Assembly (NCBI RefSeq): GCF_947648125.1
Contig: NZ_CANSMR010000017.1
Span: 113,208 to 177,207 of the forward strand
DNA from: an uncultured Bradyrhizobium sp.
Lineage (GTDB): Bacteria > Pseudomonadota > Alphaproteobacteria > Rhizobiales > Xanthobacteraceae
Direction of reading: 5' to 3'
DNA length: 64,000 bases
In this document: one piece after another, positions 1 to 64,000 of the stretch
How the letters are laid out: every line of letters starts with the position of its first letter
How positions within the stretch are numbered: the stretch's first letter is position 1
Translations under genes and position numbers: made by a program
Notes under the pieces: generated by a model
What the model saw: only the letters and a program-made list of their open reading frames with translations
Databases searched by the model: none
What the model was told of the DNA's origin: nothing

Positions 1-2
1 AG

Positions 3-506
3 GAAGATCAGCAATCGATCTCCAAGCCGGCCGGCGCCAGCTTCGCGCGTTACGGCCACAACCTGCTGCCGATCGACCAGAAGCGGACGTCGAAGACCTC
101 GCCGATCTTCAACTATCCCTATGAATACACCCGCGAGGCGCTGGAGAAGGCCAAGGTCAGCGACGAGTGGGATGCCTGCCACGGCCTCAAGCTGAAATTC
201 TCCAACCCGGAGACTGGCGATTTCGCGATGCCGACCATCGGCACCTTCATCCAGCTGCTGCCGAAGGGCTTCAACACCGCGCGCTATCGGTCAACCGACG
301 CCACCGTGTTCGCCGCGATCGAGGGCAAGGGCCGCACCCGCGTTGGCGACCAGACCTTCGAATGGGGACCGCGCGATTTGTTCGTGGTGCCGAGCTGGCA
401 CTGGGTTACCCACGAGGCCGAGGCCGACTCCGTGCTGTTCTCGTTCTCCGACCGCCCGGTGCAGCAGAAGCTCGATTTGTTCCGCGAGGATCGCGGCAAC
501 GCATAA
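3..506 (+). CDS. gentisate 1,2-dioxygenase-like cupin (5' truncated)
   Basis: This is the C-terminal part of a bicupin ring-cleavage dioxygenase; the gene begins before the window. The visible 167 residues include a cupin half with FIQLLPKGFNTARYRSTDAT, a following GKGRTRVGDQTFEWGPRDLF strand pair, and VPSWHWVTHEAE, as in gentisate or 1-hydroxy-2-naphthoate dioxygenases. Such enzymes use Fe(II) to open a hydroxylated aromatic acid ring. The gene converges on the ABC permease gene across a palindromic repeat. The exact substrate is inferred only at family level, since the N-terminal cupin with most metal ligands is outside the window. Confidence 0.8.
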   Translation, partial: EDQQSISKPAGASFARYGHNLLPIDQKRTSKTSPIFNYPYEYTREALEKAKVSDEWDACHGLKLKFSNPETGDFAMPTIGTFIQLLPKGFNTARYRSTDATVFAAIEGKGRTRVGDQTFEWGPRDLFVVPSWHWVTHEAEADSVLFSFSDRPVQQKLDLFREDRGNA

Positions 507-509
507 CAC

Positions 510-645
510 CGTCGTCCCGGGCAAGCGAAGCGCGACCCGGGACCCATAACCACAGGGTCTTGTTGTTCGAGGCGCTGGAGCCGCAGCCTTTTCTAACGAC
601 GACATCCTGTGGTTATGGGTCCCTGCTTTCGCAGGGACGACATTG
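510..645. repeat. intergenic palindromic repeat, family A
   Basis: A long imperfect palindrome lies between two converging genes. ACCCATAACCACAGG (542-556) pairs perfectly with CCTGTGGTTATGGGT (606-620), and smaller hairpins GTCCCGGG/CCCGGGAC and GTCCCTGC/GCAGGGAC sit at either end. The same family recurs at 56145-56280 and 63870-64000, with a single short unit at 14742-14767. It resembles dispersed REP-like elements of Bradyrhizobium and Rhodopseudomonas. Confidence 0.75.
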
Positions 646-669
646 AGTTTGTGCCGACTGGCGTGGCTT

Positions 670-1497
670 TCACCGCCAATGCAGCAAGCGCACTTCCATC
701 CAGTTGATCAGTCTCCCGACCGCAAGCCCGAACAGCGACAGGATCACGACGCCGGCGAGCAGCTGATCGGTCTGCATCAGATTGCCGGCCTGCAGCACGA
801 AGGCGCCGATGCCGTATTGGGCGCCGATCATCTCGGCGCTGACGACGAGCAACAGCGCAACCGACGAGGTGATGCGGAAGCCGGCGAGGATCGAGGGCAG
901 CGCGCCCGGCCAGATCACGCGGCGTACGATGGCGGGGAACGGCACGTTGAAGCTCTGCGCCATCCGGATCAGATTGCGCGGCACGGCATCGACGCCGCTA
1001 TAGACCGAGATCGCGGTCGAGAAGAACACCCCGAGCGCAATGGTCGCGATCTTCGGCTCCTCGCCGATCCCGAGCCACAGGATGAGCAGCGGCAGCAGCG
1101 CGATCTTCGGAATCGGGAACAGCGCCGAGATGAAGGTGATGCCGACCCCGCGCGCCATGGTCGACAGCCCGATCGCGAAGCCGACGATGACGCCCGCTGC
1201 CGTGCCGATGATCCAGCCGGTGCCGATCCGCATGATCGACCACGACAAATGCTGCCACAGCGCCCCCGACATCGCGAGCTTATAGATCGCAACCGCGATC
1301 GCCGACGGCGCCGGCAGGAACAGCGGATTGACCCATCCTGCGCTGCCGGCAAGCTGCCAGACCGCGATGACGAGCGCGAGCGCGATCCAGCCGGCATAAC
1401 GGCTGCCGCCCGGCGTGAAGCCGGCGCCACGAAATCCGACCGGCCGCGTCGCTTCCGCCGATTGGTCTTTCGTCTGTTGCGGTGCGCGATCAAGCAT
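670..1497 (-). CDS. ABC transporter permease, nitrate/taurine/sulfonate type
   Basis: An inner-membrane permease of the SsuC/TauC/NrtB kind, about 275 residues with six hydrophobic spans. The binding-protein-dependent transport signature appears around GVFFSTAISVYSGVDAVPRN (EAA-loop region), followed by RRVIWPGALPSILAGFRI. I prefer the ATG at 1497, which overlaps the stop of the upstream ATPase gene and follows a GAGG sequence; an ATG at 1518 is also in frame. It is the last gene of a minus-strand operon after the binding protein and ATPase. Substrate unknown; the family moves small anions or pyrimidine-like compounds. Confidence 0.88.
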   Translation of the reverse strand: MLDRAPQQTKDQSAEATRPVGFRGAGFTPGGSRYAGWIALALVIAVWQLAGSAGWVNPLFLPAPSAIAVAIYKLAMSGALWQHLSWSIMRIGTGWIIGTAAGVIVGFAIGLSTMARGVGITFISALFPIPKIALLPLLILWLGIGEEPKIATIALGVFFSTAISVYSGVDAVPRNLIRMAQSFNVPFPAIVRRVIWPGALPSILAGFRITSSVALLLVVSAEMIGAQYGIGAFVLQAGNLMQTDQLLAGVVILSLFGLAVGRLINWMEVRLLHWR

Positions 1498-2263
1498 GCT
1501 GGACCTCGCGCTCGGCATCGATCGCTTCCTTCCGGATCAGCGACCACAACTCGCCCTGCATGGCGGCCATCCGGCCGCGGGCATCCGCCGTGCCGCGCTC
1601 GGCGCGCGTCATCGGGATGGTCACGATCTCCCTGATGCGGCCGGGGCGGCGCGACAGCACCACGACGCGGTCGGCGAGCCGCACGGCTTCCTCGAGGTTA
1701 TGCGTGACGTAGACCGCGCCCATCGCACCGTCGGCGAGCAGGCCGACAAAATCCTCCATCAGAAGCTCGCGGGTCTGCGAATCCAGTGCCGACAGCGGCT
1801 CATCCATCAACAGGATCGCAGGACGAACCGCGAGCGCACGCGCGATGCCGACACGCTGGCGCATGCCGCCGGACAATTGCTTCGGGTAGGCGGCGCGAAA
1901 ATCCGTCAAGCCGGTGCGGCGCAGCGCGTCGTCGATCACGGCGCGGCGCTCGCCGGCGCCCAAGGCGGCGTGCAGCAATGGAAACGCCACGTTCTCCTCG
2001 ACCGTATTCCACGGCAGCAGGGCAAAGTCCTGGAACACGAAGGTCAACGGATTGAGGCTGCCGGCCGGCGGCGCGCCGCGCAGCTCGGCGCCGCCCGCGG
2101 CTGGCCGCAGCAGGCCGCCGAGGATCGACAGCAGCGTGCTCTTGCCGCAGCCGGACGGACCGACGATCGCAACGATCTCGCCGGCGCGAACCGTGAAGGA
2201 GACATCGTCGAGCACGTCGAGCGCGCCGAAGCGATGGCTGATATGGTCGGCGATCAGGTCCAT
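1490..2263 (-). CDS. ABC transporter ATP-binding protein, nitrate/taurine/sulfonate type
   Basis: The ATPase subunit of the same importer (257 residues), in the SsuB/TauB family. Walker A is GPSGCGKST near residue 37, the signature is LSGGMRQR, Walker B is ILLMDEP and the switch histidine follows in VYVTHNLEEA. It lies between the binding-protein and permease genes on the minus strand and overlaps the permease start by a few bases, which fits translational coupling. Confidence 0.92.
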   Translation of the reverse strand: MDLIADHISHRFGALDVLDDVSFTVRAGEIVAIVGPSGCGKSTLLSILGGLLRPAAGGAELRGAPPAGSLNPLTFVFQDFALLPWNTVEENVAFPLLHAALGAGERRAVIDDALRRTGLTDFRAAYPKQLSGGMRQRVGIARALAVRPAILLMDEPLSALDSQTRELLMEDFVGLLADGAMGAVYVTHNLEEAVRLADRVVVLSRRPGRIREIVTIPMTRAERGTADARGRMAAMQGELWSLIRKEAIDAEREVQHA

Positions 2264-2284
2264 GGCGTTACGAACTCGCTACCA

Positions 2285-2405
2285 AATCCGTCACCCTGAG
2301 GAGCCGCGCAGCGGCGTCTCGAAGGGTCGACGGCCCGGATGCATCAGCGCGCCCGTGCATCCTTCGAGACGCGCGCAAGGGCGCGCTCCTCAGGATGACG
2401 GGGAT
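2285..2405. repeat. intergenic palindromic repeat, family B
   Basis: Between the ABC ATPase and binding-protein genes is a large inverted repeat: the left part has CCGTCACCCTGAGGAGC and the right part answers with GCTCCTCAGGATGACGG, with nested arms CTTCGAGACGCGCGC and GCGTCTCGAAGG. It could fold on the transcript and affect the ratio of binding protein to ATPase. This is a recognisable REP-like class in Bradyrhizobium. Confidence 0.7.
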
Positions 2406-2431
2406 GAGTTGGCGTGCGTGGCGCTGCATGG

Positions 2432-3436
2432 TCAATCCGCCTTCACATAATCCTTGGCGATGATCGTGCCGGCGTCAAAGCCCTTGTCGACAAAACCCTG
2501 CCCTTGCAGCCATTTGATCTGGTTGTCGACATTGTTCACGTCGAGCTTGCCGTCGGGATCGATATAGGCGCAGTTGCCGACCACCTGCTCGACCGGCAGG
2601 TTGGTGTATTTGGCGATGATCTCGAGCAGCGGTTTTGTTTTCTCGTTGATCGGCGCCACGCCGTCCTTGATCGCGGTCAGGATCACGTCGTGATATTCGT
2701 GGTCCGCGCGGGTGAGCGCGGTGAGCAGCCTTGTCACCAGCTGTGCATTGGCCAGCGTCTTCGGCGAAGCGAAGATGGCCCCGAGCTGCCACGGCGTCTC
2801 GTCGCCGACCCAGCCCAAAAGTTTCGCGCCGTTGGCATCCATCAGTGTTCGCGCGGTCGAAACCGGCAGCAGCGCGGCGTCGACGGTTTCACCCTTCAGC
2901 GCCGCGGCCGCGTTCGACAGCGATTGCAGCGGCACGATCTTAACGTCGGACAGCTTGAAGCCGTATTTGTCGGCGAGCAGGCCGAGCGAATAGTGGAAGC
3001 TGGAGCCGACCTGGGTTACCGCGACGCGCTTGCCGGCGAGATCCTTCGGGGTCTTGAGGCCGGCGGCATAGGCGTTGTTGCTGGCGAAATAGCCGATCAG
3101 GGGATAACCGGCCTTCTCGCGGCTCATGCCGCCGATCACCTTCAGCGTGCCCTTGCCGGCGAGATTGTAGAGGCCTGCGGTGACGGCAGTGACGCCGAAA
3201 TCGACATCGCCTGACGCGGTCGCGACCGCGATCGGCTGCGCCGCGTCGAAGAACTTCAGCTCGACATCGAGACCGGCGTCGCGGAAATAGCCCTTGTCCT
3301 GCGCGATGAACACCGGCGCCGAGGACGACAGCCGCAAGACACCGATCTTCGCCTTCAGCAGATCATCGGCCCGCGCGATACCGCTCGCGGCCCACACCAG
3401 GAGACCCGCGAGTGCGAGCCGCGCCCAACCCTTCAT
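2432..3436 (-). CDS. ABC transporter substrate-binding protein, NitT/TauT family
   Basis: A periplasmic solute-binding protein of 334 residues. The chosen ATG follows a clear GGAGG and opens a signal peptide ending near ASGIARA-DD. The mature part has the SsuA/TauA-type fold: LRLSSSAPVFIAQDKGYF, a GLDVELKFF strand and SGDVDFGV, all typical of the NMT1/THI5-like superfamily. First importer gene after the FAD oxidoreductase on the minus strand. The ligand cannot be read from sequence. Confidence 0.9.
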   Translation of the reverse strand: MKGWARLALAGLLVWAASGIARADDLLKAKIGVLRLSSSAPVFIAQDKGYFRDAGLDVELKFFDAAQPIAVATASGDVDFGVTAVTAGLYNLAGKGTLKVIGGMSREKAGYPLIGYFASNNAYAAGLKTPKDLAGKRVAVTQVGSSFHYSLGLLADKYGFKLSDVKIVPLQSLSNAAAALKGETVDAALLPVSTARTLMDANGAKLLGWVGDETPWQLGAIFASPKTLANAQLVTRLLTALTRADHEYHDVILTAIKDGVAPINEKTKPLLEIIAKYTNLPVEQVVGNCAYIDPDGKLDVNNVDNQIKWLQGQGFVDKGFDAGTIIAKDYVKAD

Positions 3437-3489
3437 TGTTGTCCTCCGCCAAGAGCCCATTCCGTTCCGACTAGATCGGAATGGGGCTC

Positions 3490-3555
3490 CAGATTCCTGT
3501 TCTGACGCATCTTCTTCACGCGAACCGATGTCCACTTCGCTTGAAAACGCTCTAG
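3490..3555. repeat. dispersed intergenic repeat, family C
   Basis: The stretch GACGCATCTTCTTCACGCG, AACCGATGTCCACTTCGC and GAAAACGCTCTAG has a related copy in inverse orientation at 38630-38700 (CTAGAGCGTGTTCGAGCGAA, GTGGGCACCGGTTCGCGTGA). The gene on the left ends inside it, with its TAG formed by the CTAG of the repeat edge. Confidence 0.6.
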
Positions 3556-4916
3556 ATTCCCTCGGGAACGGCCTGATCGCGGCCGATGAACGCGCCCTGC
3601 TTGCCAAGCTGTTGTTGCAACTTTTCGACGGAAATGTCGCGCGGAATCGTATTGCCCGACAGCGCCAGCGCCGCCGCGGTTCCCGCCGCCTCGCCCATCA
3701 CGAAACAGGCACCGGAGACACGCGCTGCCGATTGCCCCTCATGGGTCATCGAAGCGCAGCGGCCGGCGACCAGCAGATTGTCGACGCCGTCAGGCACCAG
3801 CATGCGGTACGGCAATTCGTTGAAGCCGCGGCTTTCCGGGATCGGCGGAAACTCGAAGATCACGTCGCCCGGCACGTGGGATTCCTTCGGCCATCCATTG
3901 ACGCCGATCGAGTCCTCGAACGAGGCGCAGCCCAGTACGTCCTCGCCTGAGAGCATGTAGCCGCCGATCACACGCCGCGTCTCGCGGATGCCGAGTTGTG
4001 GCGGCAGATCGACGATGTAGGAATTCTCGAAGCCGGGCACCGTGCGCAGGAACTTGAACGCCTCGACCGCCTGGCGGCGGCCCTCGATCTCGCCGCGGGT
4101 CATGTCGTCAGGGTCGATGCCCGAGATGGCGCCGCCGTCGCTTCGCGTCACCTGGGTGAAATTCACCCGCCATTCGATCTGCGATTTCTGCGGCCGCACG
4201 ATCGCCGACTTGCGCGGGAATGTGTGCGTGCCGGCGGCCTCGGCCTCCGCCATCAGCGCCGGGATCGTCCGCCACGCATCGCCTGCTTTCGCCGGATCGA
4301 TGCCGTTGAGACGGAACATCATCGAGGGGTAGAGCATGCCGCCCTTGTTGTCGCCGACCTCATAGGGCGCGCCGGCCCATACCGCGAGGTCGCCGTCGCC
4401 GGAGCAGTCGATGAAGATGCCGGCCCGCACGGCCTGCCGGCCGGCCTTGGTCTCCACCATCAGCGCGCGGATGTGTGCGCCATCCATGACGACGCCGGCG
4501 CCGAGCGCGTGGAACAGGATATCGACCTTGTGATGCGCGAGCAGATCGTCCGCGGCGATCTTGTAAGCCGCGGTGTCGTAGGCCTGCGCAAGGATCTTGC
4601 CGAGGATCAGATGCGGCGCGTTCAAGCCGCCGAGCCGGTCGATCCGCGCCAGCAAATCGGAGGCGATGCCCTGCACCACGCGGTGCATCTCGCCGAAGAT
4701 GTTGGCGTGCAGCCCGCAGAAATTCGTCACGCCCGCCGCGGTGCCCATGCCCCCGAGAAAGCCGTAGCGCTCGATCAGCAAGGTCCGCCGCCCGGCGCGC
4801 GCCGCGCCGACGGCTGCCGCGATGCCGGCCGGACCGCCGCCAAGCACCACCACGTCATATTCGCCATAGACCGGGACCTGCCGCGCAGGTTCTTCGATCG
4901 TGCTCGCTCGCATCAT
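3552..4916 (-). CDS. FAD-dependent oxidoreductase (FAD_oxidored type)
   Basis: A flavoprotein of about 454 residues. It opens with a Rossmann motif, VVVLGGGPAGIAAAVGAARAG, then LLIERYGFLGGMGTAAGVTN, which marks the FAD-dependent oxidoreductase family that contains xanthan-lyase-like and other uncharacterised enzymes. The C-terminal part has LLVAGRCASMTHEGQSAARV, an ADP-contacting end segment. Start 4916 or 4913 (ATGATG) follows AGGG; an ATG at 4946 lacks a site. It is the first gene of the minus-strand operon with the ABC importer and is divergent from the LysR gene. Likely role: oxidising the imported compound. Substrate unknown. Confidence 0.85.
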   Translation of the reverse strand: MMRASTIEEPARQVPVYGEYDVVVLGGGPAGIAAAVGAARAGRRTLLIERYGFLGGMGTAAGVTNFCGLHANIFGEMHRVVQGIASDLLARIDRLGGLNAPHLILGKILAQAYDTAAYKIAADDLLAHHKVDILFHALGAGVVMDGAHIRALMVETKAGRQAVRAGIFIDCSGDGDLAVWAGAPYEVGDNKGGMLYPSMMFRLNGIDPAKAGDAWRTIPALMAEAEAAGTHTFPRKSAIVRPQKSQIEWRVNFTQVTRSDGGAISGIDPDDMTRGEIEGRRQAVEAFKFLRTVPGFENSYIVDLPPQLGIRETRRVIGGYMLSGEDVLGCASFEDSIGVNGWPKESHVPGDVIFEFPPIPESRGFNELPYRMLVPDGVDNLLVAGRCASMTHEGQSAARVSGACFVMGEAAGTAAALALSGNTIPRDISVEKLQQQLGKQGAFIGRDQAVPEGI

Positions 4917-4960
4917 TTCCGCCCTGAACAAAGTTGATTGGGCCAACTATGAATTGATGC

Positions 4961-4977
4961 GGATTGCAGTACAATCC
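4961..4977. promoter_or_regulatory. candidate LysR operator
   Basis: GGATTG-CAGTA-CAATCC is a perfect 6-bp inverted repeat in the gap between the divergent FAD oxidoreductase and LysR genes. It contains an ATTG-N5-CAAT core of the kind LysR proteins often bind. Binding is inferred from position. Confidence 0.45.
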
Positions 4978-5031
4978 ACCAAATTATGTAATCAGCTTTC
5001 GCGAATCGAGAAAGGCGCTTGGGAAGAGCAG

Positions 5032-5916
5032 ATGGATACGCTGGTCAACCTTGAAGCCTTCCTCGCCACCGCCGACGCCGGCGGCTTTTCCGCTGCGGCG
5101 CGCAAGCTCAACGTCGCGACGTCAGTCGTCGCCAAGCGCGTCACCCAGCTCGAGCAGCGGATCGGCACCGCGCTGTTCCACCGCTCGACCCGCCAATTGC
5201 GGCTGACCGAGGCCGGGCAGCAATATGTCCATCGCGCCCGCGGCGTCGTTGCCGATGTCGGCGATCTCCTGTCCCGGATGGGCGAGAAGCAGCGCGACCT
5301 CACCGATCATCTGCGCGTGAAGGCGCCGACCTCGCTGACGGTGGCGCGGCTCACCGATGCCTTCACGGTGTTCCAGAAACAGAACAGAAGCGTGAAGCTC
5401 GAGATCGTGATGATCGACCGCCCGGTCGATCCGGTGACCGAAGGCTTCGACATCGCAATCGGCGCCTTCCCGCATTCCTTCGGCGGCGTCGTCGACGAGC
5501 CGCTGTGCCGGCTGCCGCGGCTGTTGTGCGCCTCATCGGCGTATCTGAAGAAGCATGGCACGCCGAAACATCCGCGCGACCTGGTCGATCATCGCTGCCT
5601 CAGCTTCCTGCCGACCGGACCGGAATGGCCATTCGAGGGACCGCGCGGCCGCATCAATGTCCAGGTCCGCCCGATCCTCTCGTCAAACGAGGGCCGCGTG
5701 CTGACGCAAAGCGCGATCGCCGGCAACGGGATCGCGCTGCTCTCGCATTATCTGGTCGCGGACGCGCTGCGCGACGGCGCGTTGCAGCCGATCCTCGCCG
5801 AGTTTCCGATCCCGGAACTGTGGGTGAAGGCCGCCGTTCCCGAACGCCGCGTCAATGCCGCCGCGGTGCAGGCGCTGCTGAAGACATTGAAAAAGTCGCT
5901 GTCGCAATCGCTGTGA
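5032..5916 (+). CDS. LysR-family transcriptional regulator
   Basis: A 294-residue regulator with an N-terminal winged helix-turn-helix (LEAFLATADAGGFSAAARKL, then VAKRVTQLEQRIGTALFHR) and a periplasmic-binding-like effector domain. It starts at an ATG after GGAAGAG. Divergent from the oxidoreductase/importer operon with a palindrome in the 115-bp gap, so it most likely controls that operon and itself, with an unidentified effector. Confidence 0.92.
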   Translation: MDTLVNLEAFLATADAGGFSAAARKLNVATSVVAKRVTQLEQRIGTALFHRSTRQLRLTEAGQQYVHRARGVVADVGDLLSRMGEKQRDLTDHLRVKAPTSLTVARLTDAFTVFQKQNRSVKLEIVMIDRPVDPVTEGFDIAIGAFPHSFGGVVDEPLCRLPRLLCASSAYLKKHGTPKHPRDLVDHRCLSFLPTGPEWPFEGPRGRINVQVRPILSSNEGRVLTQSAIAGNGIALLSHYLVADALRDGALQPILAEFPIPELWVKAAVPERRVNAAAVQALLKTLKKSLSQSL

Positions 5917-5978
5917 TGCGAGATGGTCTTGCCCCTCGCATACGGACCTGAGACAAGGACGGATAAGGATCGCCCGCT

Positions 5979-6242
5979 TTGAAACTCCTGATGTCAGTGT
6001 CACTTGGTCTTATCATCGTAGCGACGCCCGCGGCGGCGGTCGAGACCTGCCGCTTCATCGAGGCCAAGACGGAGCGCGAGGCCTGCTACCATCGCCAGGA
6101 GCAGGATCTGGCGGCCAAGCGCAAGCCCGAGCCGACGATCACCCAGTCGAGCGAATCGAAGACGTTCGATCAGTTGCAGCAAATGCGCCGTGACGACGAA
6201 GAGGTCTATCGCAGCATGCGCGGCATCTGCCGCGGTTGCTGA
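5979..6242 (+). CDS. small secreted protein of unknown function
   Basis: An 87-residue protein with a signal peptide (MKLLMSVSLGLIIVATPAAA-VE). The mature part carries four cysteines: CRFIEAKTEREACYH near the front and ICRGC at the very end. A TTG start at 5979 follows AAGGA; an ATG at 5991 would shorten the signal peptide. No family recognised; a periplasmic location is inferred. Confidence 0.6.
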   Translation: MKLLMSVSLGLIIVATPAAAVETCRFIEAKTEREACYHRQEQDLAAKRKPEPTITQSSESKTFDQLQQMRRDDEEVYRSMRGICRGC

Positions 6243-6261
6243 GGCGCTGCCGATGAATTTG

Positions 6262-6380
6262 TAGGGCGGATTAGCGAAGCGTAATCCGCCGATCATCCAA
6301 CGGGATGAGAGCGGCGGGTTACGCCGGAGCCTGTCATCGGGCCGCGCTCCGCGCGGACCCGGTGGGCTAACCCGCCCTAC
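6262..6380. repeat. intergenic palindromic repeat, family D
   Basis: GTAGGGCGGATTAGCGAAGC at the left is answered by GGGCTAACCCGCCCTAC at the right, with an inner hairpin around GCGCTCCGCGCGG. A related element at 9158-9285 has the same layout (GTAGCCCGGATGCAGCGAAG ... TCCATCCGGGCTAC), and both share GAGCCTGTCATCGGGC in the middle. The hydratase gene stop (6377-6379) lies inside the right edge. Confidence 0.72.
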
Positions 6381-7177
6381 TGATTGCCACCGCCCCACCG
6401 CCCCGCACGCTTCTCGGCAAAGGACGCAAGTCCTTCCGCGGCCTCGGCGGTCTGCCGCTTCGCCGAGTGCAGATGGACGAGGCGCTTGTAGGCCTCATCG
6501 TCGACGGCCATGCCGCCGAACGAGCTTTCCATCGCCAGCTTCTTGGTCTCGGCCATCGCATCCGGGGCGTTGCCGAGCAGCTGCTCCACGACCTTGGCGC
6601 CGGCGCTCGCGAGATCGGCAAGCGGCACCACCTCATGGACGAGGCCGATGCGGCGAGCATCCTCGGCGCCGAAACGTTCGCCGGTCAGCGCGTAGCGGCG
6701 CACCTGGCGCACGCCGATGGCATCGCAGAGCTGCGGGATGATGATCGCAGCCGTCAGGCCCCAGCGCACCTCGGTGATCGAGAAAAGCGCATTGTCGGCC
6801 GCGATCACGATATCGCAGGCCGAGATCACGCCGGTGCCACCGCCGAAGCAGCCGCCCTGCACCAGCGCCACGGTCGGGACCGGCAGCGTGTTGAGGCGCT
6901 GCACCGCCTCGAAGGTGGCGCGCGACGCCGCCTCGTTCTCCTCCGATGATTTCGGCCGCACGCCGTTGATCCATTTCAGGTCGGCGCCGGCCTGGAAATG
7001 CTTGCCGTTGCCGTTCAGCACGACGACGCGCACCGGCTTGGTCGAGAGATCGTCGATCGCGGCCAGCACGCCCGCAATCAGCGCGCCGTCATAGGCGTTG
7101 TTGACCTCGGGCCGATTCAGCGTGACGGTCGCGACCCCGCGCGCATCGAGGCTCCACAGGACTGGGCTGGCCGACAT
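6377..7177 (-). CDS. enoyl-CoA hydratase/isomerase family protein
   Basis: A 266-residue crotonase-fold enzyme. The oxyanion-hole segments are visible: HFQAGADLKWINGV near residue 60 and GGCFGGGTGVISACDIVIA near residue 108, followed by TEVRWGLTAA. The start follows AGGGAGA. Such enzymes hydrate or isomerise enoyl-CoA thioesters; the precise reaction is not evident. It stands alone on the minus strand, between a repeat and the divergent reductase gene. Confidence 0.88.
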   Translation of the reverse strand: MSASPVLWSLDARGVATVTLNRPEVNNAYDGALIAGVLAAIDDLSTKPVRVVVLNGNGKHFQAGADLKWINGVRPKSSEENEAASRATFEAVQRLNTLPVPTVALVQGGCFGGGTGVISACDIVIAADNALFSITEVRWGLTAAIIIPQLCDAIGVRQVRRYALTGERFGAEDARRIGLVHEVVPLADLASAGAKVVEQLLGNAPDAMAETKKLAMESSFGGMAVDDEAYKRLVHLHSAKRQTAEAAEGLASFAEKRAGRWGGGNQ

Positions 7178-7358
7178 GACGTTTCTCCCTCGTTCGGCAT
7201 TGCTGTTGTGGCTTGTACTAACCTTGCACTATGGCGAGAGGAGATGGCTTGATCCATCACTTTCGAGCGCGCGCGACCGCGCCGCATGCATGGCGGGTTG
7301 CGCAATGCCCTGCGCTTGTGGAAACTGACGCGACTGGCTGCAAGGAATTGTTCCACCC

Positions 7359-8333
7359 ATGCGTATTTGCATTTTCGGCGCGGGCGCTGTCGGCAGCCAC
7401 TTTGCAGTTCGGCTGGCACGCGCTGGCCACGAAGTGTCCTGCGTGATGCGCGGGCCGCATCTCGACGCGGTCCGCTCCAACGGGTTGACGCTGAAGGTCG
7501 GCGACAGCAGCGTCACCGCGACGGTGAAGGCGTCGGCCGATCCTGCCGATCTGGGGCCGCAGGACGTCGTCATCAGCACGCTGAAAGCGACCGGCATCGC
7601 CGCGCTCGCAACCGGGCTGCCGCCGCTGCTTCACCGCGAGACATCAATCGTGTTCGCGCAGAATGGCATACCCTGGTGGTACGATCTCGGCCTGCCCCCG
7701 CGGCATCCCGCCATCCCTGATCTGGGCTTCCTCGATCCCGGCGGGCGCCTGCGCGGCGCGATCCCGAAAGAGCGGATCATCGGCGGCGTGATCTTTTCCT
7801 CCAACGAAGTGATCGCACCCGGCGTGGCGGCGAACCTGTCGCCGGACCGCAACCGCCTCCTGATCGGCGAGTGCGACGATCGCCGGAGCGAGCGCATCAC
7901 CGCTCTGCGTGCGGCGCTCAACGACGCCGCGATCGAATCGCCCGAGGTCACGAAGATCCGCGAGACGATCTGGTCGAAGCTATTGACCAACATGTCGATG
8001 TCGGTGCTCTGCCTGCTGACGGGGCTGACCGCGCGCGCCGTCCGCGACGATCCTGCGATGCAGGACGTGATCCCGCGCCTGCTCGACGAGGCCAATGCGG
8101 TGGCGATGCACTACATTCCCGACGTCAAGCGCGTCACCCGCTCAGGACCGGCGCCGGACCACAAGCCGTCGATCCTGCAGGACTACGAGCTCGGCCGCGC
8201 CATGGAGATCGATGTGCTGGTCCGCGCCCCGGCGGCGTTTGCCCGCACGGCCGGCCTTGCAACACCGATGCTCGACCTGATGGCCGCGCTCGCGATCCAG
8301 AAGGCGCGTGACAAGGGGCTCTATCAGAGCTGA
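7359..8333 (+). CDS. 2-dehydropantoate 2-reductase family protein
   Basis: A 324-residue NADP-dependent reductase of the ketopantoate reductase (ApbA/PanE) family. The N-terminus has the Rossmann motif MRICIFGAGAVGSHFAVRLA; then QDVVISTLKATG and FAQNGIPWWYD mark the substrate loop; the C-terminal helical domain contains the usual KLLTNMSMSVLCLLTG stretch. Followed 39 bp later by an SDR gene, probably co-transcribed. A paralogue lies at 43879-44886, so one or both may act on another 2-oxo acid than ketopantoate. Confidence 0.85.
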   Translation: MRICIFGAGAVGSHFAVRLARAGHEVSCVMRGPHLDAVRSNGLTLKVGDSSVTATVKASADPADLGPQDVVISTLKATGIAALATGLPPLLHRETSIVFAQNGIPWWYDLGLPPRHPAIPDLGFLDPGGRLRGAIPKERIIGGVIFSSNEVIAPGVAANLSPDRNRLLIGECDDRRSERITALRAALNDAAIESPEVTKIRETIWSKLLTNMSMSVLCLLTGLTARAVRDDPAMQDVIPRLLDEANAVAMHYIPDVKRVTRSGPAPDHKPSILQDYELGRAMEIDVLVRAPAAFARTAGLATPMLDLMAALAIQKARDKGLYQS

Positions 8334-8372
8334 CAATCCGAACACGACGATATCAAGCGGGAACATCGAACC

Positions 8373-9155
8373 ATGCAAGTCAAGGACAAGGTCTGTGTCG
8401 TCACCGGCGGAGCGAGCGGGATCGGCGAGGCGGTGGCGCGGGCCTATGCGGAGGCCGGCGCGCGTGGCGTCGTGGTCGCGGACCTCAAGACCTCGCGCGA
8501 CCGGCTCGCCAGCGTCGCCGGCGATATCGACGGGCTCGCGGTCACCGCCGATGTCGGGCTCGAGGAGGACGTCAAGGCGCTGATCGCCGCGGCCGAAGAC
8601 AAATACGGCCCGGTCGACGTGTTCTTCTCCAATGCGGGACTTTCGCGCAAGGGACAGGAGACCGCGTCCGATGCCGACTGGGATGTGAGCTGGCGCGTGC
8701 ATGTGATGAGCCACGTGTTCGCGGCACGCGCGCTGGTGCCCGGCATGCTCGCGCGCGGCTCCGGCTATCTGCTCAACACCGCATCCGCCGCCGGGCTATT
8801 GGCCTCGCTGAACTCGATGCCTTACGGCGTGACCAAGAACGCCGCGGTCGCGCTCGCCGAACATCTCGCCATCCAGTATGGCGATCGCGGCATCCGCGTT
8901 TCCGTGCTGTGCCCGCAATCGGTGCAGACGGGGATGACCACGCCGGGCCCGAGCGCGGCGCGCGTCGACGGCGTGCTGCAGCCCGGCGAAGTGGCAAGGA
9001 TGGTGATCGAGGCGATGGCCGAGGAACGCTTCCTGATTCTCTCGCATCCCCAGGTGCAGGAATACATGCAGCGCAAGGCCACCAATCGCGAGCGCTGGCT
9101 GTCCGGCATGCGCCGCCTGCGCGATCGGATCTATGGCGGCGCTGCATCAGGCTGA
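8373..9155 (+). CDS. short-chain dehydrogenase/reductase
   Basis: A 260-residue NAD(P)-dependent oxidoreductase. It shows the cofactor motif TGGASGIGEAV (residues 12-22), FFSNAGLS, a catalytic serine in NTASAAG and YGVTKNA (Tyr-x-x-x-Lys). It follows the ketopantoate-reductase-like gene on the same strand. Substrate unknown. Confidence 0.9.
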   Translation: MQVKDKVCVVTGGASGIGEAVARAYAEAGARGVVVADLKTSRDRLASVAGDIDGLAVTADVGLEEDVKALIAAAEDKYGPVDVFFSNAGLSRKGQETASDADWDVSWRVHVMSHVFAARALVPGMLARGSGYLLNTASAAGLLASLNSMPYGVTKNAAVALAEHLAIQYGDRGIRVSVLCPQSVQTGMTTPGPSAARVDGVLQPGEVARMVIEAMAEERFLILSHPQVQEYMQRKATNRERWLSGMRRLRDRIYGGAASG

Positions 9156-9157
9156 CG

Positions 9158-9285
9158 CGTAGCCCGGATGCAGCGAAGCGCAATCCGGGACGGTGTCACA
9201 GGAGGAAAAACCTGCCCCGGATTTCGCGGAGCCTGTCATCGGGCGCGCGTTCGCGCGACCCGTTGGCTCCATCCGGGCTACAAGG
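9158..9285. repeat. intergenic palindromic repeat, family D copy
   Basis: GTAGCCCGGATGCAGCGAAG and TCCATCCGGGCTAC form the outer arms; GAGCCTGTCATCGGGCGCGC sits in the middle. It lies in the gap between the converging SDR and alpha/beta hydrolase genes and could act as a bidirectional transcript end. Confidence 0.7.
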
Positions 9286-9308
9286 CTACAAGGCAAAGAC
9301 TTCACCTG

Positions 9309-10049
9309 CTACGAATGCTTCGCGACCCAGGCCGCGAATGCGTCCAGCACCTCGGCGATCACCTCGCGGTCGTTGCGGCCGGAGCGCTTCAGGACATGAA
9401 AGGAGTGATCGGCCTCCTGCACCAGCTGGAGCGTCGCCCGCGCGCCGAGCCCCTTCACCACGGGCTCGAGCAAATCGAGCTCGGCCAGCGCATCGCGCGT
9501 GCCCTGCAGGAACAGCAAGGGGATCTTGACCTCGGCGAGATGTTTGGCCCGCTCGCTCGACGGCTTGCCGGCGGGATGCAGGGGAAAGCCGAGGAACACC
9601 AGCCCGCGCACGCCTTCGAGCGGCGCTTTGGCCTGCGCCTGCGAGGTCATGCGTCCGCCGAACGACTTGCCGCCGGCGAACAGCGGCAGTTCGCCGCAAC
9701 GGCGCGCGGCCTCCGCGACCGCAGCGTGTACCGTCGCCTGCGCGACGGCGGGCGGATCGGGCCGCTTGCTGCCCTTCTCCATGTAGGGAAATTGATAGCG
9801 CAAGGTCGCGATGCCGCGCTCGGCAAGGCCGACCGCAATCGTCTCCATCGACGGATGCGTCATGCCGGCGCCGGCACCATGCGCGAACACATATGCGGCG
9901 CGCGCCTGCGCCGGGCGCAGCAACAGTGCGGACACTGAGTTGTCGCCCGAGACCGTGATCGTGAGCGGTTGTGCACTTGGCGCGTTCAAGATGACATCTC
10001 GAAGAATTGTTGCTCCGTCACTTCTAGCCGCAGGCAGCCATGCGCGCAA
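9309..10049 (-). CDS. alpha/beta hydrolase, Tex30/KANL3-like
   Basis: A predicted cytoplasmic serine hydrolase of up to 246 residues. [17 protein letters not shown] carries the oxyanion region, [11 protein letters not shown] contains a G-x-S-x-G nucleophile elbow, and the catalytic histidine is in EADHSFHV. This matches the dienelactone-hydrolase-related KANL3/Tex30 family. The true start is uncertain: the long form begins at 10049, but a TTG about 20 codons in would remove a poorly conserved leader. Confidence 0.78.
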
Positions 10050-10265
10050 ATGCCGCCGAGGCGAGCACGCAGCAAGTGAACTGGCTCACAGCCAACCAAC
10101 ATTTCTTTTGCGACATTTCCTTTGCAACATTTCCGTTGTTAGACCGAGAGCCGCCACTGTAGGATGGCACAAAGCGCACCACACGCTTAACGCGAACCTG
10201 TTTCGGCTATTTTTAGTATCTCATCAATATATGACGCGCGGGTACCGCGAATTGGGGGATGGGGC

Positions 10266-12101
10266 ATGCCTCGCAAGACGATCTTCTTCATCGGGCTGCT
10301 GATTGTCGCCGGCGTCCTCTACCTCAAGGACGATATCGAGACGGTGGTGAGCGGCTTCCGTGTCAAGGTCGTCGACTACCAGCCGCCGGCAAAGACGGTG
10401 TGGCTGGATCAGAATGTCAGCGCCGAACGGCTGCGCTGGTTCTACCACGCCGACCAGGGCACGCGGACCTTCGGCATTCCCATCGAATGGTTCATGGCGC
10501 TGGAGCAGCCGACGGTCTGGCCGGTGCTCACCGCGGCACCGCGGCTCAGCGAGACCAATTATCTCGGCCGCTTCGGCTTTATTCCCGACACCGTGATTCC
10601 AGGCAGCCCCGATCCGCTGCCGATCGGCTTTGCGCCGAGCGGCCCGATGGCCGATGCCAACGGCGCGCCGTGGCGCAATCCGCATAGCAAGGCCGACATG
10701 AACGGGGTCGGGCTGACCTGCTCCGCCTGCCACACCGGAAGCTTCAGCTATCGCGGCACCGAGATCGTGATCGACGGCGGCCCGGCCAACACCAACCTGT
10801 TCGAATTCCAGAAGAGCGTCGGCGTCTCACTGCTGCTGACGCGGTTCTGGCCGGGCCGCTTCGCGCGCTTTGCCGAGGAGATCCTCGGCAAGGACTCCAC
10901 CGTTGAGGAGCGCATGGCGCTGCGCGGCCAGCTCGATCTCGTGCTGAAGCAATACGCCAACATCAACGCGTTGGAGACCAAAGTCGCCCCCAACAGCGTC
11001 GAGGAAGGCTATGCGCGGCTCGACGCGCTCAACCGGATCGGCAACCAGGTGTTCTCGATCGATCTGAACAATCCGAACAACTACGCCTCGCATTCGGCGC
11101 CGGTGCATTTCCCGCGGATCTGGAACGCGCCGTGGTTCAGCTGGGTGCAGTATGACGGCTCGATCATGCAGCCGATGGTGCGCAATGCCGGCGAGGCGCT
11201 CGGCGTCAGCGCCGAGCTCAATCTGCTCGACGAGTCCAAGGGCCTGTTCAAATCGAGCGCGCGGATCGACGTGCTGCACGAGATGGAGCGGATGATCGCC
11301 GGCGAGCCGCCCAGCGAGGACAAGGGCTTTAGCGGCCTGGCGTCGCCGAAATGGCCGGAGAACATCCTGGGGCAGATCAACATGGATCTCGCGAAGAAGG
11401 GTGGCGAATTCTACAAGACGCACTGCCAGGGCTGCCATGGCCCGGCGATCGACAGCAAGGCGCTGCCTGCAAGCGAAGCCTTTGCGCTGTTCAAGGACAA
11501 GAAGCGCTGGATCAAGAACGACGCCGGCCAGCCACTGCTCGACGTCGAGATGATTCCGATCAGCCATATCGGTACCGACAGCGCGCAGGCCGAAGGCCTC
11601 AAAAGCCGCACCGTCGAGACGCCGGCCAATCTGAAGATCAAGGACGGCGGTTTCGGGCCCGCGCTCGGCGAACTGGTCGAGAAGACCGTCGACTACTGGT
11701 ACGACCAGAACAAGACCCCGCCGGAGGATCGCAAGCGCATCAACGGCTACCGGCCGAACGAGATCCAGGCGCCGCTCGCCTACAAGGTCCGGCCGCTCAA
11801 CGGCATCTGGGCGACCCCGCCCTATCTGCACAACGGCTCAGTGCCGTCCATCTACGCGCTGCTGTCGCCGGTGAAGGATCGGCCCCCAATCTTCTATCTC
11901 GGCAACCGGGAGTATGATCCCAAGGATCTCGGCTATGTCTGGAAGGACAACATCAAGAACGCCTTCGTGCTCGACACCAGCAAACGCGGCAACAGCAATT
12001 CCGGACACGAATTCTCGAACGAGAAGCGCCTCGGCGTGATCGGGCCGGAGCTGAAGGAAGACGAGCGCCGCGCCCTGATCGAGTTCATCAAGACGCTGTA
12101 G
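10266..12101 (+). CDS. dihaem c-type cytochrome, RoxA-like
   Basis: A 611-residue exported protein with an N-terminal anchor (IFFIGLLIVAGVLYL) and two haem c sites, CSACH near residue 152 and CQGCH near residue 387. The roughly 235-residue spacing, overall size and the segment WNAPWFSWVQYDGSIMQP between the haems fit the RoxA/RoxB dihaem dioxygenase-like family rather than the shorter CcpA peroxidases. The C-terminus has TPPYLHNGSVPSIYALL, a motif around the distal haem-binding part. RoxA proteins cleave polyisoprene; whether this one does is not known. The 216-bp AT-richer gap upstream contains no gene I can support. Confidence 0.75.
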   Translation: MPRKTIFFIGLLIVAGVLYLKDDIETVVSGFRVKVVDYQPPAKTVWLDQNVSAERLRWFYHADQGTRTFGIPIEWFMALEQPTVWPVLTAAPRLSETNYLGRFGFIPDTVIPGSPDPLPIGFAPSGPMADANGAPWRNPHSKADMNGVGLTCSACHTGSFSYRGTEIVIDGGPANTNLFEFQKSVGVSLLLTRFWPGRFARFAEEILGKDSTVEERMALRGQLDLVLKQYANINALETKVAPNSVEEGYARLDALNRIGNQVFSIDLNNPNNYASHSAPVHFPRIWNAPWFSWVQYDGSIMQPMVRNAGEALGVSAELNLLDESKGLFKSSARIDVLHEMERMIAGEPPSEDKGFSGLASPKWPENILGQINMDLAKKGGEFYKTHCQGCHGPAIDSKALPASEAFALFKDKKRWIKNDAGQPLLDVEMIPISHIGTDSAQAEGLKSRTVETPANLKIKDGGFGPALGELVEKTVDYWYDQNKTPPEDRKRINGYRPNEIQAPLAYKVRPLNGIWATPPYLHNGSVPSIYALLSPVKDRPPIFYLGNREYDPKDLGYVWKDNIKNAFVLDTSKRGNSNSGHEFSNEKRLGVIGPELKEDERRALIEFIKTL

Positions 12102-12116
12102 CGCTCGCGGTATAGA

Positions 12117-13661
<1,545 letters not shown>

Positions 13662-13983
13662 CAGTCCCTCCGTTACCTGCTGCACATTTCATCGTCAGCG
13701 ACACCAGCCATGATGCGCCGGACAGGCAGCGAAAGCCAATGCCTATCGGCAACGTCCTGCGCACCGGCGAACGAGAAGACGCGTCAAAACGGGATCGGCA
13801 TGCGCGCCGCACCGGGAATCGAGGAGTTATCTTATCCGTCACGATAACAACAACTTATAGCTCTATGCCGCGGCTCGTCCGGCGCGAGATGCGGCTGCTT
13901 TCTCCGTCCCGTCATCGCGTGCTAGATCAGCATCGACTGGCGCAAGGGCGCTGCCGACACTGAACGAACCAAGGGCCAAAGCC

Positions 13984-14697
13984 GTGTCCAACAACAACGA
14001 AGCGATAGCGATCAAATTCCGCTGCCCGGCGGAGCTCGAGGGCAAGATTCCGCCGCCGGTGCCCGCGTCATTGGGTCTTCCCGGATGGCTCAAGGCGATG
14101 CCGACGCAGGCCTTCAATGCGATGAGCAATCGCGAGGAAGATACCGTCAAGCGCTGCCCGCCATTCGTCGACGCAATGACATCGGGTTTCCTGATGCCGC
14201 TGATCTGCGACCTCAAGATCGAGAATGGCGAAATGACATGGGACAACGACCTTCCGTCCGGGGGCGTGCTCGAATTCCCGCGCTCGCCGGTCGGCTTCCA
14301 CGACGAAAGCCAGGTGATCGGCTCGCCGCTGTTCGAACCGGACCGCTTCGTCATCAAGTTCGTCAATCTGTGGACCATCGAGGCGCCGGCGGGCTACTCG
14401 CTGTTCTTCACGCATCCGGTCAATCGGTTCGACCTGCCGTTCACCACGCTGACCGGGATGGTCGATTGCGATCAGTTTCACGACAGCTGGATTCATTTCC
14501 CGGCGCGCTGGCACGACACCAATTTCAACGGCGTACTGCCCAAGGGCACGCCGGTTGCGCAATGCTTCCCGGTGAAGCGCGAAAACTGGGTCGCGCAGAC
14601 CGCAGCGATGACGCCGGATGAAACATCGCGCGCACAGGAACTGTCGAACAGGATGGCCCGCGAGCCCGGACTCTATCGCCGCCAGTTTCGGACGTAG
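13984..14697 (+). CDS. conserved hypothetical protein (possibly DUF6065-like)
   Basis: A 237-residue soluble protein with no signal peptide. It starts at a GTG after AAGGGCC. The centre has KFVNLWTIEAPAGYSLFFTH and PVNRFDLPFTTLTGMVDCDQ, a pattern I associate with a widespread but uncharacterised alphaproteobacterial family. No catalytic motif is evident and neighbours give no clue. Confidence 0.7.
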   Translation: MSNNNEAIAIKFRCPAELEGKIPPPVPASLGLPGWLKAMPTQAFNAMSNREEDTVKRCPPFVDAMTSGFLMPLICDLKIENGEMTWDNDLPSGGVLEFPRSPVGFHDESQVIGSPLFEPDRFVIKFVNLWTIEAPAGYSLFFTHPVNRFDLPFTTLTGMVDCDQFHDSWIHFPARWHDTNFNGVLPKGTPVAQCFPVKRENWVAQTAAMTPDETSRAQELSNRMAREPGLYRRQFRT

Positions 14698-14741
14698 ATC
14701 AGAGCGCAGGAGACGGCGTTACGGCGTGCCTCCCTCCATTC

Positions 14742-14767
14742 GTCGTCCCTGCGCAAGCAGGGACGAC
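14742..14767. repeat. short hairpin, family A unit
   Basis: GTCGTCCCTGC-GCAA-GCAGGGACGAC is a perfect 11-bp stem with a 4-nt loop between two converging genes. It is the same unit that ends the longer family A elements. It may serve as a transcript end, although no T-run follows. Confidence 0.6.
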
Positions 14768-14824
14768 ACCGAGTGTGTTGCGCCGCTTGTGAGTCATACA
14801 CCGACACGATTTGCCCGAGCTTCG

Positions 14825-15661
14825 CTAGCTCAAAAACTTCGCAGCTGCGCTGGGACGGAAGAAGAAGCGGCCGTGCGATGCCATGGCCAGCGCGGACGTC
14901 GTGCGGCCGATCATTTGCGGCCGGCCGCGCAACGCCAGACGCAGATTGGCTTCGCCGGCAGCACGGTCGCCCATTTCCAGAAGACAGGCGGAGAAGCTGG
15001 TGCGCGTCAGGGGATCGTCGGGGCGCTGCGCCAGCACCTGACGGTAGAGATCCGCCGCAGCCGCGTATTCGCCATCGAGCAGCAGCACACGCGCGAGCGC
15101 GGCCAGGATATCGGGATGTCCCGGCGCCACAGCGCGGAGCTTCTCGAGAATCTCGCGCGCGCGGCCGCGCTCATTGCGATGGGGCAGGATCTGCGCGAGC
15201 AATAGCTGCAATTCGAGGCTCGCGGGCGCGAGAGCAAGCGCGCTATCGATGACGGCAACCGCCTCGTCGAAGCGGCCGGCGGCGGCCAATTGCCCGGCCA
15301 ATTCCTGAAATGCGGGCAGGAACGGCGGCCGCCGCGCGGTGGTCCGCCGCAGCACATCGATCGCCTCGCTGCGGCGACCGGCACCGGCGAGCGCCGCGCC
15401 GAGCAGGGTCTCGACGCCGGGATCCTCGACGCGGCGCGCAGCACGCTCGAGCGGCGCGATCGCCTCCTCGTTGCGCCGCTGGGCCATGAGCGCCCGTGCC
15501 AGGATCGTGGCCGCGCCGACATCGGTCCGGTTTGCCTTCAACACCTCCGCCGCCAGCCGTTCGGCTTCGACGACTTGCCCCATCTGCAACGCGACCATGG
15601 CGCGTTGCAGAACCGGGGATGGGCTGGGCCCGCGATGGGAAGGAGGCGGAGGTTTCGGCAT
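14825..15661 (-). CDS. tetratricopeptide-repeat protein
   Basis: A 278-residue alpha-helical repeat protein. Successive TPR-like units are visible, for example GQVVEAERLAAEVLKANRTD, then ARALMAQRRNEEAIAPLERA, then AAAGRFDEAVAVIDSALALA and DGEYAAAADLYRQVLAQRPD. There is no signal peptide. TPR proteins are binding scaffolds; no partner is evident here. It is the last chromosomal gene before the island. Confidence 0.85.
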   Translation of the reverse strand: MPKPPPPSHRGPSPSPVLQRAMVALQMGQVVEAERLAAEVLKANRTDVGAATILARALMAQRRNEEAIAPLERAARRVEDPGVETLLGAALAGAGRRSEAIDVLRRTTARRPPFLPAFQELAGQLAAAGRFDEAVAVIDSALALAPASLELQLLLAQILPHRNERGRAREILEKLRAVAPGHPDILAALARVLLLDGEYAAAADLYRQVLAQRPDDPLTRTSFSACLLEMGDRAAGEANLRLALRGRPQMIGRTTSALAMASHGRFFFRPSAAAKFLS

Positions 15662-15877
15662 GCGGCCCGTCGTGAGATGATCTTGTCAGCCGTTATCACT
15701 GCCGCCGACAGAGCTCCAGTGAAAGTCGCATCCGGGCGGCACACGCTTGCGACATTGCAGCGCTGCGCCGACCGCAACTCCGCTGCCATGGTCCGCAATC
15801 TCGGAATCAGCCGTCGATTGGCGCAAGGAAGCTCCGAACAGACAGGATGCCGATCTGCGGAGCGGGCCAGGCGGAAA

Positions 15878-15895
15878 ATGGCGATCCCGGGAAGA
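15878..15895. other. left attachment site (att core repeat)
   Basis: ATGGCGATCCCGGGAAGA matches the tRNA-Arg 3' end at 38472-38489 base for base over 18 bp and diverges directly outside on both sides. This is the displaced tRNA tail left by integration. Confidence 0.85.
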
Positions 15896-15927
15896 AGGCG
15901 ACGATCCTTTCCTGGCAATGGCTTACG

Positions 15928-15990
15928 GCGACTAACGCCGCTAACAGCGCCTCACGTCATTAAAGGGCTTTTTCGGCCTGTGACTAACGG
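15928..15990. promoter_or_regulatory. candidate left integrase arm sites
   Basis: GCGACTAACGC at 15928-15938 and GTGACTAACGG at 15980-15990 match two copies of GTGACTAACGC at the other end of the island (38399-38409 and 38422-38432), all in the same orientation. Their presence only close to both ends suits arm-type binding by the tyrosine integrase. A weaker CACTAACCGCC follows at about 16050. Confidence 0.6.
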
Positions 15991-16026
15991 ACTTGAAGGG
16001 GTTTCTCTGCGCGCGGGATTGAGCAC

Positions 16027-16137
16027 ATGACCGGAAATCCCTTGCCCGCCACTAACCGCCATCCCGCCGATCTCCGCGCGCAGATCGCCGCGCTGAAGGC
16101 CGCCGAGGCCGAGCTGCGCTCTGCACCAATTCGGTAA
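16027..16137 (+). CDS. small ORF, helical, at island left end
   Basis: A 36-codon frame starting at ATG 16027 (MTGNPLPATNRHPADLRAQI, then a charged helix with AALKAAEAELR). It is too short for confident calling. The helix resembles the start of small coiled-coil proteins common in rhizobial phage regions, so it may be a short gene or a truncated one. It lies in the same direction as the replication gene. Confidence 0.35.
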   Translation: MTGNPLPATNRHPADLRAQIAALKAAEAELRSAPIR

Positions 16138-16255
16138 ATCGGGAAGCGATATCTTCCGGTGTGCCGGTGTGATGACTATTTGAGGATTCGAGCGACCGCG
16201 ACGCATCCGGGGACGGGCAAACGCAGGGGTCGCAATCCGCAGATCAGGAATCGAA

Positions 16256-16290
16256 AGGCCCTGCCAGCTTGGATAGGGCCGGCAGGGCCT
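16256..16290 (+). terminator. strong hairpin upstream of the replication operon
   Basis: AGGCCCTGCC (16256-16265) pairs perfectly with GGCAGGGCCT (16281-16290) around a 15-nt loop; the following GATTGATTTG is only weakly T-rich. It could end transcription arriving from the left or shape the leader of the replication transcript. Confidence 0.45.
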
Positions 16291-16332
16291 GATTGATTTG
16301 AGCAACGGCTACCACCCCGTCGCTCGGCACCA

Positions 16333-16351
16333 TCACAGTGAGAGGCTGTGA
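16333..16351 (+). promoter_or_regulatory. hairpin presenting the ribosome-binding site
   Basis: TCACAG and CTGTGA form a 6-bp stem around the loop TGAGAGG, immediately before the ATG at 16353. The AGAGG ribosome-binding sequence sits in the loop. The same loop with a longer stem occurs at 21451-21475, so the motif looks deliberate; it may be bound by a protein to control translation. Confidence 0.5.
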
Positions 16352-16352
16352 C

Positions 16353-17291
16353 ATGTCTGTATCTAAAAATCCGTCTCCCGACATTCAAGCATCCGCCGCC
16401 GCTAAGGGCGACAAATTCACCCGCGATCAGTTTGATTGGCTGCGACAGGTAGCACTCGACAGTGAGCTGCCACCTACGGCCACGCGCGTCGCGATCGCGC
16501 TGACAAAGTACTTCAACCGCGAGCATGACGGCTGGGCCTGGATGTCACAGGCCAAGTTGGCGCTCGATCTCGGCATGCCGGAGCGCACGGTCCGGTTCGC
16601 GCTGTCGGCCTTGATCAAGGCCGGCCACATGATCACCAAACGGCGCGGGCGGATGGAAACGAGCCTGTATCACCTCGCCTTGAAAGACGAGAGTGACCGG
16701 CAACCCATTGCCGATCATGACCGGCAACCCATTGCCACTCACTCCGGAGTGACCGGCAAAAATCAGCAGAGTGACCGGCAAAAACCTGCACGAGTGACCG
16801 GCAACCCATTGCCTACAAACCCTCTGAAAGAACCCTCTGAAGAATCCATTGAAGAAGAGTCAGACTCTCCTCGCCTCGATCTCGGTGAAGAAGGGCGGCG
16901 CGTCGTTCAGGAACAGACTCAGACCCTCGATGCCACCTTTGAGTCGTTCTGGAACCAGTACCCCCGCAAGGTCGACAAGGGCGCCGCCAAGAAGGCCTAT
17001 ACCAGCGTCATCAGGAACAAGCAGGCGACGCCGGCCGAGCTCTTGACCGGCGCCATGCGCTACGCCGCGGAGCGCATCGGGCAAGATCCAAAATACACCA
17101 AGCATGCGACAACCTGGCTGCACGCTGAGAGTTGGGCGAACGAGCCGGCCGCCACGCCGATCGCCGACACCATCGAGGACGGCAACCCGACAGCAGCGCC
17201 GCCACCGAACCGGCCACCATCCGGCAATCCCCACGAAGCCCGGCTCATGGCCCGACTCGCTGCCCTCGCCGCGAAGGGGAGCCAGCAATGA
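16353..17291 (+). CDS. phage replication initiator-like protein (O-like)
   Basis: A 312-residue DNA-binding protein. Residues about 25-95 form a winged helix-turn-helix (VALDSELPPTATRVAIALTK, WMSQAKLALDLGMPERTVRF). Residues 195-260 are the C-terminal block seen in phage and DnaT-like replication proteins: FWNQYPRKVDKGAAKKAY ... KYTKHATTWLHAESWANE. Between them is a hydrophilic linker with repeated DRQPIA and VTG, encoded by the iteron-like DNA repeats. Start: the ATG at 16353 follows AGAGG; a GTG at 16338 is less likely. It overlaps the next gene by ATGA. By analogy with lambda O it would bind iterons within its own gene and recruit the helicase; this role is inferred. Confidence 0.75.
   Translation: MSVSKNPSPDIQASAAAKGDKFTRDQFDWLRQVALDSELPPTATRVAIALTKYFNREHDGWAWMSQAKLALDLGMPERTVRFALSALIKAGHMITKRRGRMETSLYHLALKDESDRQPIADHDRQPIATHSGVTGKNQQSDRQKPARVTGNPLPTNPLKEPSEESIEEESDSPRLDLGEEGRRVVQEQTQTLDATFESFWNQYPRKVDKGAAKKAYTSVIRNKQATPAELLTGAMRYAAERIGQDPKYTKHATTWLHAESWANEPAATPIADTIEDGNPTAAPPPNRPPSGNPHEARLMARLAALAAKGSQQ
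16691..16856 (+). other. candidate replication origin inside the initiator gene
   Basis: Five direct copies of TGACCGGCAA begin at 16694, 16718, 16750, 16772 and 16795 (steps 24, 32, 22 and 23 bp). Three extend to TGACCGGCAACCCATTGCC. Directly after come three tandem 13-mers: AACCCTCTGAAAG (16818), AACCCTCTGAAGA (16831) and ATCCATTGAAGAA (16844), purine-rich and lower in GC than the surroundings. Helical phasing of iterons followed by 13-mers within an initiator gene matches the lambda ori layout. No origin activity is shown by the sequence. Confidence 0.6.
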
Positions 17292-17974
17292 ACCAGATCA
17301 CCGAGACGACGGGCCAGCAGATCGTCACCGCCACCACCGGCAACAAGATCACCTTGCCGATGGTGTTCGCGGCGGCCAAACCGACAATCGAGGCAATCAA
17401 GATGATGTGGACGCCCCTGCAGTGGTGCGCGCAGCACCACGACAGGATCGGCAACGTTGTCGGTGTCGACGTGCTGGACACTCGAAAGGAGGCCTGCGCC
17501 AGAAACCGCGACGCGGCGCGGCAATGGTACGACTATATCCCAGATTGGCCGGTGCTCGATCAGGCCGAGAAGCTGTTCACCGCCGCCGAGAACACCCCGG
17601 CGCCGGCCGACTGGATGCCGATGGCCTTCGACGCCATGCTGATGGCCATGCCGAACGCCAAGAACATCTCCGAGCACACCGTCGCCGCCTACCTCGAAAC
17701 GCTCGACGATCCCGAGACGTGGCAGGGATACGGGCCGGGCTTCTCGGCCGCCGTCGTGGTCCGCTCGATCCGTGAGACCATGCGGGCAAGCACCTACGTG
17801 GCAACCCCGTGCGAGCTGCTGCAGATGTTGCAGAAGCACCGCAAGCTGTTCAGGACCTGGCAATCCGATGTGCAGTGGCTACGCGATGCCCGCGACCGCG
17901 CCGAGGACATCTTGCTGAACCTGGGCGAGATCAAATTCGACATGCCCGACGATGACAGCCTGATCCCGTTCTGA
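17288..17974 (+). CDS. unknown protein coupled to the initiator; possible helicase-loader role
   Basis: A 228-residue soluble protein whose ATG overlaps the stop of the initiator gene (ATGA). There is no Walker motif. The C-terminal half has AAYLETLDDPETWQGYGP, then AVVVRSIRETMRASTYVATP and CELLQMLQKHRKL. This order (short helix pair, then a Y/F-x-P-x-x-E-L segment) is what I recall from phage replication partners such as lambda P-type loaders, and the size is close to that of lambda P. That role is inferred mainly from position. A simple alternative is a phage protein of unknown function. Confidence 0.6.
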   Translation: MNQITETTGQQIVTATTGNKITLPMVFAAAKPTIEAIKMMWTPLQWCAQHHDRIGNVVGVDVLDTRKEACARNRDAARQWYDYIPDWPVLDQAEKLFTAAENTPAPADWMPMAFDAMLMAMPNAKNISEHTVAAYLETLDDPETWQGYGPGFSAAVVVRSIRETMRASTYVATPCELLQMLQKHRKLFRTWQSDVQWLRDARDRAEDILLNLGEIKFDMPDDDSLIPF

Positions 17975-18678
17975 GGAGCGCGCCGCCCCGAGCGGGCATG
18001 ACCAAATGGAGTGCTCCGCTTGAGCAATAATTCATTCCTCGAAACCTGGCGTAGACTGCCCCTGCTCCCGCCGGGTTTCGCAAGCCCCCCTTTGAAGCCT
18101 GTGGAGCAGGCGACCCCGCCAAGCGGCCGCTCGCAAGACGGGGTCGCTGCGTGTCGGGCACCCTCAGAGCCGCCGGCCGCTACAAGCTGATCGAGCTGCG
18201 CGACTGCATCGCGCGCGTGCACATCAGCGGCGGCTGCTCCAGCACGTTGTCGCCGTCACCGACAGCATGCCTGGGTCGGATGACTGGTAGCGCTAGAGAG
18301 CGAACGCGCCGGTCCCACATCATGTCCCAAGGCACGTCGCGTGAGCGCATGACATGAAAATGACGTTGCCGAGGTATTCGTGGGTATGCCGTTCGTCACT
18401 AAAAGGTTGGGCGCCACCTGTGCAGAATCACACGCGTCCGGGAAATTGCCCGCCTCGGAGACGAAACCAGCGCCGCCAGCGATCATACTACGCTGGCCGG
18501 CGACTGGCCTCCGTAGCGCGCCGCCAGAGCGAGTGCGCGGCATCACCAGCATAAACGAAACCGCAATCCACCTCAGGGTCAGGATCGCCCACCGGCCAGC
18601 GCGGTAACGTGAACCTTCACGCCTCCGTAGCGGACCTATCCGTGGAATCCTGCGGAGACCCAAACCGGGAGGTGCAAC
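17975..18678. other. 704-bp stretch without a supported gene
   Basis: Short frames exist on both strands but none has a convincing ribosome-binding site or recognisable product. A plus-strand frame from about 18151 (SGTLRAAGRYKLIELRDCIA) is the least unlikely. There are small hairpins near 18095-18145. A terminase recognition site (cos or pac) could lie in such a region, but I see nothing specific. Confidence 0.4.
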
Positions 18679-19044
18679 ATGCGCAAGCCTAGATCATTTG
18701 TTGCGATGGCGGCGTCTGTGGCTGTGCTGGGATTGATCGCGAGCAATCCGGCACAGGCTGATCGATTCGACGTTTGCATGAGTAATTGTACGAAGAGTCA
18801 GAACCCCGCTCACGCGGACAGCTGTGATCGTGCTTATGGTGCCTTCGCCATCGATGGTGTTAATCTGGACCTCTACTGGCCTTGTGAAGACCAGCTCCGG
18901 GACACTTGCCAACGCACCTGTGCACGTTATCTCGACGATCTCGGGCAGCCAAAGCGCGGCGGCAGTTACGGCAACCCTCGGCATTGGCAGCGGGAGGTGC
19001 TGCCGTCTGATTGGTACAAACCTGGGTGGGGGCCAGGCCGCTAA
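18679..19044 (+). CDS. cysteine-rich secreted protein
   Basis: A 121-residue exported protein with a clean signal peptide (ending SNPAQA-DR) and a strong GGGAGGTG ribosome-binding site. The mature part contains six cysteines: DVCMSNC, ADSC, WPC and DTCQRTC, spaced to make disulfides. The C-terminal tail is rich in W, G and P. No family recognised. It sits between the replication genes and the recombinase and may act in the periplasm. Confidence 0.65.
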   Translation: MRKPRSFVAMAASVAVLGLIASNPAQADRFDVCMSNCTKSQNPAHADSCDRAYGAFAIDGVNLDLYWPCEDQLRDTCQRTCARYLDDLGQPKRGGSYGNPRHWQREVLPSDWYKPGWGPGR

Positions 19045-19119
19045 CCCCCCGGGCCACCGCACACATCCCCATGTCGATTATTTTTCGATGGCCATCGAAG
19101 TGTGGCCGCGCCGCGATCG

Positions 19120-19206
19120 TCAGAGCATAACGCCAAACCACAGCACGAGCGCGAACAGCACCACCAGGGCGGCGGTGATGATCACTTCGCTCGTGGGGAT
19201 CTTCAT
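19120..19206 (-). CDS. 28-residue single-span membrane peptide
   Basis: A minus-strand frame from ATG 19206: MKIPTSEVIITAALVVLFAL followed by VLWFGVML and a stop. It consists almost wholly of one hydrophobic helix. The ribosome-binding site is weak. It resembles in style three other tiny membrane proteins on the same strand at 20451-21126, which raises confidence that it is a real gene. Confidence 0.42.
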   Translation of the reverse strand: MKIPTSEVIITAALVVLFALVLWFGVML

Positions 19207-19296
19207 CGACCCGGCCTTCGCGTAAGGGACGGTGCAGCATATCACGGATGGCGCGGTCGGACTTACCGGGCCGGCGGGCTCGCCTTATGCTCGAAG

Positions 19297-19326
19297 TTGT
19301 AGTATTATCCTGAGATAAAACTACAA
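19297..19326. promoter_or_regulatory. 30-bp palindrome upstream of the serine recombinase
   Basis: TTGTAGTATTATC and GATAAAACTACAA are 13-bp inverted arms with one mismatch, separated by CTGA. The site lies 16 bp upstream of the recombinase ATG in a locally AT-rich patch. It could be a crossover/res subsite for that recombinase, or an operator over its promoter. Confidence 0.55.
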
Positions 19327-19341
19327 ATATTGGTTAAGGCT

Positions 19342-20043
19342 ATGTCAGATCAAGAGAAACGCCAGCGCAAGCCAGCCATCGGTTACACACGGACCAGCTC
19401 GGCGACCAACGCCGGTGAGGACAAAGACTCCGTGATCCGCCAGCGCAAGGCCATCCAGGCTTACGCCAACCGCGCCGGCTATCGCATCGTTGCTTGGCAC
19501 GACGATCCCGCGGTCAAGGGCGCCGACGCGATTGACGCGCGGCCCGGCTTCGCCGCGGCGCTGGAGCAAATCGCCGGCAACGGAGTCCGCACCATCATCG
19601 TCGAGACCGCTAACCGCTTCGCCCGCGATCTCATCGTGCAGGAAACCGGATTCCGGCGCCTGCAGGCGGACGGCATTACTCTGATCGCCGCCGACAAGCC
19701 TGACTCTTTCGTCGATGATACGCCAACCGCGGTGCTGGTTAGGCAAATACTCGGCGCCGTGGCCCAATTCGACAAGGCCATGACGGTGGCGAAGCTGCGC
19801 GGTGCTCGTGAGCGCAAGCGGCGCACCGGTGCCCGCGTGGAGGGGCGGAAGCCCATCACCGAGAGCCACCCAGAGGCCGTTGCGATGGCCCGACAGTTGC
19901 GCGCGCAACAGCCGCGCATGTCACTGCGCGACATCAGCACCGCGCTCTCCGACGCCGGCATCGTCACCAAGCCCGGCAAAGGCAAGAAGCGGCCGGGCGG
20001 ACAGCCCTATAGCGCGAGCGCGGTGCAGGCGATGTTGATCTAG
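19342..20043 (+). CDS. serine recombinase (resolvase/invertase family)
   Basis: A 233-residue recombinase. The catalytic serine is in GYTRTSSATN (about residue 19), followed by the active-site arginine region IIVETANRFARDLIVQETGF and the QFDKAMTVAKLRGARERKRR helix. The C-terminal DNA-binding part reads PEAVAMARQLRAQ ... MSLRDISTALSDAGIVTK. An ATG at 19342 is chosen; an upstream TTG at 19330 is in frame. Likely roles are resolution or inversion of a segment of the island; its target may be the adjacent palindrome. Confidence 0.85.
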   Translation: MSDQEKRQRKPAIGYTRTSSATNAGEDKDSVIRQRKAIQAYANRAGYRIVAWHDDPAVKGADAIDARPGFAAALEQIAGNGVRTIIVETANRFARDLIVQETGFRRLQADGITLIAADKPDSFVDDTPTAVLVRQILGAVAQFDKAMTVAKLRGARERKRRTGARVEGRKPITESHPEAVAMARQLRAQQPRMSLRDISTALSDAGIVTKPGKGKKRPGGQPYSASAVQAMLI

Positions 20044-20057
20044 GTCGCTCGCTCGAC

Positions 20058-20237
20058 CTACGCGAAGCAAACGTTGCCCACGCAAGCTTGCTGCCACAGG
20101 ATCGGAAGGGATCCCTCGCATAGGGTCATATGCCAGCCCATGGGCAGGACGTAATCCTTGCCTCCCACAATCTGCTCGAGTTCATCCATCGAAACTTCGC
20201 GCGGCTTTGCTTCCGCTCCGGTTTTGAGATTCGCCAC
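20058..20237 (-). CDS. double-glycine-leader peptide (bacteriocin-like)
   Basis: A 59-residue peptide started by GTG at 20237, 6 nt after a strong AAGGAGA. Residues 14-26 (REVSMDELEQIVG, then G) form a typical double-glycine leader with the E-L/I-GG pattern cut by C39 peptidase transporters. The 33-residue core begins KDYVLPMGWHMTLCEG and contains three cysteines, ending in NVCFA. Leader-type peptides of this kind include class II bacteriocins and other exported peptides. It converges on the recombinase gene with a 14-bp gap. No processing ABC transporter or modifying enzyme is in the window, so it would need one elsewhere. Confidence 0.65.
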   Translation of the reverse strand: MANLKTGAEAKPREVSMDELEQIVGGKDYVLPMGWHMTLCEGSLPILWQQACVGNVCFA

Positions 20238-20311
20238 AATAGGTCTCCTTTGGTTCTGCACAGCGATGGGTTCGAGCAGACTATCCCCCTGCGTTCACCC
20301 ATTACGGTGAC

Positions 20312-20391
20312 CCTGGTCACGCTCGATCGCCGAGCGCTATGCGTATGAGGTGGGCGAGGCGACGATGCACCGCGCGCTGAAGGCCGCCTGA
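20312..20391 (+). pseudogene. C-terminal remnant of a serine recombinase
   Basis: An open stretch after a stop encodes RSIAERYAYEVGEATMHRAL then KAA and a stop, matching the helix-turn-helix tail of resolvases (AxxYxVGEATxxRAL). No start or catalytic domain precedes it. This looks like the end of a lost resolvase gene. Confidence 0.45.
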
Positions 20392-20416
20392 TTACATCCT
20401 CACCGTCAACCACCAC

Positions 20417-20437
20417 CGGCCCGCCATGTGCGGGCCG
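20417..20437. terminator. hairpin between small genes
   Basis: CGGCCCGC-CATGT-GCGGGCCG is an 8-bp stem followed by TTTCGTT on the plus strand. It lies just past the end of the tiny membrane-protein gene ending at 20451 and could terminate transcription from either side. Confidence 0.5.
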
Positions 20438-20450
20438 TTTCGTTCGCCAT

Positions 20451-20603
20451 TTAGCGCCACGATCCATCCGGCCCGAGCGGCAAATCTGGATGGTCGTCGC
20501 GGTTGTTCTTGTCGGGCTTCACCTTGAAACCCTGTCGAAACGCAAACCAAATGAAGCTGACCAACCCGACCACGCAAATCGGCGCGAGAATCCAGTCCGG
20601 CAA
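20451..20603 (-). CDS. 50-residue membrane protein
   Basis: Start TTG 20603 after GGAGG (9-nt spacing): MPDWILAPICVVGLVSFIWF then a basic/acidic cytoplasmic tail (RQGFKVKPDKNNRDDHPDLP). One transmembrane helix. Second of four tiny membrane proteins on this strand. No family recognised. Confidence 0.5.
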   Translation of the reverse strand: MPDWILAPICVVGLVSFIWFAFRQGFKVKPDKNNRDDHPDLPLGPDGSWR

Positions 20604-20713
20604 AATCGTGATCCTCCAATGGGGCCACCCCGATAGTTGGTCACCGCGACCTTGGGCCGAGTTCAACACAGATACCGGCACCCACTGCAGCCGTGGTCCT
20701 AGAGCGCGTCCGA

Positions 20714-20851
20714 TCAGGACTGCGCCGCGGCGTCGTGATCGGCGTCGTGATCGCCAACGTGGCGCCTGATGGCGTTACGATCCGTGGCGATGAACATTGC
20801 GGCAATGGCCATCGAGACGACGGCCGCGGCGGCAAGCGCGAGATCGATCAT
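20714..20851 (-). CDS. 45-residue membrane protein
   Basis: ATG 20851 follows GGAGGG: MIDLALAAAAVVSMAIAAMF then IATDRNAIRRHVGDHDADHD and a short tail. One transmembrane helix with a histidine/aspartate-rich tail. Same strand as its neighbours with gaps of 110-165 bp. Function unknown. Confidence 0.55.
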   Translation of the reverse strand: MIDLALAAAAVVSMAIAAMFIATDRNAIRRHVGDHDADHDAAAQS

Positions 20852-21015
20852 TTGACGGCCCTCCGGGGAGTCCAGCCCCTATCGCGATATTGGCGACGGT
20901 CATCCCCGTTCGGGCAGTGTCTTTCGTCACTCAGGACGCGCGCCAGCCTCGCTCATGAGTTGGCGCGATGTCTGCCCCGACCGGACGACAAGCCGCTGTA
21001 GAGGTCTCTGGGTGG

Positions 21016-21126
21016 TTATCCGATCAGTAGCCACGCGATGCTGGCAAGAAGCGCAATGAACGACACCGCCACAGCGCTGGCTAGGGCAATCTCCACGCCG
21101 TCGATCCGAGCAGAATACAGCCGCAT
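21016..21126 (-). CDS. 36-residue membrane protein
   Basis: ATG 21126 follows GGGAGGG at good spacing: MRLYSARIDGVEIALASAVA then VSFIALLASIAWLLIG. One transmembrane helix at the C-terminus. The strong ribosome-binding site supports it as a real gene. Function unknown; holin-like or toxin-like roles are possible but unsupported. Confidence 0.58.
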   Translation of the reverse strand: MRLYSARIDGVEIALASAVAVSFIALLASIAWLLIG

Positions 21127-21361
21127 AGAAATCACCCTCCCAACGATAAGGGACCGACTGCTGCAACGGACCGGAAGTGTCCTAGTTCCTCGCAGCGGGC
21201 CGTCCATCGCGCCGCGCGATCCCGGCCGATGGGTCGGCACCGGCCGGACGGAAGGCCTCTCAGCCGCCACGGCTGGCGATCCTTGAGGCCATGCGGAACC
21301 TATGGGAGGGAACCTCCGGTTTCGCCATTCTGGTAAAAACACAAGTTCCATCAAAGGCTTA

Positions 21362-21389
21362 TTGACTTTGATGCGGCCCGGTATATTTT
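21362..21389 (+). promoter_or_regulatory. candidate promoter for terminase operon
   Basis: TTGACT and TATTTT are spaced by 16 bp in an AT-rich patch within otherwise GC-rich DNA. The next genes on this strand are those at 21515-24275. Confidence 0.4.
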
Positions 21390-21450
21390 AGAACGTATCG
21401 CGAACGACTCTTCGCATCGCCCCCCATCAACGCCGGCTCAACATGGGCGT

Positions 21451-21475
21451 GCCGCACAGTGAGAGTCTGTGCGGC
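21451..21475 (+). promoter_or_regulatory. conserved hairpin with TGAGAG loop, second copy
   Basis: GCCGCACAG-TGAGAGT-CTGTGCGGC: a perfect 9-bp stem with a 7-nt loop. It shares CACAGTGAGAG and CTGTG with the hairpin right before the replication initiator (16333-16351). Two copies in front of two operons of one island suggest a common RNA- or DNA-level control. Confidence 0.5.
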
Positions 21476-21514
21476 GCCTCAGTGTGGCCGTGTGCCCGCG
21501 CAGCCGAGGCTATC

Positions 21515-21904
21515 ATGCCCGCACCGCTTGGATCACGACTGCAGCCGCCTATCGGCACACGGGCGCATGAGCGAGCCAGCCGCAATCGGGACCGCGCTAT
21601 CACCGTCGCACTTCGCCGCGCTGTGGCCGGTAACGCCGTCGCGGTGCTGGCTGTGAAGGCGTTGCGCCGCTGGCTGAAGCGCGCCGACGTGACGCTCGAT
21701 CTCGCTGTGATCGAGGGAGTCGTGACGCTTGCCCTGCACCGGTCTCGGCATGTCGACAACGCCCTGCTCGCTCGGCTGGAACAGCTTGTCGGGCGCCTCG
21801 ATCTCCACGCTGAGGCTGCTCGGCTGCAGATCAGGCCGGACGATCTCGCCGAGGTCCGCATGCTGGCCCGCGCCCTCGCCGGACAGCTGTTCACTGCTGC
21901 CTGA
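21515..21904 (+). CDS. small protein upstream of terminase genes
   Basis: A 129-residue basic helical protein; ATG 21515 after GAGG. Central region VTLDLAVIEGVVTLALHRSR, then ARLEQLVGRLDLHAEAARLQ: alternating amphipathic helices. No family recognised. An in-frame ATG at 21443 would translate through the hairpin and is less likely. It precedes the terminase pair by 12 bp and probably belongs to the same transcript. Confidence 0.5.
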   Translation: MPAPLGSRLQPPIGTRAHERASRNRDRAITVALRRAVAGNAVAVLAVKALRRWLKRADVTLDLAVIEGVVTLALHRSRHVDNALLARLEQLVGRLDLHAEAARLQIRPDDLAEVRMLARALAGQLFTAA

Positions 21905-21916
21905 AGGGAACCGATT

Positions 21917-22267
21917 ATGTCGGACATCACCACGCCGAAACTCGCCCGCGGCTGGAAGCGCCATCATGAGTTGAAGGCCGCCGACCGCGCAGCAAAGGCC
22001 GAGATCGAGGCCGGTTTGCTCATCGGGCTCGGCCGCACGCCGACGATGGCTGATCGGCTCGCATGCGAACAAATCGCCGCTCTTACGATCCTGGCCCGCG
22101 TGCTGGAACGGCGCGGCCGACTGGCGGCTGCTGGCAAAGTCAGAGACCAGATTGTCAGGGCGCAGCGCACCAACGGACTGAAGCCGGCTCCGATCGAGAC
22201 GGCAAAGCCCGCTCCCGGTCAGGCGTTGCAGGACATCTTCGACAAGATCGCGAGTGAACGCGCATGA
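21917..22267 (+). CDS. probable terminase small-subunit-like protein
   Basis: A 116-residue helical protein translated from an ATG after AAGGGAA. It overlaps the terminase large-subunit start by ATGA. The N-terminus (ARGWKRHHELKAADRAAKAE) and the middle (ADRLACEQIAALTILARVLE) are charged helices. The tight coupling to terL is the only reason to suggest a small terminase role; I recognise no HTH with confidence. Confidence 0.55.
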   Translation: MSDITTPKLARGWKRHHELKAADRAAKAEIEAGLLIGLGRTPTMADRLACEQIAALTILARVLERRGRLAAAGKVRDQIVRAQRTNGLKPAPIETAKPAPGQALQDIFDKIASERA

Positions 22268-24006
22268 GCAAGGCGCCGACGATCATCGAGGCATTCAACA
22301 GCCCGGCGCTATTCGGCCGCTACTTCGCCGGGCCAAGCTGGGATTGCTGGCGCGCCATCCTGCACGGTGCCTTCGCCCTGCCGATGTCAGCGGCCGAGGC
22401 CGAGCTATTCCGCGACGTCACCGGCCGCGAACCGCCGGCCAAACGTGTCCGCGAACTAGACGTTGTGGCTGGCCGACGCAGCGGCAAGGACAGCGTAGCA
22501 TCATTCATCGGCGCCTATGTCGCTGCGACGTTCCAACCGAACGGAAGGACGCGCCCCGGTGAACGCCCGGTGGTGCTGCTTCTTGGCGCCGATCGATCGC
22601 AGGCGCGCGGCCTCCTCAACTACGTGAAGGGATACTTTACCGAGGTGCCGGCGCTCGCCGCGCTGGTACAACGCGAGACGCAGGACGGCCTCGAATTGAC
22701 TACTGGCGTCGACATCATCGTCGCAACCTCCGACTTCAGGCTGGTGCGCGGCCGCACGGTACTACTCGCCATTTTTAACGAGGTCTCCTTTTGGATGCAG
22801 GAGGGCTCGGCATCGCCCGACGTCGAGACGTTCCGCGCCGTCATGCCGGCAATGGCGACACTCGGCGACCAGGCCATGTTGATCATGATCTCCTCGGCCC
22901 ATCGCCGCAGCGGGTTGCTCTATTCCAGATGGGAAAAGTTCTACGGCGTCGACAATCCGGATACCCTGGTCGTGCACACCAAGACCAGCCAGCTAAATCC
23001 GACGATCTCGCTCTCGATCATCGAGGCCGCAATGGCCGACGATCCGCAAAGCGCCGCTGCGGAATACAATTCTGTCTGGCGCGATGACCTGGCCGGGTTC
23101 TGTTCCAGAGACGATGTGCTGGCGTGCGTGGATCAAGGCGTCACCGTCCGACCACCACAGGCCAGCGTCCGCTATGTCGGGTTTCTGGATGCTTCGTCAG
23201 GCAAGGCCGACTCGACAACGCTTGGGGTAGCATCGCGTGATGGTGAGAGCGGCATCCTGCACTGCGCTCTCGAGATCCCGAGTCCTCACGATCCAATCGT
23301 AGCCCTCTCGACGATCGCGGCCACACTCAAGTCATACGGCTGCAGCGACGTCTGGGGCGACAAGTACGCCATCGGCTTCACCGAGGCCGAGCTGCGCCGT
23401 CACGGCATCAATCTGAGGCACTCCCCTAAGACGCGCTCGGATTTGTACCGCGAACTACTGCCCATGATCCGTTCGCGTCGGGTCCGAATGCTCGACATAG
23501 ACCGCGCCGTCGTACAGTTCGCTGCGCTCGAACGTCGCGCGCTTCCTGGTGGTGGCGAGCGGATTGACCATCCTGCGCATGGTGACGCCAAGGACGATTT
23601 GAGCAACGCCATCGCGGGCGCGTTAGTGATGGCGACCGCCGAGGAAGGCAGCTGCCACGGCTGGATGCAATACATCGACAATGAAATGCGGAAGCACAGC
23701 GAGGCCGTCCGCGCAGTCCAGCATACCGATGAGCCGGAATTCGGCACGATACGGCCGGGACAGCGCAGCGATCTCGTCCGAGTCAGGCTGCCTGACGGCA
23801 TGCAACCGGTGACAGTCTTTGGCGCCAGCGGATCCCAGTACACCGCCACACCGGAACAGGGCGGTTGGGCGTTTTGGATGTTGCCGGATGACGCGCACGA
23901 CCTTCTGTCGGCGGTCTATGGCCCGCATAGCCAGTCGTGGCGGGCCACCAACCAAGAGCTAGCAGAATCCTTGCGGCGCACGAAACGCGCCGCAGCATTT
24001 GAGTAA
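22264..24006 (+). CDS. phage terminase large subunit
   Basis: A 580-residue packaging motor. N-terminal ATPase: a P-loop variant AGRRSGKD (residues 69-76), a Walker B-like VLLAIFNEVSFW with N-E in place of D-E, and the coupling motif MISSAHRRSGLLY. C-terminal RNase-H-like nuclease: FLDASSGKADST, DVWGDKYAIGF and the terminal HGDAKDDLSNAIAGAL supply the metal-binding aspartates. The two ATPase deviations (D for S/T after GK, N-E for D-E) are notable but within what some phage terminases show. No portal or capsid gene follows. In satellites such a terminase redirects packaging of helper capsids; that is inferred. Confidence 0.8.
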   Translation: MSKAPTIIEAFNSPALFGRYFAGPSWDCWRAILHGAFALPMSAAEAELFRDVTGREPPAKRVRELDVVAGRRSGKDSVASFIGAYVAATFQPNGRTRPGERPVVLLLGADRSQARGLLNYVKGYFTEVPALAALVQRETQDGLELTTGVDIIVATSDFRLVRGRTVLLAIFNEVSFWMQEGSASPDVETFRAVMPAMATLGDQAMLIMISSAHRRSGLLYSRWEKFYGVDNPDTLVVHTKTSQLNPTISLSIIEAAMADDPQSAAAEYNSVWRDDLAGFCSRDDVLACVDQGVTVRPPQASVRYVGFLDASSGKADSTTLGVASRDGESGILHCALEIPSPHDPIVALSTIAATLKSYGCSDVWGDKYAIGFTEAELRRHGINLRHSPKTRSDLYRELLPMIRSRRVRMLDIDRAVVQFAALERRALPGGGERIDHPAHGDAKDDLSNAIAGALVMATAEEGSCHGWMQYIDNEMRKHSEAVRAVQHTDEPEFGTIRPGQRSDLVRVRLPDGMQPVTVFGASGSQYTATPEQGGWAFWMLPDDAHDLLSAVYGPHSQSWRATNQELAESLRRTKRAAAFE

Positions 24007-24017
24007 AGGAGAGCAAT

Positions 24018-24275
24018 ATGACAACGGACATCGATGAATATCTGATCTTGGGCAATGGCGAATTTTGTTTGCGGAGTGCGGTGAGCGCCGCGCTACAGCG
24101 AGCGTACGACGACGCGATTCGATCCGGACCGGACGCCGTACTTAAGCGCGTTCGTGCGCAGATTCGCAGCGTCGCGCTGGGCAACACAAAAATAGTGTCT
24201 GACGCCGAATTGCGCGATAAGGCTGCGGAAATCGAGGCAGCTCGCACTGGTCGATCGCGTAGAGCCGGCGGGTGA
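24018..24275 (+). CDS. small protein downstream of terminase
   Basis: An 85-residue hydrophilic protein with a very good AAGGAGAG site, 12 bp after the terminase stop. Sequence MTTDIDEYLILGNGEFCLRS, then a helical, basic C-terminus. No family recognised. Its position suggests a packaging accessory. Confidence 0.6.
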   Translation: MTTDIDEYLILGNGEFCLRSAVSAALQRAYDDAIRSGPDAVLKRVRAQIRSVALGNTKIVSDAELRDKAAEIEAARTGRSRRAGG

Positions 24276-24371
24276 TCTCAACGCTACGGCTCTCGATGTT
24301 GAGTTCCGGCACAGATTTCGTTCGATCGACGAAGCTACCGCATCGCGTCGGACCTTGCTACCGCGCCGTGA

Positions 24372-26180
24372 TCAGTTGATGCCGAGCTGCGGCGCGATTT
24401 CCCGCGCCAAAAATTCAGATCCAGCCTTAGTAAGGTGGACAATATCCCTCGCTGTTAGCGATTCGCCAATACGAGTGAGGCAATTATCCTTCTGACACAT
24501 CGCATCTCTCGCTGAAACGTACTGGACGCCCAGCGCCGAGGCGACCCCGCGCATATTCGTATCGTCTTTGCCACGGTTGACGAACTCGGAGGTACGCTCA
24601 GGGATGACTTTCTCATTTCGCCTGTAGTAGGTTGCGGCGGCGTTGGGGAGACCTCCGCGCCAAACAGGTGCCGGCCCTACAATTACGATGCGAGCAACGC
24701 CAGCCGCGCGAAGGGCGTCGATGGTCGGCTTTGTAGTTGCGGCACTATCGTTCGCGTCCCATATGGCGTGCAGAACCACGACGTCAGGCTTTATGTCTGT
24801 TATGCGACGCACGATTTCGGCATTCTTCTCGAGGCAATAATGACTTGCCGAGTGAGCCGCAACCAATATCGGCGGACACGAGCTCACGGAGAGTTGTGCG
24901 AGACCAAATTCGTGACTCTCTTGCAGCTTCCTAAATCCGGGGATGAGGGCGGAAGCGGTCGAATCTCCCCAGATTGCGAGTAGTGGCCGCTTAGTTTCCG
25001 AACAACCTTCGAAGTCTCCTTGTTCGCCATCAACCAGCATGCATTGATGCAACCGCCAGCCGTCGAAGTCGGCCGGAGCGTTGATCATGGCTTGAAGTGG
25101 CGCAGGGAGGTCGGGTACCCTAACGAAGGCCGCGGATAATCCAAACGCTCCGACGACCGCCATCGCGATCCCAAGCTGCCATGCTTTGGCTTGGCGCCGC
25201 ATTGGCCGCTCTATCGCAAAATAGGTTAGTACGGCCAGCGCGGCCGCCAGCGCGACGGCGACGAGCCCAAGAGTGTCGTTCAGAGGCCGGAAAAGATAGA
25301 TCTGGAGGAAGACGAGAACCGGCCAATGCCAGAGATACAGCGAGTAGCTGATCAGCCCAACGCCAATGAGCGGCTTGAGCGAAAGGATGCGATTTACGAA
25401 GGCCCCTTCGGACATGATCAGCAAGGACGAGCCAGCGACCGGGAGCGCCGCCGCCCAACCGGGAAATGGCGTCGTTGCGTTGAAGAGGAAAAATGATGCC
25501 TCTATCGCTATGATACCGGCGAGTGCGGCCGTCTCCCTTATCGCCCTCGGCTGCTGGGGAAAAAAGGCAAGTAGTGCGCCGGCCATTAGTTCCCAGGCGC
25601 GTGTGAAGGGCAGGAAGAAAGTCGCGGCTGGATGATCTCCAACCAGGGCAATGTTCAGAACGAACGAAGAGACCAGACCAACAGCCGCAGCAATTGGCCT
25701 CCGACGGTGAGGTAAGACCCACATAATCAGCGGCCACACAAGATAGAATTGCTCTTCAATGCCCAACGACCAAAGGTGCAAGAGCGGTTTGAGATGCGCA
25801 TCGACGTCGAAGTAATTGACCTCGGACAGTAACATCAAGTTCGCGACGAAAAGCGCGCTCGCTACCGCGTTCTTCCCAAGCGAATGGAGTTCGTCGAGAA
25901 GGAGTAGGCGCAGGCCAACAAACACTGTCGCGGCCAAGACGACAATCAGGGCTGGGAATATTCGCCTGACGCGCCTTTGGTAGAATGTGACCAGGTTGAA
26001 GGTTTTGGCTTGCAGATCGAACGCAACTATCCCAGTGATGAGGTACCCAGAAATAACGAAAAAGATGTCCACGCCGACGAATCCGCCAGGCATGAGTTCA
26101 GGGAACGCGTGGAATAGAACAACTGACGAAACTGCGACGGCTCTCAATCCGTCGATATCGGGTCTGTAAGCCACGCTCAT
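24372..26180 (-). CDS. O-acyltransferase, OafA/YrhL type with SGNH domain
   Basis: A 602-residue membrane enzyme that probably O-acetylates a surface polysaccharide. Residues 1-360 form the acyltransferase-3 domain (YRPDIDGLRAVAVSSVVLFH, FFVISGYLITGIV, WSLGIEEQFYLVWP) with about ten spans. The C-terminal 230 residues are a periplasmic SGNH hydrolase-like domain: AIWGDSTASALIPGF holds the nucleophile and IVHLTKAGSEFLA the terminal histidine. It is the first of the AT-richer cargo genes, convergent with the terminase block. Phage-borne acetylases of this class change host O-antigen. Confidence 0.88.
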   Translation of the reverse strand: MSVAYRPDIDGLRAVAVSSVVLFHAFPELMPGGFVGVDIFFVISGYLITGIVAFDLQAKTFNLVTFYQRRVRRIFPALIVVLAATVFVGLRLLLLDELHSLGKNAVASALFVANLMLLSEVNYFDVDAHLKPLLHLWSLGIEEQFYLVWPLIMWVLPHRRRPIAAAVGLVSSFVLNIALVGDHPAATFFLPFTRAWELMAGALLAFFPQQPRAIRETAALAGIIAIEASFFLFNATTPFPGWAAALPVAGSSLLIMSEGAFVNRILSLKPLIGVGLISYSLYLWHWPVLVFLQIYLFRPLNDTLGLVAVALAAALAVLTYFAIERPMRRQAKAWQLGIAMAVVGAFGLSAAFVRVPDLPAPLQAMINAPADFDGWRLHQCMLVDGEQGDFEGCSETKRPLLAIWGDSTASALIPGFRKLQESHEFGLAQLSVSSCPPILVAAHSASHYCLEKNAEIVRRITDIKPDVVVLHAIWDANDSAATTKPTIDALRAAGVARIVIVGPAPVWRGGLPNAAATYYRRNEKVIPERTSEFVNRGKDDTNMRGVASALGVQYVSARDAMCQKDNCLTRIGESLTARDIVHLTKAGSEFLAREIAPQLGIN

Positions 26181-26297
26181 GGCGGGACCCTATATCACGA
26201 CCATGAGATGAATACACAAACTAGTAGAGCCACAGCTCGAGGGTCTTGGTGTTCACCCAAAGACTTGCACCGCGCCTACCCGGTGCTTGTCTCTTTT

Positions 26298-27617
26298 CTA
26301 TCCGGATTGAAGACTTTCAGGGAGCCTCGATGCTGTTCCATCCTCCGGCGTAAGACGGATAGGATTCGGCGTGTGCTGTTGTATCGCGGCAGCTGCAAAG
26401 CCAAGCGCAATTAGCAACATGCTGTCTCTGCTCACGCGCCCATAGACGGCCGACATTAGCGTCTCAAAGATTAGGAAACAGTACGCAAATCTAGCGACTG
26501 GAAGCGTACGGGCCAGTGCGAAAGCTTGCGGTCTAAGTCCCAATGCTACCAGAGCAATTAACGCAAGGCCGGCAGGCCAACCGAGCTCTATGAGAGCCTG
26601 TAAAAATGAATTATGTACGGGGTAGCCCGGCAGACAACTCCTCGATTGGAAGCCATCGAAGCCAATGCCGGTGATGCCAGCGGATGGGAGCAAGGTGATT
26701 GCTTCTTCCAGAAGACGTTGTCGAATTTCGACTGAGTTACTCGTGCTAATCTCTGGACAACCCGGGCGTGGTCGCGGTGCGACGTTTGGTGCTCCAGGAG
26801 TATAGAGAGGGAGGGTTGGGTCCGAGTCCGGCGGCTCAAATGCCTTGCCTAGGTCGAGACCGAAGGTTTTCGCAGTTTGGCCAAAATAGACAGCTGTTGT
26901 TGAAGAGCGCCCTAACGCTCCAGCAAGCATTGCGATCATCGAAACTAGAATGACAAATCCCGTCGGGAGGCGCTGTTTGCGCGGCCCGATAAAAAAAACC
27001 GCAGTGAGGGCCGCCAACATTGCCAGCAATGCGAATCTGACCTGGCTGGCTGTGAACACCATCGTGGGGAGAGCAGTAGCGGCGGCGATCCAAATGGCTT
27101 TGCGGAGTGTCAGGTTTTGGCTCGTCAGGAATATCAGCAGAACGCTAAGCGTTGTCGCAAATTGGGTTGCTGCTGAATCGAACAAACCAAATACCATCGG
27201 CTTTCCGTGCCGAGAGGACCACTGCTCGACAAGCGCGACAAGAGTAACGATCGTGCCGATTGATACGACCACGATCAGAACAACTATCAGGACGCTGAAC
27301 TTTACGTTCGACATCAGCCGGGCTGCTGGATAGCCCAACAGCGTTAGGACCAGAAGCGCAATTTCCTTGCGATCGGAGCCAAGCCCGTGGGCAGCAAATG
27401 ACAGCGCAATGAATGTCAAAAGGATGGCGAAACCCGCATCATTTGCATTCGGCGAGAAGCGTTGCCAGGGGCCGGTGAGGATCAACGCTGCTGTGGTCGT
27501 CGAGAGAAGGGCGGCTGTCGTCATCGCGCCAGATCCCAAAAGACCATGAGCCAGTACGAAGATTGACCCGGCAGAGAGCAACAGCCCCAGCCAGAACGAA
27601 CGGTCAAGTATAATCAA
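26298..27617 (-). CDS. O-antigen polymerase/ligase family membrane protein (first)
   Basis: A 439-residue polytopic protein with about ten spans and the Wzy/WaaL-type periplasmic loop: GITGIGFDGFQSRSCLPGYP then VHNSFLQALIELGWPAGLAL, with the characteristic histidine-asparagine. The TTG start at 27617 is preceded by GGGAG at 6 nt; the frame stays open to 27674. Lies downstream of, and on the same strand as, nothing but the acyltransferase, with a 117-bp gap. Either chain polymerase or lipid A-core ligase; sequence alone does not decide. Confidence 0.8.
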   Translation of the reverse strand: MIILDRSFWLGLLLSAGSIFVLAHGLLGSGAMTTAALLSTTTAALILTGPWQRFSPNANDAGFAILLTFIALSFAAHGLGSDRKEIALLVLTLLGYPAARLMSNVKFSVLIVVLIVVVSIGTIVTLVALVEQWSSRHGKPMVFGLFDSAATQFATTLSVLLIFLTSQNLTLRKAIWIAAATALPTMVFTASQVRFALLAMLAALTAVFFIGPRKQRLPTGFVILVSMIAMLAGALGRSSTTAVYFGQTAKTFGLDLGKAFEPPDSDPTLPLYTPGAPNVAPRPRPGCPEISTSNSVEIRQRLLEEAITLLPSAGITGIGFDGFQSRSCLPGYPVHNSFLQALIELGWPAGLALIALVALGLRPQAFALARTLPVARFAYCFLIFETLMSAVYGRVSRDSMLLIALGFAAAAIQQHTPNPIRLTPEDGTASRLPESLQSG

Positions 27618-27912
27618 ATTCGTCTCCCACTTCGGATAATGGGGTCTATTCGAAGAGCAACGGAGGGGTGCCAAAACTTAAGCGGGCATGCAAGTTCCAT
27701 CCACCGAGTCTCTTGATAGGTCACTGAAAAACTCTAAGAATTTGCCAGAACACCTCAAAAGCTTCTGCTACTAGGTCTTTGGAAGTCTAGCCGGGCCATC
27801 CTGGTCATCTGACGATCCACGCTTCGCCGAACTCTGATTATTCGTAACAGGGATCAATGCAATTGGGAAAATGAGTCTTTAGACTTAGGAGTGGTTCAGC
27901 TTTGTTCCGCAG

Positions 27913-29295
27913 GTGGCGGATGACCGCCTGCACAAGGTTACCTCGCGTGTTAAAGGCAGGGCGGTGTTGGGAGGCATCTTGAATTTGGCTCTTTCGAAAA
28001 GCGGATTTTCGCTCGATCGGTTTGCGCGGATCTATCGCGTCATGACAGACTCGAAACCATGGCGCGCTGCCCTCGACTACTGTCCGATGTTGGTTGCCGT
28101 CGCGATGCCTTGGTCAACTACGGCTGTCCTATTGATTTGGGTCCTGTGGCTCTTTGCGATCTTTCCGAGACTTGATCGGTCCTTTGCAGATGCACTTCGG
28201 CATCCGGTGTCGATGTCAGCACTGGCGATGGTTGGCGTCGCCATTCTTGGCGTTTTCTGGGCGGACGGACCATGGTGGCCGAGGATCGCCGCGATCGGAC
28301 CAACGATAAAGTTGCTATTTTTGCCGCTTCTATTTTACCATTTCCAGCGATCCGAACGAGCTAACTGGGTTTTCATCGGCTTTGCTGCGTCGTGTACTGT
28401 ACTGCTAGCTTACTCGTACGTGGTCTATGTATACCCAACGTGGCGCTTTACTTCAGCACATGGGTTTGACACCACTGGGGTGCCGGTTCGGAACGCTATC
28501 GATCAGAATCAGGAGTTTGCGCTCTGCGCCTTTGGTCTCGCTGCCTCCACTATTGGAATGTTTCACCAACGTCGGTACGTCGCCGCTCTAACACTTGTTG
28601 GCTTGGCTGCATCGTTCCTCGCTAATATCGCGTTCGTCGCGTTCGCGAGAACGTCACTGCTCTACTGCGTTGTCTTGTCTCTACTGTTTGCGTGGAAGTT
28701 CTTCTCTCGCCGGACGGCGACAATTGTTCTGATGCTTCTGGCGATCTCGGCCTCTGCGGTTTGGGCGACGTCCGCGTATTTGAGGGAACGCGTCGAGCAC
28801 ATTGCCCTCGAGTATCAACAGTACCGCGATACGAACCGCCCAACATCTGCTGGTCAGCGATTGCAGTACTGGTCGAGTTCGGTTGAATGGATCCGCCAGG
28901 CTCCATTGATCGGGCACGGAACCGGATCAACAAAGCGTCTTTTCAATGAGGCAGCCGCCGGGAAAGAGGGGGCATGGGCTCAACAAATCGGTAATCCACA
29001 TAACCAAGTGCTCTACATCGCGATCGAATGGGGGAGCCTCGGCTGTATCATCCTCTTCGGGATGTGGCTTTGCCACTATCAGTTCTTTCGTGCGGATGGA
29101 TTGACGGCGTGGATCGGCACAATCGTTGTTGTACAGAACGTACTGAGTTCGATGCTCAATTCGCATCTGTTCGATTTTGCAGAAGGTTGGATTTACGTCG
29201 CCGGCGTTGGTGTTGCCGCTGGCTCAGTCTCAAGACGGGAGACACCGCAGAAGGACCTCCTGCCCGCGCCATCTCGATCAGCGACGCAGCAGTAA
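27913..29295 (+). CDS. O-antigen polymerase/ligase family membrane protein (second)
   Basis: A polytopic protein of up to 460 residues. The signature loop is APLIGHGTGSTKRLF ... IGNPHNQVLYIAIEWGSLGC, with the HNQ of WaaL-like ligases. The start is uncertain: GTG 27913 lacks a good site; a TTG at about 27984 after GGGAGG or ATG 28042 are alternatives. It is divergent from the first family member across a 295-bp AT-rich gap. The presence of two different members argues for a polymerase plus ligase, or two competing polymerases. Confidence 0.8.
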   Translation: MADDRLHKVTSRVKGRAVLGGILNLALSKSGFSLDRFARIYRVMTDSKPWRAALDYCPMLVAVAMPWSTTAVLLIWVLWLFAIFPRLDRSFADALRHPVSMSALAMVGVAILGVFWADGPWWPRIAAIGPTIKLLFLPLLFYHFQRSERANWVFIGFAASCTVLLAYSYVVYVYPTWRFTSAHGFDTTGVPVRNAIDQNQEFALCAFGLAASTIGMFHQRRYVAALTLVGLAASFLANIAFVAFARTSLLYCVVLSLLFAWKFFSRRTATIVLMLLAISASAVWATSAYLRERVEHIALEYQQYRDTNRPTSAGQRLQYWSSSVEWIRQAPLIGHGTGSTKRLFNEAAAGKEGAWAQQIGNPHNQVLYIAIEWGSLGCIILFGMWLCHYQFFRADGLTAWIGTIVVVQNVLSSMLNSHLFDFAEGWIYVAGVGVAAGSVSRRETPQKDLLPAPSRSATQQ

Positions 29296-29309
29296 GCCTC
29301 TCCCCAAGA

Positions 29310-29681
29310 TCATTTGAGATGATATTTTCTGCCGTTTGTGTTCGGGTCCGTATTGTCGCTTGTGGAGAACATCAAAGCTGGGCCACGATAATTCCAAGCG
29401 TCTCTGAGAAGTGCGAAGCGGCCCGCGCCCTTGTCGATGATCTCCTGTTCGACACTATTCGCCGGCCCGAGAAGCTTGTCATCTTCATATAGTCGCGCAG
29501 CATTAAGCTCGCCGTCGATGAATTTGACGGGGACGAGGTACGCATGTCCCTGGTAAGAGTGAAAGTTACCACGGAGCAAGCCTTTGTCGATCGGGCTCGG
29601 AGGAAGCAGGTAAAGGAATGCGCTCGATGCCAAAGCAAAAAGAGTCGATCCGATCACGACACGCGTATTAGCAGACATCAT
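29310..29681 (-). CDS. membrane-anchored small periplasmic protein
   Basis: A 123-residue protein: an N-terminal hydrophobic anchor (SANTRVVIGSTLFALASSAF) and a soluble domain with RLYEDDKLLGPANSVEQEI and LMFSTSDNTDPNTNGRKYHL. From memory, the SDNTDPxTNGRxY ending also occurs at the C-termini of some polysaccharide membrane enzymes, which suits its place beside the ligase genes. Its ATG overlaps the upstream stop (TAATG), so it is translationally coupled to the 61-residue protein before it. Confidence 0.6.
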   Translation of the reverse strand: MMSANTRVVIGSTLFALASSAFLYLLPPSPIDKGLLRGNFHSYQGHAYLVPVKFIDGELNAARLYEDDKLLGPANSVEQEIIDKGAGRFALLRDAWNYRGPALMFSTSDNTDPNTNGRKYHLK

Positions 29682-29866
29682 TAAACGATATTCTCTTCGG
29701 ATGGTTGTTTGCCGACCGGTTCTACGCGCGAACTCAACCCATAGAGTAGATAGGAATCAGTCAGGCCTTGCTCGCGCCCGTCACGATAGCCGATCCGATA
29801 GGATATGCCCCCGCACAAGGCGAGTATTAGCACGATCCCCGAAGCGAGTAGGAATCCAGTTAGCAT
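29681..29866 (-). CDS. 61-residue membrane protein
   Basis: One transmembrane helix (GFLLASGIVLILALCGGISY) followed by RIGYRDGREQGLTDSYLLYG and a polar tail. First gene of a two-gene minus-strand operon with the 123-residue protein; the two probably work together at the membrane. No family recognised. Confidence 0.6.
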   Translation of the reverse strand: MLTGFLLASGIVLILALCGGISYRIGYRDGREQGLTDSYLLYGLSSRVEPVGKQPSEENIV

Positions 29867-30091
29867 CGTGTCACGCGAGTTGTTGGTGACGGTTCAGTTC
29901 GCCGACTTATATAGCGGTTTAAGGGATCAATCTATATCCCACTTCATGATGGGCACGGCGCGGCGGTATCGCCTACAGGTCCCGGCGCGGGATTCGGCCG
30001 CGATATCGAGCGGACCAGGAGCGCCCGCCGAGTGCTCGCGGCTCTTGAGAGAGCGTCTGTCGTGCTAAGAGACCAACCAATGGAAAAATCA

Positions 30092-30120
30092 AAGGCCGCC
30101 TTCGGGCGGCCTTTTCGTTT
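30092..30120. terminator. rho-independent terminator
   Basis: AAGGCCGCC-TTCG-GGCGGCCTT is a 9-bp stem with TTCGTTT on the plus side and, read on the other strand, GATTTTT. It can work in both directions and separates the polysaccharide cargo from the right part of the island. Confidence 0.75.
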
Positions 30121-30147
30121 GCGAAGGCTGAAATGACCTGGCGCGGA

Positions 30148-30468
30148 TCATATCCGGCAGACACCCAATCGTGCTTTATCTGCTAGTATCCGCGCCAACT
30201 CTTGGGGCCTGTTGGTCGCGACCATATGGTGGGTAGCTATCTCGTGGTAGTGCCAAGCTGGTGAACCCTTCGCATGTCGGGCGGCCCGCCAGCGCGCCTC
30301 GTAGCCGGCATCACTTCCAGGCTCATCCAGTGTCGCCTTGATATGGGTTCTCGCGAACGGAAATGACTCCAGCGGTTGCGAAAGGAAAACAGGCTCCGTG
30401 AGACAGCCTTCCGGATGAGTTGTCACCCGTGCGCGCATCCACTCCGCCAGCGGCTCGGATTGAGCGCA
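30148..30468 (-). pseudogene. 3' fragment of an alpha/beta hydrolase gene
   Basis: About 106 codons encode only the last part of an alpha/beta hydrolase: SEPLAEWMRARVTTHPEG, then ESFPFARTHIKATLDEPGSD and YHEIATHHMVATNRPQELAR, where the HHM histidine corresponds to the catalytic His. The nucleophile elbow and N-terminal half are missing; a stop lies at 30469-30471 and the sequence beyond is unrelated. This is a truncated remnant, although an ATG at 30438 keeps a 96-residue frame open. Confidence 0.55.
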
Positions 30469-30568
30469 TCACCGCCCGCGGCTCGCAGGCCCAAGGCGTG
30501 CCATCCCTTACTGATTGCGGCGCCGCGGAGGCGCCGTACCCTATTGCATCAGCACCATCTGTGGCCTG

Positions 30569-30784
30569 CTAGAACGGAAGGTGCCAACCATGCTTCTGCA
30601 GAACGGCTGCGAAGCCTGCAGTCACTATCGCGACCAGGACCTTCCAGAAAACTGAGTCGCCGCGGGCAGCACTCACTGATCGCAGAAACAGGACGGCACC
30701 GACCGCCATTCCGTAGTTCTTGCGAAAATCTCCGTTGCGTTTCACTACTTCGATCAGGCTGATGTTCTTCAACTCATTCGACAT
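30569..30784 (-). CDS. small protein with C-terminal membrane helix
   Basis: A 71-residue frame from ATG 30784 after GAGG: MSNELKNISLIEVVKRNGDF, then a moderately hydrophobic region and VLVAIVTAGFAAVLQKHGW. One likely transmembrane helix near the end. An ATG at 30802 is also in frame. Unknown function. Confidence 0.45.
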   Translation of the reverse strand: MSNELKNISLIEVVKRNGDFRKNYGMAVGAVLFLRSVSAARGDSVFWKVLVAIVTAGFAAVLQKHGWHLPF

Positions 30785-30992
30785 GCGCACAGCCTCGCTC
30801 ACCCGCGCGAGCGAGCGCCGGGCGGTTCAATTGGTCCGATTTCGGAATAACATCATTGGACCACTGAGTTGCCCGACGGCGCAAGTGATTTCTTCAAGGC
30901 TGGACTTTGGCGAACTTGCCACGCCTTCAGGCACGAAATCCTATCTTCAAGCCGTCGCTGTGTTGGAGTAAGTTGGTCCGGTCGGGGTGCCT

Positions 30993-32585
30993 ATGACAAA
31001 CGCGCTTACGATAAGGAAGGATCACCTTCCGCGAGGTGAACTGGAAAGGCGAGCGGCACAGTACGTCCGCATGTCCACGGAGAAGCAGGTCTACTCAATC
31101 GCAAACCAGATGACATTGATCGCGGCTTACGCCAGCGCGCATCATCTAGCGATCGTCGAGACTTATGCAGACGAAGGCAAAAGTGGCCTTCAAATCAAAA
31201 ACCGACCCGGCCTGCAACGGCTGATAAGAGACGTCACAACGGGCGCAGCCGACTATGGCCAGCTTCTTGTCTACGACGTTAGTCGGTGGGGACGCTTTCA
31301 AGATCTGGACGAAAGTGCTCACTATGAGTTCCTCTGCCGGGATGCCGGCGTCAAGGTCGAGTATTGCGCAGAGGAGTTCAAAAACGACTTCAGCACAGCT
31401 TCCACTCTGGGCAAATACATCAAGCGAACGCTGGCGGCCGACTTCAGTCGCGATTTGTCCGCCAGGGTCCATGCCTGCCACTCTCGGGTTATTCGACAAG
31501 GATTTTCAGTAGGCGCTCCAAGAACCTACGGACTTAGGCGCGAGCTGGTCGATCAAAAGCAGCGTCCGAGGCAGATCCTGGAGAAAGGCGAAGTAAAGTT
31601 TCTGCAATCGGATCGCGTGAGGATTCGACAGGGACCGCCGCATGAGGTCGCTATCGTCAAATGGATCTTCGCGCAGTGTCTGAAGGGAAAGACTGATGAA
31701 TGGATTGCGAGAGAGCTAAATCGTCGTGAAGTTGCGTCATCTACCGGCCATCCGTGGAACTCTGCCCTTGTTTATCGAGTTCTCAAGAACGAGGCTTTCA
31801 TTGGAAACCTCGTCTACAATCGTATGTCGCGGAAGCTAAAGGGCCCCCGGGTCTTCAATCCACCTGATCAATGGATCAGGGTCGAAGGATGCATCGATCC
31901 GATAATCAGCACCTCCATCTTCGAGCGCGTTCAAAAGCTTCTCGCTAGCAGGCGCGTCGAAATATCAGAAACTGAAATGCTGGCTCGATTGCGCAAGACC
32001 CTTCGCAAAAGGGGGCGGCTGACTACTGGGATCATCAACAGCACCGTCGGGCTACCGTGTTTCCACACCTATATCCGTCACTTCGGGTCAATCAGAGAGG
32101 CCTTCCGCCTCATCGGCTACACTTCTGAGCGAGACCATACATACATTGATGCAAAAGAAAGTTGGGCAGAGGAGATTGCAACTCTCTGTCGAGAGATCGG
32201 AGCGCACCTCAAGAAGCTAGGAAGAAAAGCAAAAGCATCGGAGGACCAACTCTTCATCGGGAAGGAGGTATTGCTGAACTTTCGCGTCGCTCGCGCTTAC
32301 CGCTATCCAGGATGTTTAAACCAGTACCGCATTCCATTCATTCGAAAGGTGGTTGGCCGGTGGGTAGTTGTCATCAGGCTAACCGACGACGCGAAGTCTG
32401 TGCTCGACTACGTACTGATCCCGAAAACAGGGTTAGTTAAACCAGATACGAGAGATGGTGTAAGATTCACTGATGCAGCTCGAGATCGCCTTGGTTTCGA
32501 TATCTTCAATTCGCCACATGCGTTATCGATGGGGATACATCGAAAGCTTTCGCGGGGACGAACCAAGGCTTCCAAGGTCGCATAG
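30993..32585 (+). CDS. large serine recombinase
   Basis: A 530-residue recombinase. The resolvase domain has the catalytic serine in AQYVRMSTEKQ (about residue 28) and LLVYDVSRWGRFQDLDESAH. Then follows the recombinase domain with IVKWIFAQCLKGKTDEWIAR ... LVYRVLKNEAFIGNLVYNRM. The C-terminus has RKRGRLTTGIINSTVGLPCF and a helical tail rather than a clear zinc ribbon. The ATG at 30993 is preferred over a GTG at 30987. Such proteins integrate or excise DNA; its site is not evident. It may have brought in part of the cargo as a separate event. Confidence 0.85.
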   Translation: MTNALTIRKDHLPRGELERRAAQYVRMSTEKQVYSIANQMTLIAAYASAHHLAIVETYADEGKSGLQIKNRPGLQRLIRDVTTGAADYGQLLVYDVSRWGRFQDLDESAHYEFLCRDAGVKVEYCAEEFKNDFSTASTLGKYIKRTLAADFSRDLSARVHACHSRVIRQGFSVGAPRTYGLRRELVDQKQRPRQILEKGEVKFLQSDRVRIRQGPPHEVAIVKWIFAQCLKGKTDEWIARELNRREVASSTGHPWNSALVYRVLKNEAFIGNLVYNRMSRKLKGPRVFNPPDQWIRVEGCIDPIISTSIFERVQKLLASRRVEISETEMLARLRKTLRKRGRLTTGIINSTVGLPCFHTYIRHFGSIREAFRLIGYTSERDHTYIDAKESWAEEIATLCREIGAHLKKLGRKAKASEDQLFIGKEVLLNFRVARAYRYPGCLNQYRIPFIRKVVGRWVVVIRLTDDAKSVLDYVLIPKTGLVKPDTRDGVRFTDAARDRLGFDIFNSPHALSMGIHRKLSRGRTKASKVA

Positions 32586-32631
32586 GCGGGCGTAATTCTT
32601 GGTGAGAGTGGTAATCGTGAAGACCGGCCTG

Positions 32632-33024
32632 CTAACTTTGCGGTTTCATGCCCAAGCGTTGGCCGCAAATGCTGCCGTACATACCCACGACTCCGCCAAG
32701 GCCATATCCGGCGTTCGAATCCTCGGTGTTGAGCTGTTGGACAACCCCAGTCGGCGAGGTAATGACGCTCACCTTGCAATAGCGCGTGCTCGCCGTGCCC
32801 CAGCCTCGGTCGGTTTCGATGTCGGTCACGGAGGAGAGCTGCCAGACATAGGAAGACTGACCGCTGTTCATCTTAAATGTGCTGGTTGGCGGGCCAAACT
32901 GCACCACTAGTCTATCGATGTTCTGACCGATGTATTGATCGCCGAGCCTAGTCACCACCTCCTGCTTGGACGCAGCGCAGCCAGCCAACACCGCGCACGC
33001 GGCGACGATACCTAAAAATCTCAT
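32632..33024 (-). CDS. predicted outer-membrane lipoprotein
   Basis: A 130-residue protein with a lipoprotein signal (RFLGIVAACAVLAGC). The mature part includes GDQYIGQNIDRLVVQFGPPT and SSYVWQLSSVTDIETDRGWG, the pattern of small SmpA/OmlA-like envelope lipoproteins that start with a short helix and a G-P-P turn. It converges on the large recombinase with a 46-bp gap. Role in the envelope inferred. Confidence 0.7.
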   Translation of the reverse strand: MRFLGIVAACAVLAGCAASKQEVVTRLGDQYIGQNIDRLVVQFGPPTSTFKMNSGQSSYVWQLSSVTDIETDRGWGTASTRYCKVSVITSPTGVVQQLNTEDSNAGYGLGGVVGMYGSICGQRLGMKPQS

Positions 33025-33275
33025 TTACAATTCCCCCCAGCCGACCGGACATTAACTGCAACGAAAGAGGAAGATCAACTGGGGGTAGTCGTAAGTATCA
33101 TGTCACCACCTTGTCCTCTTGGCATCTCCGAGCATGGGTGATCACCGACACGATCAGCAGCAAGGTCAGCGGATCGGAGAGGTAGATGCGAATCGACATG
33201 ACGGAATCGCTGCTGCCAGCATTCGATGAGTGGCGCAAGGGCGGCTCTACTCCGCTAGCGGGGGTGTGAATAAGC

Positions 33276-34295
33276 CTACTGCAACAATCGCAAAATTCTT
33301 GGCCGAAATTCCTGCAGCAACTCTGATGCTTTCATCGAGTGCAACTCGATGCCGTTAGCACTCATATTGAGATTCTTGCCGATGTGACTGGCAATCAATG
33401 AATGGTTGGTGCCATGGATGCCCAACACAGACCCGATTACCTGCGCGCCGCAGTTGCCGGTGGTGACCTTGATTACGTCCACATTTGTTGGGTGGTAGCC
33501 GAATCCCAAGATGATTATCAGCTTGGCTTGCGCCAGCGCCGTGCTCGCCGCCGCCAGATCATGCATCGGCTTCTGGTCAGTGTACGTTCCGAGAGTTTGC
33601 AGTCGCGAGAAGGGGTCGAAGTGGGCTGTTGTCCCAAAGGCGAATTGGTCACCGTAGTTAGGTACAAACCGCCCGATTGAACCATACGGCCGCAGCATGT
33701 TTAGATTCTCGACAATTTCTCTCGCTTCATCAGGCGTCGCGGATGCTCGCTCCTGGAGCGCAAAGTAAATGAACTGCTCAATCGCTCGGTCATAATTGAA
33801 GTTGATGAAGCTCGCGTGGCTGAAGATCGATTTCAGGTCCTTTCGCTGGGTCTGGGCGAGCGCCATCGAAAATAGCTCCGCAATCCAGCCATCAGGCAGA
33901 TGCCCCGGTCGCCCGGTCCTCTGATCGAAGGCAAGTGAACTGCCTCGCTCAGCCTTCAGAATTTGGTCGACTATCGCAATCTTTCCCACCTCGACCGCTT
34001 CAGGCGAGTCACTCACGTAGTGCAACGCCTCGTCGATCGAAACGAAAGATGGGATCGCTCCGGCGAGCGCATTCGCTGCTCGGGTGTATTCGTTGGCTTT
34101 TTTGACGTCGCCCTTGACGTGACGGCGAATATGATCGAGCAGCTCTTGGCTACCACCTGTGAGGTAACTCCCGCCGTGCTCGAATCGAAAACGCACTCCT
34201 GAAGCGATGGCCTCCTTCAGATCGGAGCCGAGTGGAAAGTTGTATTCTCGGCTTGCGCCCGCGCCGACGATGAAAACGACCTTCTGATTGAACAC
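33276..34295 (-). CDS. stand-alone SIR2-like protein, candidate anti-phage NADase
   Basis: A 339-residue protein of the SIR2 superfamily. The N-terminus carries the NAD-binding VVFIVGAGASREYNFPLGSD; SFINFNYDRAIEQFI near residue 165 matches the N-x-D segment; IIILGFGYHPTNVDVIK near residue 258 is the G-Y-x-x-x-D strand. GTG 34295 follows AGAGGAATTC. In Thoeris, DSR and SIR2-HerA systems this fold depletes NAD on infection. Here no HerA, TIR or Argonaute-like partner is adjacent; the gap upstream is gene-less and the next gene downstream is a lipoprotein. A defence role is an inference from fold and island location. Confidence 0.72.
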   Translation of the reverse strand: MFNQKVVFIVGAGASREYNFPLGSDLKEAIASGVRFRFEHGGSYLTGGSQELLDHIRRHVKGDVKKANEYTRAANALAGAIPSFVSIDEALHYVSDSPEAVEVGKIAIVDQILKAERGSSLAFDQRTGRPGHLPDGWIAELFSMALAQTQRKDLKSIFSHASFINFNYDRAIEQFIYFALQERASATPDEAREIVENLNMLRPYGSIGRFVPNYGDQFAFGTTAHFDPFSRLQTLGTYTDQKPMHDLAAASTALAQAKLIIILGFGYHPTNVDVIKVTTGNCGAQVIGSVLGIHGTNHSLIASHIGKNLNMSANGIELHSMKASELLQEFRPRILRLLQ

Positions 34296-34778
34296 GAATT
34301 CCTCTCATGATTTGCATCGAATCGATAGGTGTCACGATGGCACACGCGCACGGCGAGTCCTTGCAACTTTGGTTGCAATCCCACCTATTCACAGGGGACC
34401 TGCCCTGCCCCGTGGTGCGCCCTGCCCTCGCCGGGCAGATTTGTCCATCCGATGGGATTGAACGCACCGGCGCCCGCGGCTCGCGGGCCAGACACGCCCA
34501 TCGGTGGGAGCAAAAGGAAAACCGCGCACCAAAGGGCTGCGATGGCGCGCGGCAAGGATTGCCCGCGGCAAGCTCGTTTCGGAGACGGCGCGATCACGCG
34601 ATTTCACCAATTCGGTTTAATGTAAGTGCATGGTCATTTTCGTTGACCGTTTTCCAGATCGGTGAAATCCTGCTTCCGGGTTTCGCAGACCCTTCCCAAA
34701 GGAGACCAAGCAATTGATGCCGCCGGCGCACGCGCCGCCGCGAAATGCTTGCGTTCAACTCCAACGGAAGAGGCCAAC
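34296..34778. other. 483-bp stretch without a supported gene
   Basis: Divergent intergenic region between the SIR2-like gene and the gene at 34779. Short frames occur but have no recognisable content. It shares the motif CCCGCGGCTCGC with the junction of the hydrolase remnant near 30475. A patch with ATTTTCGTTGACCG near 34636 is AT-richer and may hold a promoter for the rightward gene. Confidence 0.4.
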
Positions 34779-35228
34779 ATGGCGAAGAAGACCCAGACCA
34801 CCAGGAAGACCCAGACCACCAAGACCACCAACAACCCCGAAGGCGAGTTGTTCGCCTTGCTCGGCGAACATGCCGCAGCCCGTCGCGCTGTTTGCACGGC
34901 AGCGGTACGCATCGACCGTTGCCGGGATGCTGGCGATCTCGCCGGCATGAGGCACCACGGCGCGACCTCGGACGCCTTTGTAAGAAAGCTGGTCGAGCTG
35001 GAGCCGCGCATCGCCGCGGCCAAGGCGTTCACGTCAGCTGGCTACAACGCCAAGAGCAAAATTATCGAACGGATCGATCCCGACGATCCAGAATTCCCAA
35101 TCTATCTGTTCTTGTTGGGCGCCGACGCTCAGCGCGTCGGCATTGCCGAGCTCCCGCGATTCCTGACGAAACGACTAACGGCCGAGGCGCTGCGCACATA
35201 CACCGAGCACGTCGCCAGCGCCGCCTAG
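34779..35228 (+). CDS. hypothetical helical protein with TTK-repeat N-terminus
   Basis: A 149-residue protein, ATG after GGAAGAGG. The N-terminus repeats K-T-Q-T-T (MAKKTQTTRKTQTTKTTNNP), then helices around GELFALLGEHAAARRAVCTA and YLFLLGADAQRVGIAELPRF. No family recognised, though the composition is like small rhizobial island proteins. A good terminator follows 35 bp later. Confidence 0.6.
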   Translation: MAKKTQTTRKTQTTKTTNNPEGELFALLGEHAAARRAVCTAAVRIDRCRDAGDLAGMRHHGATSDAFVRKLVELEPRIAAAKAFTSAGYNAKSKIIERIDPDDPEFPIYLFLLGADAQRVGIAELPRFLTKRLTAEALRTYTEHVASAA

Positions 35229-35261
35229 GACGCCGACAGCACCATCACCATCATCGACAAG

Positions 35262-35288
35262 AGGCCGCCAACATGGGCGGCCTTTTTC
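35262..35288 (+). terminator. rho-independent terminator
   Basis: AGGCCGCC-AACATG-GGCGGCCT followed by TTTTTCG, an 8-bp stem with a run of five T. It ends the transcript of the 149-residue protein gene. Confidence 0.8.
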
Positions 35289-35365
35289 GTTCTGCGGTGC
35301 CTAAACGTTTGTTCATGCGAGTTTGTGACATTGCGTTTCTTGTTTTCCGACAGTCGCCGACAATA

Positions 35366-35379
35366 TTTGAACTATCAAA
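35366..35379. promoter_or_regulatory. weak palindrome before the Arc-type gene
   Basis: TTTGA-ACTA-TCAAA lies 30 bp before the ATG of the Arc-like gene in an AT-rich promoter-like region, preceded by two CCGACA units. It is a possible operator for ribbon-helix-helix autorepression. Confidence 0.3.
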
Positions 35380-35408
35380 ATGATTTTCGGCTTTTCGGGA
35401 ACTTTCCA

Positions 35409-35585
35409 ATGCACAAATCCAAAGATTGCGTGCCTATGATTATTCGCGTTCCGGCCGATGTCAGGTTGTGGCTCGAAGTTCAGGCGAAGCAAAACATAAG
35501 TTCGATGACATCCGAGATTGTCCGGGCGGTCAGGGACAGGATGCATGCGGTGCGCGAGCGCGAGCGGCTGGACCTGGAGGCGTGA
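35409..35585 (+). CDS. Arc-type ribbon-helix-helix repressor
   Basis: A 58-residue DNA-binding protein. PMIIRVPADVRLWLEVQA is the ribbon and first helix, then NISSMTSEIVRAVRDRMH the second helix, as in P22 Arc and similar phage regulators. The frame is open upstream to 35325, but the ATG at 35409 gives the expected length. First gene of the right-end operon, so probably its repressor and a candidate switch for integrase expression. Confidence 0.78.
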   Translation: MHKSKDCVPMIIRVPADVRLWLEVQAKQNISSMTSEIVRAVRDRMHAVRERERLDLEA

Positions 35586-35855
35586 ATGATGAACCGCACC
35601 AAGCAACAGGTTAAAACCCATCGAACTACTACGACCAGGATCATGTCGTCACCGGCATTCGAGTTGGGTTTTTCAGACGTCCGGCGCGGCATTCCCTTCG
35701 ACTGGCGCATCAGTGTCGATGCATGGGGCTATGAACGGGGCCGACTCTTTGGCCACCTTGCACCGCTGAACATGTCGCTCCGGATCGGCGGCAAGCTCAA
35801 CCCAAAAGCTATTGCACTTTGCGATGCCGCCTTCAGTAGGAGGTACATCGTATGA
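35586..35855 (+). CDS. small conserved island protein
   Basis: An 89-residue protein that starts directly after the Arc stop. The core SSPAFELGFSDVRRGIPFDW ... YERGRLFGHLAP matches a small family I recall from Bradyrhizobium islands (S-P-A-F-x-x-G-F, Y-E-R-G-R-x-F). Function unknown. Its stop overlaps the next ATG. Confidence 0.68.
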   Translation: MMNRTKQQVKTHRTTTTRIMSSPAFELGFSDVRRGIPFDWRISVDAWGYERGRLFGHLAPLNMSLRIGGKLNPKAIALCDAAFSRRYIV

Positions 35856-37069
35856 CTAAGCGAAAAAACCGATCGCTCGAAATCATTGCTGACGACATCC
35901 ACGGGCTGGCGCGGACCAACATCTTCGACATCGGCGAGCTTCTGATTGAGGCCAAGGACCAGTGTGAACATGGGCAGTGGCTAGAATGGCTGGATAACGA
36001 ATTCGACTATGCGGCAAGCACCGCCGAACGGTACATGAACGCGGCGCGGCTGAGGGTCAAATTCCCCACAGTGAGGAATTTGAAGCTGGCCGCGAGCACC
36101 GTCTACAAGCTGGCAGATTGCGCGGATGCGGACTACCTGCCGTCCGTCATCCGGGAGCTGGCGAAGCATGCTGCCGACAAGCGGCTCACGCACCCCGATG
36201 CAGATCGCGTGATCAAGATCGGCATTGGTCGACATCGCCACGGTGATCACCCAGACGCAACGCTTGCCAAGCTCGTTAAGCTTGACGAGTTCAATGAGGA
36301 ATCTTGGCACCCGCAAGCTGTCGCAGATCTCCTGGAGCGTGATCCAGAAACCGACGAGATCGCTGAATCTATCGTCGACAAGATCGAGCAAGCGCACGAG
36401 GACACAGAGCGCGCGCAATGGGAAGCCGAGCAAGCGCGTAGGGAGGCGAAGTGGGAGGCAGAACGCAAAGCCGAGGACGAGGCCGAGTCTACCCTCGATG
36501 GGCCGATGCCGGAACTACCACCGGCAACCACGCCGCCGGAACCTCAGAAGTTTGACTCCGCCACACAATGGGCTGGCGCGGATGAGTTCTCCGATGCCGT
36601 TGAAACCCTCTCCGAGTTAAGCACGAAGCCGGCCAAGCGCTTCGTGGGCAAGGTCGACACCGACACGTTGCGCGGCGTCATCGACTTCTTGATGGCAGTG
36701 ATGGGGGCCGAGGCTGAGGAAAAAAGAGCGAAGCCGAAGGAGACCATCACGCTAGAGACCGCGCCGGACACCTCCACCTCGTTGAACTGGTCGACCACCG
36801 TCGACGGCAAGGTCCACCTCACCACTACGCCGGCCGCTGAGTTCAAGATCACCGGCACCGGATCGAACTTCACGCTGTCCCGCAAGCGACCCGGCGAGTG
36901 CTGGTCACCCGACCATATGATGGGTTGTTTCGACACGCTCGACGCAGCCAAGGCTGCCGTCGAGCAGCACGGCAAGCCGAAGGAGACCAGCACCACGCCG
37001 ACCACGACAGTGAAGACCGTGCCACTGACCTCGACGGAGCTAGATCGGCGGAAGGCAGGGGCGGCCTGA
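35852..37069 (+). CDS. DUF3102-like protein
   Basis: A 405-residue protein. The N-terminal 130 residues, with TNIFDIGELLIEAKDQCEHG then QWLEWLDNEFDYAASTAERY, match the DUF3102 pattern, often linked to plasmid and phage regions and thought to bind DNA. A central charged coiled region (HEDTERAQWEAEQARREAKW) and a beta-rich C-terminus with FTLSRKRPGECWSPDHMM follow. Overlaps upstream and downstream genes by a few bases, so it is part of a tightly coupled operon with the integrase. Function not established. Confidence 0.7.
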   Translation: MTKRKNRSLEIIADDIHGLARTNIFDIGELLIEAKDQCEHGQWLEWLDNEFDYAASTAERYMNAARLRVKFPTVRNLKLAASTVYKLADCADADYLPSVIRELAKHAADKRLTHPDADRVIKIGIGRHRHGDHPDATLAKLVKLDEFNEESWHPQAVADLLERDPETDEIAESIVDKIEQAHEDTERAQWEAEQARREAKWEAERKAEDEAESTLDGPMPELPPATTPPEPQKFDSATQWAGADEFSDAVETLSELSTKPAKRFVGKVDTDTLRGVIDFLMAVMGAEAEEKRAKPKETITLETAPDTSTSLNWSTTVDGKVHLTTTPAAEFKITGTGSNFTLSRKRPGECWSPDHMMGCFDTLDAAKAAVEQHGKPKETSTTPTTTVKTVPLTSTELDRRKAGAA

Positions 37070-37245
37070 TGAGCCGCGCTCGCCAGACCTTCAGGCAGTG
37101 CGACCTCGCCAAGGCAGTGAAGACCTTGGCGAAGGCCGGTTTGGCCGGGCGGATCGAGCTGGTTGACGGGAAGATCGTCGTGTACCTTGAGGCGCCGTCG
37201 GTTGTGCCCAAACCCCCGGATGCGATCGACTCCGAATGGGAGTAG
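37069..37245 (+). CDS. 58-residue protein preceding the integrase
   Basis: MSRARQTFRQCDLAKAVKTL then KAGLAGRIELVDGKIVVYLE: a short helix followed by a beta hairpin. It overlaps the previous stop by one base (TGATG) and ends 14 bp before the integrase ATG. This is a common companion of integrases in rhizobial islands; by location it could be an excisionase-like helper, but I do not see a clear HTH. Confidence 0.62.
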   Translation: MSRARQTFRQCDLAKAVKTLAKAGLAGRIELVDGKIVVYLEAPSVVPKPPDAIDSEWE

Positions 37246-37259
37246 CGGAGGCGCGGCCC

Positions 37260-38402
37260 ATGGCCGAGATCAAGCTGGAGTACGTCAACAGCTTCACCGA
37301 CAGCCGCGGCAAACGCCGACACGTTTTCCGCCGCAAGGGTCACAAGCGCACCTCGATCAAGGGCCGGCCCGGCTCCCAAGAGTTCATGGATCGCTACCAT
37401 GAATTGGTCGCCAAGACCGGCGGCAGCCCTGCGGAGATCGGGAAGGGCAAGGCCAAGGCTGGCACGATAGATGCCGTGATGCTGGCATTCTTTAGAAGTG
37501 ACGCATTCGAGAAAGCGCTGGCGCAAGAAACCCAGAACACTTGGCGCCCCATCCTTGAACGCTTCGCCGCGCACAAAACGCCCGCCGGTCGACGTTATGG
37601 CGATAACAGGATCGCCACCTTACGGGAGAAGCCGGTTCGCGACTTCCTCGCCGGCAAGACCGCCAACGCACAGAAAAACGCACTCACCGCGATCCGAGGC
37701 TTCATCCGCTACGCGGTCGCTCAGAAGTTCTTATCGTCAGATCCAACCAAGGAGATCGAGGTCCTCAAAGTCGACGGGCCGAAAAGCATGGGGCACATGA
37801 CCTGGCTCGAGCCGCAGGTTGAACAGTATCGAAAGCGCCACAGGCTTGGCACTGTGGCCCGGCTCGCTCTGGAGCTCCTACTAAACATCGCCGCGCGACG
37901 GCTCGATGCACACCTGATCGGGCAGCAACACATCAAGCGCACCGAGAAAGGCGACAAGCTGGTCTGGCGACCGAACAAGACTAAACGCAGCACCGGCAAG
38001 CTGCTCTCGATCAAGATCATGCCGACGCTGCAGGCAGCGATCGATGCGATCCCTAACAAGACCCGCGCCGATGGCGTGCTGACGTTCATCGTGAACGAAT
38101 ACGGCAAGGCGTTCGCCTCCGCCGCCGCCTTCGGTAATTGCTTCGCCCGGTGGTGCCGTGCTGCCGACCTGAAGCCGGTCTTGTGTGATGACGGCAAGGT
38201 CCGCAACTTCCGCGCCCATGGTCTGCGCAAGGCGGCGCTGCGGATGCTGGCGCACGCCGGCTGCACCGGTGTCGAGATGATGGCCGTCAGCGGTCATAGC
38301 AGTCTCGACCAACTGCAAGAATACCTGGAGGAGGTTGAGCAGGAACGCGCCGCCGACGCCGCGATGTCGAAGCTGGCGAACAGCGCGGGAACAGTAGAGT
38401 GA
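37260..38402 (+). CDS. tyrosine recombinase/integrase
   Basis: A 380-residue integrase. The N-terminal arm-binding region (MAEIKLEYVNSFTDSRGKRR) is followed by a SAM-like core-binding domain and a catalytic domain: first Arg in LNIAARRLDAHL (about residue 213), H-x-x-R in HGLRKAA (about 320), SGHSS (about 345) and the nucleophile Tyr in LQEYLEEV (about 355). ATG 37260 follows GGAGG. It sits 70 bp from the tRNA-Arg 3' end into which the island is inserted and reads toward it. Its last codons overlap the first right arm-type repeat. It should catalyse integration and excision. Confidence 0.92.
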   Translation: MAEIKLEYVNSFTDSRGKRRHVFRRKGHKRTSIKGRPGSQEFMDRYHELVAKTGGSPAEIGKGKAKAGTIDAVMLAFFRSDAFEKALAQETQNTWRPILERFAAHKTPAGRRYGDNRIATLREKPVRDFLAGKTANAQKNALTAIRGFIRYAVAQKFLSSDPTKEIEVLKVDGPKSMGHMTWLEPQVEQYRKRHRLGTVARLALELLLNIAARRLDAHLIGQQHIKRTEKGDKLVWRPNKTKRSTGKLLSIKIMPTLQAAIDAIPNKTRADGVLTFIVNEYGKAFASAAAFGNCFARWCRAADLKPVLCDDGKVRNFRAHGLRKAALRMLAHAGCTGVEMMAVSGHSSLDQLQEYLEEVEQERAADAAMSKLANSAGTVE

Positions 38403-38432
38403 CTAACGCCCGGCCATCGTGGTGACTAACGC
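38399..38432. promoter_or_regulatory. candidate right integrase arm sites
   Basis: Two direct copies of GTGACTAACGC at 38399-38409 and 38422-38432 (23-bp step) end 40 bp from the att core. The same motif occurs only near the opposite end. One copy overlaps the integrase stop. Confidence 0.62.
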
Positions 38433-38471
38433 AACATTAAGCTATTGAAAAATATGCAAGACCATTTTGGT

Positions 38472-38489
38472 ATGGCGATCCCGGGAAGA
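38472..38489. other. right attachment site within tRNA-Arg
   Basis: ATGGCGATCCCGGGAAGA covers the encoded CCA, discriminator, acceptor 3' strand and part of the T arm of the tRNA, and is identical to 15878-15895. Confidence 0.85.
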
Positions 38490-38549
38490 CTCGAACTTCC
38501 GACCTACGGTTTAGGAAACCGTCGCTCTATCCGGCTGAGCTACGGGACC
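38473..38549 (-). tRNA. tRNA-Arg(CCT)
   Basis: A complete 77-nt cloverleaf on the minus strand: acceptor GGTCCCG/CGGGATC, D arm GCTCAGCCGGATAGAGC, anticodon stem ACGGT/ACCGT with loop TTCCTAA (anticodon CCT), T loop GTTCGAGTC, and encoded CCA. The island restores its 3' end, so it should remain functional. This tRNA is a frequent integration target. Confidence 0.93.
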
Positions 38550-38629
38550 GCACCGCCCGCAGCGAAGCACATGCGGGCGCCGCCATCCCATAGCAGAGGC
38601 GCCGGGTGATCGCCAGCCCGCGCCGCACT

Positions 38630-38700
38630 AGAGCGTGTTCGAGCGAAGTGGGCACCGGTTCGCGTGAAGAAAACGCGTCAAAACAAGAAGCTAGAGCAGC
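38630..38700. repeat. dispersed intergenic repeat, family C copy
   Basis: CTAGAGCGTGTTCGAGCGAA, GTGGGCACCGGTTCGCGTGA and AGAAAACGCGTCAAAAC match, in reverse orientation, the repeat at 3490-3555. Confidence 0.6.
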
Positions 38701-38757
38701 GGTTCTGACCGCTGCTCGAGGCGCGCGCGAAGTTGAGCGGATTTGTTCGTGTCGTCG

Positions 38758-40263
38758 TTACGCCACCTGCCGGGCCGGCTTCGCGCCAGCATCGGCCGTG
38801 CTGGCCCGACGCGCCGGCAGAAACTCGATCGCCTCATCCTTCAGCGAGCCGAAGCGCAGCGTCATGATATCGAGCGCATAATTCTGGTAGAGCCGCCACG
38901 GCCGGCGCGAGCCCTGTTTGGGGAACCTGGCGGCGGCGCGCTGGATATAGCCCGAGGAGAAATCCACCCAGGGCAGCTCGGTCACGGTCGGATCGTTCCG
39001 CCGCGGCGTCACTTGCGCGTAGCCGTGCGCCTTCATGTGGTTGAGCATGCGGCAGACATATTCGCAGGTCAGGTCGCATTTCAGCGTCCATGACGCGTTG
39101 GTGTAGCCGAACGCCGCGGCAAGATTCGGCACGCCCGAATACATCAGCCCCTTGTAGTTCATGGTCTTCGACAGATCGACCGGCGCGCCGTCGACCTTGA
39201 TCTCGAGCCCGCCGAGCACCTGCAGATCGAGGCCGGTCGCGGTCACCACGACGTCGGCGTCGAGGACATTGCCGCTCTTGAGCTTGATGCCGCCGGGCGT
39301 GAAGGTCTCGATCTGGTCGGTCACGACAGACGAGCCGCCGCTGCGCAGCGATTGAAAGAGATCGCCGTTCGGCACCAGGCAGAGCCGCTGGTCCCACGGA
39401 TTGTAGCTCGGCGTAAAATGCGTGGCGACGTCGTAGTCCGGGCCGAGCGCATGGCGCACGCCGCCGAGGATCAGCTTCTTGACGCGCTCGGGATCGCGCT
39501 TGCAGAGCCGGTAGAAATACATGCCGAACAGCACGTTCTTCCAGCGCGTCAGGCCGTAGGCGAGTTTTGCCGGCAGCCGCGCCCGCAGCCAGTTGGCGAC
39601 CTTATCCTCGTCCGGCCGCGCCACGACATAGGTCGGAGAACGCTGCAGCATCGTGACGTGGGCGGCGGTCTTGGCCATTTCCGGCACCAGCGTCACCGCG
39701 GTCGCGCCGCTGCCGATCACCACGACGTTCTTGCCGGCATAGTCGATGTCGTCGGTCCACTTCTGCGGATGGACGACGCGGCCGGCGAAATCGGCAATGC
39801 CGGGGAAGTCCGGCGTGTAGCCGTGCTCATATTTGTAGTAGCCGCTGCACATGAACAGGAAATTGCAGGTAAGACGCTCGATCGTCTGCTCCGGCCCGCG
39901 CTCGACCTCAACTGTCCATTGCGACTCGGCCGACGACCAGTCGGCACGCACGACGCGGTGGTTGAAGCGGATCTTCTTGTCGATGCCGTACACGCGCGCG
40001 GTCTCGCGCACATAATTCAGGATCGACGGGCCATCGGCGATCGCCTTCGGCTCGGTCCACGGCCGGAACGAATAGCCGAGCGTGTACATGTCGGAGTCGG
40101 AGCGGATGCCGGGATAGCGGAACAGGTCCCAGGTCCCGCCGATGCAATCGCGGCCTTCGAGAATGGCGTAGCTGCGGTCCGGACAATTGGTCTGCAGATG
40201 ATAGCCGGCACCGATGCCCGACAGCCCGGCACCCACGATCAATACGTCGAAATGAGCAGACAT
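38758..40263 (-). CDS. flavin-containing (Baeyer-Villiger type) monooxygenase
   Basis: A 501-residue NADPH-dependent flavoprotein. FAD motif VLIVGAGLSGIGAGYHL at the N-terminus, NADPH motif VVVIGSGATAVTL near residue 180, and the fingerprint F-x-G-x-x-x-H-x-x-x-W as FAGRVVHPQKW just before it. This suits the EthA-like group of FMO/BVMO enzymes that oxidise ketones or sulfur compounds. ATG follows GGGAGGG. Divergent from a TetR regulator with a palindrome between, so probably substrate-inducible. Actual substrate unknown. Confidence 0.88.
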   Translation of the reverse strand: MSAHFDVLIVGAGLSGIGAGYHLQTNCPDRSYAILEGRDCIGGTWDLFRYPGIRSDSDMYTLGYSFRPWTEPKAIADGPSILNYVRETARVYGIDKKIRFNHRVVRADWSSAESQWTVEVERGPEQTIERLTCNFLFMCSGYYKYEHGYTPDFPGIADFAGRVVHPQKWTDDIDYAGKNVVVIGSGATAVTLVPEMAKTAAHVTMLQRSPTYVVARPDEDKVANWLRARLPAKLAYGLTRWKNVLFGMYFYRLCKRDPERVKKLILGGVRHALGPDYDVATHFTPSYNPWDQRLCLVPNGDLFQSLRSGGSSVVTDQIETFTPGGIKLKSGNVLDADVVVTATGLDLQVLGGLEIKVDGAPVDLSKTMNYKGLMYSGVPNLAAAFGYTNASWTLKCDLTCEYVCRMLNHMKAHGYAQVTPRRNDPTVTELPWVDFSSGYIQRAAARFPKQGSRRPWRLYQNYALDIMTLRFGSLKDEAIEFLPARRASTADAGAKPARQVA

Positions 40264-40287
40264 GCCCTGACCCTCCCGCGGCAGAAT

Positions 40288-40305
40288 TGACAATTCGTAT
40301 TGTCA
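40288..40305. promoter_or_regulatory. candidate TetR operator
   Basis: TGACAAT-TCGT-ATTGTCA is a perfect 7-bp palindrome in the 61-bp gap between the monooxygenase and TetR starts; a further pair TTGTCA/TGACAA overlaps it and reaches 40326. This is a typical TetR-type site for divergent control. Confidence 0.62.
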
Positions 40306-40324
40306 GATAACTTGACATCTGACA

Positions 40325-40999
40325 ATGGCTCGTGTCAATACACTTTTCATGGCAAGCAGCCGGAAAGCCCGCCTCTATGGCGGTATGGACGCCGAGGAAC
40401 GCCGCGCCGAGCGGCGGCTGAAGCTGATCGACGCGGCGATCGAGGTCTACGGCGAGGTCGGCTATCGCGGCGCGACCGTGAAAGCGATCTGCGAGGCGGC
40501 CGAGCTCACCGAACGCTATTTCTACGAATCCTTTTCCAACAGCGAAGCCCTGCTGATCGCCGCCTACAACCATGTCGTCGGCCACCTCCACGAGGAGATG
40601 ACGGCAGCCGCGGCGGCGGCCGGCGACGATGCCGAGATGAGGCTGCGCGCCGCGCTGACGCTGTATTTTACCCGGCTGAAGGAGCACCCGAAGCCCGCGC
40701 GGGTCTTTCTGCTCGAGATTTCCGGCATCAGCCCGGCGGTCGATGCCGTCAAAGTCGACGCCCTGCACGTCTTCAGCGACATCCTGGTGCCGCCGACGCT
40801 CGATCCCAAACACGGTGACAAAGCCGCGGCTGCCACGCTGCTCTCGATCGGCATGGTCGGCGCGGTCATCTCGATCGCGCTGCGCTGGGTCTCGAAGCAA
40901 TATCCGCAAGCCGTCGCGGACGTCGTCGCGATCGCCGCCAGCTTCTGCCGCGTGGCATTGACCGAGGCCGATCGCCGCCAGGATTTGCGCTCGGCGTAG
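40325..40999 (+). CDS. TetR-family transcriptional regulator
   Basis: A 224-residue regulator. The HTH is clear: ERRLKLIDAAIEVYGEVGYR, then VKAICEAAELTERYFYESFS. The ligand-binding C-terminal domain is helical. The frame opens at ATG 40325, inside the palindromic region and without a good ribosome-binding site; ATG 40349 or 40385 are alternatives. Likely repressor of the divergent monooxygenase. Confidence 0.88.
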   Translation: MARVNTLFMASSRKARLYGGMDAEERRAERRLKLIDAAIEVYGEVGYRGATVKAICEAAELTERYFYESFSNSEALLIAAYNHVVGHLHEEMTAAAAAAGDDAEMRLRAALTLYFTRLKEHPKPARVFLLEISGISPAVDAVKVDALHVFSDILVPPTLDPKHGDKAAAATLLSIGMVGAVISIALRWVSKQYPQAVADVVAIAASFCRVALTEADRRQDLRSA

Positions 41000-41206
41000 C
41001 AGCGGCCGGATCGGGCGGCCGGCCGAACCCGCCGATTTTCGATGATGTTTCGCCAGGGTTTGCAGGCCGGGCGCTTGGCCGCACCGTCGATTTCGCTTGC
41101 ATGTCGGGCGCGCCGGGTTCTCTTATGCACGGTACCGGGCGAAAGCAGGCGCGACCTGTTTCGCTCTACGAAACAACCGAACTCTGCATAGGGCGGAGCT
41201 GAGCCT

Positions 41207-42304
41207 TTGGTCGACCTGCACAGGCTTGACGATGTGACCGCGCGCCTCGGCGACGTGGTTCTCGATCCGACGACCTGGCCGTCCTTCATGGACGAGGTCT
41301 GCGGCGCGGTCGGCGCGACCGGGGCTGCGATGCTTCAGAGCGATATCCGCACCGAAGACATTCCGCGCTCGGAATCGATCTCCGACTATTTCACCAAGAC
41401 CTATTTCCCGCACAATCTTCATCTCACCGACATCCGCGCGGCACGCGGCGTGCCGCTGATGCACGCCGGCGTCGATATCATCACCGATGCGGACCTGTTC
41501 GAGTCCGAAGCCGAGATGCTGCGCGATCCGCTTTACGCGACGCTCGGCGAGTTCGGGCTGAAATGGTTTGCCGCGATCGGCTTCCGCGCCGGCCCGGCAT
41601 TGTGGGCGCTGAGCATCCAGCGCTCACCGAAGGAAGGCATGTTCGATGCCGACGAGGTCAAGGCGCTCTCGCGCGTGTCGGCGCGGCTCACTGAAGCCGC
41701 GACGCTGTCCACCGTGGTCGGCCGCTCTGCGCTCTCGGGCATCACCGGCGCGCTCGACCTGATCCAGGTCGCGGCGATTGCCGTCGGCCGCTTCGGCGCC
41801 GTCATCGGCATGAACGGCCAGGCGGAAGCCTGCCTCGGCCATGACCTTGCGATCCGCAACAACCGCCTCACCCTGCTCGACCGGCAGGCCAATGCCGATC
41901 TGGCCAGGCTGATTGATCTGCTGGCCCACAGCTCGGACCTGCATCCGCTCCCGACATCGCCGATCGTGGTGCGCAGGATCGACAAGCGGCCGATCGTGAT
42001 CCAGATGCAGCCGGTGCCTCCCGCCGCACGCTCACCGTTCCTGGGCGCGCGCGCGATCCTGTTGATCCGCGATCTCGAGGGCAACGCCGCGTTCGATCAG
42101 GCGCTGCTGGCGGCGGCGTTCGAGCTGACGCCGGCGCAGGCGCGCCTCGCCACGCGACTTGCGCGCGGCGATTCGGTTGAGGCGGCCGCACAGGAAGCCG
42201 GCATTGCCCTCGCCACCGCGCGCAATCAGCTCAAGACGATTTTCCAGAAAACCGGCACGCATCGGCAGGCGGAACTCGTCGCATTGCTGCATAGAGTGAA
42301 ATGA
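41207..42304 (+). CDS. LuxR-type HTH regulator
   Basis: A 365-residue protein ending in a LuxR-like helix-turn-helix: FELTPAQARLATRLARGDSV, then AAQEAGIALATARNQLKTIF and QKTGTHRQAELVALL. The N-terminal 290 residues may sense a ligand (PAS-like) but show no recognised domain. It uses a TTG start at 41207 after GGAG. It stands alone; targets unknown. Confidence 0.82.
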   Translation: MVDLHRLDDVTARLGDVVLDPTTWPSFMDEVCGAVGATGAAMLQSDIRTEDIPRSESISDYFTKTYFPHNLHLTDIRAARGVPLMHAGVDIITDADLFESEAEMLRDPLYATLGEFGLKWFAAIGFRAGPALWALSIQRSPKEGMFDADEVKALSRVSARLTEAATLSTVVGRSALSGITGALDLIQVAAIAVGRFGAVIGMNGQAEACLGHDLAIRNNRLTLLDRQANADLARLIDLLAHSSDLHPLPTSPIVVRRIDKRPIVIQMQPVPPAARSPFLGARAILLIRDLEGNAAFDQALLAAAFELTPAQARLATRLARGDSVEAAAQEAGIALATARNQLKTIFQKTGTHRQAELVALLHRVK

Positions 42305-42509
42305 ACTATTCGAGGCGAATTGTTCCAATTTCCGGCGCGCCGTTACGGCAAGAATTCTTGAAACATTGCAATTGCGTACAGCGATTATCGATCAGGCCAA
42401 ACGGCCGATCTGCGACTTAAATGATCAGGGAAATCGTCCGGTTCCAGGTGACAAGCGTCTCTAAAATGGCGACAATCTGCTCACTCTGTGTCGTTCGGAT
42501 TTGGTTGCA

Positions 42510-43181
42510 ATGTCCGTGATGCCGTCACGATCATCGACGTTGGCTGTTGCCACTTTCGTCGCCGCGTTCGCGCTGGCGCCGTTGAGCGCGCACGCGCAAT
42601 GGTGGCGCAGCGCGCCGAAGGATTTCGAGGATTGCGCCGACCTCGCCGAGAAGGCGAAGTCCAGGGAAGACAAGACCGCGCAACTCGCCGACTGCAATGC
42701 CAAGTTTGCCGGACGCCGCAAGCCCGGCGGCGGCTACACCTACTACGACTTCATGCAGGATCGCAGCTTCGACATCGCCGGCCCCAATCCAACACCGGAC
42801 GAGCAGAAGAAGATCGACCAGGAATATACCGGCTATCTCGAGAAGGAGCGTCGCTCCAGCATCGTCGCGGCGTTCAATGCCAAGCAGCTCGAGCGGCAGG
42901 AAAAGCAGCCGGTGCGGCCGCCGCAGATCCAGCAGGCGTCATTGCACAATGAGCCGGCGCGCCATGAGACTGCGAAAGTCCCCGCCGCACGCCCAGCCAA
43001 GCCGCGGGTTGCTGCTGCCCCCCTTCCCAGGGTACGGCCGCAGGCGGCGAGTTGCGTAAAGGGTACGTTCTCCTGCGAATGGCCGCGGCTTTCCGAAGGA
43101 TTGGACGGCCTGAAGAAACTGTTCACGCCGGCATCTCCGCCGCCGACCAAGATTGCGAAGCGAACCGACGTCAATCGGTAA
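42510..43181 (+). CDS. exported protein of unknown function
   Basis: A 223-residue protein with a signal peptide (ending PLSAHA-QW). The mature front has DFEDCADLAEKAKSREDKTA and GGGYTYYDFMQDRSFDIAGP, with paired cysteines; the C-terminal half is proline/alanine-rich with an SCVKGTFSCEWP segment. Bradyrhizobium genomes carry related proteins. The last 11 bp overlap the convergent CAP-domain gene. Confidence 0.65.
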   Translation: MSVMPSRSSTLAVATFVAAFALAPLSAHAQWWRSAPKDFEDCADLAEKAKSREDKTAQLADCNAKFAGRRKPGGGYTYYDFMQDRSFDIAGPNPTPDEQKKIDQEYTGYLEKERRSSIVAAFNAKQLERQEKQPVRPPQIQQASLHNEPARHETAKVPAARPAKPRVAAAPLPRVRPQAASCVKGTFSCEWPRLSEGLDGLKKLFTPASPPPTKIAKRTDVNR

Positions 43182-43593
43182 TCACCATCGCCCAGAACCT
43201 GCGGTACGGCGACTTCGGGTTGTCGACGAAGGCCACACCCACGCGCTTTGCGCCTGGCATCAAGAGATTCTCGCGATGCCCCGCCGAGTTCTCCCACTGC
43301 TTCAGCATTTCGGCGAAGGCGATAAAGCCGGCGCCGATATTTTCCGCGGCGCGCTGCTTCTTCAGCGGAGCGATGCGGGTGAAGAAGCTGCCGCCCGCGG
43401 AGTGGCTGACCGATCCGGTCGCCGACATCGCCTGCGCCTGCTTCAGCGCCATCGCATTCAGCTTCGCGTCGAGCTTCACCGCGGGCATATGATTGGCGCG
43501 CCGGTAGGCACTAATCGAACCGGAATAGTCGGCGGCGCTTGCCGCCGTCGTGATGCCGAGCACGAAGGTGAGCGCGAGGAACAGCAGCTTCAT
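43171..43593 (-). CDS. CAP-domain (SCP/PR-1) secreted protein
   Basis: A 140-residue exported protein: signal peptide MKLLFLALTFVLGITTAASA, then a CAP domain with ISAYRRANHMPAVKLDAKLN, ENIGAGFIAFAEMLKQWENS and AGHRENLLMPGAKRVGVAF, which include the conserved His and Glu. Bacterial CAP proteins are envelope-associated and of uncertain activity. Confidence 0.85.
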   Translation of the reverse strand: MKLLFLALTFVLGITTAASAADYSGSISAYRRANHMPAVKLDAKLNAMALKQAQAMSATGSVSHSAGGSFFTRIAPLKKQRAAENIGAGFIAFAEMLKQWENSAGHRENLLMPGAKRVGVAFVDNPKSPYRRFWAMVITD

Positions 43594-43615
43594 CTGAGGT
43601 CTTCTCTGCGATGGA

Positions 43616-43822
43616 TCAGTGCGCGCGACCGCGCTTGTGGTGTCGAGGCGTAACCGGTTTGTGCGCAGGCCCAGCCGATCGGCTCGATGCCGCGGCCGCC
43701 GCGCGCTGCTCCTGCAGACGCGCATCGTAGCCCGGCGAAGGCGTCACGGTCGGCGGCGCGGCGCTAACCGGGCCGGCTGCGAGCGCAGCAAGCGTGAGCA
43801 GCATGATGCAGGATCGTTTCAT
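43616..43822 (-). CDS. small secreted protein
   Basis: A 68-residue protein with a strong GAGGAGG site and a signal peptide (MKRSCIMLLTLAALAAGPVS then AA). The mature tail is rich in proline, alanine, arginine and histidine (PVTPRHHKRGRAH). It precedes the CAP-domain gene on the same strand by 22 bp, so they are probably co-transcribed. Confidence 0.58.
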   Translation of the reverse strand: MKRSCIMLLTLAALAAGPVSAAPPTVTPSPGYDARLQEQRAAAAASSRSAGPAHKPVTPRHHKRGRAH

Positions 43823-43878
43823 GATGTCACCTCCTCGGTTATCCGAACGATATGCCAGACGATCGTCGGCGCTCATGG

Positions 43879-44886
43879 TCAACGGCCATCGCGAATCTGT
43901 TCCGGCGTCAGCCCCGGCGACCCTTTGCCGTCGGCCTCCGCCTTCCGGATCAGCGCGATGATACGTCTCGACAGCGGCGCCTCGAGGCCGTGGCGATCCG
44001 CGATCGCGATGATCACGCCCTGCAGATAGTCGATCTCGGTGCGCCGGCCACGCTGAAGATCCTCCCACATCGAGGAGCGCGCTTCGGGATCGATCTTCAT
44101 GGTGCGGCCGAGCAGCATGTCGAACAGCGCGTCCGGCAGCCGCAACAATGTCGGCATCCAGCTCGAAGGCAGCGGCGTCGGCGACACCGGCGCAATCCCT
44201 TCGGCGCGAATCGCGGCCAAACCCTCGGCCATCTGGTCGGCGAATAATCGTCGCCAGCCGCGCAGTGCGAGCTGCTGCCGCAGCGGAATGTTGGACAGCG
44301 CATTGAGCGCGTTGTTGAGATTGACGATCAGCTTGCCCCACTGCACGCCGTCGATGTTGGAGGTCGCCTTCATCGCAAGGCCCGGCACCGAGAGCCGCGC
44401 GGCGGTGCCGACATCATCCTGCGCGATCACGATGTCGCCGGAGGTCGAGCGATGGAAGCGACCGTCGCCGAGCGCGACCACGTTGAACGGCACCATGCCG
44501 CCGAGCACCTTGCGGCCCGGCAGGCGGTCGCGCAGCAACGGCACATTGCCGACGCCATTCTGCAGGCTGATCACCGCGGCATCGGCGGCGGCGTGGCGCG
44601 CGATCAATTCGGCGATCTCGGCCGTATCGGCGCTCTTCACCGTCACCAGCACCGTCTCGACGTCGCGCAGGATCGACGGATCGTCGGACAGAACGAGCCG
44701 GTCCGCGGATACCATCCGCTCCGAACCGTCGAAACTGCTGACCCGCAAGCCGTGGCCCGCGATTTCCTGGATCAGCCGCGGCCGGGCCAGCAGCGCGACG
44801 CGGCGGCCGGACGCAGCCAGCATGCCGCCAACGAAGCAACCGATGCTTCCGGCGCCCGCGATGCCGATCGGCCGGTCTGCGTTCAT
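43879..44886 (-). CDS. 2-dehydropantoate 2-reductase family protein (second)
   Basis: A 335-residue reductase: IGIAGAGSIGCFVGGMLAAS (Rossmann), VETVLVTVKSADTAEIAELI, SLQNGVGNVPLLRDRLPGR and the C-terminal domain WGKLIVNLNNALNALSNIPL with the catalytic lysine. It shares the fold with the gene at 7359-8333 but is not a close copy. ATG 44886 gives a normal N-terminus; upstream frame is unlikely. Either could be the true PanE of pantothenate synthesis. Confidence 0.85.
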   Translation of the reverse strand: MNADRPIGIAGAGSIGCFVGGMLAASGRRVALLARPRLIQEIAGHGLRVSSFDGSERMVSADRLVLSDDPSILRDVETVLVTVKSADTAEIAELIARHAAADAAVISLQNGVGNVPLLRDRLPGRKVLGGMVPFNVVALGDGRFHRSTSGDIVIAQDDVGTAARLSVPGLAMKATSNIDGVQWGKLIVNLNNALNALSNIPLRQQLALRGWRRLFADQMAEGLAAIRAEGIAPVSPTPLPSSWMPTLLRLPDALFDMLLGRTMKIDPEARSSMWEDLQRGRRTEIDYLQGVIIAIADRHGLEAPLSRRIIALIRKAEADGKGSPGLTPEQIRDGR

Positions 44887-45049
44887 TTGGCTAAACGTCC
44901 GTTCATCAGGGCTCGATAGCAGACCTCGATAGCAGAACTGCGGTTGCCTGCCTATTTCCACGCCCCGCCGCCCGGGTGGCCCGCCTTGTAACCGTCATGG
45001 GCCGAAGCTATGTTTCCGGCTCGGGGCACGGTTGCGGCAGGAGACGATC

Positions 45050-45652
45050 ATGGGTTTACTCGACGTACTCAACGGCATGCAGAACGGCCCCCGCGGTCCA
45101 AGCGCGCCAAGCACCCCATCCGACAGCTCAAGCGGCGGCGGAATGTCGCCGATGACCATGGCGATCCTGGCGTTGCTCGCCTGGAAGGCGGTCAAGCATT
45201 TCTCCGGCGGCCAGCCGGGCGCGACCGCGCCTCAGCCGACACCGGCGCAGGCGCCATCACTCCCCGGCAACGTCACCGCGAGCCTGCCCGGCGGCGCCGG
45301 CGGCGGCGGACTTGGTGATCTGCTCAAGGGCGGCCTTGGCGGCCTGCTCGCCGGCGGCGCAGCCGGCACCGTGCTCAGCGGCGGCCTCGGTGATCTGCTC
45401 AATCAATTGCAGCAGAAGGGCCATGGCGACACGGCCAATTCCTGGGTCAGCAACGGCCCCAACAAGCAGATCGCGCCCGGCGATCTCGCCAACGCGCTCG
45501 GCGCCGACCAGATCGACTCGCTGGCGTCGCAGAGCGGCATGTCGCGCGACCAATTGCTGCAGGGCCTGAGCCAGTATCTGCCCGACGCAATCAATCATCT
45601 GACGCCGGACGGCCGGCTGCCGAGCGGCGACGAGCTGAGCGGCCGGCTCTAG
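45050..45652 (+). CDS. YidB-like (DUF937) protein
   Basis: A 200-residue glycine-rich protein. It opens MGLLDVLNGMQNGPRGPSAP and has a helix (MTMAILALLAWKAV), a glycine-rich GGLGDLLKGGLGGLLAGG segment and the conserved C-terminal block NSWVSNGPNKQIAPGDLANA, LGADQIDSLASQSGMSRDQL. Family function unknown; often in stress-related settings. It lies 36 bp before a GlsB-like gene. Confidence 0.82.
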   Translation: MGLLDVLNGMQNGPRGPSAPSTPSDSSSGGGMSPMTMAILALLAWKAVKHFSGGQPGATAPQPTPAQAPSLPGNVTASLPGGAGGGGLGDLLKGGLGGLLAGGAAGTVLSGGLGDLLNQLQQKGHGDTANSWVSNGPNKQIAPGDLANALGADQIDSLASQSGMSRDQLLQGLSQYLPDAINHLTPDGRLPSGDELSGRL

Positions 45653-45688
45653 CGCCAGCGTTGATTCCATCTGAGGAGGACGACAGTC

Positions 45689-45967
45689 ATGGGCGGCATC
45701 ATCTGGGTCATCATCGTCGGCTTTGTCGCGGGGATCATCGCGCGATTCCTGTCACCGGGCCCGAATAATCCAAGCGGCTTCATTCTCACCACCGTGCTCG
45801 GCATCGCCGGCGCGTTTCTCGCGACCTTCATCGGCCAGGCCATCGGCCACTACGGCCCTGAACAGGGCGCCGGCTTCATCACCGCCACGATCGGCGCGCT
45901 GGTGGTGCTGTTCATCTGGAACCGGCTGGTCGCGGCACGCGTGATCCCGGATATCGGCAACAGGTGA
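45689..45967 (+). CDS. GlsB/YeaQ/YmgE-family membrane protein
   Basis: A 92-residue inner-membrane protein with three hydrophobic segments and the family glycines: GGIIWVIIVGFVAGIIARFL, GFILTTVLGIAGAFLATFIG and ATIGALVVLFIWNRL. ATG follows GAGGA. Related proteins are stress-induced transglycosylase-associated or membrane proteins of poorly known role. Confidence 0.88.
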   Translation: MGGIIWVIIVGFVAGIIARFLSPGPNNPSGFILTTVLGIAGAFLATFIGQAIGHYGPEQGAGFITATIGALVVLFIWNRLVAARVIPDIGNR

Positions 45968-45995
45968 CGCCGAAGCCGAACACTGGTTCAAAATC

Positions 45996-46026
45996 AAAAT
46001 GCCCGGGCCTGGCCCGGGCATTTTCG
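45996..46026. terminator. bidirectional rho-independent terminator
   Basis: AAAATGCCCGGGCC and GGCCCGGGCATTTT form a very stable stem with A/T tails on both sides, located between converging genes. Confidence 0.85.
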
Positions 46027-46045
46027 TTTCTGCAGCGGCGCTGCG

Positions 46046-46828
46046 TCACTGAATGAGATGCATGCCGGCGTCCATGCGGACGAATTCGCCGGTCATGTTG
46101 CTCGACGCCGGGCTCGCCAGGAAGCAGACGAGATTGGCGATATCTTCGGCAGTAGACGCGACCTTCAGCGGCACGCGTGCGATCACAGTATCCCGCACCT
46201 GCTTTGCTTGCACCTCGCCGCGGCCCTTGGTGAACCAGGGCGTATCGATATAGCCCGGGCACACCGTGTTGACGCGGATCAACGGCGCCAGCGCACGCGC
46301 CAGCGACTGCGTCATGGTGTTGAGCGCGCCCTTGCTGGCGGCATAGGCGACCGACGAACCGCCGCCGGAAATGCCGGCGACCGAGGACACGTTCACGACC
46401 GCCGACGGACGACCGGATGCCTTCGCGCCGGCTTCGAGCAGCGCCCGCGCGGCGCGGACCATCTGGAACGGGCCGATGGTGTTGACGGCATAGATGCGCT
46501 GGAAATCCTCCGCCGTCAGGCCGTCGAGATCGTGATGCGGCACATGCTTGGTGGTGCCGGCATTGTTGACCAGCACGTCAAGGCGGCCCCAGCCCTGCGC
46601 AGCGGCTGCGACCTTCTTGCAATCCTCATCGCGCGAGACGTCGCCCTGCACCACCAGCACCTCGGCACCCTGCTTGCGGCAGGCTTCCGCGGTCGCTTCG
46701 GCTTCCGCCTTGCTGCTGGAGTAGTTGATGATGAGGCGCGCGCCCTGCGTGGCGAGGATTTGCGCGGTGGCGGCGCCGAGTCCCGATGCCGACCCCGTCA
46801 CGATCGCGCACAAACCATCCTTGGACAT
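46046..46828 (-). CDS. short-chain dehydrogenase (3-oxoacyl reductase-like)
   Basis: A 260-residue SDR: AIVTGSASGLGAATAQILAT, LDVLVNNAGTT, catalytic Ser in VVNVSSVAG and YAASKGALNTM (Tyr-x-x-x-Lys). The ATG at 46828 has AAGGA at proper distance; 46834 is six bases earlier. Likely reduces a 3-oxoacyl or other keto group; substrate unknown. Confidence 0.9.
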   Translation of the reverse strand: MSKDGLCAIVTGSASGLGAATAQILATQGARLIINYSSSKAEAEATAEACRKQGAEVLVVQGDVSRDEDCKKVAAAAQGWGRLDVLVNNAGTTKHVPHHDLDGLTAEDFQRIYAVNTIGPFQMVRAARALLEAGAKASGRPSAVVNVSSVAGISGGGSSVAYAASKGALNTMTQSLARALAPLIRVNTVCPGYIDTPWFTKGRGEVQAKQVRDTVIARVPLKVASTAEDIANLVCFLASPASSNMTGEFVRMDAGMHLIQ

Positions 46829-46932
46829 CTGCATTTTCCTTGTTGTTGTGAGCCAGATGAACTCCGGCGGCGGCACACCATATCGCGCAGAACGACATCT
46901 GCAAACCGCGCCACAGCCTCAGGCGCAGGTCC

Positions 46933-47694
46933 TCACGTATATGCGTTCAGGCCCTTCTGCAGACTGGCCCACTGCGCTTCGTCATGACCGCAGATGATCT
47001 TGACGCCGGACGCCTCGAGCCTGGCGATCTCGTCGAGCGAGTTCAGGAATTGGTCGACGTCGAGGCTGTTCCTCGGTGAGGTCCGCTGATCGAGATTGGC
47101 GCGCACACTGAGCGCATCGGACGCGAGCAGGTATTCACCGCTCTGATCCAGCTTAGCCAGCGCGCCGGTCGTCCCCTTCGAATGTCCCGGCAGCGGCACC
47201 AGCGTCAACTTGCCATCGCCGAACACATCCATCTGCCGATCGAAGATCTCCATCTTCAGCGGATGATCCCAATCCGCCTTGACGTATCCGCGATCGAACG
47301 CGTTATCCGCGTTCGCGGCCTCGACCTCGAGCGCATGGACGAAGATCGTCGCCTTCTTGAAGAAGGCGTTGCAGCCGCAATGATCGGTGTGCAGGTGAGA
47401 GCAGATCACCACATCGATATCGTCGGGGCCAAGGCCAACCGCCTTCAGGCTCGTCAGCACATGATCGTCCGCCGGCATGATCGGCTGCATGTATTTGGCA
47501 AGCGTGCCGAGCCGTCCTTCGGGATCGGTCGCGACATCGGGATGGCATCCGGTGTCGAACAGCACGTTGCCCTGCGTGTGCCGCAACAGCACGCAGGCGA
47601 CCGGCAGATCGATCATCTCGCCGCGCGCCGCATCAGGCAGATAGGTCCGCCTGGACATCCGCAGACGTCCGCCCGACAGCATATGCATCTTCAT
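46933..47694 (-). CDS. metallo-beta-lactamase-fold lactonase
   Basis: A 253-residue zinc hydrolase of the N-acyl homoserine lactonase (AiiA) family: HLHTDHCG is the H-x-H-x-D-H metal motif, LVPLPGHSKG supplies the next His and LLASDA the bridging Asp, and the C-terminal ICGHDEAQW the last His. GGAGGTGG precedes the ATG. It may open quorum-signal lactones or another lactone in catabolism. Divergent from the acyl-CoA ligase that starts the catabolic block. Confidence 0.82.
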   Translation of the reverse strand: MKMHMLSGGRLRMSRRTYLPDAARGEMIDLPVACVLLRHTQGNVLFDTGCHPDVATDPEGRLGTLAKYMQPIMPADDHVLTSLKAVGLGPDDIDVVICSHLHTDHCGCNAFFKKATIFVHALEVEAANADNAFDRGYVKADWDHPLKMEIFDRQMDVFGDGKLTLVPLPGHSKGTTGALAKLDQSGEYLLASDALSVRANLDQRTSPRNSLDVDQFLNSLDEIARLEASGVKIICGHDEAQWASLQKGLNAYT

Positions 47695-47888
47695 CTCGCC
47701 ACCTCCAATTTTTGGTCCCAAACTACATATGAGTTTTTTGGAAACTCATAATAAATTTGACAGCACATTACTCGCCCTTATAGCTTCCGCGCAACGCCGC
47801 GATCGCGGCAACGCGCTCAACGAAGCGGCTCTCTTGGACCGGCATCGTTGACATCGACCTGCGGCCGCCAAAGGGAAGCTTCGCCACG

Positions 47889-49517
47889 ATGTACACCGTG
47901 TTCAGCGTGTTCGCTGCGACTGCAGATGCGGCAGCGTTCAAACCCTTCCTCTGCATTCCCGCGCGTTCCGACCGCGGCTATTTTCCCGATGGCGTCGAAC
48001 TATCCTATGGCGACATTGCGCGGCAGGTCTGCGCGTTGCGCGAACAATACTGCGCAGCTGGCTTCGGGCATGGACACCGCGCCTGTCTGTTGCTGGAGAG
48101 CCGGCCTGATTTCATCGTGCATTGGCTGGCGCTCAACGGTCTCGGGGTCTCGATCGTTCCGATCAACCCGGCCTATCGCACGGCGGAGATCGAGTATCTC
48201 ATTGCGCATGCCGAGCCCGACCTGGTCGTCACGCTGTACGACCAGAAGGAATTGCAGAAGGCGCTGACCGGCAGGGTGCCCGTGCTTGAAGTATCCGGCG
48301 ACGATCTCGGCGCGAGCGTGACGCAGATTCCGCAAGCCCTGAGGCCGCCGCCGCGCGCCGGCGAGCCGGGAAGCGAGACCGAGGCCGCGCTGCTCTACAC
48401 GTCAGGCACGACGGCGCGTCCGAAGGGCTGCATCCTGACCAACGAATACGTGGTCTCGACCGGCCGCTGGTACGTCAGCCACGGCGGCGAGGCGACGTAC
48501 CATGCCGGCACGGAGCGCCTCTACAGCCCGCTGCCGCTGTTCCACATGGCCGGCCTGACGCTGACCCCGATCGCGATGATGCTGACCGGCGGCTGCCTGA
48601 TCCTGCCGGAACGCTTCAACGCCAAATCGGCCTGGCGCGACATTGTCTCCTGCCGCGCCAGCGTGCTGCATTATCTCGGCGTGATCGTCGCGGCCCTGCT
48701 TGCGCAGCCGGAGACGCCGGACGAGAAGGCCCATGCGTTGCGCTTCTCGATGGGCGTCGGCGCCAATCCCGAGCAGCGCGCACGAGCCCGCGAGCGCTTC
48801 GGCATCCCCTTCGTCGAGGGCTGGGGCATGACGGAGACCGGACGCAGCCCGTTCAACACGGTCGAGCCGCGCCATCTCGAGACCAACACCATCGGCCGCA
48901 GCGTACCCGGCCTCGAAATGACGATTCTCGATGCCGACGAAAATGCGCTGCCGCCGGGCGCGGTCGGCGAACTCTGCGTGCGTCATTCGGAAGCGACGCC
49001 GCGGCGCGGCTTCTTTTCCGGCTATCTGAAGGACCCTGAGGCCACTGAGCAAGCCTGGCGCGGCGGCTGGTTTCACACCGGCGACAGCGCCTGGCAGCAC
49101 GCGGACGGCGCGTTCGTGTTCGTCGACCGGCTGAAGCACCTGGTGCGGCGCGCCGGCGAAAACATTTCGGCGGCGGAGGTCGAAGCCGTCTTGACGACGT
49201 CGCCTCTGGTCAAACAGGCCGCGGTCGTTGCCGCGCGCGATCCGATCCGCGACGAGGAGGTTGCGGCCTTCATCGTGATCAACGACGGCGGCGCCGCCTC
49301 GCGCGAACTCGCGCAGGAGATCTTCCACTTCTGCCGCGAGCGCCTCGCGCCATTCAAGCTGCCGGCGTGGATCGCCTTCGTCGGCGAGCTGCCGCTGACC
49401 TCGACCAACAAGGTCCAGAAGCACACGCTGCTCGGCCCTGACAAGGATCCGCAGTCGCATCCCGACATGATCGACCTGCGGCAAGAAAAGACCAACGCCA
49501 TAAGGCAATCGAACTAG
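47889..49517 (+). CDS. AMP-binding acyl-CoA ligase
   Basis: A 542-residue ANL enzyme that would activate a carboxylic acid with ATP and CoA. LLYTSGTTARPKGCILTN is the P-loop (A3), EGWGMTETGRSPFN the A5 motif, GGWFHTGDSAW A7, and RRAGENISAAEVEAVLTTSP A8; a catalytic lysine is in LTSTNKVQKHTL. The Crotonobetaine/carnitine-CoA ligase-like subfamily is the best fit. First gene of the plus-strand catabolic block, 15 bp before a binding-protein gene. Confidence 0.88.
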   Translation: MYTVFSVFAATADAAAFKPFLCIPARSDRGYFPDGVELSYGDIARQVCALREQYCAAGFGHGHRACLLLESRPDFIVHWLALNGLGVSIVPINPAYRTAEIEYLIAHAEPDLVVTLYDQKELQKALTGRVPVLEVSGDDLGASVTQIPQALRPPPRAGEPGSETEAALLYTSGTTARPKGCILTNEYVVSTGRWYVSHGGEATYHAGTERLYSPLPLFHMAGLTLTPIAMMLTGGCLILPERFNAKSAWRDIVSCRASVLHYLGVIVAALLAQPETPDEKAHALRFSMGVGANPEQRARARERFGIPFVEGWGMTETGRSPFNTVEPRHLETNTIGRSVPGLEMTILDADENALPPGAVGELCVRHSEATPRRGFFSGYLKDPEATEQAWRGGWFHTGDSAWQHADGAFVFVDRLKHLVRRAGENISAAEVEAVLTTSPLVKQAAVVAARDPIRDEEVAAFIVINDGGAASRELAQEIFHFCRERLAPFKLPAWIAFVGELPLTSTNKVQKHTLLGPDKDPQSHPDMIDLRQEKTNAIRQSN

Positions 49518-49532
49518 AGGAAACCAGGGACA

Positions 49533-50747
49533 ATGACATCGAGTTACGGATGGCTCGCCGCGAGCGTTGCATTGCTGACCGCCGCCTTCGCCACGCCATC
49601 GCACGCGCAGATTTCCGACGACGTGGTGAAGATCGGCGTGCTGACCGATCAGGCCGGCCTCTATGCCGACGCTGCCGGCCCCGGCGCGGTCGAAGCGGTG
49701 CGGATGGCGATCGCGGATTTCGGCGGCAAGGTTTTGGGCAAGCCGATCGCGATGGTCGATGCCGACCATCAGAACAAGGCCGACATCGGCGCCGGCATCG
49801 CGCGGCGCTGGTATGAGCAGGAGAATGTCGACGTCACCGTCGATTTCGCCAATTCCGCCGTCGCCTTCGCCGTGCTCGAACTCACCAAGCAGAAGAACAA
49901 GGCGATGCTGGTGTCGTCGGCCGGCTCATCCGACCTCACCGGAAAGGGCTGCTCGGCCAATTCAGTGCAGTGGACCTATAACACCTATGCGCTTGCCAAC
50001 AGCACGGTTCGGGCGCTGGCCAAGGAAGGCGCCAAGAGCTGGTATTTCGTCACGGTCGACTACGCCTTTGGCCACGCGCTGCGCAACGACGCGGCCAAGA
50101 CCGTGGAGAAGGTCGGCGGCAGCATCGTCGGCGACGTGCGGCATCCGCTCAACAGCATGGATTTCTCATCCTATCTGCTCCAGGCCCAGAGCTCGAAAGC
50201 GGACGTGATCGCCTTCGCCAACACCGGCGGCGATCTCGCCAATTCGATCCGGCAGGCGCAGGAATTCGGGCTGGCGCAGAAGCAGAAGCTCGCAGCCTTC
50301 CTGATGCAGACCAGCGACATCCACGCGATCGGCTTGCAAGCCGCCCAGGGCTTGCAGCTTGCGACCGCCTTCTATTGGGATCTCGACGACAAGACCCGCG
50401 ATTTCGCCGCGCGCTTCATGGCCAAGACCAACAAGCGACCGACCATGGTGCAGGCCGGTCTCTACTCCGCTGTCATGAACTATCTCAAGGCGATCGAAAA
50501 GTCCGGCACCGATGACGGTCCCAAGGTGATCGCGCAGATGAAGGACATGCCGATCGACGACTTCTTTGCCCGCAATGCGTTCCTGCGCGAGGACGGCCAG
50601 CTGATCCACGACATGTACCTCGTGCAGGTGAAATCGCCGGCGGAATCCAAGGGGGCCTGGGATTACGAGAAGCTGGTTCAGGTCATCCCGGGCAAGGAGG
50701 CATTTGCGACGCCAGAGGAGAGCGCATGCCCGCTGCTCAAGAAATGA
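49533..50747 (+). CDS. ABC transporter substrate-binding protein, branched-chain amino-acid type
   Basis: A 404-residue periplasmic binding protein (LivJ/peripla_BP_6 family). Signal peptide ending TPSHAQI; mature VVKIGVLTDQAGLYADAAGP, GGKVLGKPIAMVDADHQNKA and WYFVTVDYAFGHALRNDAAK. No permease or ATPase lies nearby, so it relies on transporter subunits elsewhere or acts as an orphan receptor. A similar gene is at 60164-61369. In this context it probably binds the aromatic or alicyclic acid degraded by the neighbours. Confidence 0.9.
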   Translation: MTSSYGWLAASVALLTAAFATPSHAQISDDVVKIGVLTDQAGLYADAAGPGAVEAVRMAIADFGGKVLGKPIAMVDADHQNKADIGAGIARRWYEQENVDVTVDFANSAVAFAVLELTKQKNKAMLVSSAGSSDLTGKGCSANSVQWTYNTYALANSTVRALAKEGAKSWYFVTVDYAFGHALRNDAAKTVEKVGGSIVGDVRHPLNSMDFSSYLLQAQSSKADVIAFANTGGDLANSIRQAQEFGLAQKQKLAAFLMQTSDIHAIGLQAAQGLQLATAFYWDLDDKTRDFAARFMAKTNKRPTMVQAGLYSAVMNYLKAIEKSGTDDGPKVIAQMKDMPIDDFFARNAFLREDGQLIHDMYLVQVKSPAESKGAWDYEKLVQVIPGKEAFATPEESACPLLKK

Positions 50748-50805
50748 TGCTCTCACAAATTCGCAAGACCACAGGCAAGAAACCACAAGCAAGGCTGGAC
50801 ATCGC

Positions 50806-51939
50806 ATGACCGAACTGCCGCTGCTCTTCACCCCGCTGCAACTGCGCGACCTCGAACTGAAGAACCGGATCATGGTCTCGCCGATGGCGACCTATTCGGC
50901 GCAGGACGGGCGCGCCACCGATTGGCACACCGCGCATATCGGCAAGCTCGCCGCCGGCGGTGCCGGTCTCGTGTTCGTCGAGCAGAGCTCGGTGAACACC
51001 CAGGGACGCATCACCCACGGCTGCCTCGGCATCTGGGATGATGCGCACATCGCGGACCATGCCGCCCTCGCCGCGCTGATCCACAGCTTCAACGCCAAGG
51101 CCGCGATCCAGATCGCACATGGCGGCCGGAAGGGCTCATCGCAGCGGCCGTGGGAAGGCGGCAATCCGCTCGGTGAAGCCGACATCAAGGCGCGCGGTGA
51201 AGGCCCCTGGCAGATCGCGGCCTCGAGCGGCATTCCGTTCGACGACGGCTGGCCCGCACCGCAGATGCTGACGTCAGAGCAGATCGATGCTCTGGTTGAC
51301 GACTACCGCCAGGCGTTTCGCCGCGCCAGGGCCGCCGGCTACGACGTCATCGAGCTGCACTGCGCACACGGCTACCTGATGCACTCGTTCCTGTCGCCGC
51401 TCGCCAACAACCGCAACGACGAGTATGGCGGGTCGCGCGAAAATCGCATGCGTCTGCCGCTGCGGATCGCCGGCATCATGCGCGAGGAATGGCCGGACCT
51501 CCTGCCGGCGTTCGTCCGCATCTCGTCGGTCGACGGCGTCGACATCGGCTGGGGAATCGAGGACTCGATCGCGTTTGCGACCGAGCTGAAGGCGATCGGG
51601 ATCGACATGGTCGACTGCTCGTCGGGCGGCATGAAGCTGCCGCGCGGCAATTCATTGGTGTCGCGCACCCCGGGCTTCCAGGTGCCCTTCGCCGAGCGGA
51701 TCCAGAAGGAAGCCGGCATGCCGACGGTTGCGGTCGGACTGATCCGCGAGCCGGACTACGCGGAAGCCATCTTGCGGGACGGCAAGGCGACGCTTATTGC
51801 ACTCGGCCGTGAACTGCTGTGGAATCCGAACTGGCCCGCACAGACGGCACTTGCGCTCGGATGCGATCCCGAGTGGACGAGCTGGCCGGAGCAATATGGC
51901 TGGTGGCTGAAGCGGCGGGTGGCACAGCAGGGACAATAG
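50806..51939 (+). CDS. NADH:flavin oxidoreductase (Old Yellow Enzyme family)
   Basis: A 377-residue FMN enzyme, closest in pattern to YqjM/NamA. FTPLQLRDLELKNRIMVSPM binds FMN, then IQIAHGGRKGS, VIELHCAHGYLMHSFLSPLA with the H-x-x-x-Y/H active-site region and NNRNDEYGGSRENRMRLPL. It reduces C=C bonds of enones, or could demethylate/reduce an intermediate in the local pathway. Followed 2 bp later by the IclR gene. Confidence 0.9.
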   Translation: MTELPLLFTPLQLRDLELKNRIMVSPMATYSAQDGRATDWHTAHIGKLAAGGAGLVFVEQSSVNTQGRITHGCLGIWDDAHIADHAALAALIHSFNAKAAIQIAHGGRKGSSQRPWEGGNPLGEADIKARGEGPWQIAASSGIPFDDGWPAPQMLTSEQIDALVDDYRQAFRRARAAGYDVIELHCAHGYLMHSFLSPLANNRNDEYGGSRENRMRLPLRIAGIMREEWPDLLPAFVRISSVDGVDIGWGIEDSIAFATELKAIGIDMVDCSSGGMKLPRGNSLVSRTPGFQVPFAERIQKEAGMPTVAVGLIREPDYAEAILRDGKATLIALGRELLWNPNWPAQTALALGCDPEWTSWPEQYGWWLKRRVAQQGQ

Positions 51940-51941
51940 GG

Positions 51942-52793
51942 ATGCCGGTGGCGAAAAAGGAAGCAGCGAAAGCCGGCGCGGCTGCCGGCGCGCGGTCTTT
52001 CGACGGCCCCGATTTCCCCGGTGATACCTCGCGCGACCTGCCGAAGATGGACAATGCGGTCAAGTCGGCGCGGCGCGTGTTCGACGTGCTCGAATTCTTT
52101 GAGGAGCACCAGCGCGCCGCCTCCGCCATCGAGGTCGCCGCCGCCTTGAAATTCCCGCAGTCCAGCACCTCGGCGCTGATGCGGACGATGACCGCGTTCG
52201 GCTATCTGCATTACGACACCAGCCGCCGCACCTATATCCCGACGCCGCGGATCTCGATGCTGGGGCACTGGTTGAGCCCGGCGCTGTTCACGCGGGGGCG
52301 CCTGATCAATCTGATGAACGAGCTCTCCGAGAAGACCGGTGAGACCATCATGCTCGCGGTGCGCAACGGGCTCAGTGCGCAGTATGTCCATATCATTCAG
52401 GCCCGACTGCCGATGCGGCTGTATGTCAAGGCCGGAACGCTGCGGCCGCTGGCGCGATCCGCATCGGGTTACGCGCTGCTGTCGGCCTATCCGGACAAGG
52501 AGGTACGCCGCCTGGTGCGCCTGATCAACGCCAACGAGCCGCGGCCCGATCGGCAGATCGACATCAAGGCGTTGCTGCTGGAGCTGAACAAGGTCCGCGC
52601 CAAGGGACATGCCTTCTCGCTCGGCCTGGTCACGCCGGGCGCCGGCGCCGTCGCCAGGAACCAGCCGCCAACAGCGGAAAAGAACGAGCCCCGGGTGCGG
52701 TTCGTGGCCGGACTGAACGACGCGCAGGTCACCCCGGAGACCGAGTTCGCTGACCTGATGCGGAAGGCGATCGAGTTTCATCTGGCGGACTGA
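51942..52793 (+). CDS. IclR-family transcriptional regulator
   Basis: A 283-residue regulator. HTH region: AVKSARRVFDVLEFFEEHQR, ASAIEVAAALKFPQSSTSAL. Effector domain: LSEKTGETIMLAVRNGLSAQ and PLARSASGYALLSAYPDKEV. The start is 2 bp after the stop of the flavin oxidoreductase, so the two are coupled. Likely local regulator of the catabolic block. Confidence 0.9.
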   Translation: MPVAKKEAAKAGAAAGARSFDGPDFPGDTSRDLPKMDNAVKSARRVFDVLEFFEEHQRAASAIEVAAALKFPQSSTSALMRTMTAFGYLHYDTSRRTYIPTPRISMLGHWLSPALFTRGRLINLMNELSEKTGETIMLAVRNGLSAQYVHIIQARLPMRLYVKAGTLRPLARSASGYALLSAYPDKEVRRLVRLINANEPRPDRQIDIKALLLELNKVRAKGHAFSLGLVTPGAGAVARNQPPTAEKNEPRVRFVAGLNDAQVTPETEFADLMRKAIEFHLAD

Positions 52794-53023
52794 ACTTATG
52801 TCGCCGGCCAATTTACTTCCGCGCGCGGCATACAAACCGAGGCGGTCGAAAGTTCACTATGCGGAATTCATGCGTCGCGTCCGGCTTCATGCCATCCGCG
52901 CAAGTGGCCCTGCGGGCAGCGCTTGTCACGGCTATGGCTTTTCCGCATCATTGAGCGCAAGACAACATCGCAAGCAGGTCACGGCCGAACGGCCAGCCCA
53001 AGCCAATCAACACGAGGAACGCT

Positions 53024-54091
53024 GTGGCGGAGAGTGAGAACATCGTCGCCGAGACCGCCGAAAAGATTTTCGCCGATCTCGCGGATGCCCAAACCATCAA
53101 TCACGACAAGCAGGGCGCATGGAAGGCGCCGCTCTGGCAGGCACTGACCGAAGCCGGCCTGCCGCTCTCCTGGGTGCCCGACGATCTCGGCGGTTCCGGC
53201 GCCAGTCTCGCCGAAGGTTTCAGCGTGCTCAACGTCGCTGGGCGGCATGCGATCGCAGTTCCGCTGGCCGAAACAATGCTGGCCGGCTGGCTGCTCACGC
53301 AAGGCAAGATCGCCTCCCCGGAAGGCGAGATGACAGTTGTCCCGGCGAGCCCGAAGGACCGTGTCACGGTCGGCGCTGACGGCTCGCTCTCGGGTCGTGC
53401 CCGCGGCGTGCCGTTTGCCAAAGACGCAAAACATTTCGCGGTGCTGGCTGAAAGCAATGGCGGCATCTCGATCGCGCTGGTCGATGCCGCAAAGTGCCGG
53501 ATCGAATCCGGCATCGGGCTCGGCGGCGATCACAACGACACCGTCACGTTCGACAAGGTGCAGCCCATCATCACCAAGCCGGCGCCGAATGGCTTTGACC
53601 GGACCACGCTGATGCTGATGGGCGGCGTGGTGCGGTCGCTCCAGATCGCCGGCTCCCTGGAATCGATGCTCGACATCTCCGTGCGCTATTCCAACGAGCG
53701 CGTCGCGTTCGAGAAGAAGATCTCCAAGTTCCAGGCGGTGCAGCACAACCTCGCCCGCCTCGCCGGCGAGTCGGCGGCAGCACTGGCCGCCGCGACGTCG
53801 GCGGCCGACACCATCGCCAACGCCAAGTCGCTCGACAATGACGCGGTGTTCCTCGAAGCCGCGGCGGCCAAGATCCGCTGCTCGGAAGCCGCCGAGAAAG
53901 GCAGCGGCATCGCCCATCAGGTGCACGGCGCGATCGGCTTCACCAACGAGCACATCCTGCACCGCTATTCGCTGCGCGCATTGGCGTGGCGCGACGATTT
54001 CGGCTCGGAGAGCTACTGGGCCGTCGAGCTCGGCAAGCTCGTCGCCGAGCGTGGCGCCGACGAATTGTGGCCGCTGGTGGCTTCGCGCTGA
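53024..54091 (+). CDS. acyl-CoA dehydrogenase family protein (first)
   Basis: A 355-residue FAD enzyme started by GTG. Shows the N-terminal helical domain (SWVPDDLGGSGASLAEGFSV), a less conserved middle, and the C-terminal helical bundle with RVAFEKKISKFQAVQHNLAR and HQVHGAIGFTNEHILHRYSL. Shorter than usual (about 380). It pairs with the next gene; such adjacent pairs can form heteromeric dehydrogenases for bulky substrates, as in steroid catabolism. Confidence 0.86.
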   Translation: MAESENIVAETAEKIFADLADAQTINHDKQGAWKAPLWQALTEAGLPLSWVPDDLGGSGASLAEGFSVLNVAGRHAIAVPLAETMLAGWLLTQGKIASPEGEMTVVPASPKDRVTVGADGSLSGRARGVPFAKDAKHFAVLAESNGGISIALVDAAKCRIESGIGLGGDHNDTVTFDKVQPIITKPAPNGFDRTTLMLMGGVVRSLQIAGSLESMLDISVRYSNERVAFEKKISKFQAVQHNLARLAGESAAALAAATSAADTIANAKSLDNDAVFLEAAAAKIRCSEAAEKGSGIAHQVHGAIGFTNEHILHRYSLRALAWRDDFGSESYWAVELGKLVAERGADELWPLVASR

Positions 54092-54121
54092 GATCAGGCA
54101 GAAAGATCAGGACTGGACATC

Positions 54122-55282
54122 ATGACTGCAGCCCTTCGTTTCGATCCGATCCGCCTGCCGGAAAAGTGCGAGCAGCTCCGCAAGGAAGTGCGCGCCTTCC
54201 TCGCCGAGGAAATCGCCGCCGGCACCTTCGATCCCTACGCGCCGAACCGCGAGGACAATGACGCGCCGGAATTCTCCCGCCGCGTCGGCGCCAAGGGTTG
54301 GCTCGGCATGACCTGGCCGAAGAAATACGGCGGCCAGGAACGCTCATTCCTCGAACGTTACGTCGTGACCGAGGAGATGCGGGTGGCGAACGCGCCGACC
54401 CGGCGCTTCTTCGTCGCCGACCGCCAGAGCGGGCCGGTGCTTCTGAAATACGCGCCCGAGCACATCAAGATGGACATCCTGCCGCGGATCTGCCGCGGCG
54501 AGGTCTGCTTCGCCATCGGCATGAGCGAGCCGAACTCCGGCTCCGACCTGTTCGCGGCGAAGACCCGCGCCACCAAGACCGATGGCGGCTATCTGATCAA
54601 CGGCACCAAGATCTGGACCTCGTCGGCGCATATCGCCGACTACATGATCGCGATCTTCCGCACCTCGCCGCCGACCAAGGAAAACCGCCGCCACGGCCTG
54701 ACCCAGTTCCTGGTCAAGATGAAGCAGCCGGGCATCCAGGTAAATCCGATCGGCCAGATCACCGGCCAGTTCGAATTCAACGAGGTGGTGTTCACTGACT
54801 ATTTCGTGCCCGACGATCACGTGCTGGGCGAAGTCGACGGCGCCTGGAAGCAGGCGACGTCCGAGCTCGCCTATGAGAGGAGCGGCCCCGAGCGTTTCCT
54901 CGAGACGTATTACGTGCTCACCGAGCTGGTGCGTGCGGTCGGCAAGAACCCGGATACCCGCAGCGCCGAGGGCATCGGCCGGCTGGTCGCGCAGGTGCAC
55001 ACCATGCGCCGCATGTCGGTGTCGGTCGCCGGCATGCTGCAGGCCGGCAAGGAGCCGGTGGTGGAGGCCTCGATCGTCAAGGACATCGGCACGGTGTGGG
55101 AGCAGCAGCTGCCGCATCGCGTCCGCGATCTCGCGGCGTTCGTCGAAGAGACCGCGACCAATCGCGAGACGCTGGAAAAGCAGCTCGACTTCGCCATCAA
55201 GACCGCGCCCAAGCTGACGATCCAGGGCGGCACAACGGAAGTGCTGCGCGGCATCATCGCCCGCGGGCTTGGTTTGCGCTAG
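54122..55282 (+). CDS. acyl-CoA dehydrogenase family protein (second)
   Basis: A 386-residue acyl-CoA dehydrogenase. GWLGMTWPKKYGGQERSFLE, CFAIGMSEPNSGSDLFAAKT (FAD/substrate loop), TKIWTSSAHIADYMIA and the C-terminal LTIQGGTTEVLRGIIARGLG. Starts 31 bp after the first subunit gene. Together they would introduce a double bond alpha-beta to the CoA thioester. Confidence 0.92.
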   Translation: MTAALRFDPIRLPEKCEQLRKEVRAFLAEEIAAGTFDPYAPNREDNDAPEFSRRVGAKGWLGMTWPKKYGGQERSFLERYVVTEEMRVANAPTRRFFVADRQSGPVLLKYAPEHIKMDILPRICRGEVCFAIGMSEPNSGSDLFAAKTRATKTDGGYLINGTKIWTSSAHIADYMIAIFRTSPPTKENRRHGLTQFLVKMKQPGIQVNPIGQITGQFEFNEVVFTDYFVPDDHVLGEVDGAWKQATSELAYERSGPERFLETYYVLTELVRAVGKNPDTRSAEGIGRLVAQVHTMRRMSVSVAGMLQAGKEPVVEASIVKDIGTVWEQQLPHRVRDLAAFVEETATNRETLEKQLDFAIKTAPKLTIQGGTTEVLRGIIARGLGLR

Positions 55283-55323
55283 CCGCGCGGGCTCGGCCTA
55301 CGCTAATTCAACGAGGAAAGATC

Positions 55324-56124
55324 ATGACCAAGTATACTGATATCGGCGTCGAAACTCATGGCCATGTCGGCCTGATCGAAATCCGCAAGCCGCCGCTGAA
55401 CTTCTTCGACGTCGCGCTGATCAACCAGATCGCCGACGCGCTGGAGGAGTTCGACAACAATATCGAGATCCGCGCCTCGGTGCTCGCCGCCCAGGGCAAG
55501 GCGTTCTGCGCCGGTGCCAATTTCGGCGATCCGGTTCGCCAGGAGCAGGAGGAACGCGCCAAGAGCGATCCGGCCTCGAACCTGCCGATCAACCATCTCT
55601 ATGTTCAGGCGGTGCGCATCTTCCGCAACAAGAAGCCGATCGTCGCGGCGATCCACGGCGCCGCGATCGGCGGCGGCCTCGGCCTTGCGGTGTCCGCCGA
55701 CTTCCGCGTCGCCTGCCCCGAGGCGCGCTTCGCGGCGAACTTCACCAAGCTCGGCTTCCATCCGGGTTTCGGCCTGACCACCACGCTGCCGGAGCTGATC
55801 GGCAAGAACAATGCCGAGCTGATGTTCTACACCAGCCGCCGCGTCACCGGCGAAGAGGCCTATCGCTGGGGCCTTGCCAACGTGCTGGTGCCGCAGGACC
55901 AGGTGCGCGCCGAGGCGATGAAGCTCGCGCAGGAGATCGCCGAATGCTCGCCGCTCGGCCTGGTCTCGACCCGCGCCACCATGCGCGCCGGCCTCGCCGA
56001 CCGCGTGCTCGCCGCGACCAACCATGAACTGGAAGAGCAGACCAAGCTGCGCGCGACCGAAGACTTCAAGGAAGGCGTCAAGGCCACCGCCGAGCGTCGC
56101 GTCGCGAACTTCAAGGGGCGGTAG
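55324..56124 (+). CDS. enoyl-CoA hydratase/isomerase family protein
   Basis: A 266-residue crotonase-fold enzyme: AFCAGANFGDPVRQEQEERA and AAIHGAAIGGGLGLAVSADF form the oxyanion hole; FTKLGFHPGFGLTTTLPELI follows. Third step enzyme after the two dehydrogenase genes, 42 bp downstream, same operon. It would hydrate the enoyl-CoA made by them. Confidence 0.9.
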   Translation: MTKYTDIGVETHGHVGLIEIRKPPLNFFDVALINQIADALEEFDNNIEIRASVLAAQGKAFCAGANFGDPVRQEQEERAKSDPASNLPINHLYVQAVRIFRNKKPIVAAIHGAAIGGGLGLAVSADFRVACPEARFAANFTKLGFHPGFGLTTTLPELIGKNNAELMFYTSRRVTGEEAYRWGLANVLVPQDQVRAEAMKLAQEIAECSPLGLVSTRATMRAGLADRVLAATNHELEEQTKLRATEDFKEGVKATAERRVANFKGR

Positions 56125-56144
56125 CTCCTCGCGCTCGTCTCTCT

Positions 56145-56280
56145 CAACACGGTCGTCCCGGCGAAAGCCGGGACCCATAACCACCGATGCGAGTGGCGAG
56201 ACAAGCCGTCTCCCCTTGTGCCCTTTCCGCGGGCCGCAGCGTATGGGTCCCGGGTCAAGCCCGGGACGACGGTGGGGAGA
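56145..56280. repeat. intergenic palindromic repeat, family A copy
   Basis: GGTCGTCCCGGCGAAAGCCG then GGACCCATAACCACCG at the left, and ATGGGTCCCGGGTCAAGCCC then GGGACGACGG at the right. It lies between the converging hydratase and acyl-CoA synthetase genes. Confidence 0.75.
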
Positions 56281-56287
56281 TAGCTCG

Positions 56288-58402
56288 CTAGCCTTTCGGC
56301 ACCACCAGCGCATCGACGATCGTCACGCCCTGCCCCTCAGGGTGCACCAGCACCGGGTTGACCTCGATCTCGGCGACCTCGCTTCGGTGCTGCGCTGCCA
56401 GCACCGAAATCTGCGAGATCAATTGCGCGAGCGCCGCAACATCCGCCTTCGGCGCGCCACGGAAGCCGTGCAGCAGCGGCGCGGCTTTCAGCGTCTCCAG
56501 CATCGTGGTCGCCTCAGCCCGACTCACTGGCGCGGGACGATAGACCACGTCCTTGAACAGCTCGGTCGTGATGCCGCCGAGGCCCACCATCACCATCGGC
56601 CCGAACGTGGCGTCCAGCATGGTGCCGACGACGATCTCGACGCCCTTCCTGGCCATCGGCCCGACCAGCACGCCCTGGATTCTTGCTTCAGGCCGCTGCT
56701 GCTGCACGCTCTCCAGCATGTCGCGATAGGCCGTGAAGGCCGCGCCCTTCGCAGCGATATTGACGCGGACGCCACCGACCTCGCTCTTGTGCGCGATCGC
56801 TGGCGACTGGATCTTCATGACCAGCGGAAATCCGGCCCGCTCGATCGCGGCGTCGAGCCCGTCGCGGTCGGTGACCAGAACCTCGTCCGGCAGCGCGATG
56901 CCGGCCACGCGCAGCAGCGACTTGCTGTCATATTCGGAGAGCGTCTTCGATGTGAGATGCGCAGAAAGATCGTGCGTCGGCGAAGCCAATGCCGCGATCT
57001 CCGGCGCGGGCTTGAAGCTCGCATAGTCCGCCAGCCGCCGCATCGCGACGCCGACATGAGTCAGCCCCGAGAGCACCACCACGCCTGACTTCGCCAGCTC
57101 TTGCCGCGCGAATTGCGACGGCAGCGTGTAGGAATAGAACACCACCGGCTTGTTCTGCGCCGCGATCACCGGCTTCAGCTCGGTTTCCTTGAACGGTATC
57201 CGCGTCTCGCTCGACAGCGACAGCACGACCAGCGTCGCGTCCACTTCATCAGACGTATCGAACAGCTCGATGCTCTTCTGCAGGCCGCCGGAGGAGACGC
57301 CCTGCGCGGTGACATCGACCGGATTGCCCGCCGCGCCATAGGACGGCATCCATTGCTTGATCTGGCTCTGGATCGCGACTGAGAGCTCCGGCACGCGCAG
57401 GCCCTGCATCGACACCGTGTCGGCGCCCCAGATGCCGGCGCCGCCGGACACCGTCAGCACCGCGACGCGATCGCCCTTCGGCAGCGGATTGGTGGTGAGA
57501 ACCGCGGCGATCGTCACCGCCTCGTCGAGGTCGTTGGAGACGATGAAGCCGTATTTGGTGAACACCGCGTCATAGGCCGCCGACCAGCCAGCCATGCTCG
57601 CGGTGTGCGAGGCCGCCGCGCGCTCGCCGGCACCGGAGCGGCCCACTTTAGTTACGATCACGGGCTTCCTCAACTCTGCCGCGCGCTTCGCCGCCGCCAG
57701 GAACTTGTCGACGTCCCTGATGCCTTCGATGAACAGCAGGATCACGTCGGTCGAGGGATCCTGCACCATGTAATCGAGGAATTCGCCGGCGCCGAGATCG
57801 CTCTCATTGCCGGCGCTGACGACGTAGCTGAGGGCAACGCCAAGCGCCTTGGCGCGATGATAGATCGCAAAGCCGATGCCGCCGCTCTGCGCGACGATGC
57901 CGATCCGCCGTCGGCTCGCGACCAGATCGGGCGCATCTGGCTTGATGTCGACGGTCGGGCTGAAGGTCGCGGCGACCTTCTGCACCTGGCTGTAAAATCC
58001 TTCGGCGTTCGGACCGGAAATCCGCATCCCGGTCCGCTTCGCCAGGGCCACGATCGCATCCTGCATCGCTGCGCTGTCGCCGCCCTCCTCGGCAAAGCCG
58101 GACGAGATGATGACCGCGTTCTTGACGCCGGCGGCCGCGCACTGCTCCAGTGCCGGCAGCACCGCACGGGCGGGAATGACGATGACGGCAAGATCAATCG
58201 GCGCACCGATTTCGGCGATCGACTTGAAGCATTTCAACCCGTCGATCTCGTCATAGTTCGGATTGATCGGATAGAGCCCGCCGGGATAGCCGTTCTTGCG
58301 CAGCATCGCGAGCAGCCGCCCGGGAATCTTCTCGTGATCGCGCGAGGCGCCGATCAGCGCGATGCTCTTTGGGGCGAAGAAGGAATCGAGCGGATGCGGC
58401 AT
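56288..58402 (-). CDS. ADP-forming acyl-CoA synthetase (acetate-CoA ligase family)
   Basis: A 704-residue protein with a CoA-binding domain (FFAPKSIALIGASRDHEKIP, GLYPINPNYDEIDGLKCF), two succinyl-CoA-synthetase-like domains (IGIVAQSGGIGFAIYHRAKA; catalytic His in AASHTASMAGW) and a C-terminal ATP-grasp domain (AGFPLVMKIQSPAIAHKSEV). Makes acyl-CoA with ATP to ADP. It provides a second way in this block to activate an acid. Confidence 0.9.
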   Translation of the reverse strand: MPHPLDSFFAPKSIALIGASRDHEKIPGRLLAMLRKNGYPGGLYPINPNYDEIDGLKCFKSIAEIGAPIDLAVIVIPARAVLPALEQCAAAGVKNAVIISSGFAEEGGDSAAMQDAIVALAKRTGMRISGPNAEGFYSQVQKVAATFSPTVDIKPDAPDLVASRRRIGIVAQSGGIGFAIYHRAKALGVALSYVVSAGNESDLGAGEFLDYMVQDPSTDVILLFIEGIRDVDKFLAAAKRAAELRKPVIVTKVGRSGAGERAAASHTASMAGWSAAYDAVFTKYGFIVSNDLDEAVTIAAVLTTNPLPKGDRVAVLTVSGGAGIWGADTVSMQGLRVPELSVAIQSQIKQWMPSYGAAGNPVDVTAQGVSSGGLQKSIELFDTSDEVDATLVVLSLSSETRIPFKETELKPVIAAQNKPVVFYSYTLPSQFARQELAKSGVVVLSGLTHVGVAMRRLADYASFKPAPEIAALASPTHDLSAHLTSKTLSEYDSKSLLRVAGIALPDEVLVTDRDGLDAAIERAGFPLVMKIQSPAIAHKSEVGGVRVNIAAKGAAFTAYRDMLESVQQQRPEARIQGVLVGPMARKGVEIVVGTMLDATFGPMVMVGLGGITTELFKDVVYRPAPVSRAEATTMLETLKAAPLLHGFRGAPKADVAALAQLISQISVLAAQHRSEVAEIEVNPVLVHPEGQGVTIVDALVVPKG

Positions 58403-58472
58403 GGGGCGTTCCGTTGTTCTTGTTGTCAGCCACGATATTGAATCGTTGCCGGTTGCTCAACTGCCCTTCCCG

Positions 58473-58560
58473 TCATTGCGAGCGAAGCGAAGCAATCCAT
58501 TTCTCCGCTTGTGGAAGCAAATGGATTGCTTCGTCGCTTCGCTCCTCGCAATGACGGCGA
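58473..58560. repeat. intergenic palindromic repeat, family E
   Basis: CGTCATTGCGAGCGAAGCGA and GCAATCCAT at the left pair with ATGGATTGCTTCG and CGCTCCTCGCAATGACGG at the right. This is the widespread CGTCATTGCGAG element of many proteobacteria. Confidence 0.8.
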
Positions 58561-59328
58561 CTAGGCCGTCAGCTTGAACGTCACGCCGCAAAGCTGGAAG
58601 TCGTCGCCGTTCACCGCGCAGCCTCTGGCTTTCGCGGCCTCCAGCACCTTGGCCTTGTCGGCGACCTTGAACGTCAAGCCGCTCATGATCTCGCTATCGG
58701 CCTTGACGAAGCGGAAGGTCGCGTTCGGCAGCTGCAGCACCGTGCCGTCGGCGGGAATGCCGACGATCTTGCCCCAATGCGCCGCCAGTGCCTGCGGATC
58801 AGGGCTCTGCATCTCAACCTCGGTCAGCGCCAAAGTCGTGTCCTTGCGGATCGACTTCTGCCAGTCCGGGCCGGCCGGCGGATACGGCCCCAGCACATCG
58901 TCGCTGCCGTCGGTGTGATTGAACTCGATGAAGGCGGCGCGGCAGTCGCGCGGGTGCAGCTGCACGCCGTGATAGGGCGCGTGCGTGATCACGTTCGCCG
59001 TGCGCACGCCCATCGCATTGGCCTTCGTACCGCGTGCGTCGGGATCCTCACAAGCGAAGATCGCCATGTAGCCGCCGCGGCCGCCGGTCTTTTCGATGAA
59101 GCGTCCGGCCGCGGTGCCCGGGCCCGGCTGGAACGGCGCGACCACCTCCAGCAGGATGGTATCGACCGGCAGCAGCGCGTTCTCGAGGCCGTACTTCGCG
59201 ACATTGCCGTCGCGGTAGCAGACATCTAGGCCCATGATCGCGGAGATATCAGCGATCACGGGCGCAAGCTGCGGCGCCACCAGGCAGATCTGCCGCAGCC
59301 GCATGTAGTCGGCCATGTGATTGGTCAC
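58561..59328 (-). CDS. VOC-superfamily (glyoxalase-like) protein
   Basis: A 255-residue protein with two vicinal-oxygen-chelate-like parts: LRQICLVAPQLAPVIADISA, TGGRGGYMAIFACEDPDARG, then TTLALTEVEMQSPDPQALAA and a repeat of the beta fold. Fits the glyoxalase-like domain family of unknown reaction. GTG 59328 is 3 bp after the stop of the upstream hydratase; an ATG at 59316 is possible. Co-transcribed with it. Confidence 0.8.
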   Translation of the reverse strand: MTNHMADYMRLRQICLVAPQLAPVIADISAIMGLDVCYRDGNVAKYGLENALLPVDTILLEVVAPFQPGPGTAAGRFIEKTGGRGGYMAIFACEDPDARGTKANAMGVRTANVITHAPYHGVQLHPRDCRAAFIEFNHTDGSDDVLGPYPPAGPDWQKSIRKDTTLALTEVEMQSPDPQALAAHWGKIVGIPADGTVLQLPNATFRFVKADSEIMSGLTFKVADKAKVLEAAKARGCAVNGDDFQLCGVTFKLTA

Positions 59329-59331
59329 GGC

Positions 59332-60126
59332 CTACTGTCCCTGGAAGGTGGGCTTGCGCTTCTCGACGAAGGCCTTGGCCGCTTCCTTGTGGTCGGTGGT
59401 CTCGCCGGCACGGGTGTGGTGGATCGCCTCGCCGTCGAAGCAGGCCTCTAGCGTCATCGTCTCGGCATTGTTGATGTTGCGCTTGATGTAGCCGAGCGCG
59501 ACCGACGGGCCCTGCGCCAGCGACCGCGCCAGCTCCAGCGTCTCGGCTTCGACATCGGCATCGGGCACCACCTTGGAGATCATGCCGAGGTTGTAGGCTT
59601 CCTGCGCCGACAGCACCGGCGACATCATGTAGAGCTCGCGCGCCTTGGCACTGCCGAGCATCTTGGTCAGGAAATACGTTCCGCCGTAGTCACCGGAAAA
59701 GCCGACCTTGGCAAAGGCGGTGGTGATCTTGCAGGAGGCGCTGGCGACGCGCAGATCGCAAGACAGCGCGATCGAGAGGCCGGCGCCGGCCGCCGCACCA
59801 TCGAGCTGCGCCACCACCGGCTTCGGCATCGTGTGCAGGATGCGCGAGACCTCCATGCCGCGGCGCAAATTGGCCATCTTGGCCTCGAACGACAGCGGCG
59901 CACGGCCTTCGGCCATCGACTTGACGTCACCGCCGACGCAAAAGGTGCCGCCGGCGCCGCGGATCAGCACCGCGCGCACCTCGGTATCGTCCTGCGCCCG
60001 CCGCGCCGCCTCGACCAGGCCGCGCGTCATGTCCGGATTGAGCGCATTGCGCCGATCCGGGCGGTTCATGGTGATGGTGAGCAGGCCCTTGTCGAGGGAT
60101 TGGAGAACCATCTGATTGTCGCTCAT
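59332..60126 (-). CDS. enoyl-CoA hydratase/isomerase family protein
   Basis: A 264-residue crotonase. MNRPDRRNALNPDMTRGLVE, FCVGGDVKSMAEGR and AQLDGAAAGAGLSIALSCDL mark the fold; KVGFSGDYGGTYFLTKMLGS follows, resembling PaaG-like isomerases. Middle gene of a minus-strand trio (binding protein, hydratase, VOC protein). Confidence 0.9.
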   Translation of the reverse strand: MSDNQMVLQSLDKGLLTITMNRPDRRNALNPDMTRGLVEAARRAQDDTEVRAVLIRGAGGTFCVGGDVKSMAEGRAPLSFEAKMANLRRGMEVSRILHTMPKPVVAQLDGAAAGAGLSIALSCDLRVASASCKITTAFAKVGFSGDYGGTYFLTKMLGSAKARELYMMSPVLSAQEAYNLGMISKVVPDADVEAETLELARSLAQGPSVALGYIKRNINNAETMTLEACFDGEAIHHTRAGETTDHKEAAKAFVEKRKPTFQGQ

Positions 60127-60163
60127 GGCGTTTTGCCTTTCGTTGTTGTTGGTTGTCGTGGCG

Positions 60164-61369
60164 TCATTTTTTCACCAGCGGGCAGCGCGACTCCGACAGC
60201 GGCTGGAACGCCTGGTCGCCCGGCACGGTCGCGAGCAGCTTGTAGTCGTCCCAGCGGCCTTTCGACTCCGAAGGCTTCTTGACCTCGAACAGGTACATGT
60301 CGTGCACCATGCGGCCATCCTCACGAATCCGGCCGTTCTTGGCGAACATGTCGTTGATCGGGGTCTCCTTCATCAGCTTCATGACGGCGGCCGCATCGGT
60401 GGTGCCGGCGGCCTTCACCGCCTGCAGGTAATGCGTCACGGAGGAGTAGACGCCGGCCTGGGCTGAGGTCGGCACCCGCTTGGTGCGCTCCATGAAGCGC
60501 TTGGTGAAGGCGCGGGTGTCGTCATTGAGGTCCCAGTAGAAGGCTTCTGCGAGCAGCAGCCCCTGCGCGGTCTCGAGCCCGACGCTGTCGATATCGGTCA
60601 CGAAAGCCAATAGCGGCGAGATCTTCTGGCCGCCCTTGGTGATGCCGAACTCGGCGCCCTGCTTGATCGCGTTGATGGTGTCGCCGCCGGCATTGGCGAG
60701 CCCGATCACCTTGGCCTTGGAGGCCTGCGCCTGCAGCAGGAAGGAGGAGAAGTCCGAGGTGTTGATCGGATGCCGCACGCTGCCGAGCACCTTGCCGCCC
60801 GACTTCACCACGACATTGCTAGTGTCCTTTTCGAGGTCCTGGCCGAACGCGTAATCCGCGGTCAGGAAGAACCAGGTGTCGAGGCCGGATTTCACCGCGG
60901 CAAGGCCGGTCACATTGGCCTGCGCGAAGGTGTCGAACACATAGTGCACGGTATAGGGACCGCAGGCCTCGTTGGAGAGGCGGATCGAGCCCGGGCCGTT
61001 GAACATGATGATCTTGCCGCGCGCCTTGGCGATCTCGCCGGCGGCCAGCGCCGTCGCAGAAGCAGCGACGTCAAAAATCATCTCGACGCCCTGGTTGTCG
61101 ATCATGTCGCGGGCGATGTTGGCGGCAAGGTCGGCCTTGTTGAGATGGTCGCCGACCACGATCTCGACCTTGCGGCCGAGCACCGTGCCGCCGAAATCCT
61201 CCACCGCCATCTTGGCGGCGGTTTCGCTGCCCGAACCGGTGATGTCGGCATAGAGGCTCGACATATCGAGGATGCCGCCGAGCTTCAGCGGAGGCTTGTC
61301 CTGCGCCAGCGACGCATTCGCCGAGATCGCAAACACACAGGCCAACACGCCGGCCAAAACCCGTCTCAT
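60164..61369 (-). CDS. ABC transporter substrate-binding protein, branched-chain amino-acid type (second)
   Basis: A 401-residue periplasmic protein with signal peptide ending NASLAQD. KLGGILDMSSLYADITGSGS, FGGTVLGRKVEIVVGDHLNK, WFFLTADYAFGQDLEKDTSN parallel the gene at 49533-50747 throughout, indicating a paralogue. GGGAGGATCTGA precedes the ATG. No permease or ATPase genes are nearby. First gene of the minus-strand trio. Confidence 0.9.
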   Translation of the reverse strand: MRRVLAGVLACVFAISANASLAQDKPPLKLGGILDMSSLYADITGSGSETAAKMAVEDFGGTVLGRKVEIVVGDHLNKADLAANIARDMIDNQGVEMIFDVAASATALAAGEIAKARGKIIMFNGPGSIRLSNEACGPYTVHYVFDTFAQANVTGLAAVKSGLDTWFFLTADYAFGQDLEKDTSNVVVKSGGKVLGSVRHPINTSDFSSFLLQAQASKAKVIGLANAGGDTINAIKQGAEFGITKGGQKISPLLAFVTDIDSVGLETAQGLLLAEAFYWDLNDDTRAFTKRFMERTKRVPTSAQAGVYSSVTHYLQAVKAAGTTDAAAVMKLMKETPINDMFAKNGRIREDGRMVHDMYLFEVKKPSESKGRWDDYKLLATVPGDQAFQPLSESRCPLVKK

Positions 61370-61516
61370 TCAGATCCTCCCTTGAAGAACAGACCTCATT
61401 CCATCAGGTCCGTGTCGAGGGCCGGATCATGCCGCATGCCATGCACAGCGGCAAGCCGCGGAGCTGACACGTGTTTTCCGCTGAACGGAATGGTCAAGAT
61501 GTGCGAAGATCGATCC

Positions 61517-62302
61517 ATGCAAATATTGTCGATGCAGAATCTGCCGATGCTGGCTCGCGGCACTCTCCTCGCCTACACGATGCTGCTTGCTTGCGGGGCA
61601 AGTCATGCGGCCGGATGCAATTTCGAGATTCAGGGCGAAGGTCGCGTCGCTGCCGTGGTCGATGCGCGCAGCCTGCGGCTTGACGACGGCCGTGAGGTCA
61701 AGCTGGCCGGCATCGAGGTGGCGGACAGGGCGAAAGCCACCGCGGCGTTGTCGGCGCTGCTGGTCGGCCGCGAGGTGACGCTGCGCGGGCAGGACGACAC
61801 GCCGGATCGCTACGGCCGCCAGCCGACCTACGCCTTCCTCGAAGGCAGCGAGCATCCCGTGCAAAGCGAGCTGCTGCGCCGGGGCCTCGCGCTGGTGTCG
61901 TCCGAGATCGCCGACAAGGACTGTGTCAGCACGCTGATGGCCGCGGAGGCCGAGGCACGGGCCGCCCGATCGGGAACTTGGGCCGAGTCCGCCGTCATAA
62001 AAAACGCCGAAAGTCCGGACGATATTTTGGCCGGGATCGGGCGCTTTACGGTGGTCGAGGGCCGGGTTTTGTCCGTGCGTCAAGCGGGGGCGACCACCTA
62101 CCTGAATTTCGGCCGAAACTGGACACGGGACTTTGCTCTGACTATTTCAAGGCGCATAGTCCCTGCGTTTGAGGCGGCCGGGCTTGCGCCCAAGTCTCTG
62201 GAAAATCGTAGGATTCGTGTCCGAGGCTGGGTGGAAGCACGGCGTGGGCCACGAATCGAATTGCTCCGGGTGGGGCAGATTGAAGTGCTCGGCGGGAACT
62301 AG
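61517..62302 (+). CDS. staphylococcal-nuclease-like exported protein
   Basis: A 261-residue protein with a signal peptide (ending GASHAAG) and an SNase fold: GRVAAVVDARSLRLDDGREV, KLAGIEVADR, REVTLRGQDDTPDRYGRQPT and LLRRGLALVSSE. The usual catalytic arginines are only partly matched (Asp-Arg-Tyr-Gly-Arg is present), so nuclease activity is uncertain. The C-terminal half (VEGRVLSVRQAGATTYLNFG) is an OB-like extension found in related alphaproteobacterial proteins. Confidence 0.78.
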   Translation: MQILSMQNLPMLARGTLLAYTMLLACGASHAAGCNFEIQGEGRVAAVVDARSLRLDDGREVKLAGIEVADRAKATAALSALLVGREVTLRGQDDTPDRYGRQPTYAFLEGSEHPVQSELLRRGLALVSSEIADKDCVSTLMAAEAEARAARSGTWAESAVIKNAESPDDILAGIGRFTVVEGRVLSVRQAGATTYLNFGRNWTRDFALTISRRIVPAFEAAGLAPKSLENRRIRVRGWVEARRGPRIELLRVGQIEVLGGN

Positions 62303-62341
62303 GGGCCCACAGGCCACGGCTCGGCCGATTCACGGGACAAG

Positions 62342-63850
62342 TTGTGGGTTTTTGACGTGATTGAACGCGCTGGAGGGCGTGAAGATGGAACTGGCCGCCG
62401 GCTTTCGGCTGTGCCGGCGCTCGTCTGCGCGGCCCTGACGCTGTCGGCCTGCGGCAATGTCGGCCGGTTCGAGCAAGTCACCCCGACCGCGGCGGCGGCG
62501 CCGGTGAAGCCGAACCGCGTTGTGCAGCAGACGCCCAACAGCGAGCGCGAGCACGAGCGCATCCTGTCATCCTATGGCGGCGCCTATGACGACCCGAAGC
62601 TCGAGGCCCTGATCAGCAAGACCGTCGACCGGCTGGTCGCCGCCTCCGAACGGCCCGACCAGGCCTACAAGGTCACGATCCTCAACTCCGGCGCGGTGAA
62701 CGCCTTCGCGCTGCCGACCGGCCAGCTCTACGTCACGCGCGGTCTCATTGCGCTCGCCAGCGACACCTCCGAACTCTCCTCGGTACTCAGCCACGAGATG
62801 GCGCATGTCTTGGCCAAGCACGCCGCGATGCGCGAGGACCAGGCGCGCCAGGCGGCGGTGGTGACGCGCGTCGTCACCGACATGAGCACCGATCCCGACC
62901 TCACGGCGCTGGCGCTCGCCAAGACCAAGCTGACGATGGCGAGCTTCTCGCGGCAGCAGGAGTTCGAGGCCGACGGCATCGGCGTCGGGATCGCCGCGCG
63001 CGCGCATTTCGATCCCTACGGCGCGTCGCGCTTCCTGACCGCGATGGAGCGCAATGCTGCGCTCAAGATCGGCAAGACCGCGCTCGATCCACGTGCGCAG
63101 GATTTCACCTCGTCGCATCCGGCAACGCCGGAGCGCATCTCCAACGCGCAGACCACCGCACGGCAATACTCATCGCCCGAGAGCAATGAGCGCGACCGCG
63201 AGACCTATCTCGCCGCGATCGACAACATCGTCTATGGCGAGGATCCCAGCGAAGGCTTCGTGCGCGGCCGCCGCTTCCTGCATCCCAAGCTCGGCTTCAC
63301 CTTCACCGCACCGGAGAATTTCACGCTCGACAACACCGCGCAGGCGGTGATCGGCGTCCGCGAGGGCGGCAGCCAGGCGATGCGCTTCGACGTGGTGCGG
63401 GTGCCGGCCGAGCAGTCGCTCGGCGACTATCTGAATTCCGGCTGGATGGAAGGCGTCGAGAAGTCCTCGACCGAGGACCTCAACATCAACGGCTTTCCGG
63501 CGGCATCGGCCACCGCGCATGGCGACCAGTGGCAGTTCAAGGTCTACGCGCTGCGCTTCGGCAGCGACGTCTACCGCTTCATCTTCGCCGCCAAGCAAAA
63601 GTCCACCGAGAGCGAGCGCAACGCGCGCGAGACCGTCAATTCATTCCGTCGCCTGACCCTTGACGAGATCCAGGCCGCGCGGCCGCTGCGCATCAAGGTC
63701 ATCAACGTGCAGCCCGGCGACACCGTGGAATCGCTGTCGCATCGCATGGCCGGCGTCGATCATCCGACTGAGCGCTTCCGCGTGCTCAACGGCCTCGATG
63801 CCCACGCCCAGGTCAAGCCGCGCGACCGCGTCAAGATCGTGGTGGATTGA
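62342..63850 (+). CDS. M48-family metalloprotease lipoprotein
   Basis: A protein of up to 502 residues. Lipoprotein-type signal (ALTLSAC), zinc motif SHEMAHVLAKH (HExxH) and the third ligand in QQEFEADGIGVGIA. The second half resembles a stress-related domain ending in a LysM-like VINVQPGDTVESLSHRMAGV. BepA/YfgC-like envelope quality control is the likely role. The start is ambiguous: TTG 62342 or GTG 62357. Confidence 0.86.
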   Translation: MWVFDVIERAGGREDGTGRRLSAVPALVCAALTLSACGNVGRFEQVTPTAAAAPVKPNRVVQQTPNSEREHERILSSYGGAYDDPKLEALISKTVDRLVAASERPDQAYKVTILNSGAVNAFALPTGQLYVTRGLIALASDTSELSSVLSHEMAHVLAKHAAMREDQARQAAVVTRVVTDMSTDPDLTALALAKTKLTMASFSRQQEFEADGIGVGIAARAHFDPYGASRFLTAMERNAALKIGKTALDPRAQDFTSSHPATPERISNAQTTARQYSSPESNERDRETYLAAIDNIVYGEDPSEGFVRGRRFLHPKLGFTFTAPENFTLDNTAQAVIGVREGGSQAMRFDVVRVPAEQSLGDYLNSGWMEGVEKSSTEDLNINGFPAASATAHGDQWQFKVYALRFGSDVYRFIFAAKQKSTESERNARETVNSFRRLTLDEIQAARPLRIKVINVQPGDTVESLSHRMAGVDHPTERFRVLNGLDAHAQVKPRDRVKIVVD

Positions 63851-63869
63851 GGCTGCACGCATCCTCAAT

Positions 63870-64000
63870 ACCGTCGTCCCGGCGAAGGCCGGGACCCATC
63901 ACTACCGTTATCGATTGACGGAAAAGGCTGGGGCCGCAGCACGCCCCAACAACATCTTCCTGTGGTTATGGGTCCCTGCTTCCGCAGGGACGACGTAGAG
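63870..64000. repeat. intergenic palindromic repeat, family A copy
   Basis: CCGTCGTCCCGGCGAAGGCC then GGGACCCATCACTACCG at the left and CCTGTGGTTATGGGTCCCTG then CTTCCGCAGGGACGACG at the right. It is closely related to 510-645. Confidence 0.75.

Follow-up and report, generated by a model that had tools for sequence, protein, structure and literature searches.

A putative lambda-type replication origin inside the initiator gene of a Bradyrhizobium chromosomal island

In phage lambda the origin of replication (ori-lambda) lies within gene O, where iterons in the middle of the gene are followed by an easily melted region, and the same holds for gene 18 of P22 and gene 18 of phage L. According to the iteron features of the lambda record, the iterons start at steps of 20, 24 and 23 bp, and the coding sequence that bears them overlaps the following one by 4 bp; we take these two coding sequences to be O and P. 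In plasmid RK2 the origin is located outside the initiator gene, and the initiator is of the Rep_3 type. RK2 oriV has 13-mers in an unwinding region beside its iterons, and TrfA binds one strand of four 13-mers with the consensus TAAACnTTnTTTT, which provides a precedent for repeats that are read as a single strand (PMC4081077). The Firmicute plasmid pSK41 carries its Rep boxes centrally in the rep gene, and RepA_N initiators of this kind combine a winged-helix N-terminus, a central linker encoded by the Rep boxes and origin, and a C-terminal host-interaction domain. The hybrid initiator of pPR9, also from a Firmicute plasmid, has the same build: a segment of approximately 500 bp comprising the N-terminus and the ori was replaced, the new N-terminus being a pfam13730 HTH, and the mini-replicon replicates (both plasmids: PMC5703833). 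Gram-negative PICIs are chromosomal islands with their own initiator, iterons and an AT-rich region, in which the ori is located directly 3′ of the initiator gene and two sets of iterons surround the AT-rich region (PMC6092414). For three mycobacterial phages with RepA, Miko, Rachaly and Jeeves, no repeats are reported from the regions that the authors examined (PMC7157519).

Here we describe a locus in 64 kb of Bradyrhizobium DNA (the window) that is best read, from its sequence, as a lambda-type intragenic origin, a kind already known (Table 1). As in lambda, P22 and phage L, iterons and then easily melted DNA lie within the initiator gene, as the original prediction had claimed, and the iteron-bearing gene shares with its lambda counterpart the 4-bp overlap with the next coding sequence. 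The iterons start at steps of 24, 32, 22 and 23 bp. In contrast to lambda, the iteron sequences are unrelated and the origin is located on a chromosomal island. The locus resembles RK2 oriV in its 13-mers beside iterons, and the initiators of pSK41 and pPR9 in its three-part plan, although RepA_N was absent from the Pfam result for the window initiator at E 0.01. It resembles the PICIs in being an island with its own initiator, but a single iteron set was found, inside the gene, rather than two sets 3′ of it. As to lambda O itself, a comparison by hhalign was not significant (probability 0.8, E 0.066), and Phage_rep_O (PF04492), which matches lambda O at 5.7e-36, gave no match to the window protein at E 0.01. 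The best explanation of the whole, which we hold at a probability of roughly 0.87, places the island's replication origin at 16694-16861, within the initiator gene as in lambda gene O.

Table 1. Coordinates of the putative origin, its gene and the surrounding island (positions in the window)
Feature	Coordinates	Strand	Remarks
Iteron 1, TGACCGGCAACCCATTGCC	16694..16712	+	reads SDRQ
Iteron 2	16718..16736	+	reads HDRQ
Iteron 3	16750..16768	+	reads VTGK
Iteron 4	16772..16790	+	reads SDRQ
Iteron 5	16795..16813	+	reads VTGN
Presumed DNA unwinding element	16818..16861	+	two good and one weak 13-mer
Initiator gene	16353..17291	+	ATG picked by eye; ORF opens at GTG 16338
HTH_36-like winged helix	16464..16628	+	Pfam match under curated cutoff; predicted structure
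Helical C-terminal domain	16887..17144	+	pLDDT >90, residues 181-260
Next gene	17288..17974	+	overlaps initiator stop by 4 bp (ATGA); also after initiator in G104
Upstream flank common to G104	16192..16236	.	95.6% over 45 bp, outside exchanged segment
Mobile island, ~22.6 kb	15878..38489	.	in tRNA-Arg(CCT); terminal 18-bp direct repeats
Left att repeat ATGGCGATCCCGGGAAGA	15878..15895	.	one of two 18-bp repeats
Right att repeat	38472..38489	.	overlies tRNA-Arg 3′ end
tRNA-Arg(CCT), attachment site	38473..38549	-	
Tyrosine integrase adjoining tRNA	37236..38402	+	PHROG 1, E 6e-15; Pfam marginally under cutoff

The 10-mer TGACCGGCAA occurs in five exact copies on the + strand, each opening one of the iterons of Table 1, and nowhere else on either strand of the whole window. 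Five copies are more than in any of 20 synonymous-codon shuffles of the window gene (mean 2.3, maximum 3). The predicted count of five direct repeats mostly 22-24 bp apart was correct for three of the four steps, the remaining one being 32 bp. Iterons 1, 2 and 5 extend to TGACCGGCAACCCATTGCC, with the imperfect dyad GGCAA-ccca-TTGCC, which is degenerate in iterons 3 and 4. DnaA boxes, allowing one mismatch, number 22 in the window against 29 expected, with none inside 16338-17291. The iterons were also placed correctly, in the linker-coding part of a winged-helix initiator gene, a linker predicted to be disordered; this position suits an alternative raised with the original prediction, in which the repeats serve a repetitive protein linker and the DNA repeat is a by-product. 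Because a single DNA word is here read in two frames, as DRQ or as VTG, the repeat is kept as DNA and not as protein, which refutes that alternative for the window gene.

Of the three tandem 13-mers proposed straight after the iterons, two are good copies (16818-16830 and 16831-16843, identical at 11 of 13 positions), while the third (16843-16855) begins 12 bp on and shares 8/13 and 10/13 positions with the other two, so that “three tandem” becomes two good and one weak. No 40-mer of the initiator gene is less stable than 16822-16861, and approximately 0.5% of the 40-mers of the window are equally unstable; the AT content at the unwinding region is only about 50%. The iterons could instead form an autoregulatory operator or an incompatibility site, with the true origin elsewhere on the island. 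Operator and origin are inseparable by sequence alone, and many of the 50 Foldseek matches listed for the predicted initiator structure are repressors, e.g., of the ArsR, PerR and CodY types. However, the sites lie approximately 340 bp inside the gene, beside its least stable DNA, their layout matches phage and plasmid origins already described, and extrachromosomal replicons show the same pattern (see below), so an operator in place of an origin appears very unlikely.

The initiator protein matches PHROG 270, “replication initiation protein”, over residues 30-282 and across both domains (E 3.3e-33); weaker matches to O-like PHROGs, including 391, 678 and 345, are shared with lambda O. For HTH_36 (PF13730) it scores 22 bits against a curated cutoff of 25; among its relatives, L002 (31.4) and the N-terminus of L003 (35.5) pass and L004 (24.4) fails. 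In the predicted structure, the winged helix and the helical C-terminal domain are confident, and a disordered linker (block pLDDT 46-67) separates them at about residues 121-180. Foldseek matched winged helices, with no match for the initiator at E 0.001 or better; matches at E 0.012-0.022 included 4pql, 4pt7 and 5kbj, presumably RepA_N-type initiators. One named chromosomal relative was present among the relatives found, in a Bradyrhizobium MAG (53% over 77 residues; L010). The next gene was found in two of 146 genomes of the genus, the window's own (G000, 8.6 Mb) and G104. It has no Pfam match above cutoff, no PHROG or NCBIfam match and no viral relative, nor does it resemble any known helicase loader in these three collections. 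No sigma-70-like promoter was found in 15850-18100. The leader upstream of the initiator gene (16185-16345) is foldable (z -2.4), with 5 of 200 shuffles equally good; this leader, of which 45 bp are conserved in G104, might control initiator expression.

The initiator gene starts approximately 470 bp in from the left end of the island. In the relative G004 the site is empty, and the joined flanks of the island align unbroken with it (92% over 370 bp). Besides the integrase, the island carries two serine recombinases, one resolvase-like and one large with a Recombinase domain (19330-20043 and 30987-32585). The cargo at 24372-29295 includes an acyltransferase-like gene, with an NCBIfam match under its cutoff, and two membrane proteins that by eye resemble O-antigen polymerases or ligases and have no family match. 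The protein of 33276-34295 (- strand) had no match in Pfam, NCBIfam or PADLOC; it begins with FIVGAGAS, a motif which we take to recall SIR2-like proteins. A gene resembling terminase large subunits is located at 22264-24006 (PHROG 9, E 3.9e-7), a hint in the sequence that the island may descend from a phage or a satellite.

This gene is the sole virion-type match among the island proteins searched (Pfam, PHROG), as would suit a decayed, prophage-derived island whose replication module is dead and whose origin is a relic. The initiator frame is nevertheless open, the five 10-mers are exact and the att repeats match over all 18 bp, and we consider a relic unlikely, though less so than an operator. 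In the preferred reading of an active origin, the N-terminal winged helix would bind the five iterons, and the resulting complex would melt the adjoining 13-mer stretch at 16818-16861. The replicative helicase would then be recruited by the C-terminal domain, aided by the overlapping gene downstream or by host proteins, and the circle excised by the integrase would start its replication at 16694-16861.

Homologous initiator genes were gathered from genomes of relatives, viral contigs and phage records. The first set, to which the best 80 of 411 relatives contributed, comprised 106 genes, including lambda O, in 70 clusters at 50% identity. The second set comprised 60 further clusters from the best 80 of 464 relatives. 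The query was an alignment built on four proteins of the first set with another C-terminal motif in common, so that the second set represents new genes and not an unrelated family. Proteins shorter than 200 aa, exact duplicates, sequences with N and L122 (no hit) were left out of the counts; two second-set clusters similar to the first set, those of L143 and L199, were dropped as well. For each cluster, exact repeats of at least 9 bp at a given lag were compared with synonymous-codon shuffles.

Lag 22 was present in 23 of the 70 first-set clusters (null 0.7) and lag 23 in 18 (0.8), followed by lag 24 in 15 (3.25), lag 44 in 14 (0.7) and lag 45 in 11 (2.15). The 60 second-set clusters had lag 22 in 18 (0.7), lag 23 in 11 (0.7) and lag 44 in 8 (0.3), and also lag 12 in 14 (2.2) and lag 11 in 11 (0.6). 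Among 122 control ORFs, each the longest stop-to-stop ORF of its locus apart from the initiator, trimmed to 999 bases and not a curated gene, lags 22, 23 and 44 occurred in 0, 1 and 0, respectively. Some support for a protein linker comes from L095, L096 and L120, in which the steps are only or mostly in-frame steps of 24 bp, and from the enrichment of lag 24. Lags 22 and 23 are the most enriched, however, at approximately 16- to 33-fold above synonymous shuffles over both sets, and together with the two-frame reading in the window gene this leaves a linker function as the reason for the repeats with hardly any probability.

Of the 70 first-set clusters, 41 yielded called arrays, in 42 genes altogether (L001 and L002 belonging to one cluster), as did 29 of the 60 second-set clusters; no confident array was found in the other 29 and 31, some of which have another kind of N-terminus. 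The last step is 22 or 23 bp in 37/42 and 20/29 called arrays, but these were preselected for a last step of 20-25 bp, and the lag analysis is therefore the unbiased evidence. In 38/42 and 24/29 arrays the copies are not all read in one frame, and the repeated words differ between most first-set clusters. This comparison of homologues, proposed with the original prediction, supported it: the repeats are kept at the DNA level although their sequence, their frame and the residues of the linker vary between relatives. The refuting pattern named there, the same domains without a DNA repeat in the linker, was encountered in part, in the N-terminal relatives L099 and L110. Of the 38 genes listed with N-terminal similarity, the window's included, six were checked for looser pairs, of which L099 and L110 had none in the linker, L094, L101 and L104 had one iteron-like pair each (lags 33, 45 and 33, respectively) and L018 had pairs at 22 and 23. 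In a related viral contig (L011:1468-1512), GGGGCTTCGAAG-type repeats recur every 11 bp in all three frames of the initiator, with 1 of 20 shuffles as good.

Two relatives are reciprocal chimeras with respect to the window gene. The DNA of G109 (L002) can be aligned with window positions 16350-16852 (68%); its N-terminal domain is 68% identical and its iterons are of the same type (TGACCGGAA/TGACCGGCA, steps 35, 24, 22 and 23), while its C-terminal part has no match to the window initiator. In G104 (L003), the N-terminal domain is only 27% identical over 102 residues, without a DNA match, and the iterons differ, AACCCTGTCA being present in five exact copies at steps of 25, 35, 23 and 20, which occupy three frames. 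Its match to the window resumes at 16848, with 70% identity in DNA and 60% over 86 residues of the C-terminal domain, and continues into the next gene (64% DNA identity in the longest piece). Both junctions, at 16852 in L002 and 16848 in L003, fall inside the 13-mers. The DNA-binding domain and the iterons thus travel together and separately from the C-terminal domain, and at the level of sequence these chimeras show a putative specificity cassette that is swapped as a unit, with junctions in the presumed unwinding element. Such co-segregation is predicted if the initiator binds its own iterons. As a global correlation, coevolution of iterons and initiators is weak, with a mean best 12-mer iteron identity of 7.44 for 484 N-terminus-related pairs against 7.16 for 370 pairs related only in the C-terminus and 7.21 for 917 unrelated pairs; at least 10/12 identity was reached by 5.8%, 1.4% and 1.5% of these pairs, respectively. 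The cassette argument therefore rests on the chimeras. In G104 the N- and C-terminal halves of the initiator are in different frames (L003:630-1236), with a switch near the unwinding region by an A run, for which a programmed frameshift, a sequencing error or a broken gene are candidates.

Beyond the last iteron, further features recur among the relatives. In four 15-bp bins from +15 to +74, counted from the last iteron start, the AT content is 0.48-0.58 compared to 0.42-0.49 in shuffles. For the word counts, lambda and L067 (later judged spurious), both among the 42 first-set arrays, were excluded. Between +12 and +95, AACC occurs 65 times in 40 first-set genes (null 38.9, maximum 49; opposite strand 8) and 54 times in 29 second-set genes (null 28.1, maximum 36; opposite strand 5); the distance from one copy to the next is 10-13 bp in 28/34 and 25/34 cases, respectively. 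The longer AACC(A/G)TCA is found 22 times in 13 of the 29 second-set genes (null 1.6, maximum 4; none on the other strand), with 0.2 expected from its frequency elsewhere in these genes and frame counts of 3, 13 and 6; in the first set it occurs only 6 times, in 3 of 40 genes (null 0.9, maximum 2). We settled on AACC(A/G)TCA as the exact form once both sets had been inspected, whereas the test of plain AACC on the first set preceded the retrieval of the second. The loose class AACCN(T/C)C, the only one that the window's AACCCTCTGAAAG fits, numbers 30 in 15/29 genes (null 9.1, maximum 13) and 23 in 13/40 (null 9.5, maximum 14). Word counts over whole genes gave a faint unwinding motif, GAACCATC, with 8 occurrences (null 1.8, maximum 6), the motif being clear only in the region past the last iteron.

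Among 18 named phage and plasmid initiator genes, ten exceed all 20 shuffles. Six of these also have a 20-25-bp step, namely those of the Sulfitobacter and Actinoalloteichus plasmids, MooMoo, Vendetta, EBPR2 and lambda; the other four are Che8, Alderaan, P12026 and Prairie. Brujita, PSonyx, Zirinka, Butters, Fulbright, Azospirillum phage Cd, Gsput1 and Asapag do not exceed all shuffles, so that the pattern is common but not universal. A 46-kb Sulfitobacter plasmid has a like arrangement (steps 24, 25, 22 and 22) with a DnaB-like helicase gene adjacent, as does Actinoalloteichus pGBA129-24a (steps 24, 36, 22 and 22), with genes for an ATP-binding protein and a replicative helicase downstream. 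Several actinophages have tandem GGAACAGG-type repeats instead; such repeats, or GGAACAG-type ones, were observed at or near the unwinding position in Che8, Brujita, MooMoo, Zirinka, Butters, Fulbright, Alderaan and P12026 (L227, L228, L130, L232, L233, L234, L229 and L230).

We tentatively suggest, at somewhat less than even odds, that winged-helix initiators of phages, islands and plasmids have in common an origin code of two parts, which persists when the iteron sequence changes. Its first part would be last iterons 22 or 23 bp apart irrespective of their sequence, and its second part tandem 10-13-mers of the AACC(A/G)TCA type on one strand, across different C-terminal domains and frames. 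The latter would be read as single-stranded DNA by some factor that all these systems possess, perhaps a shared part of the initiator or a component of the host helicase or primase. The usual 22/23-bp final step is possibly new, and so, possibly, is the one-strand AACC(A/G)TCA repeat in the unwinding region; both went unstated in the literature searched, which is weak evidence of novelty as most subscription papers were outside its scope.

With this locus, a previously unannotated island gains a specific and testable candidate origin, and mixed-frame repeats 22/23 bp apart offer a handle in the search for origins in related initiator genes. Since the DNA-binding domain and the iterons move as a cassette in nature, initiator specificity may be readable from genomes. 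If AACC(A/G)TCA is indeed a shared code, the reader of the melted strand at lambda-type origins would become testable with short oligonucleotides.
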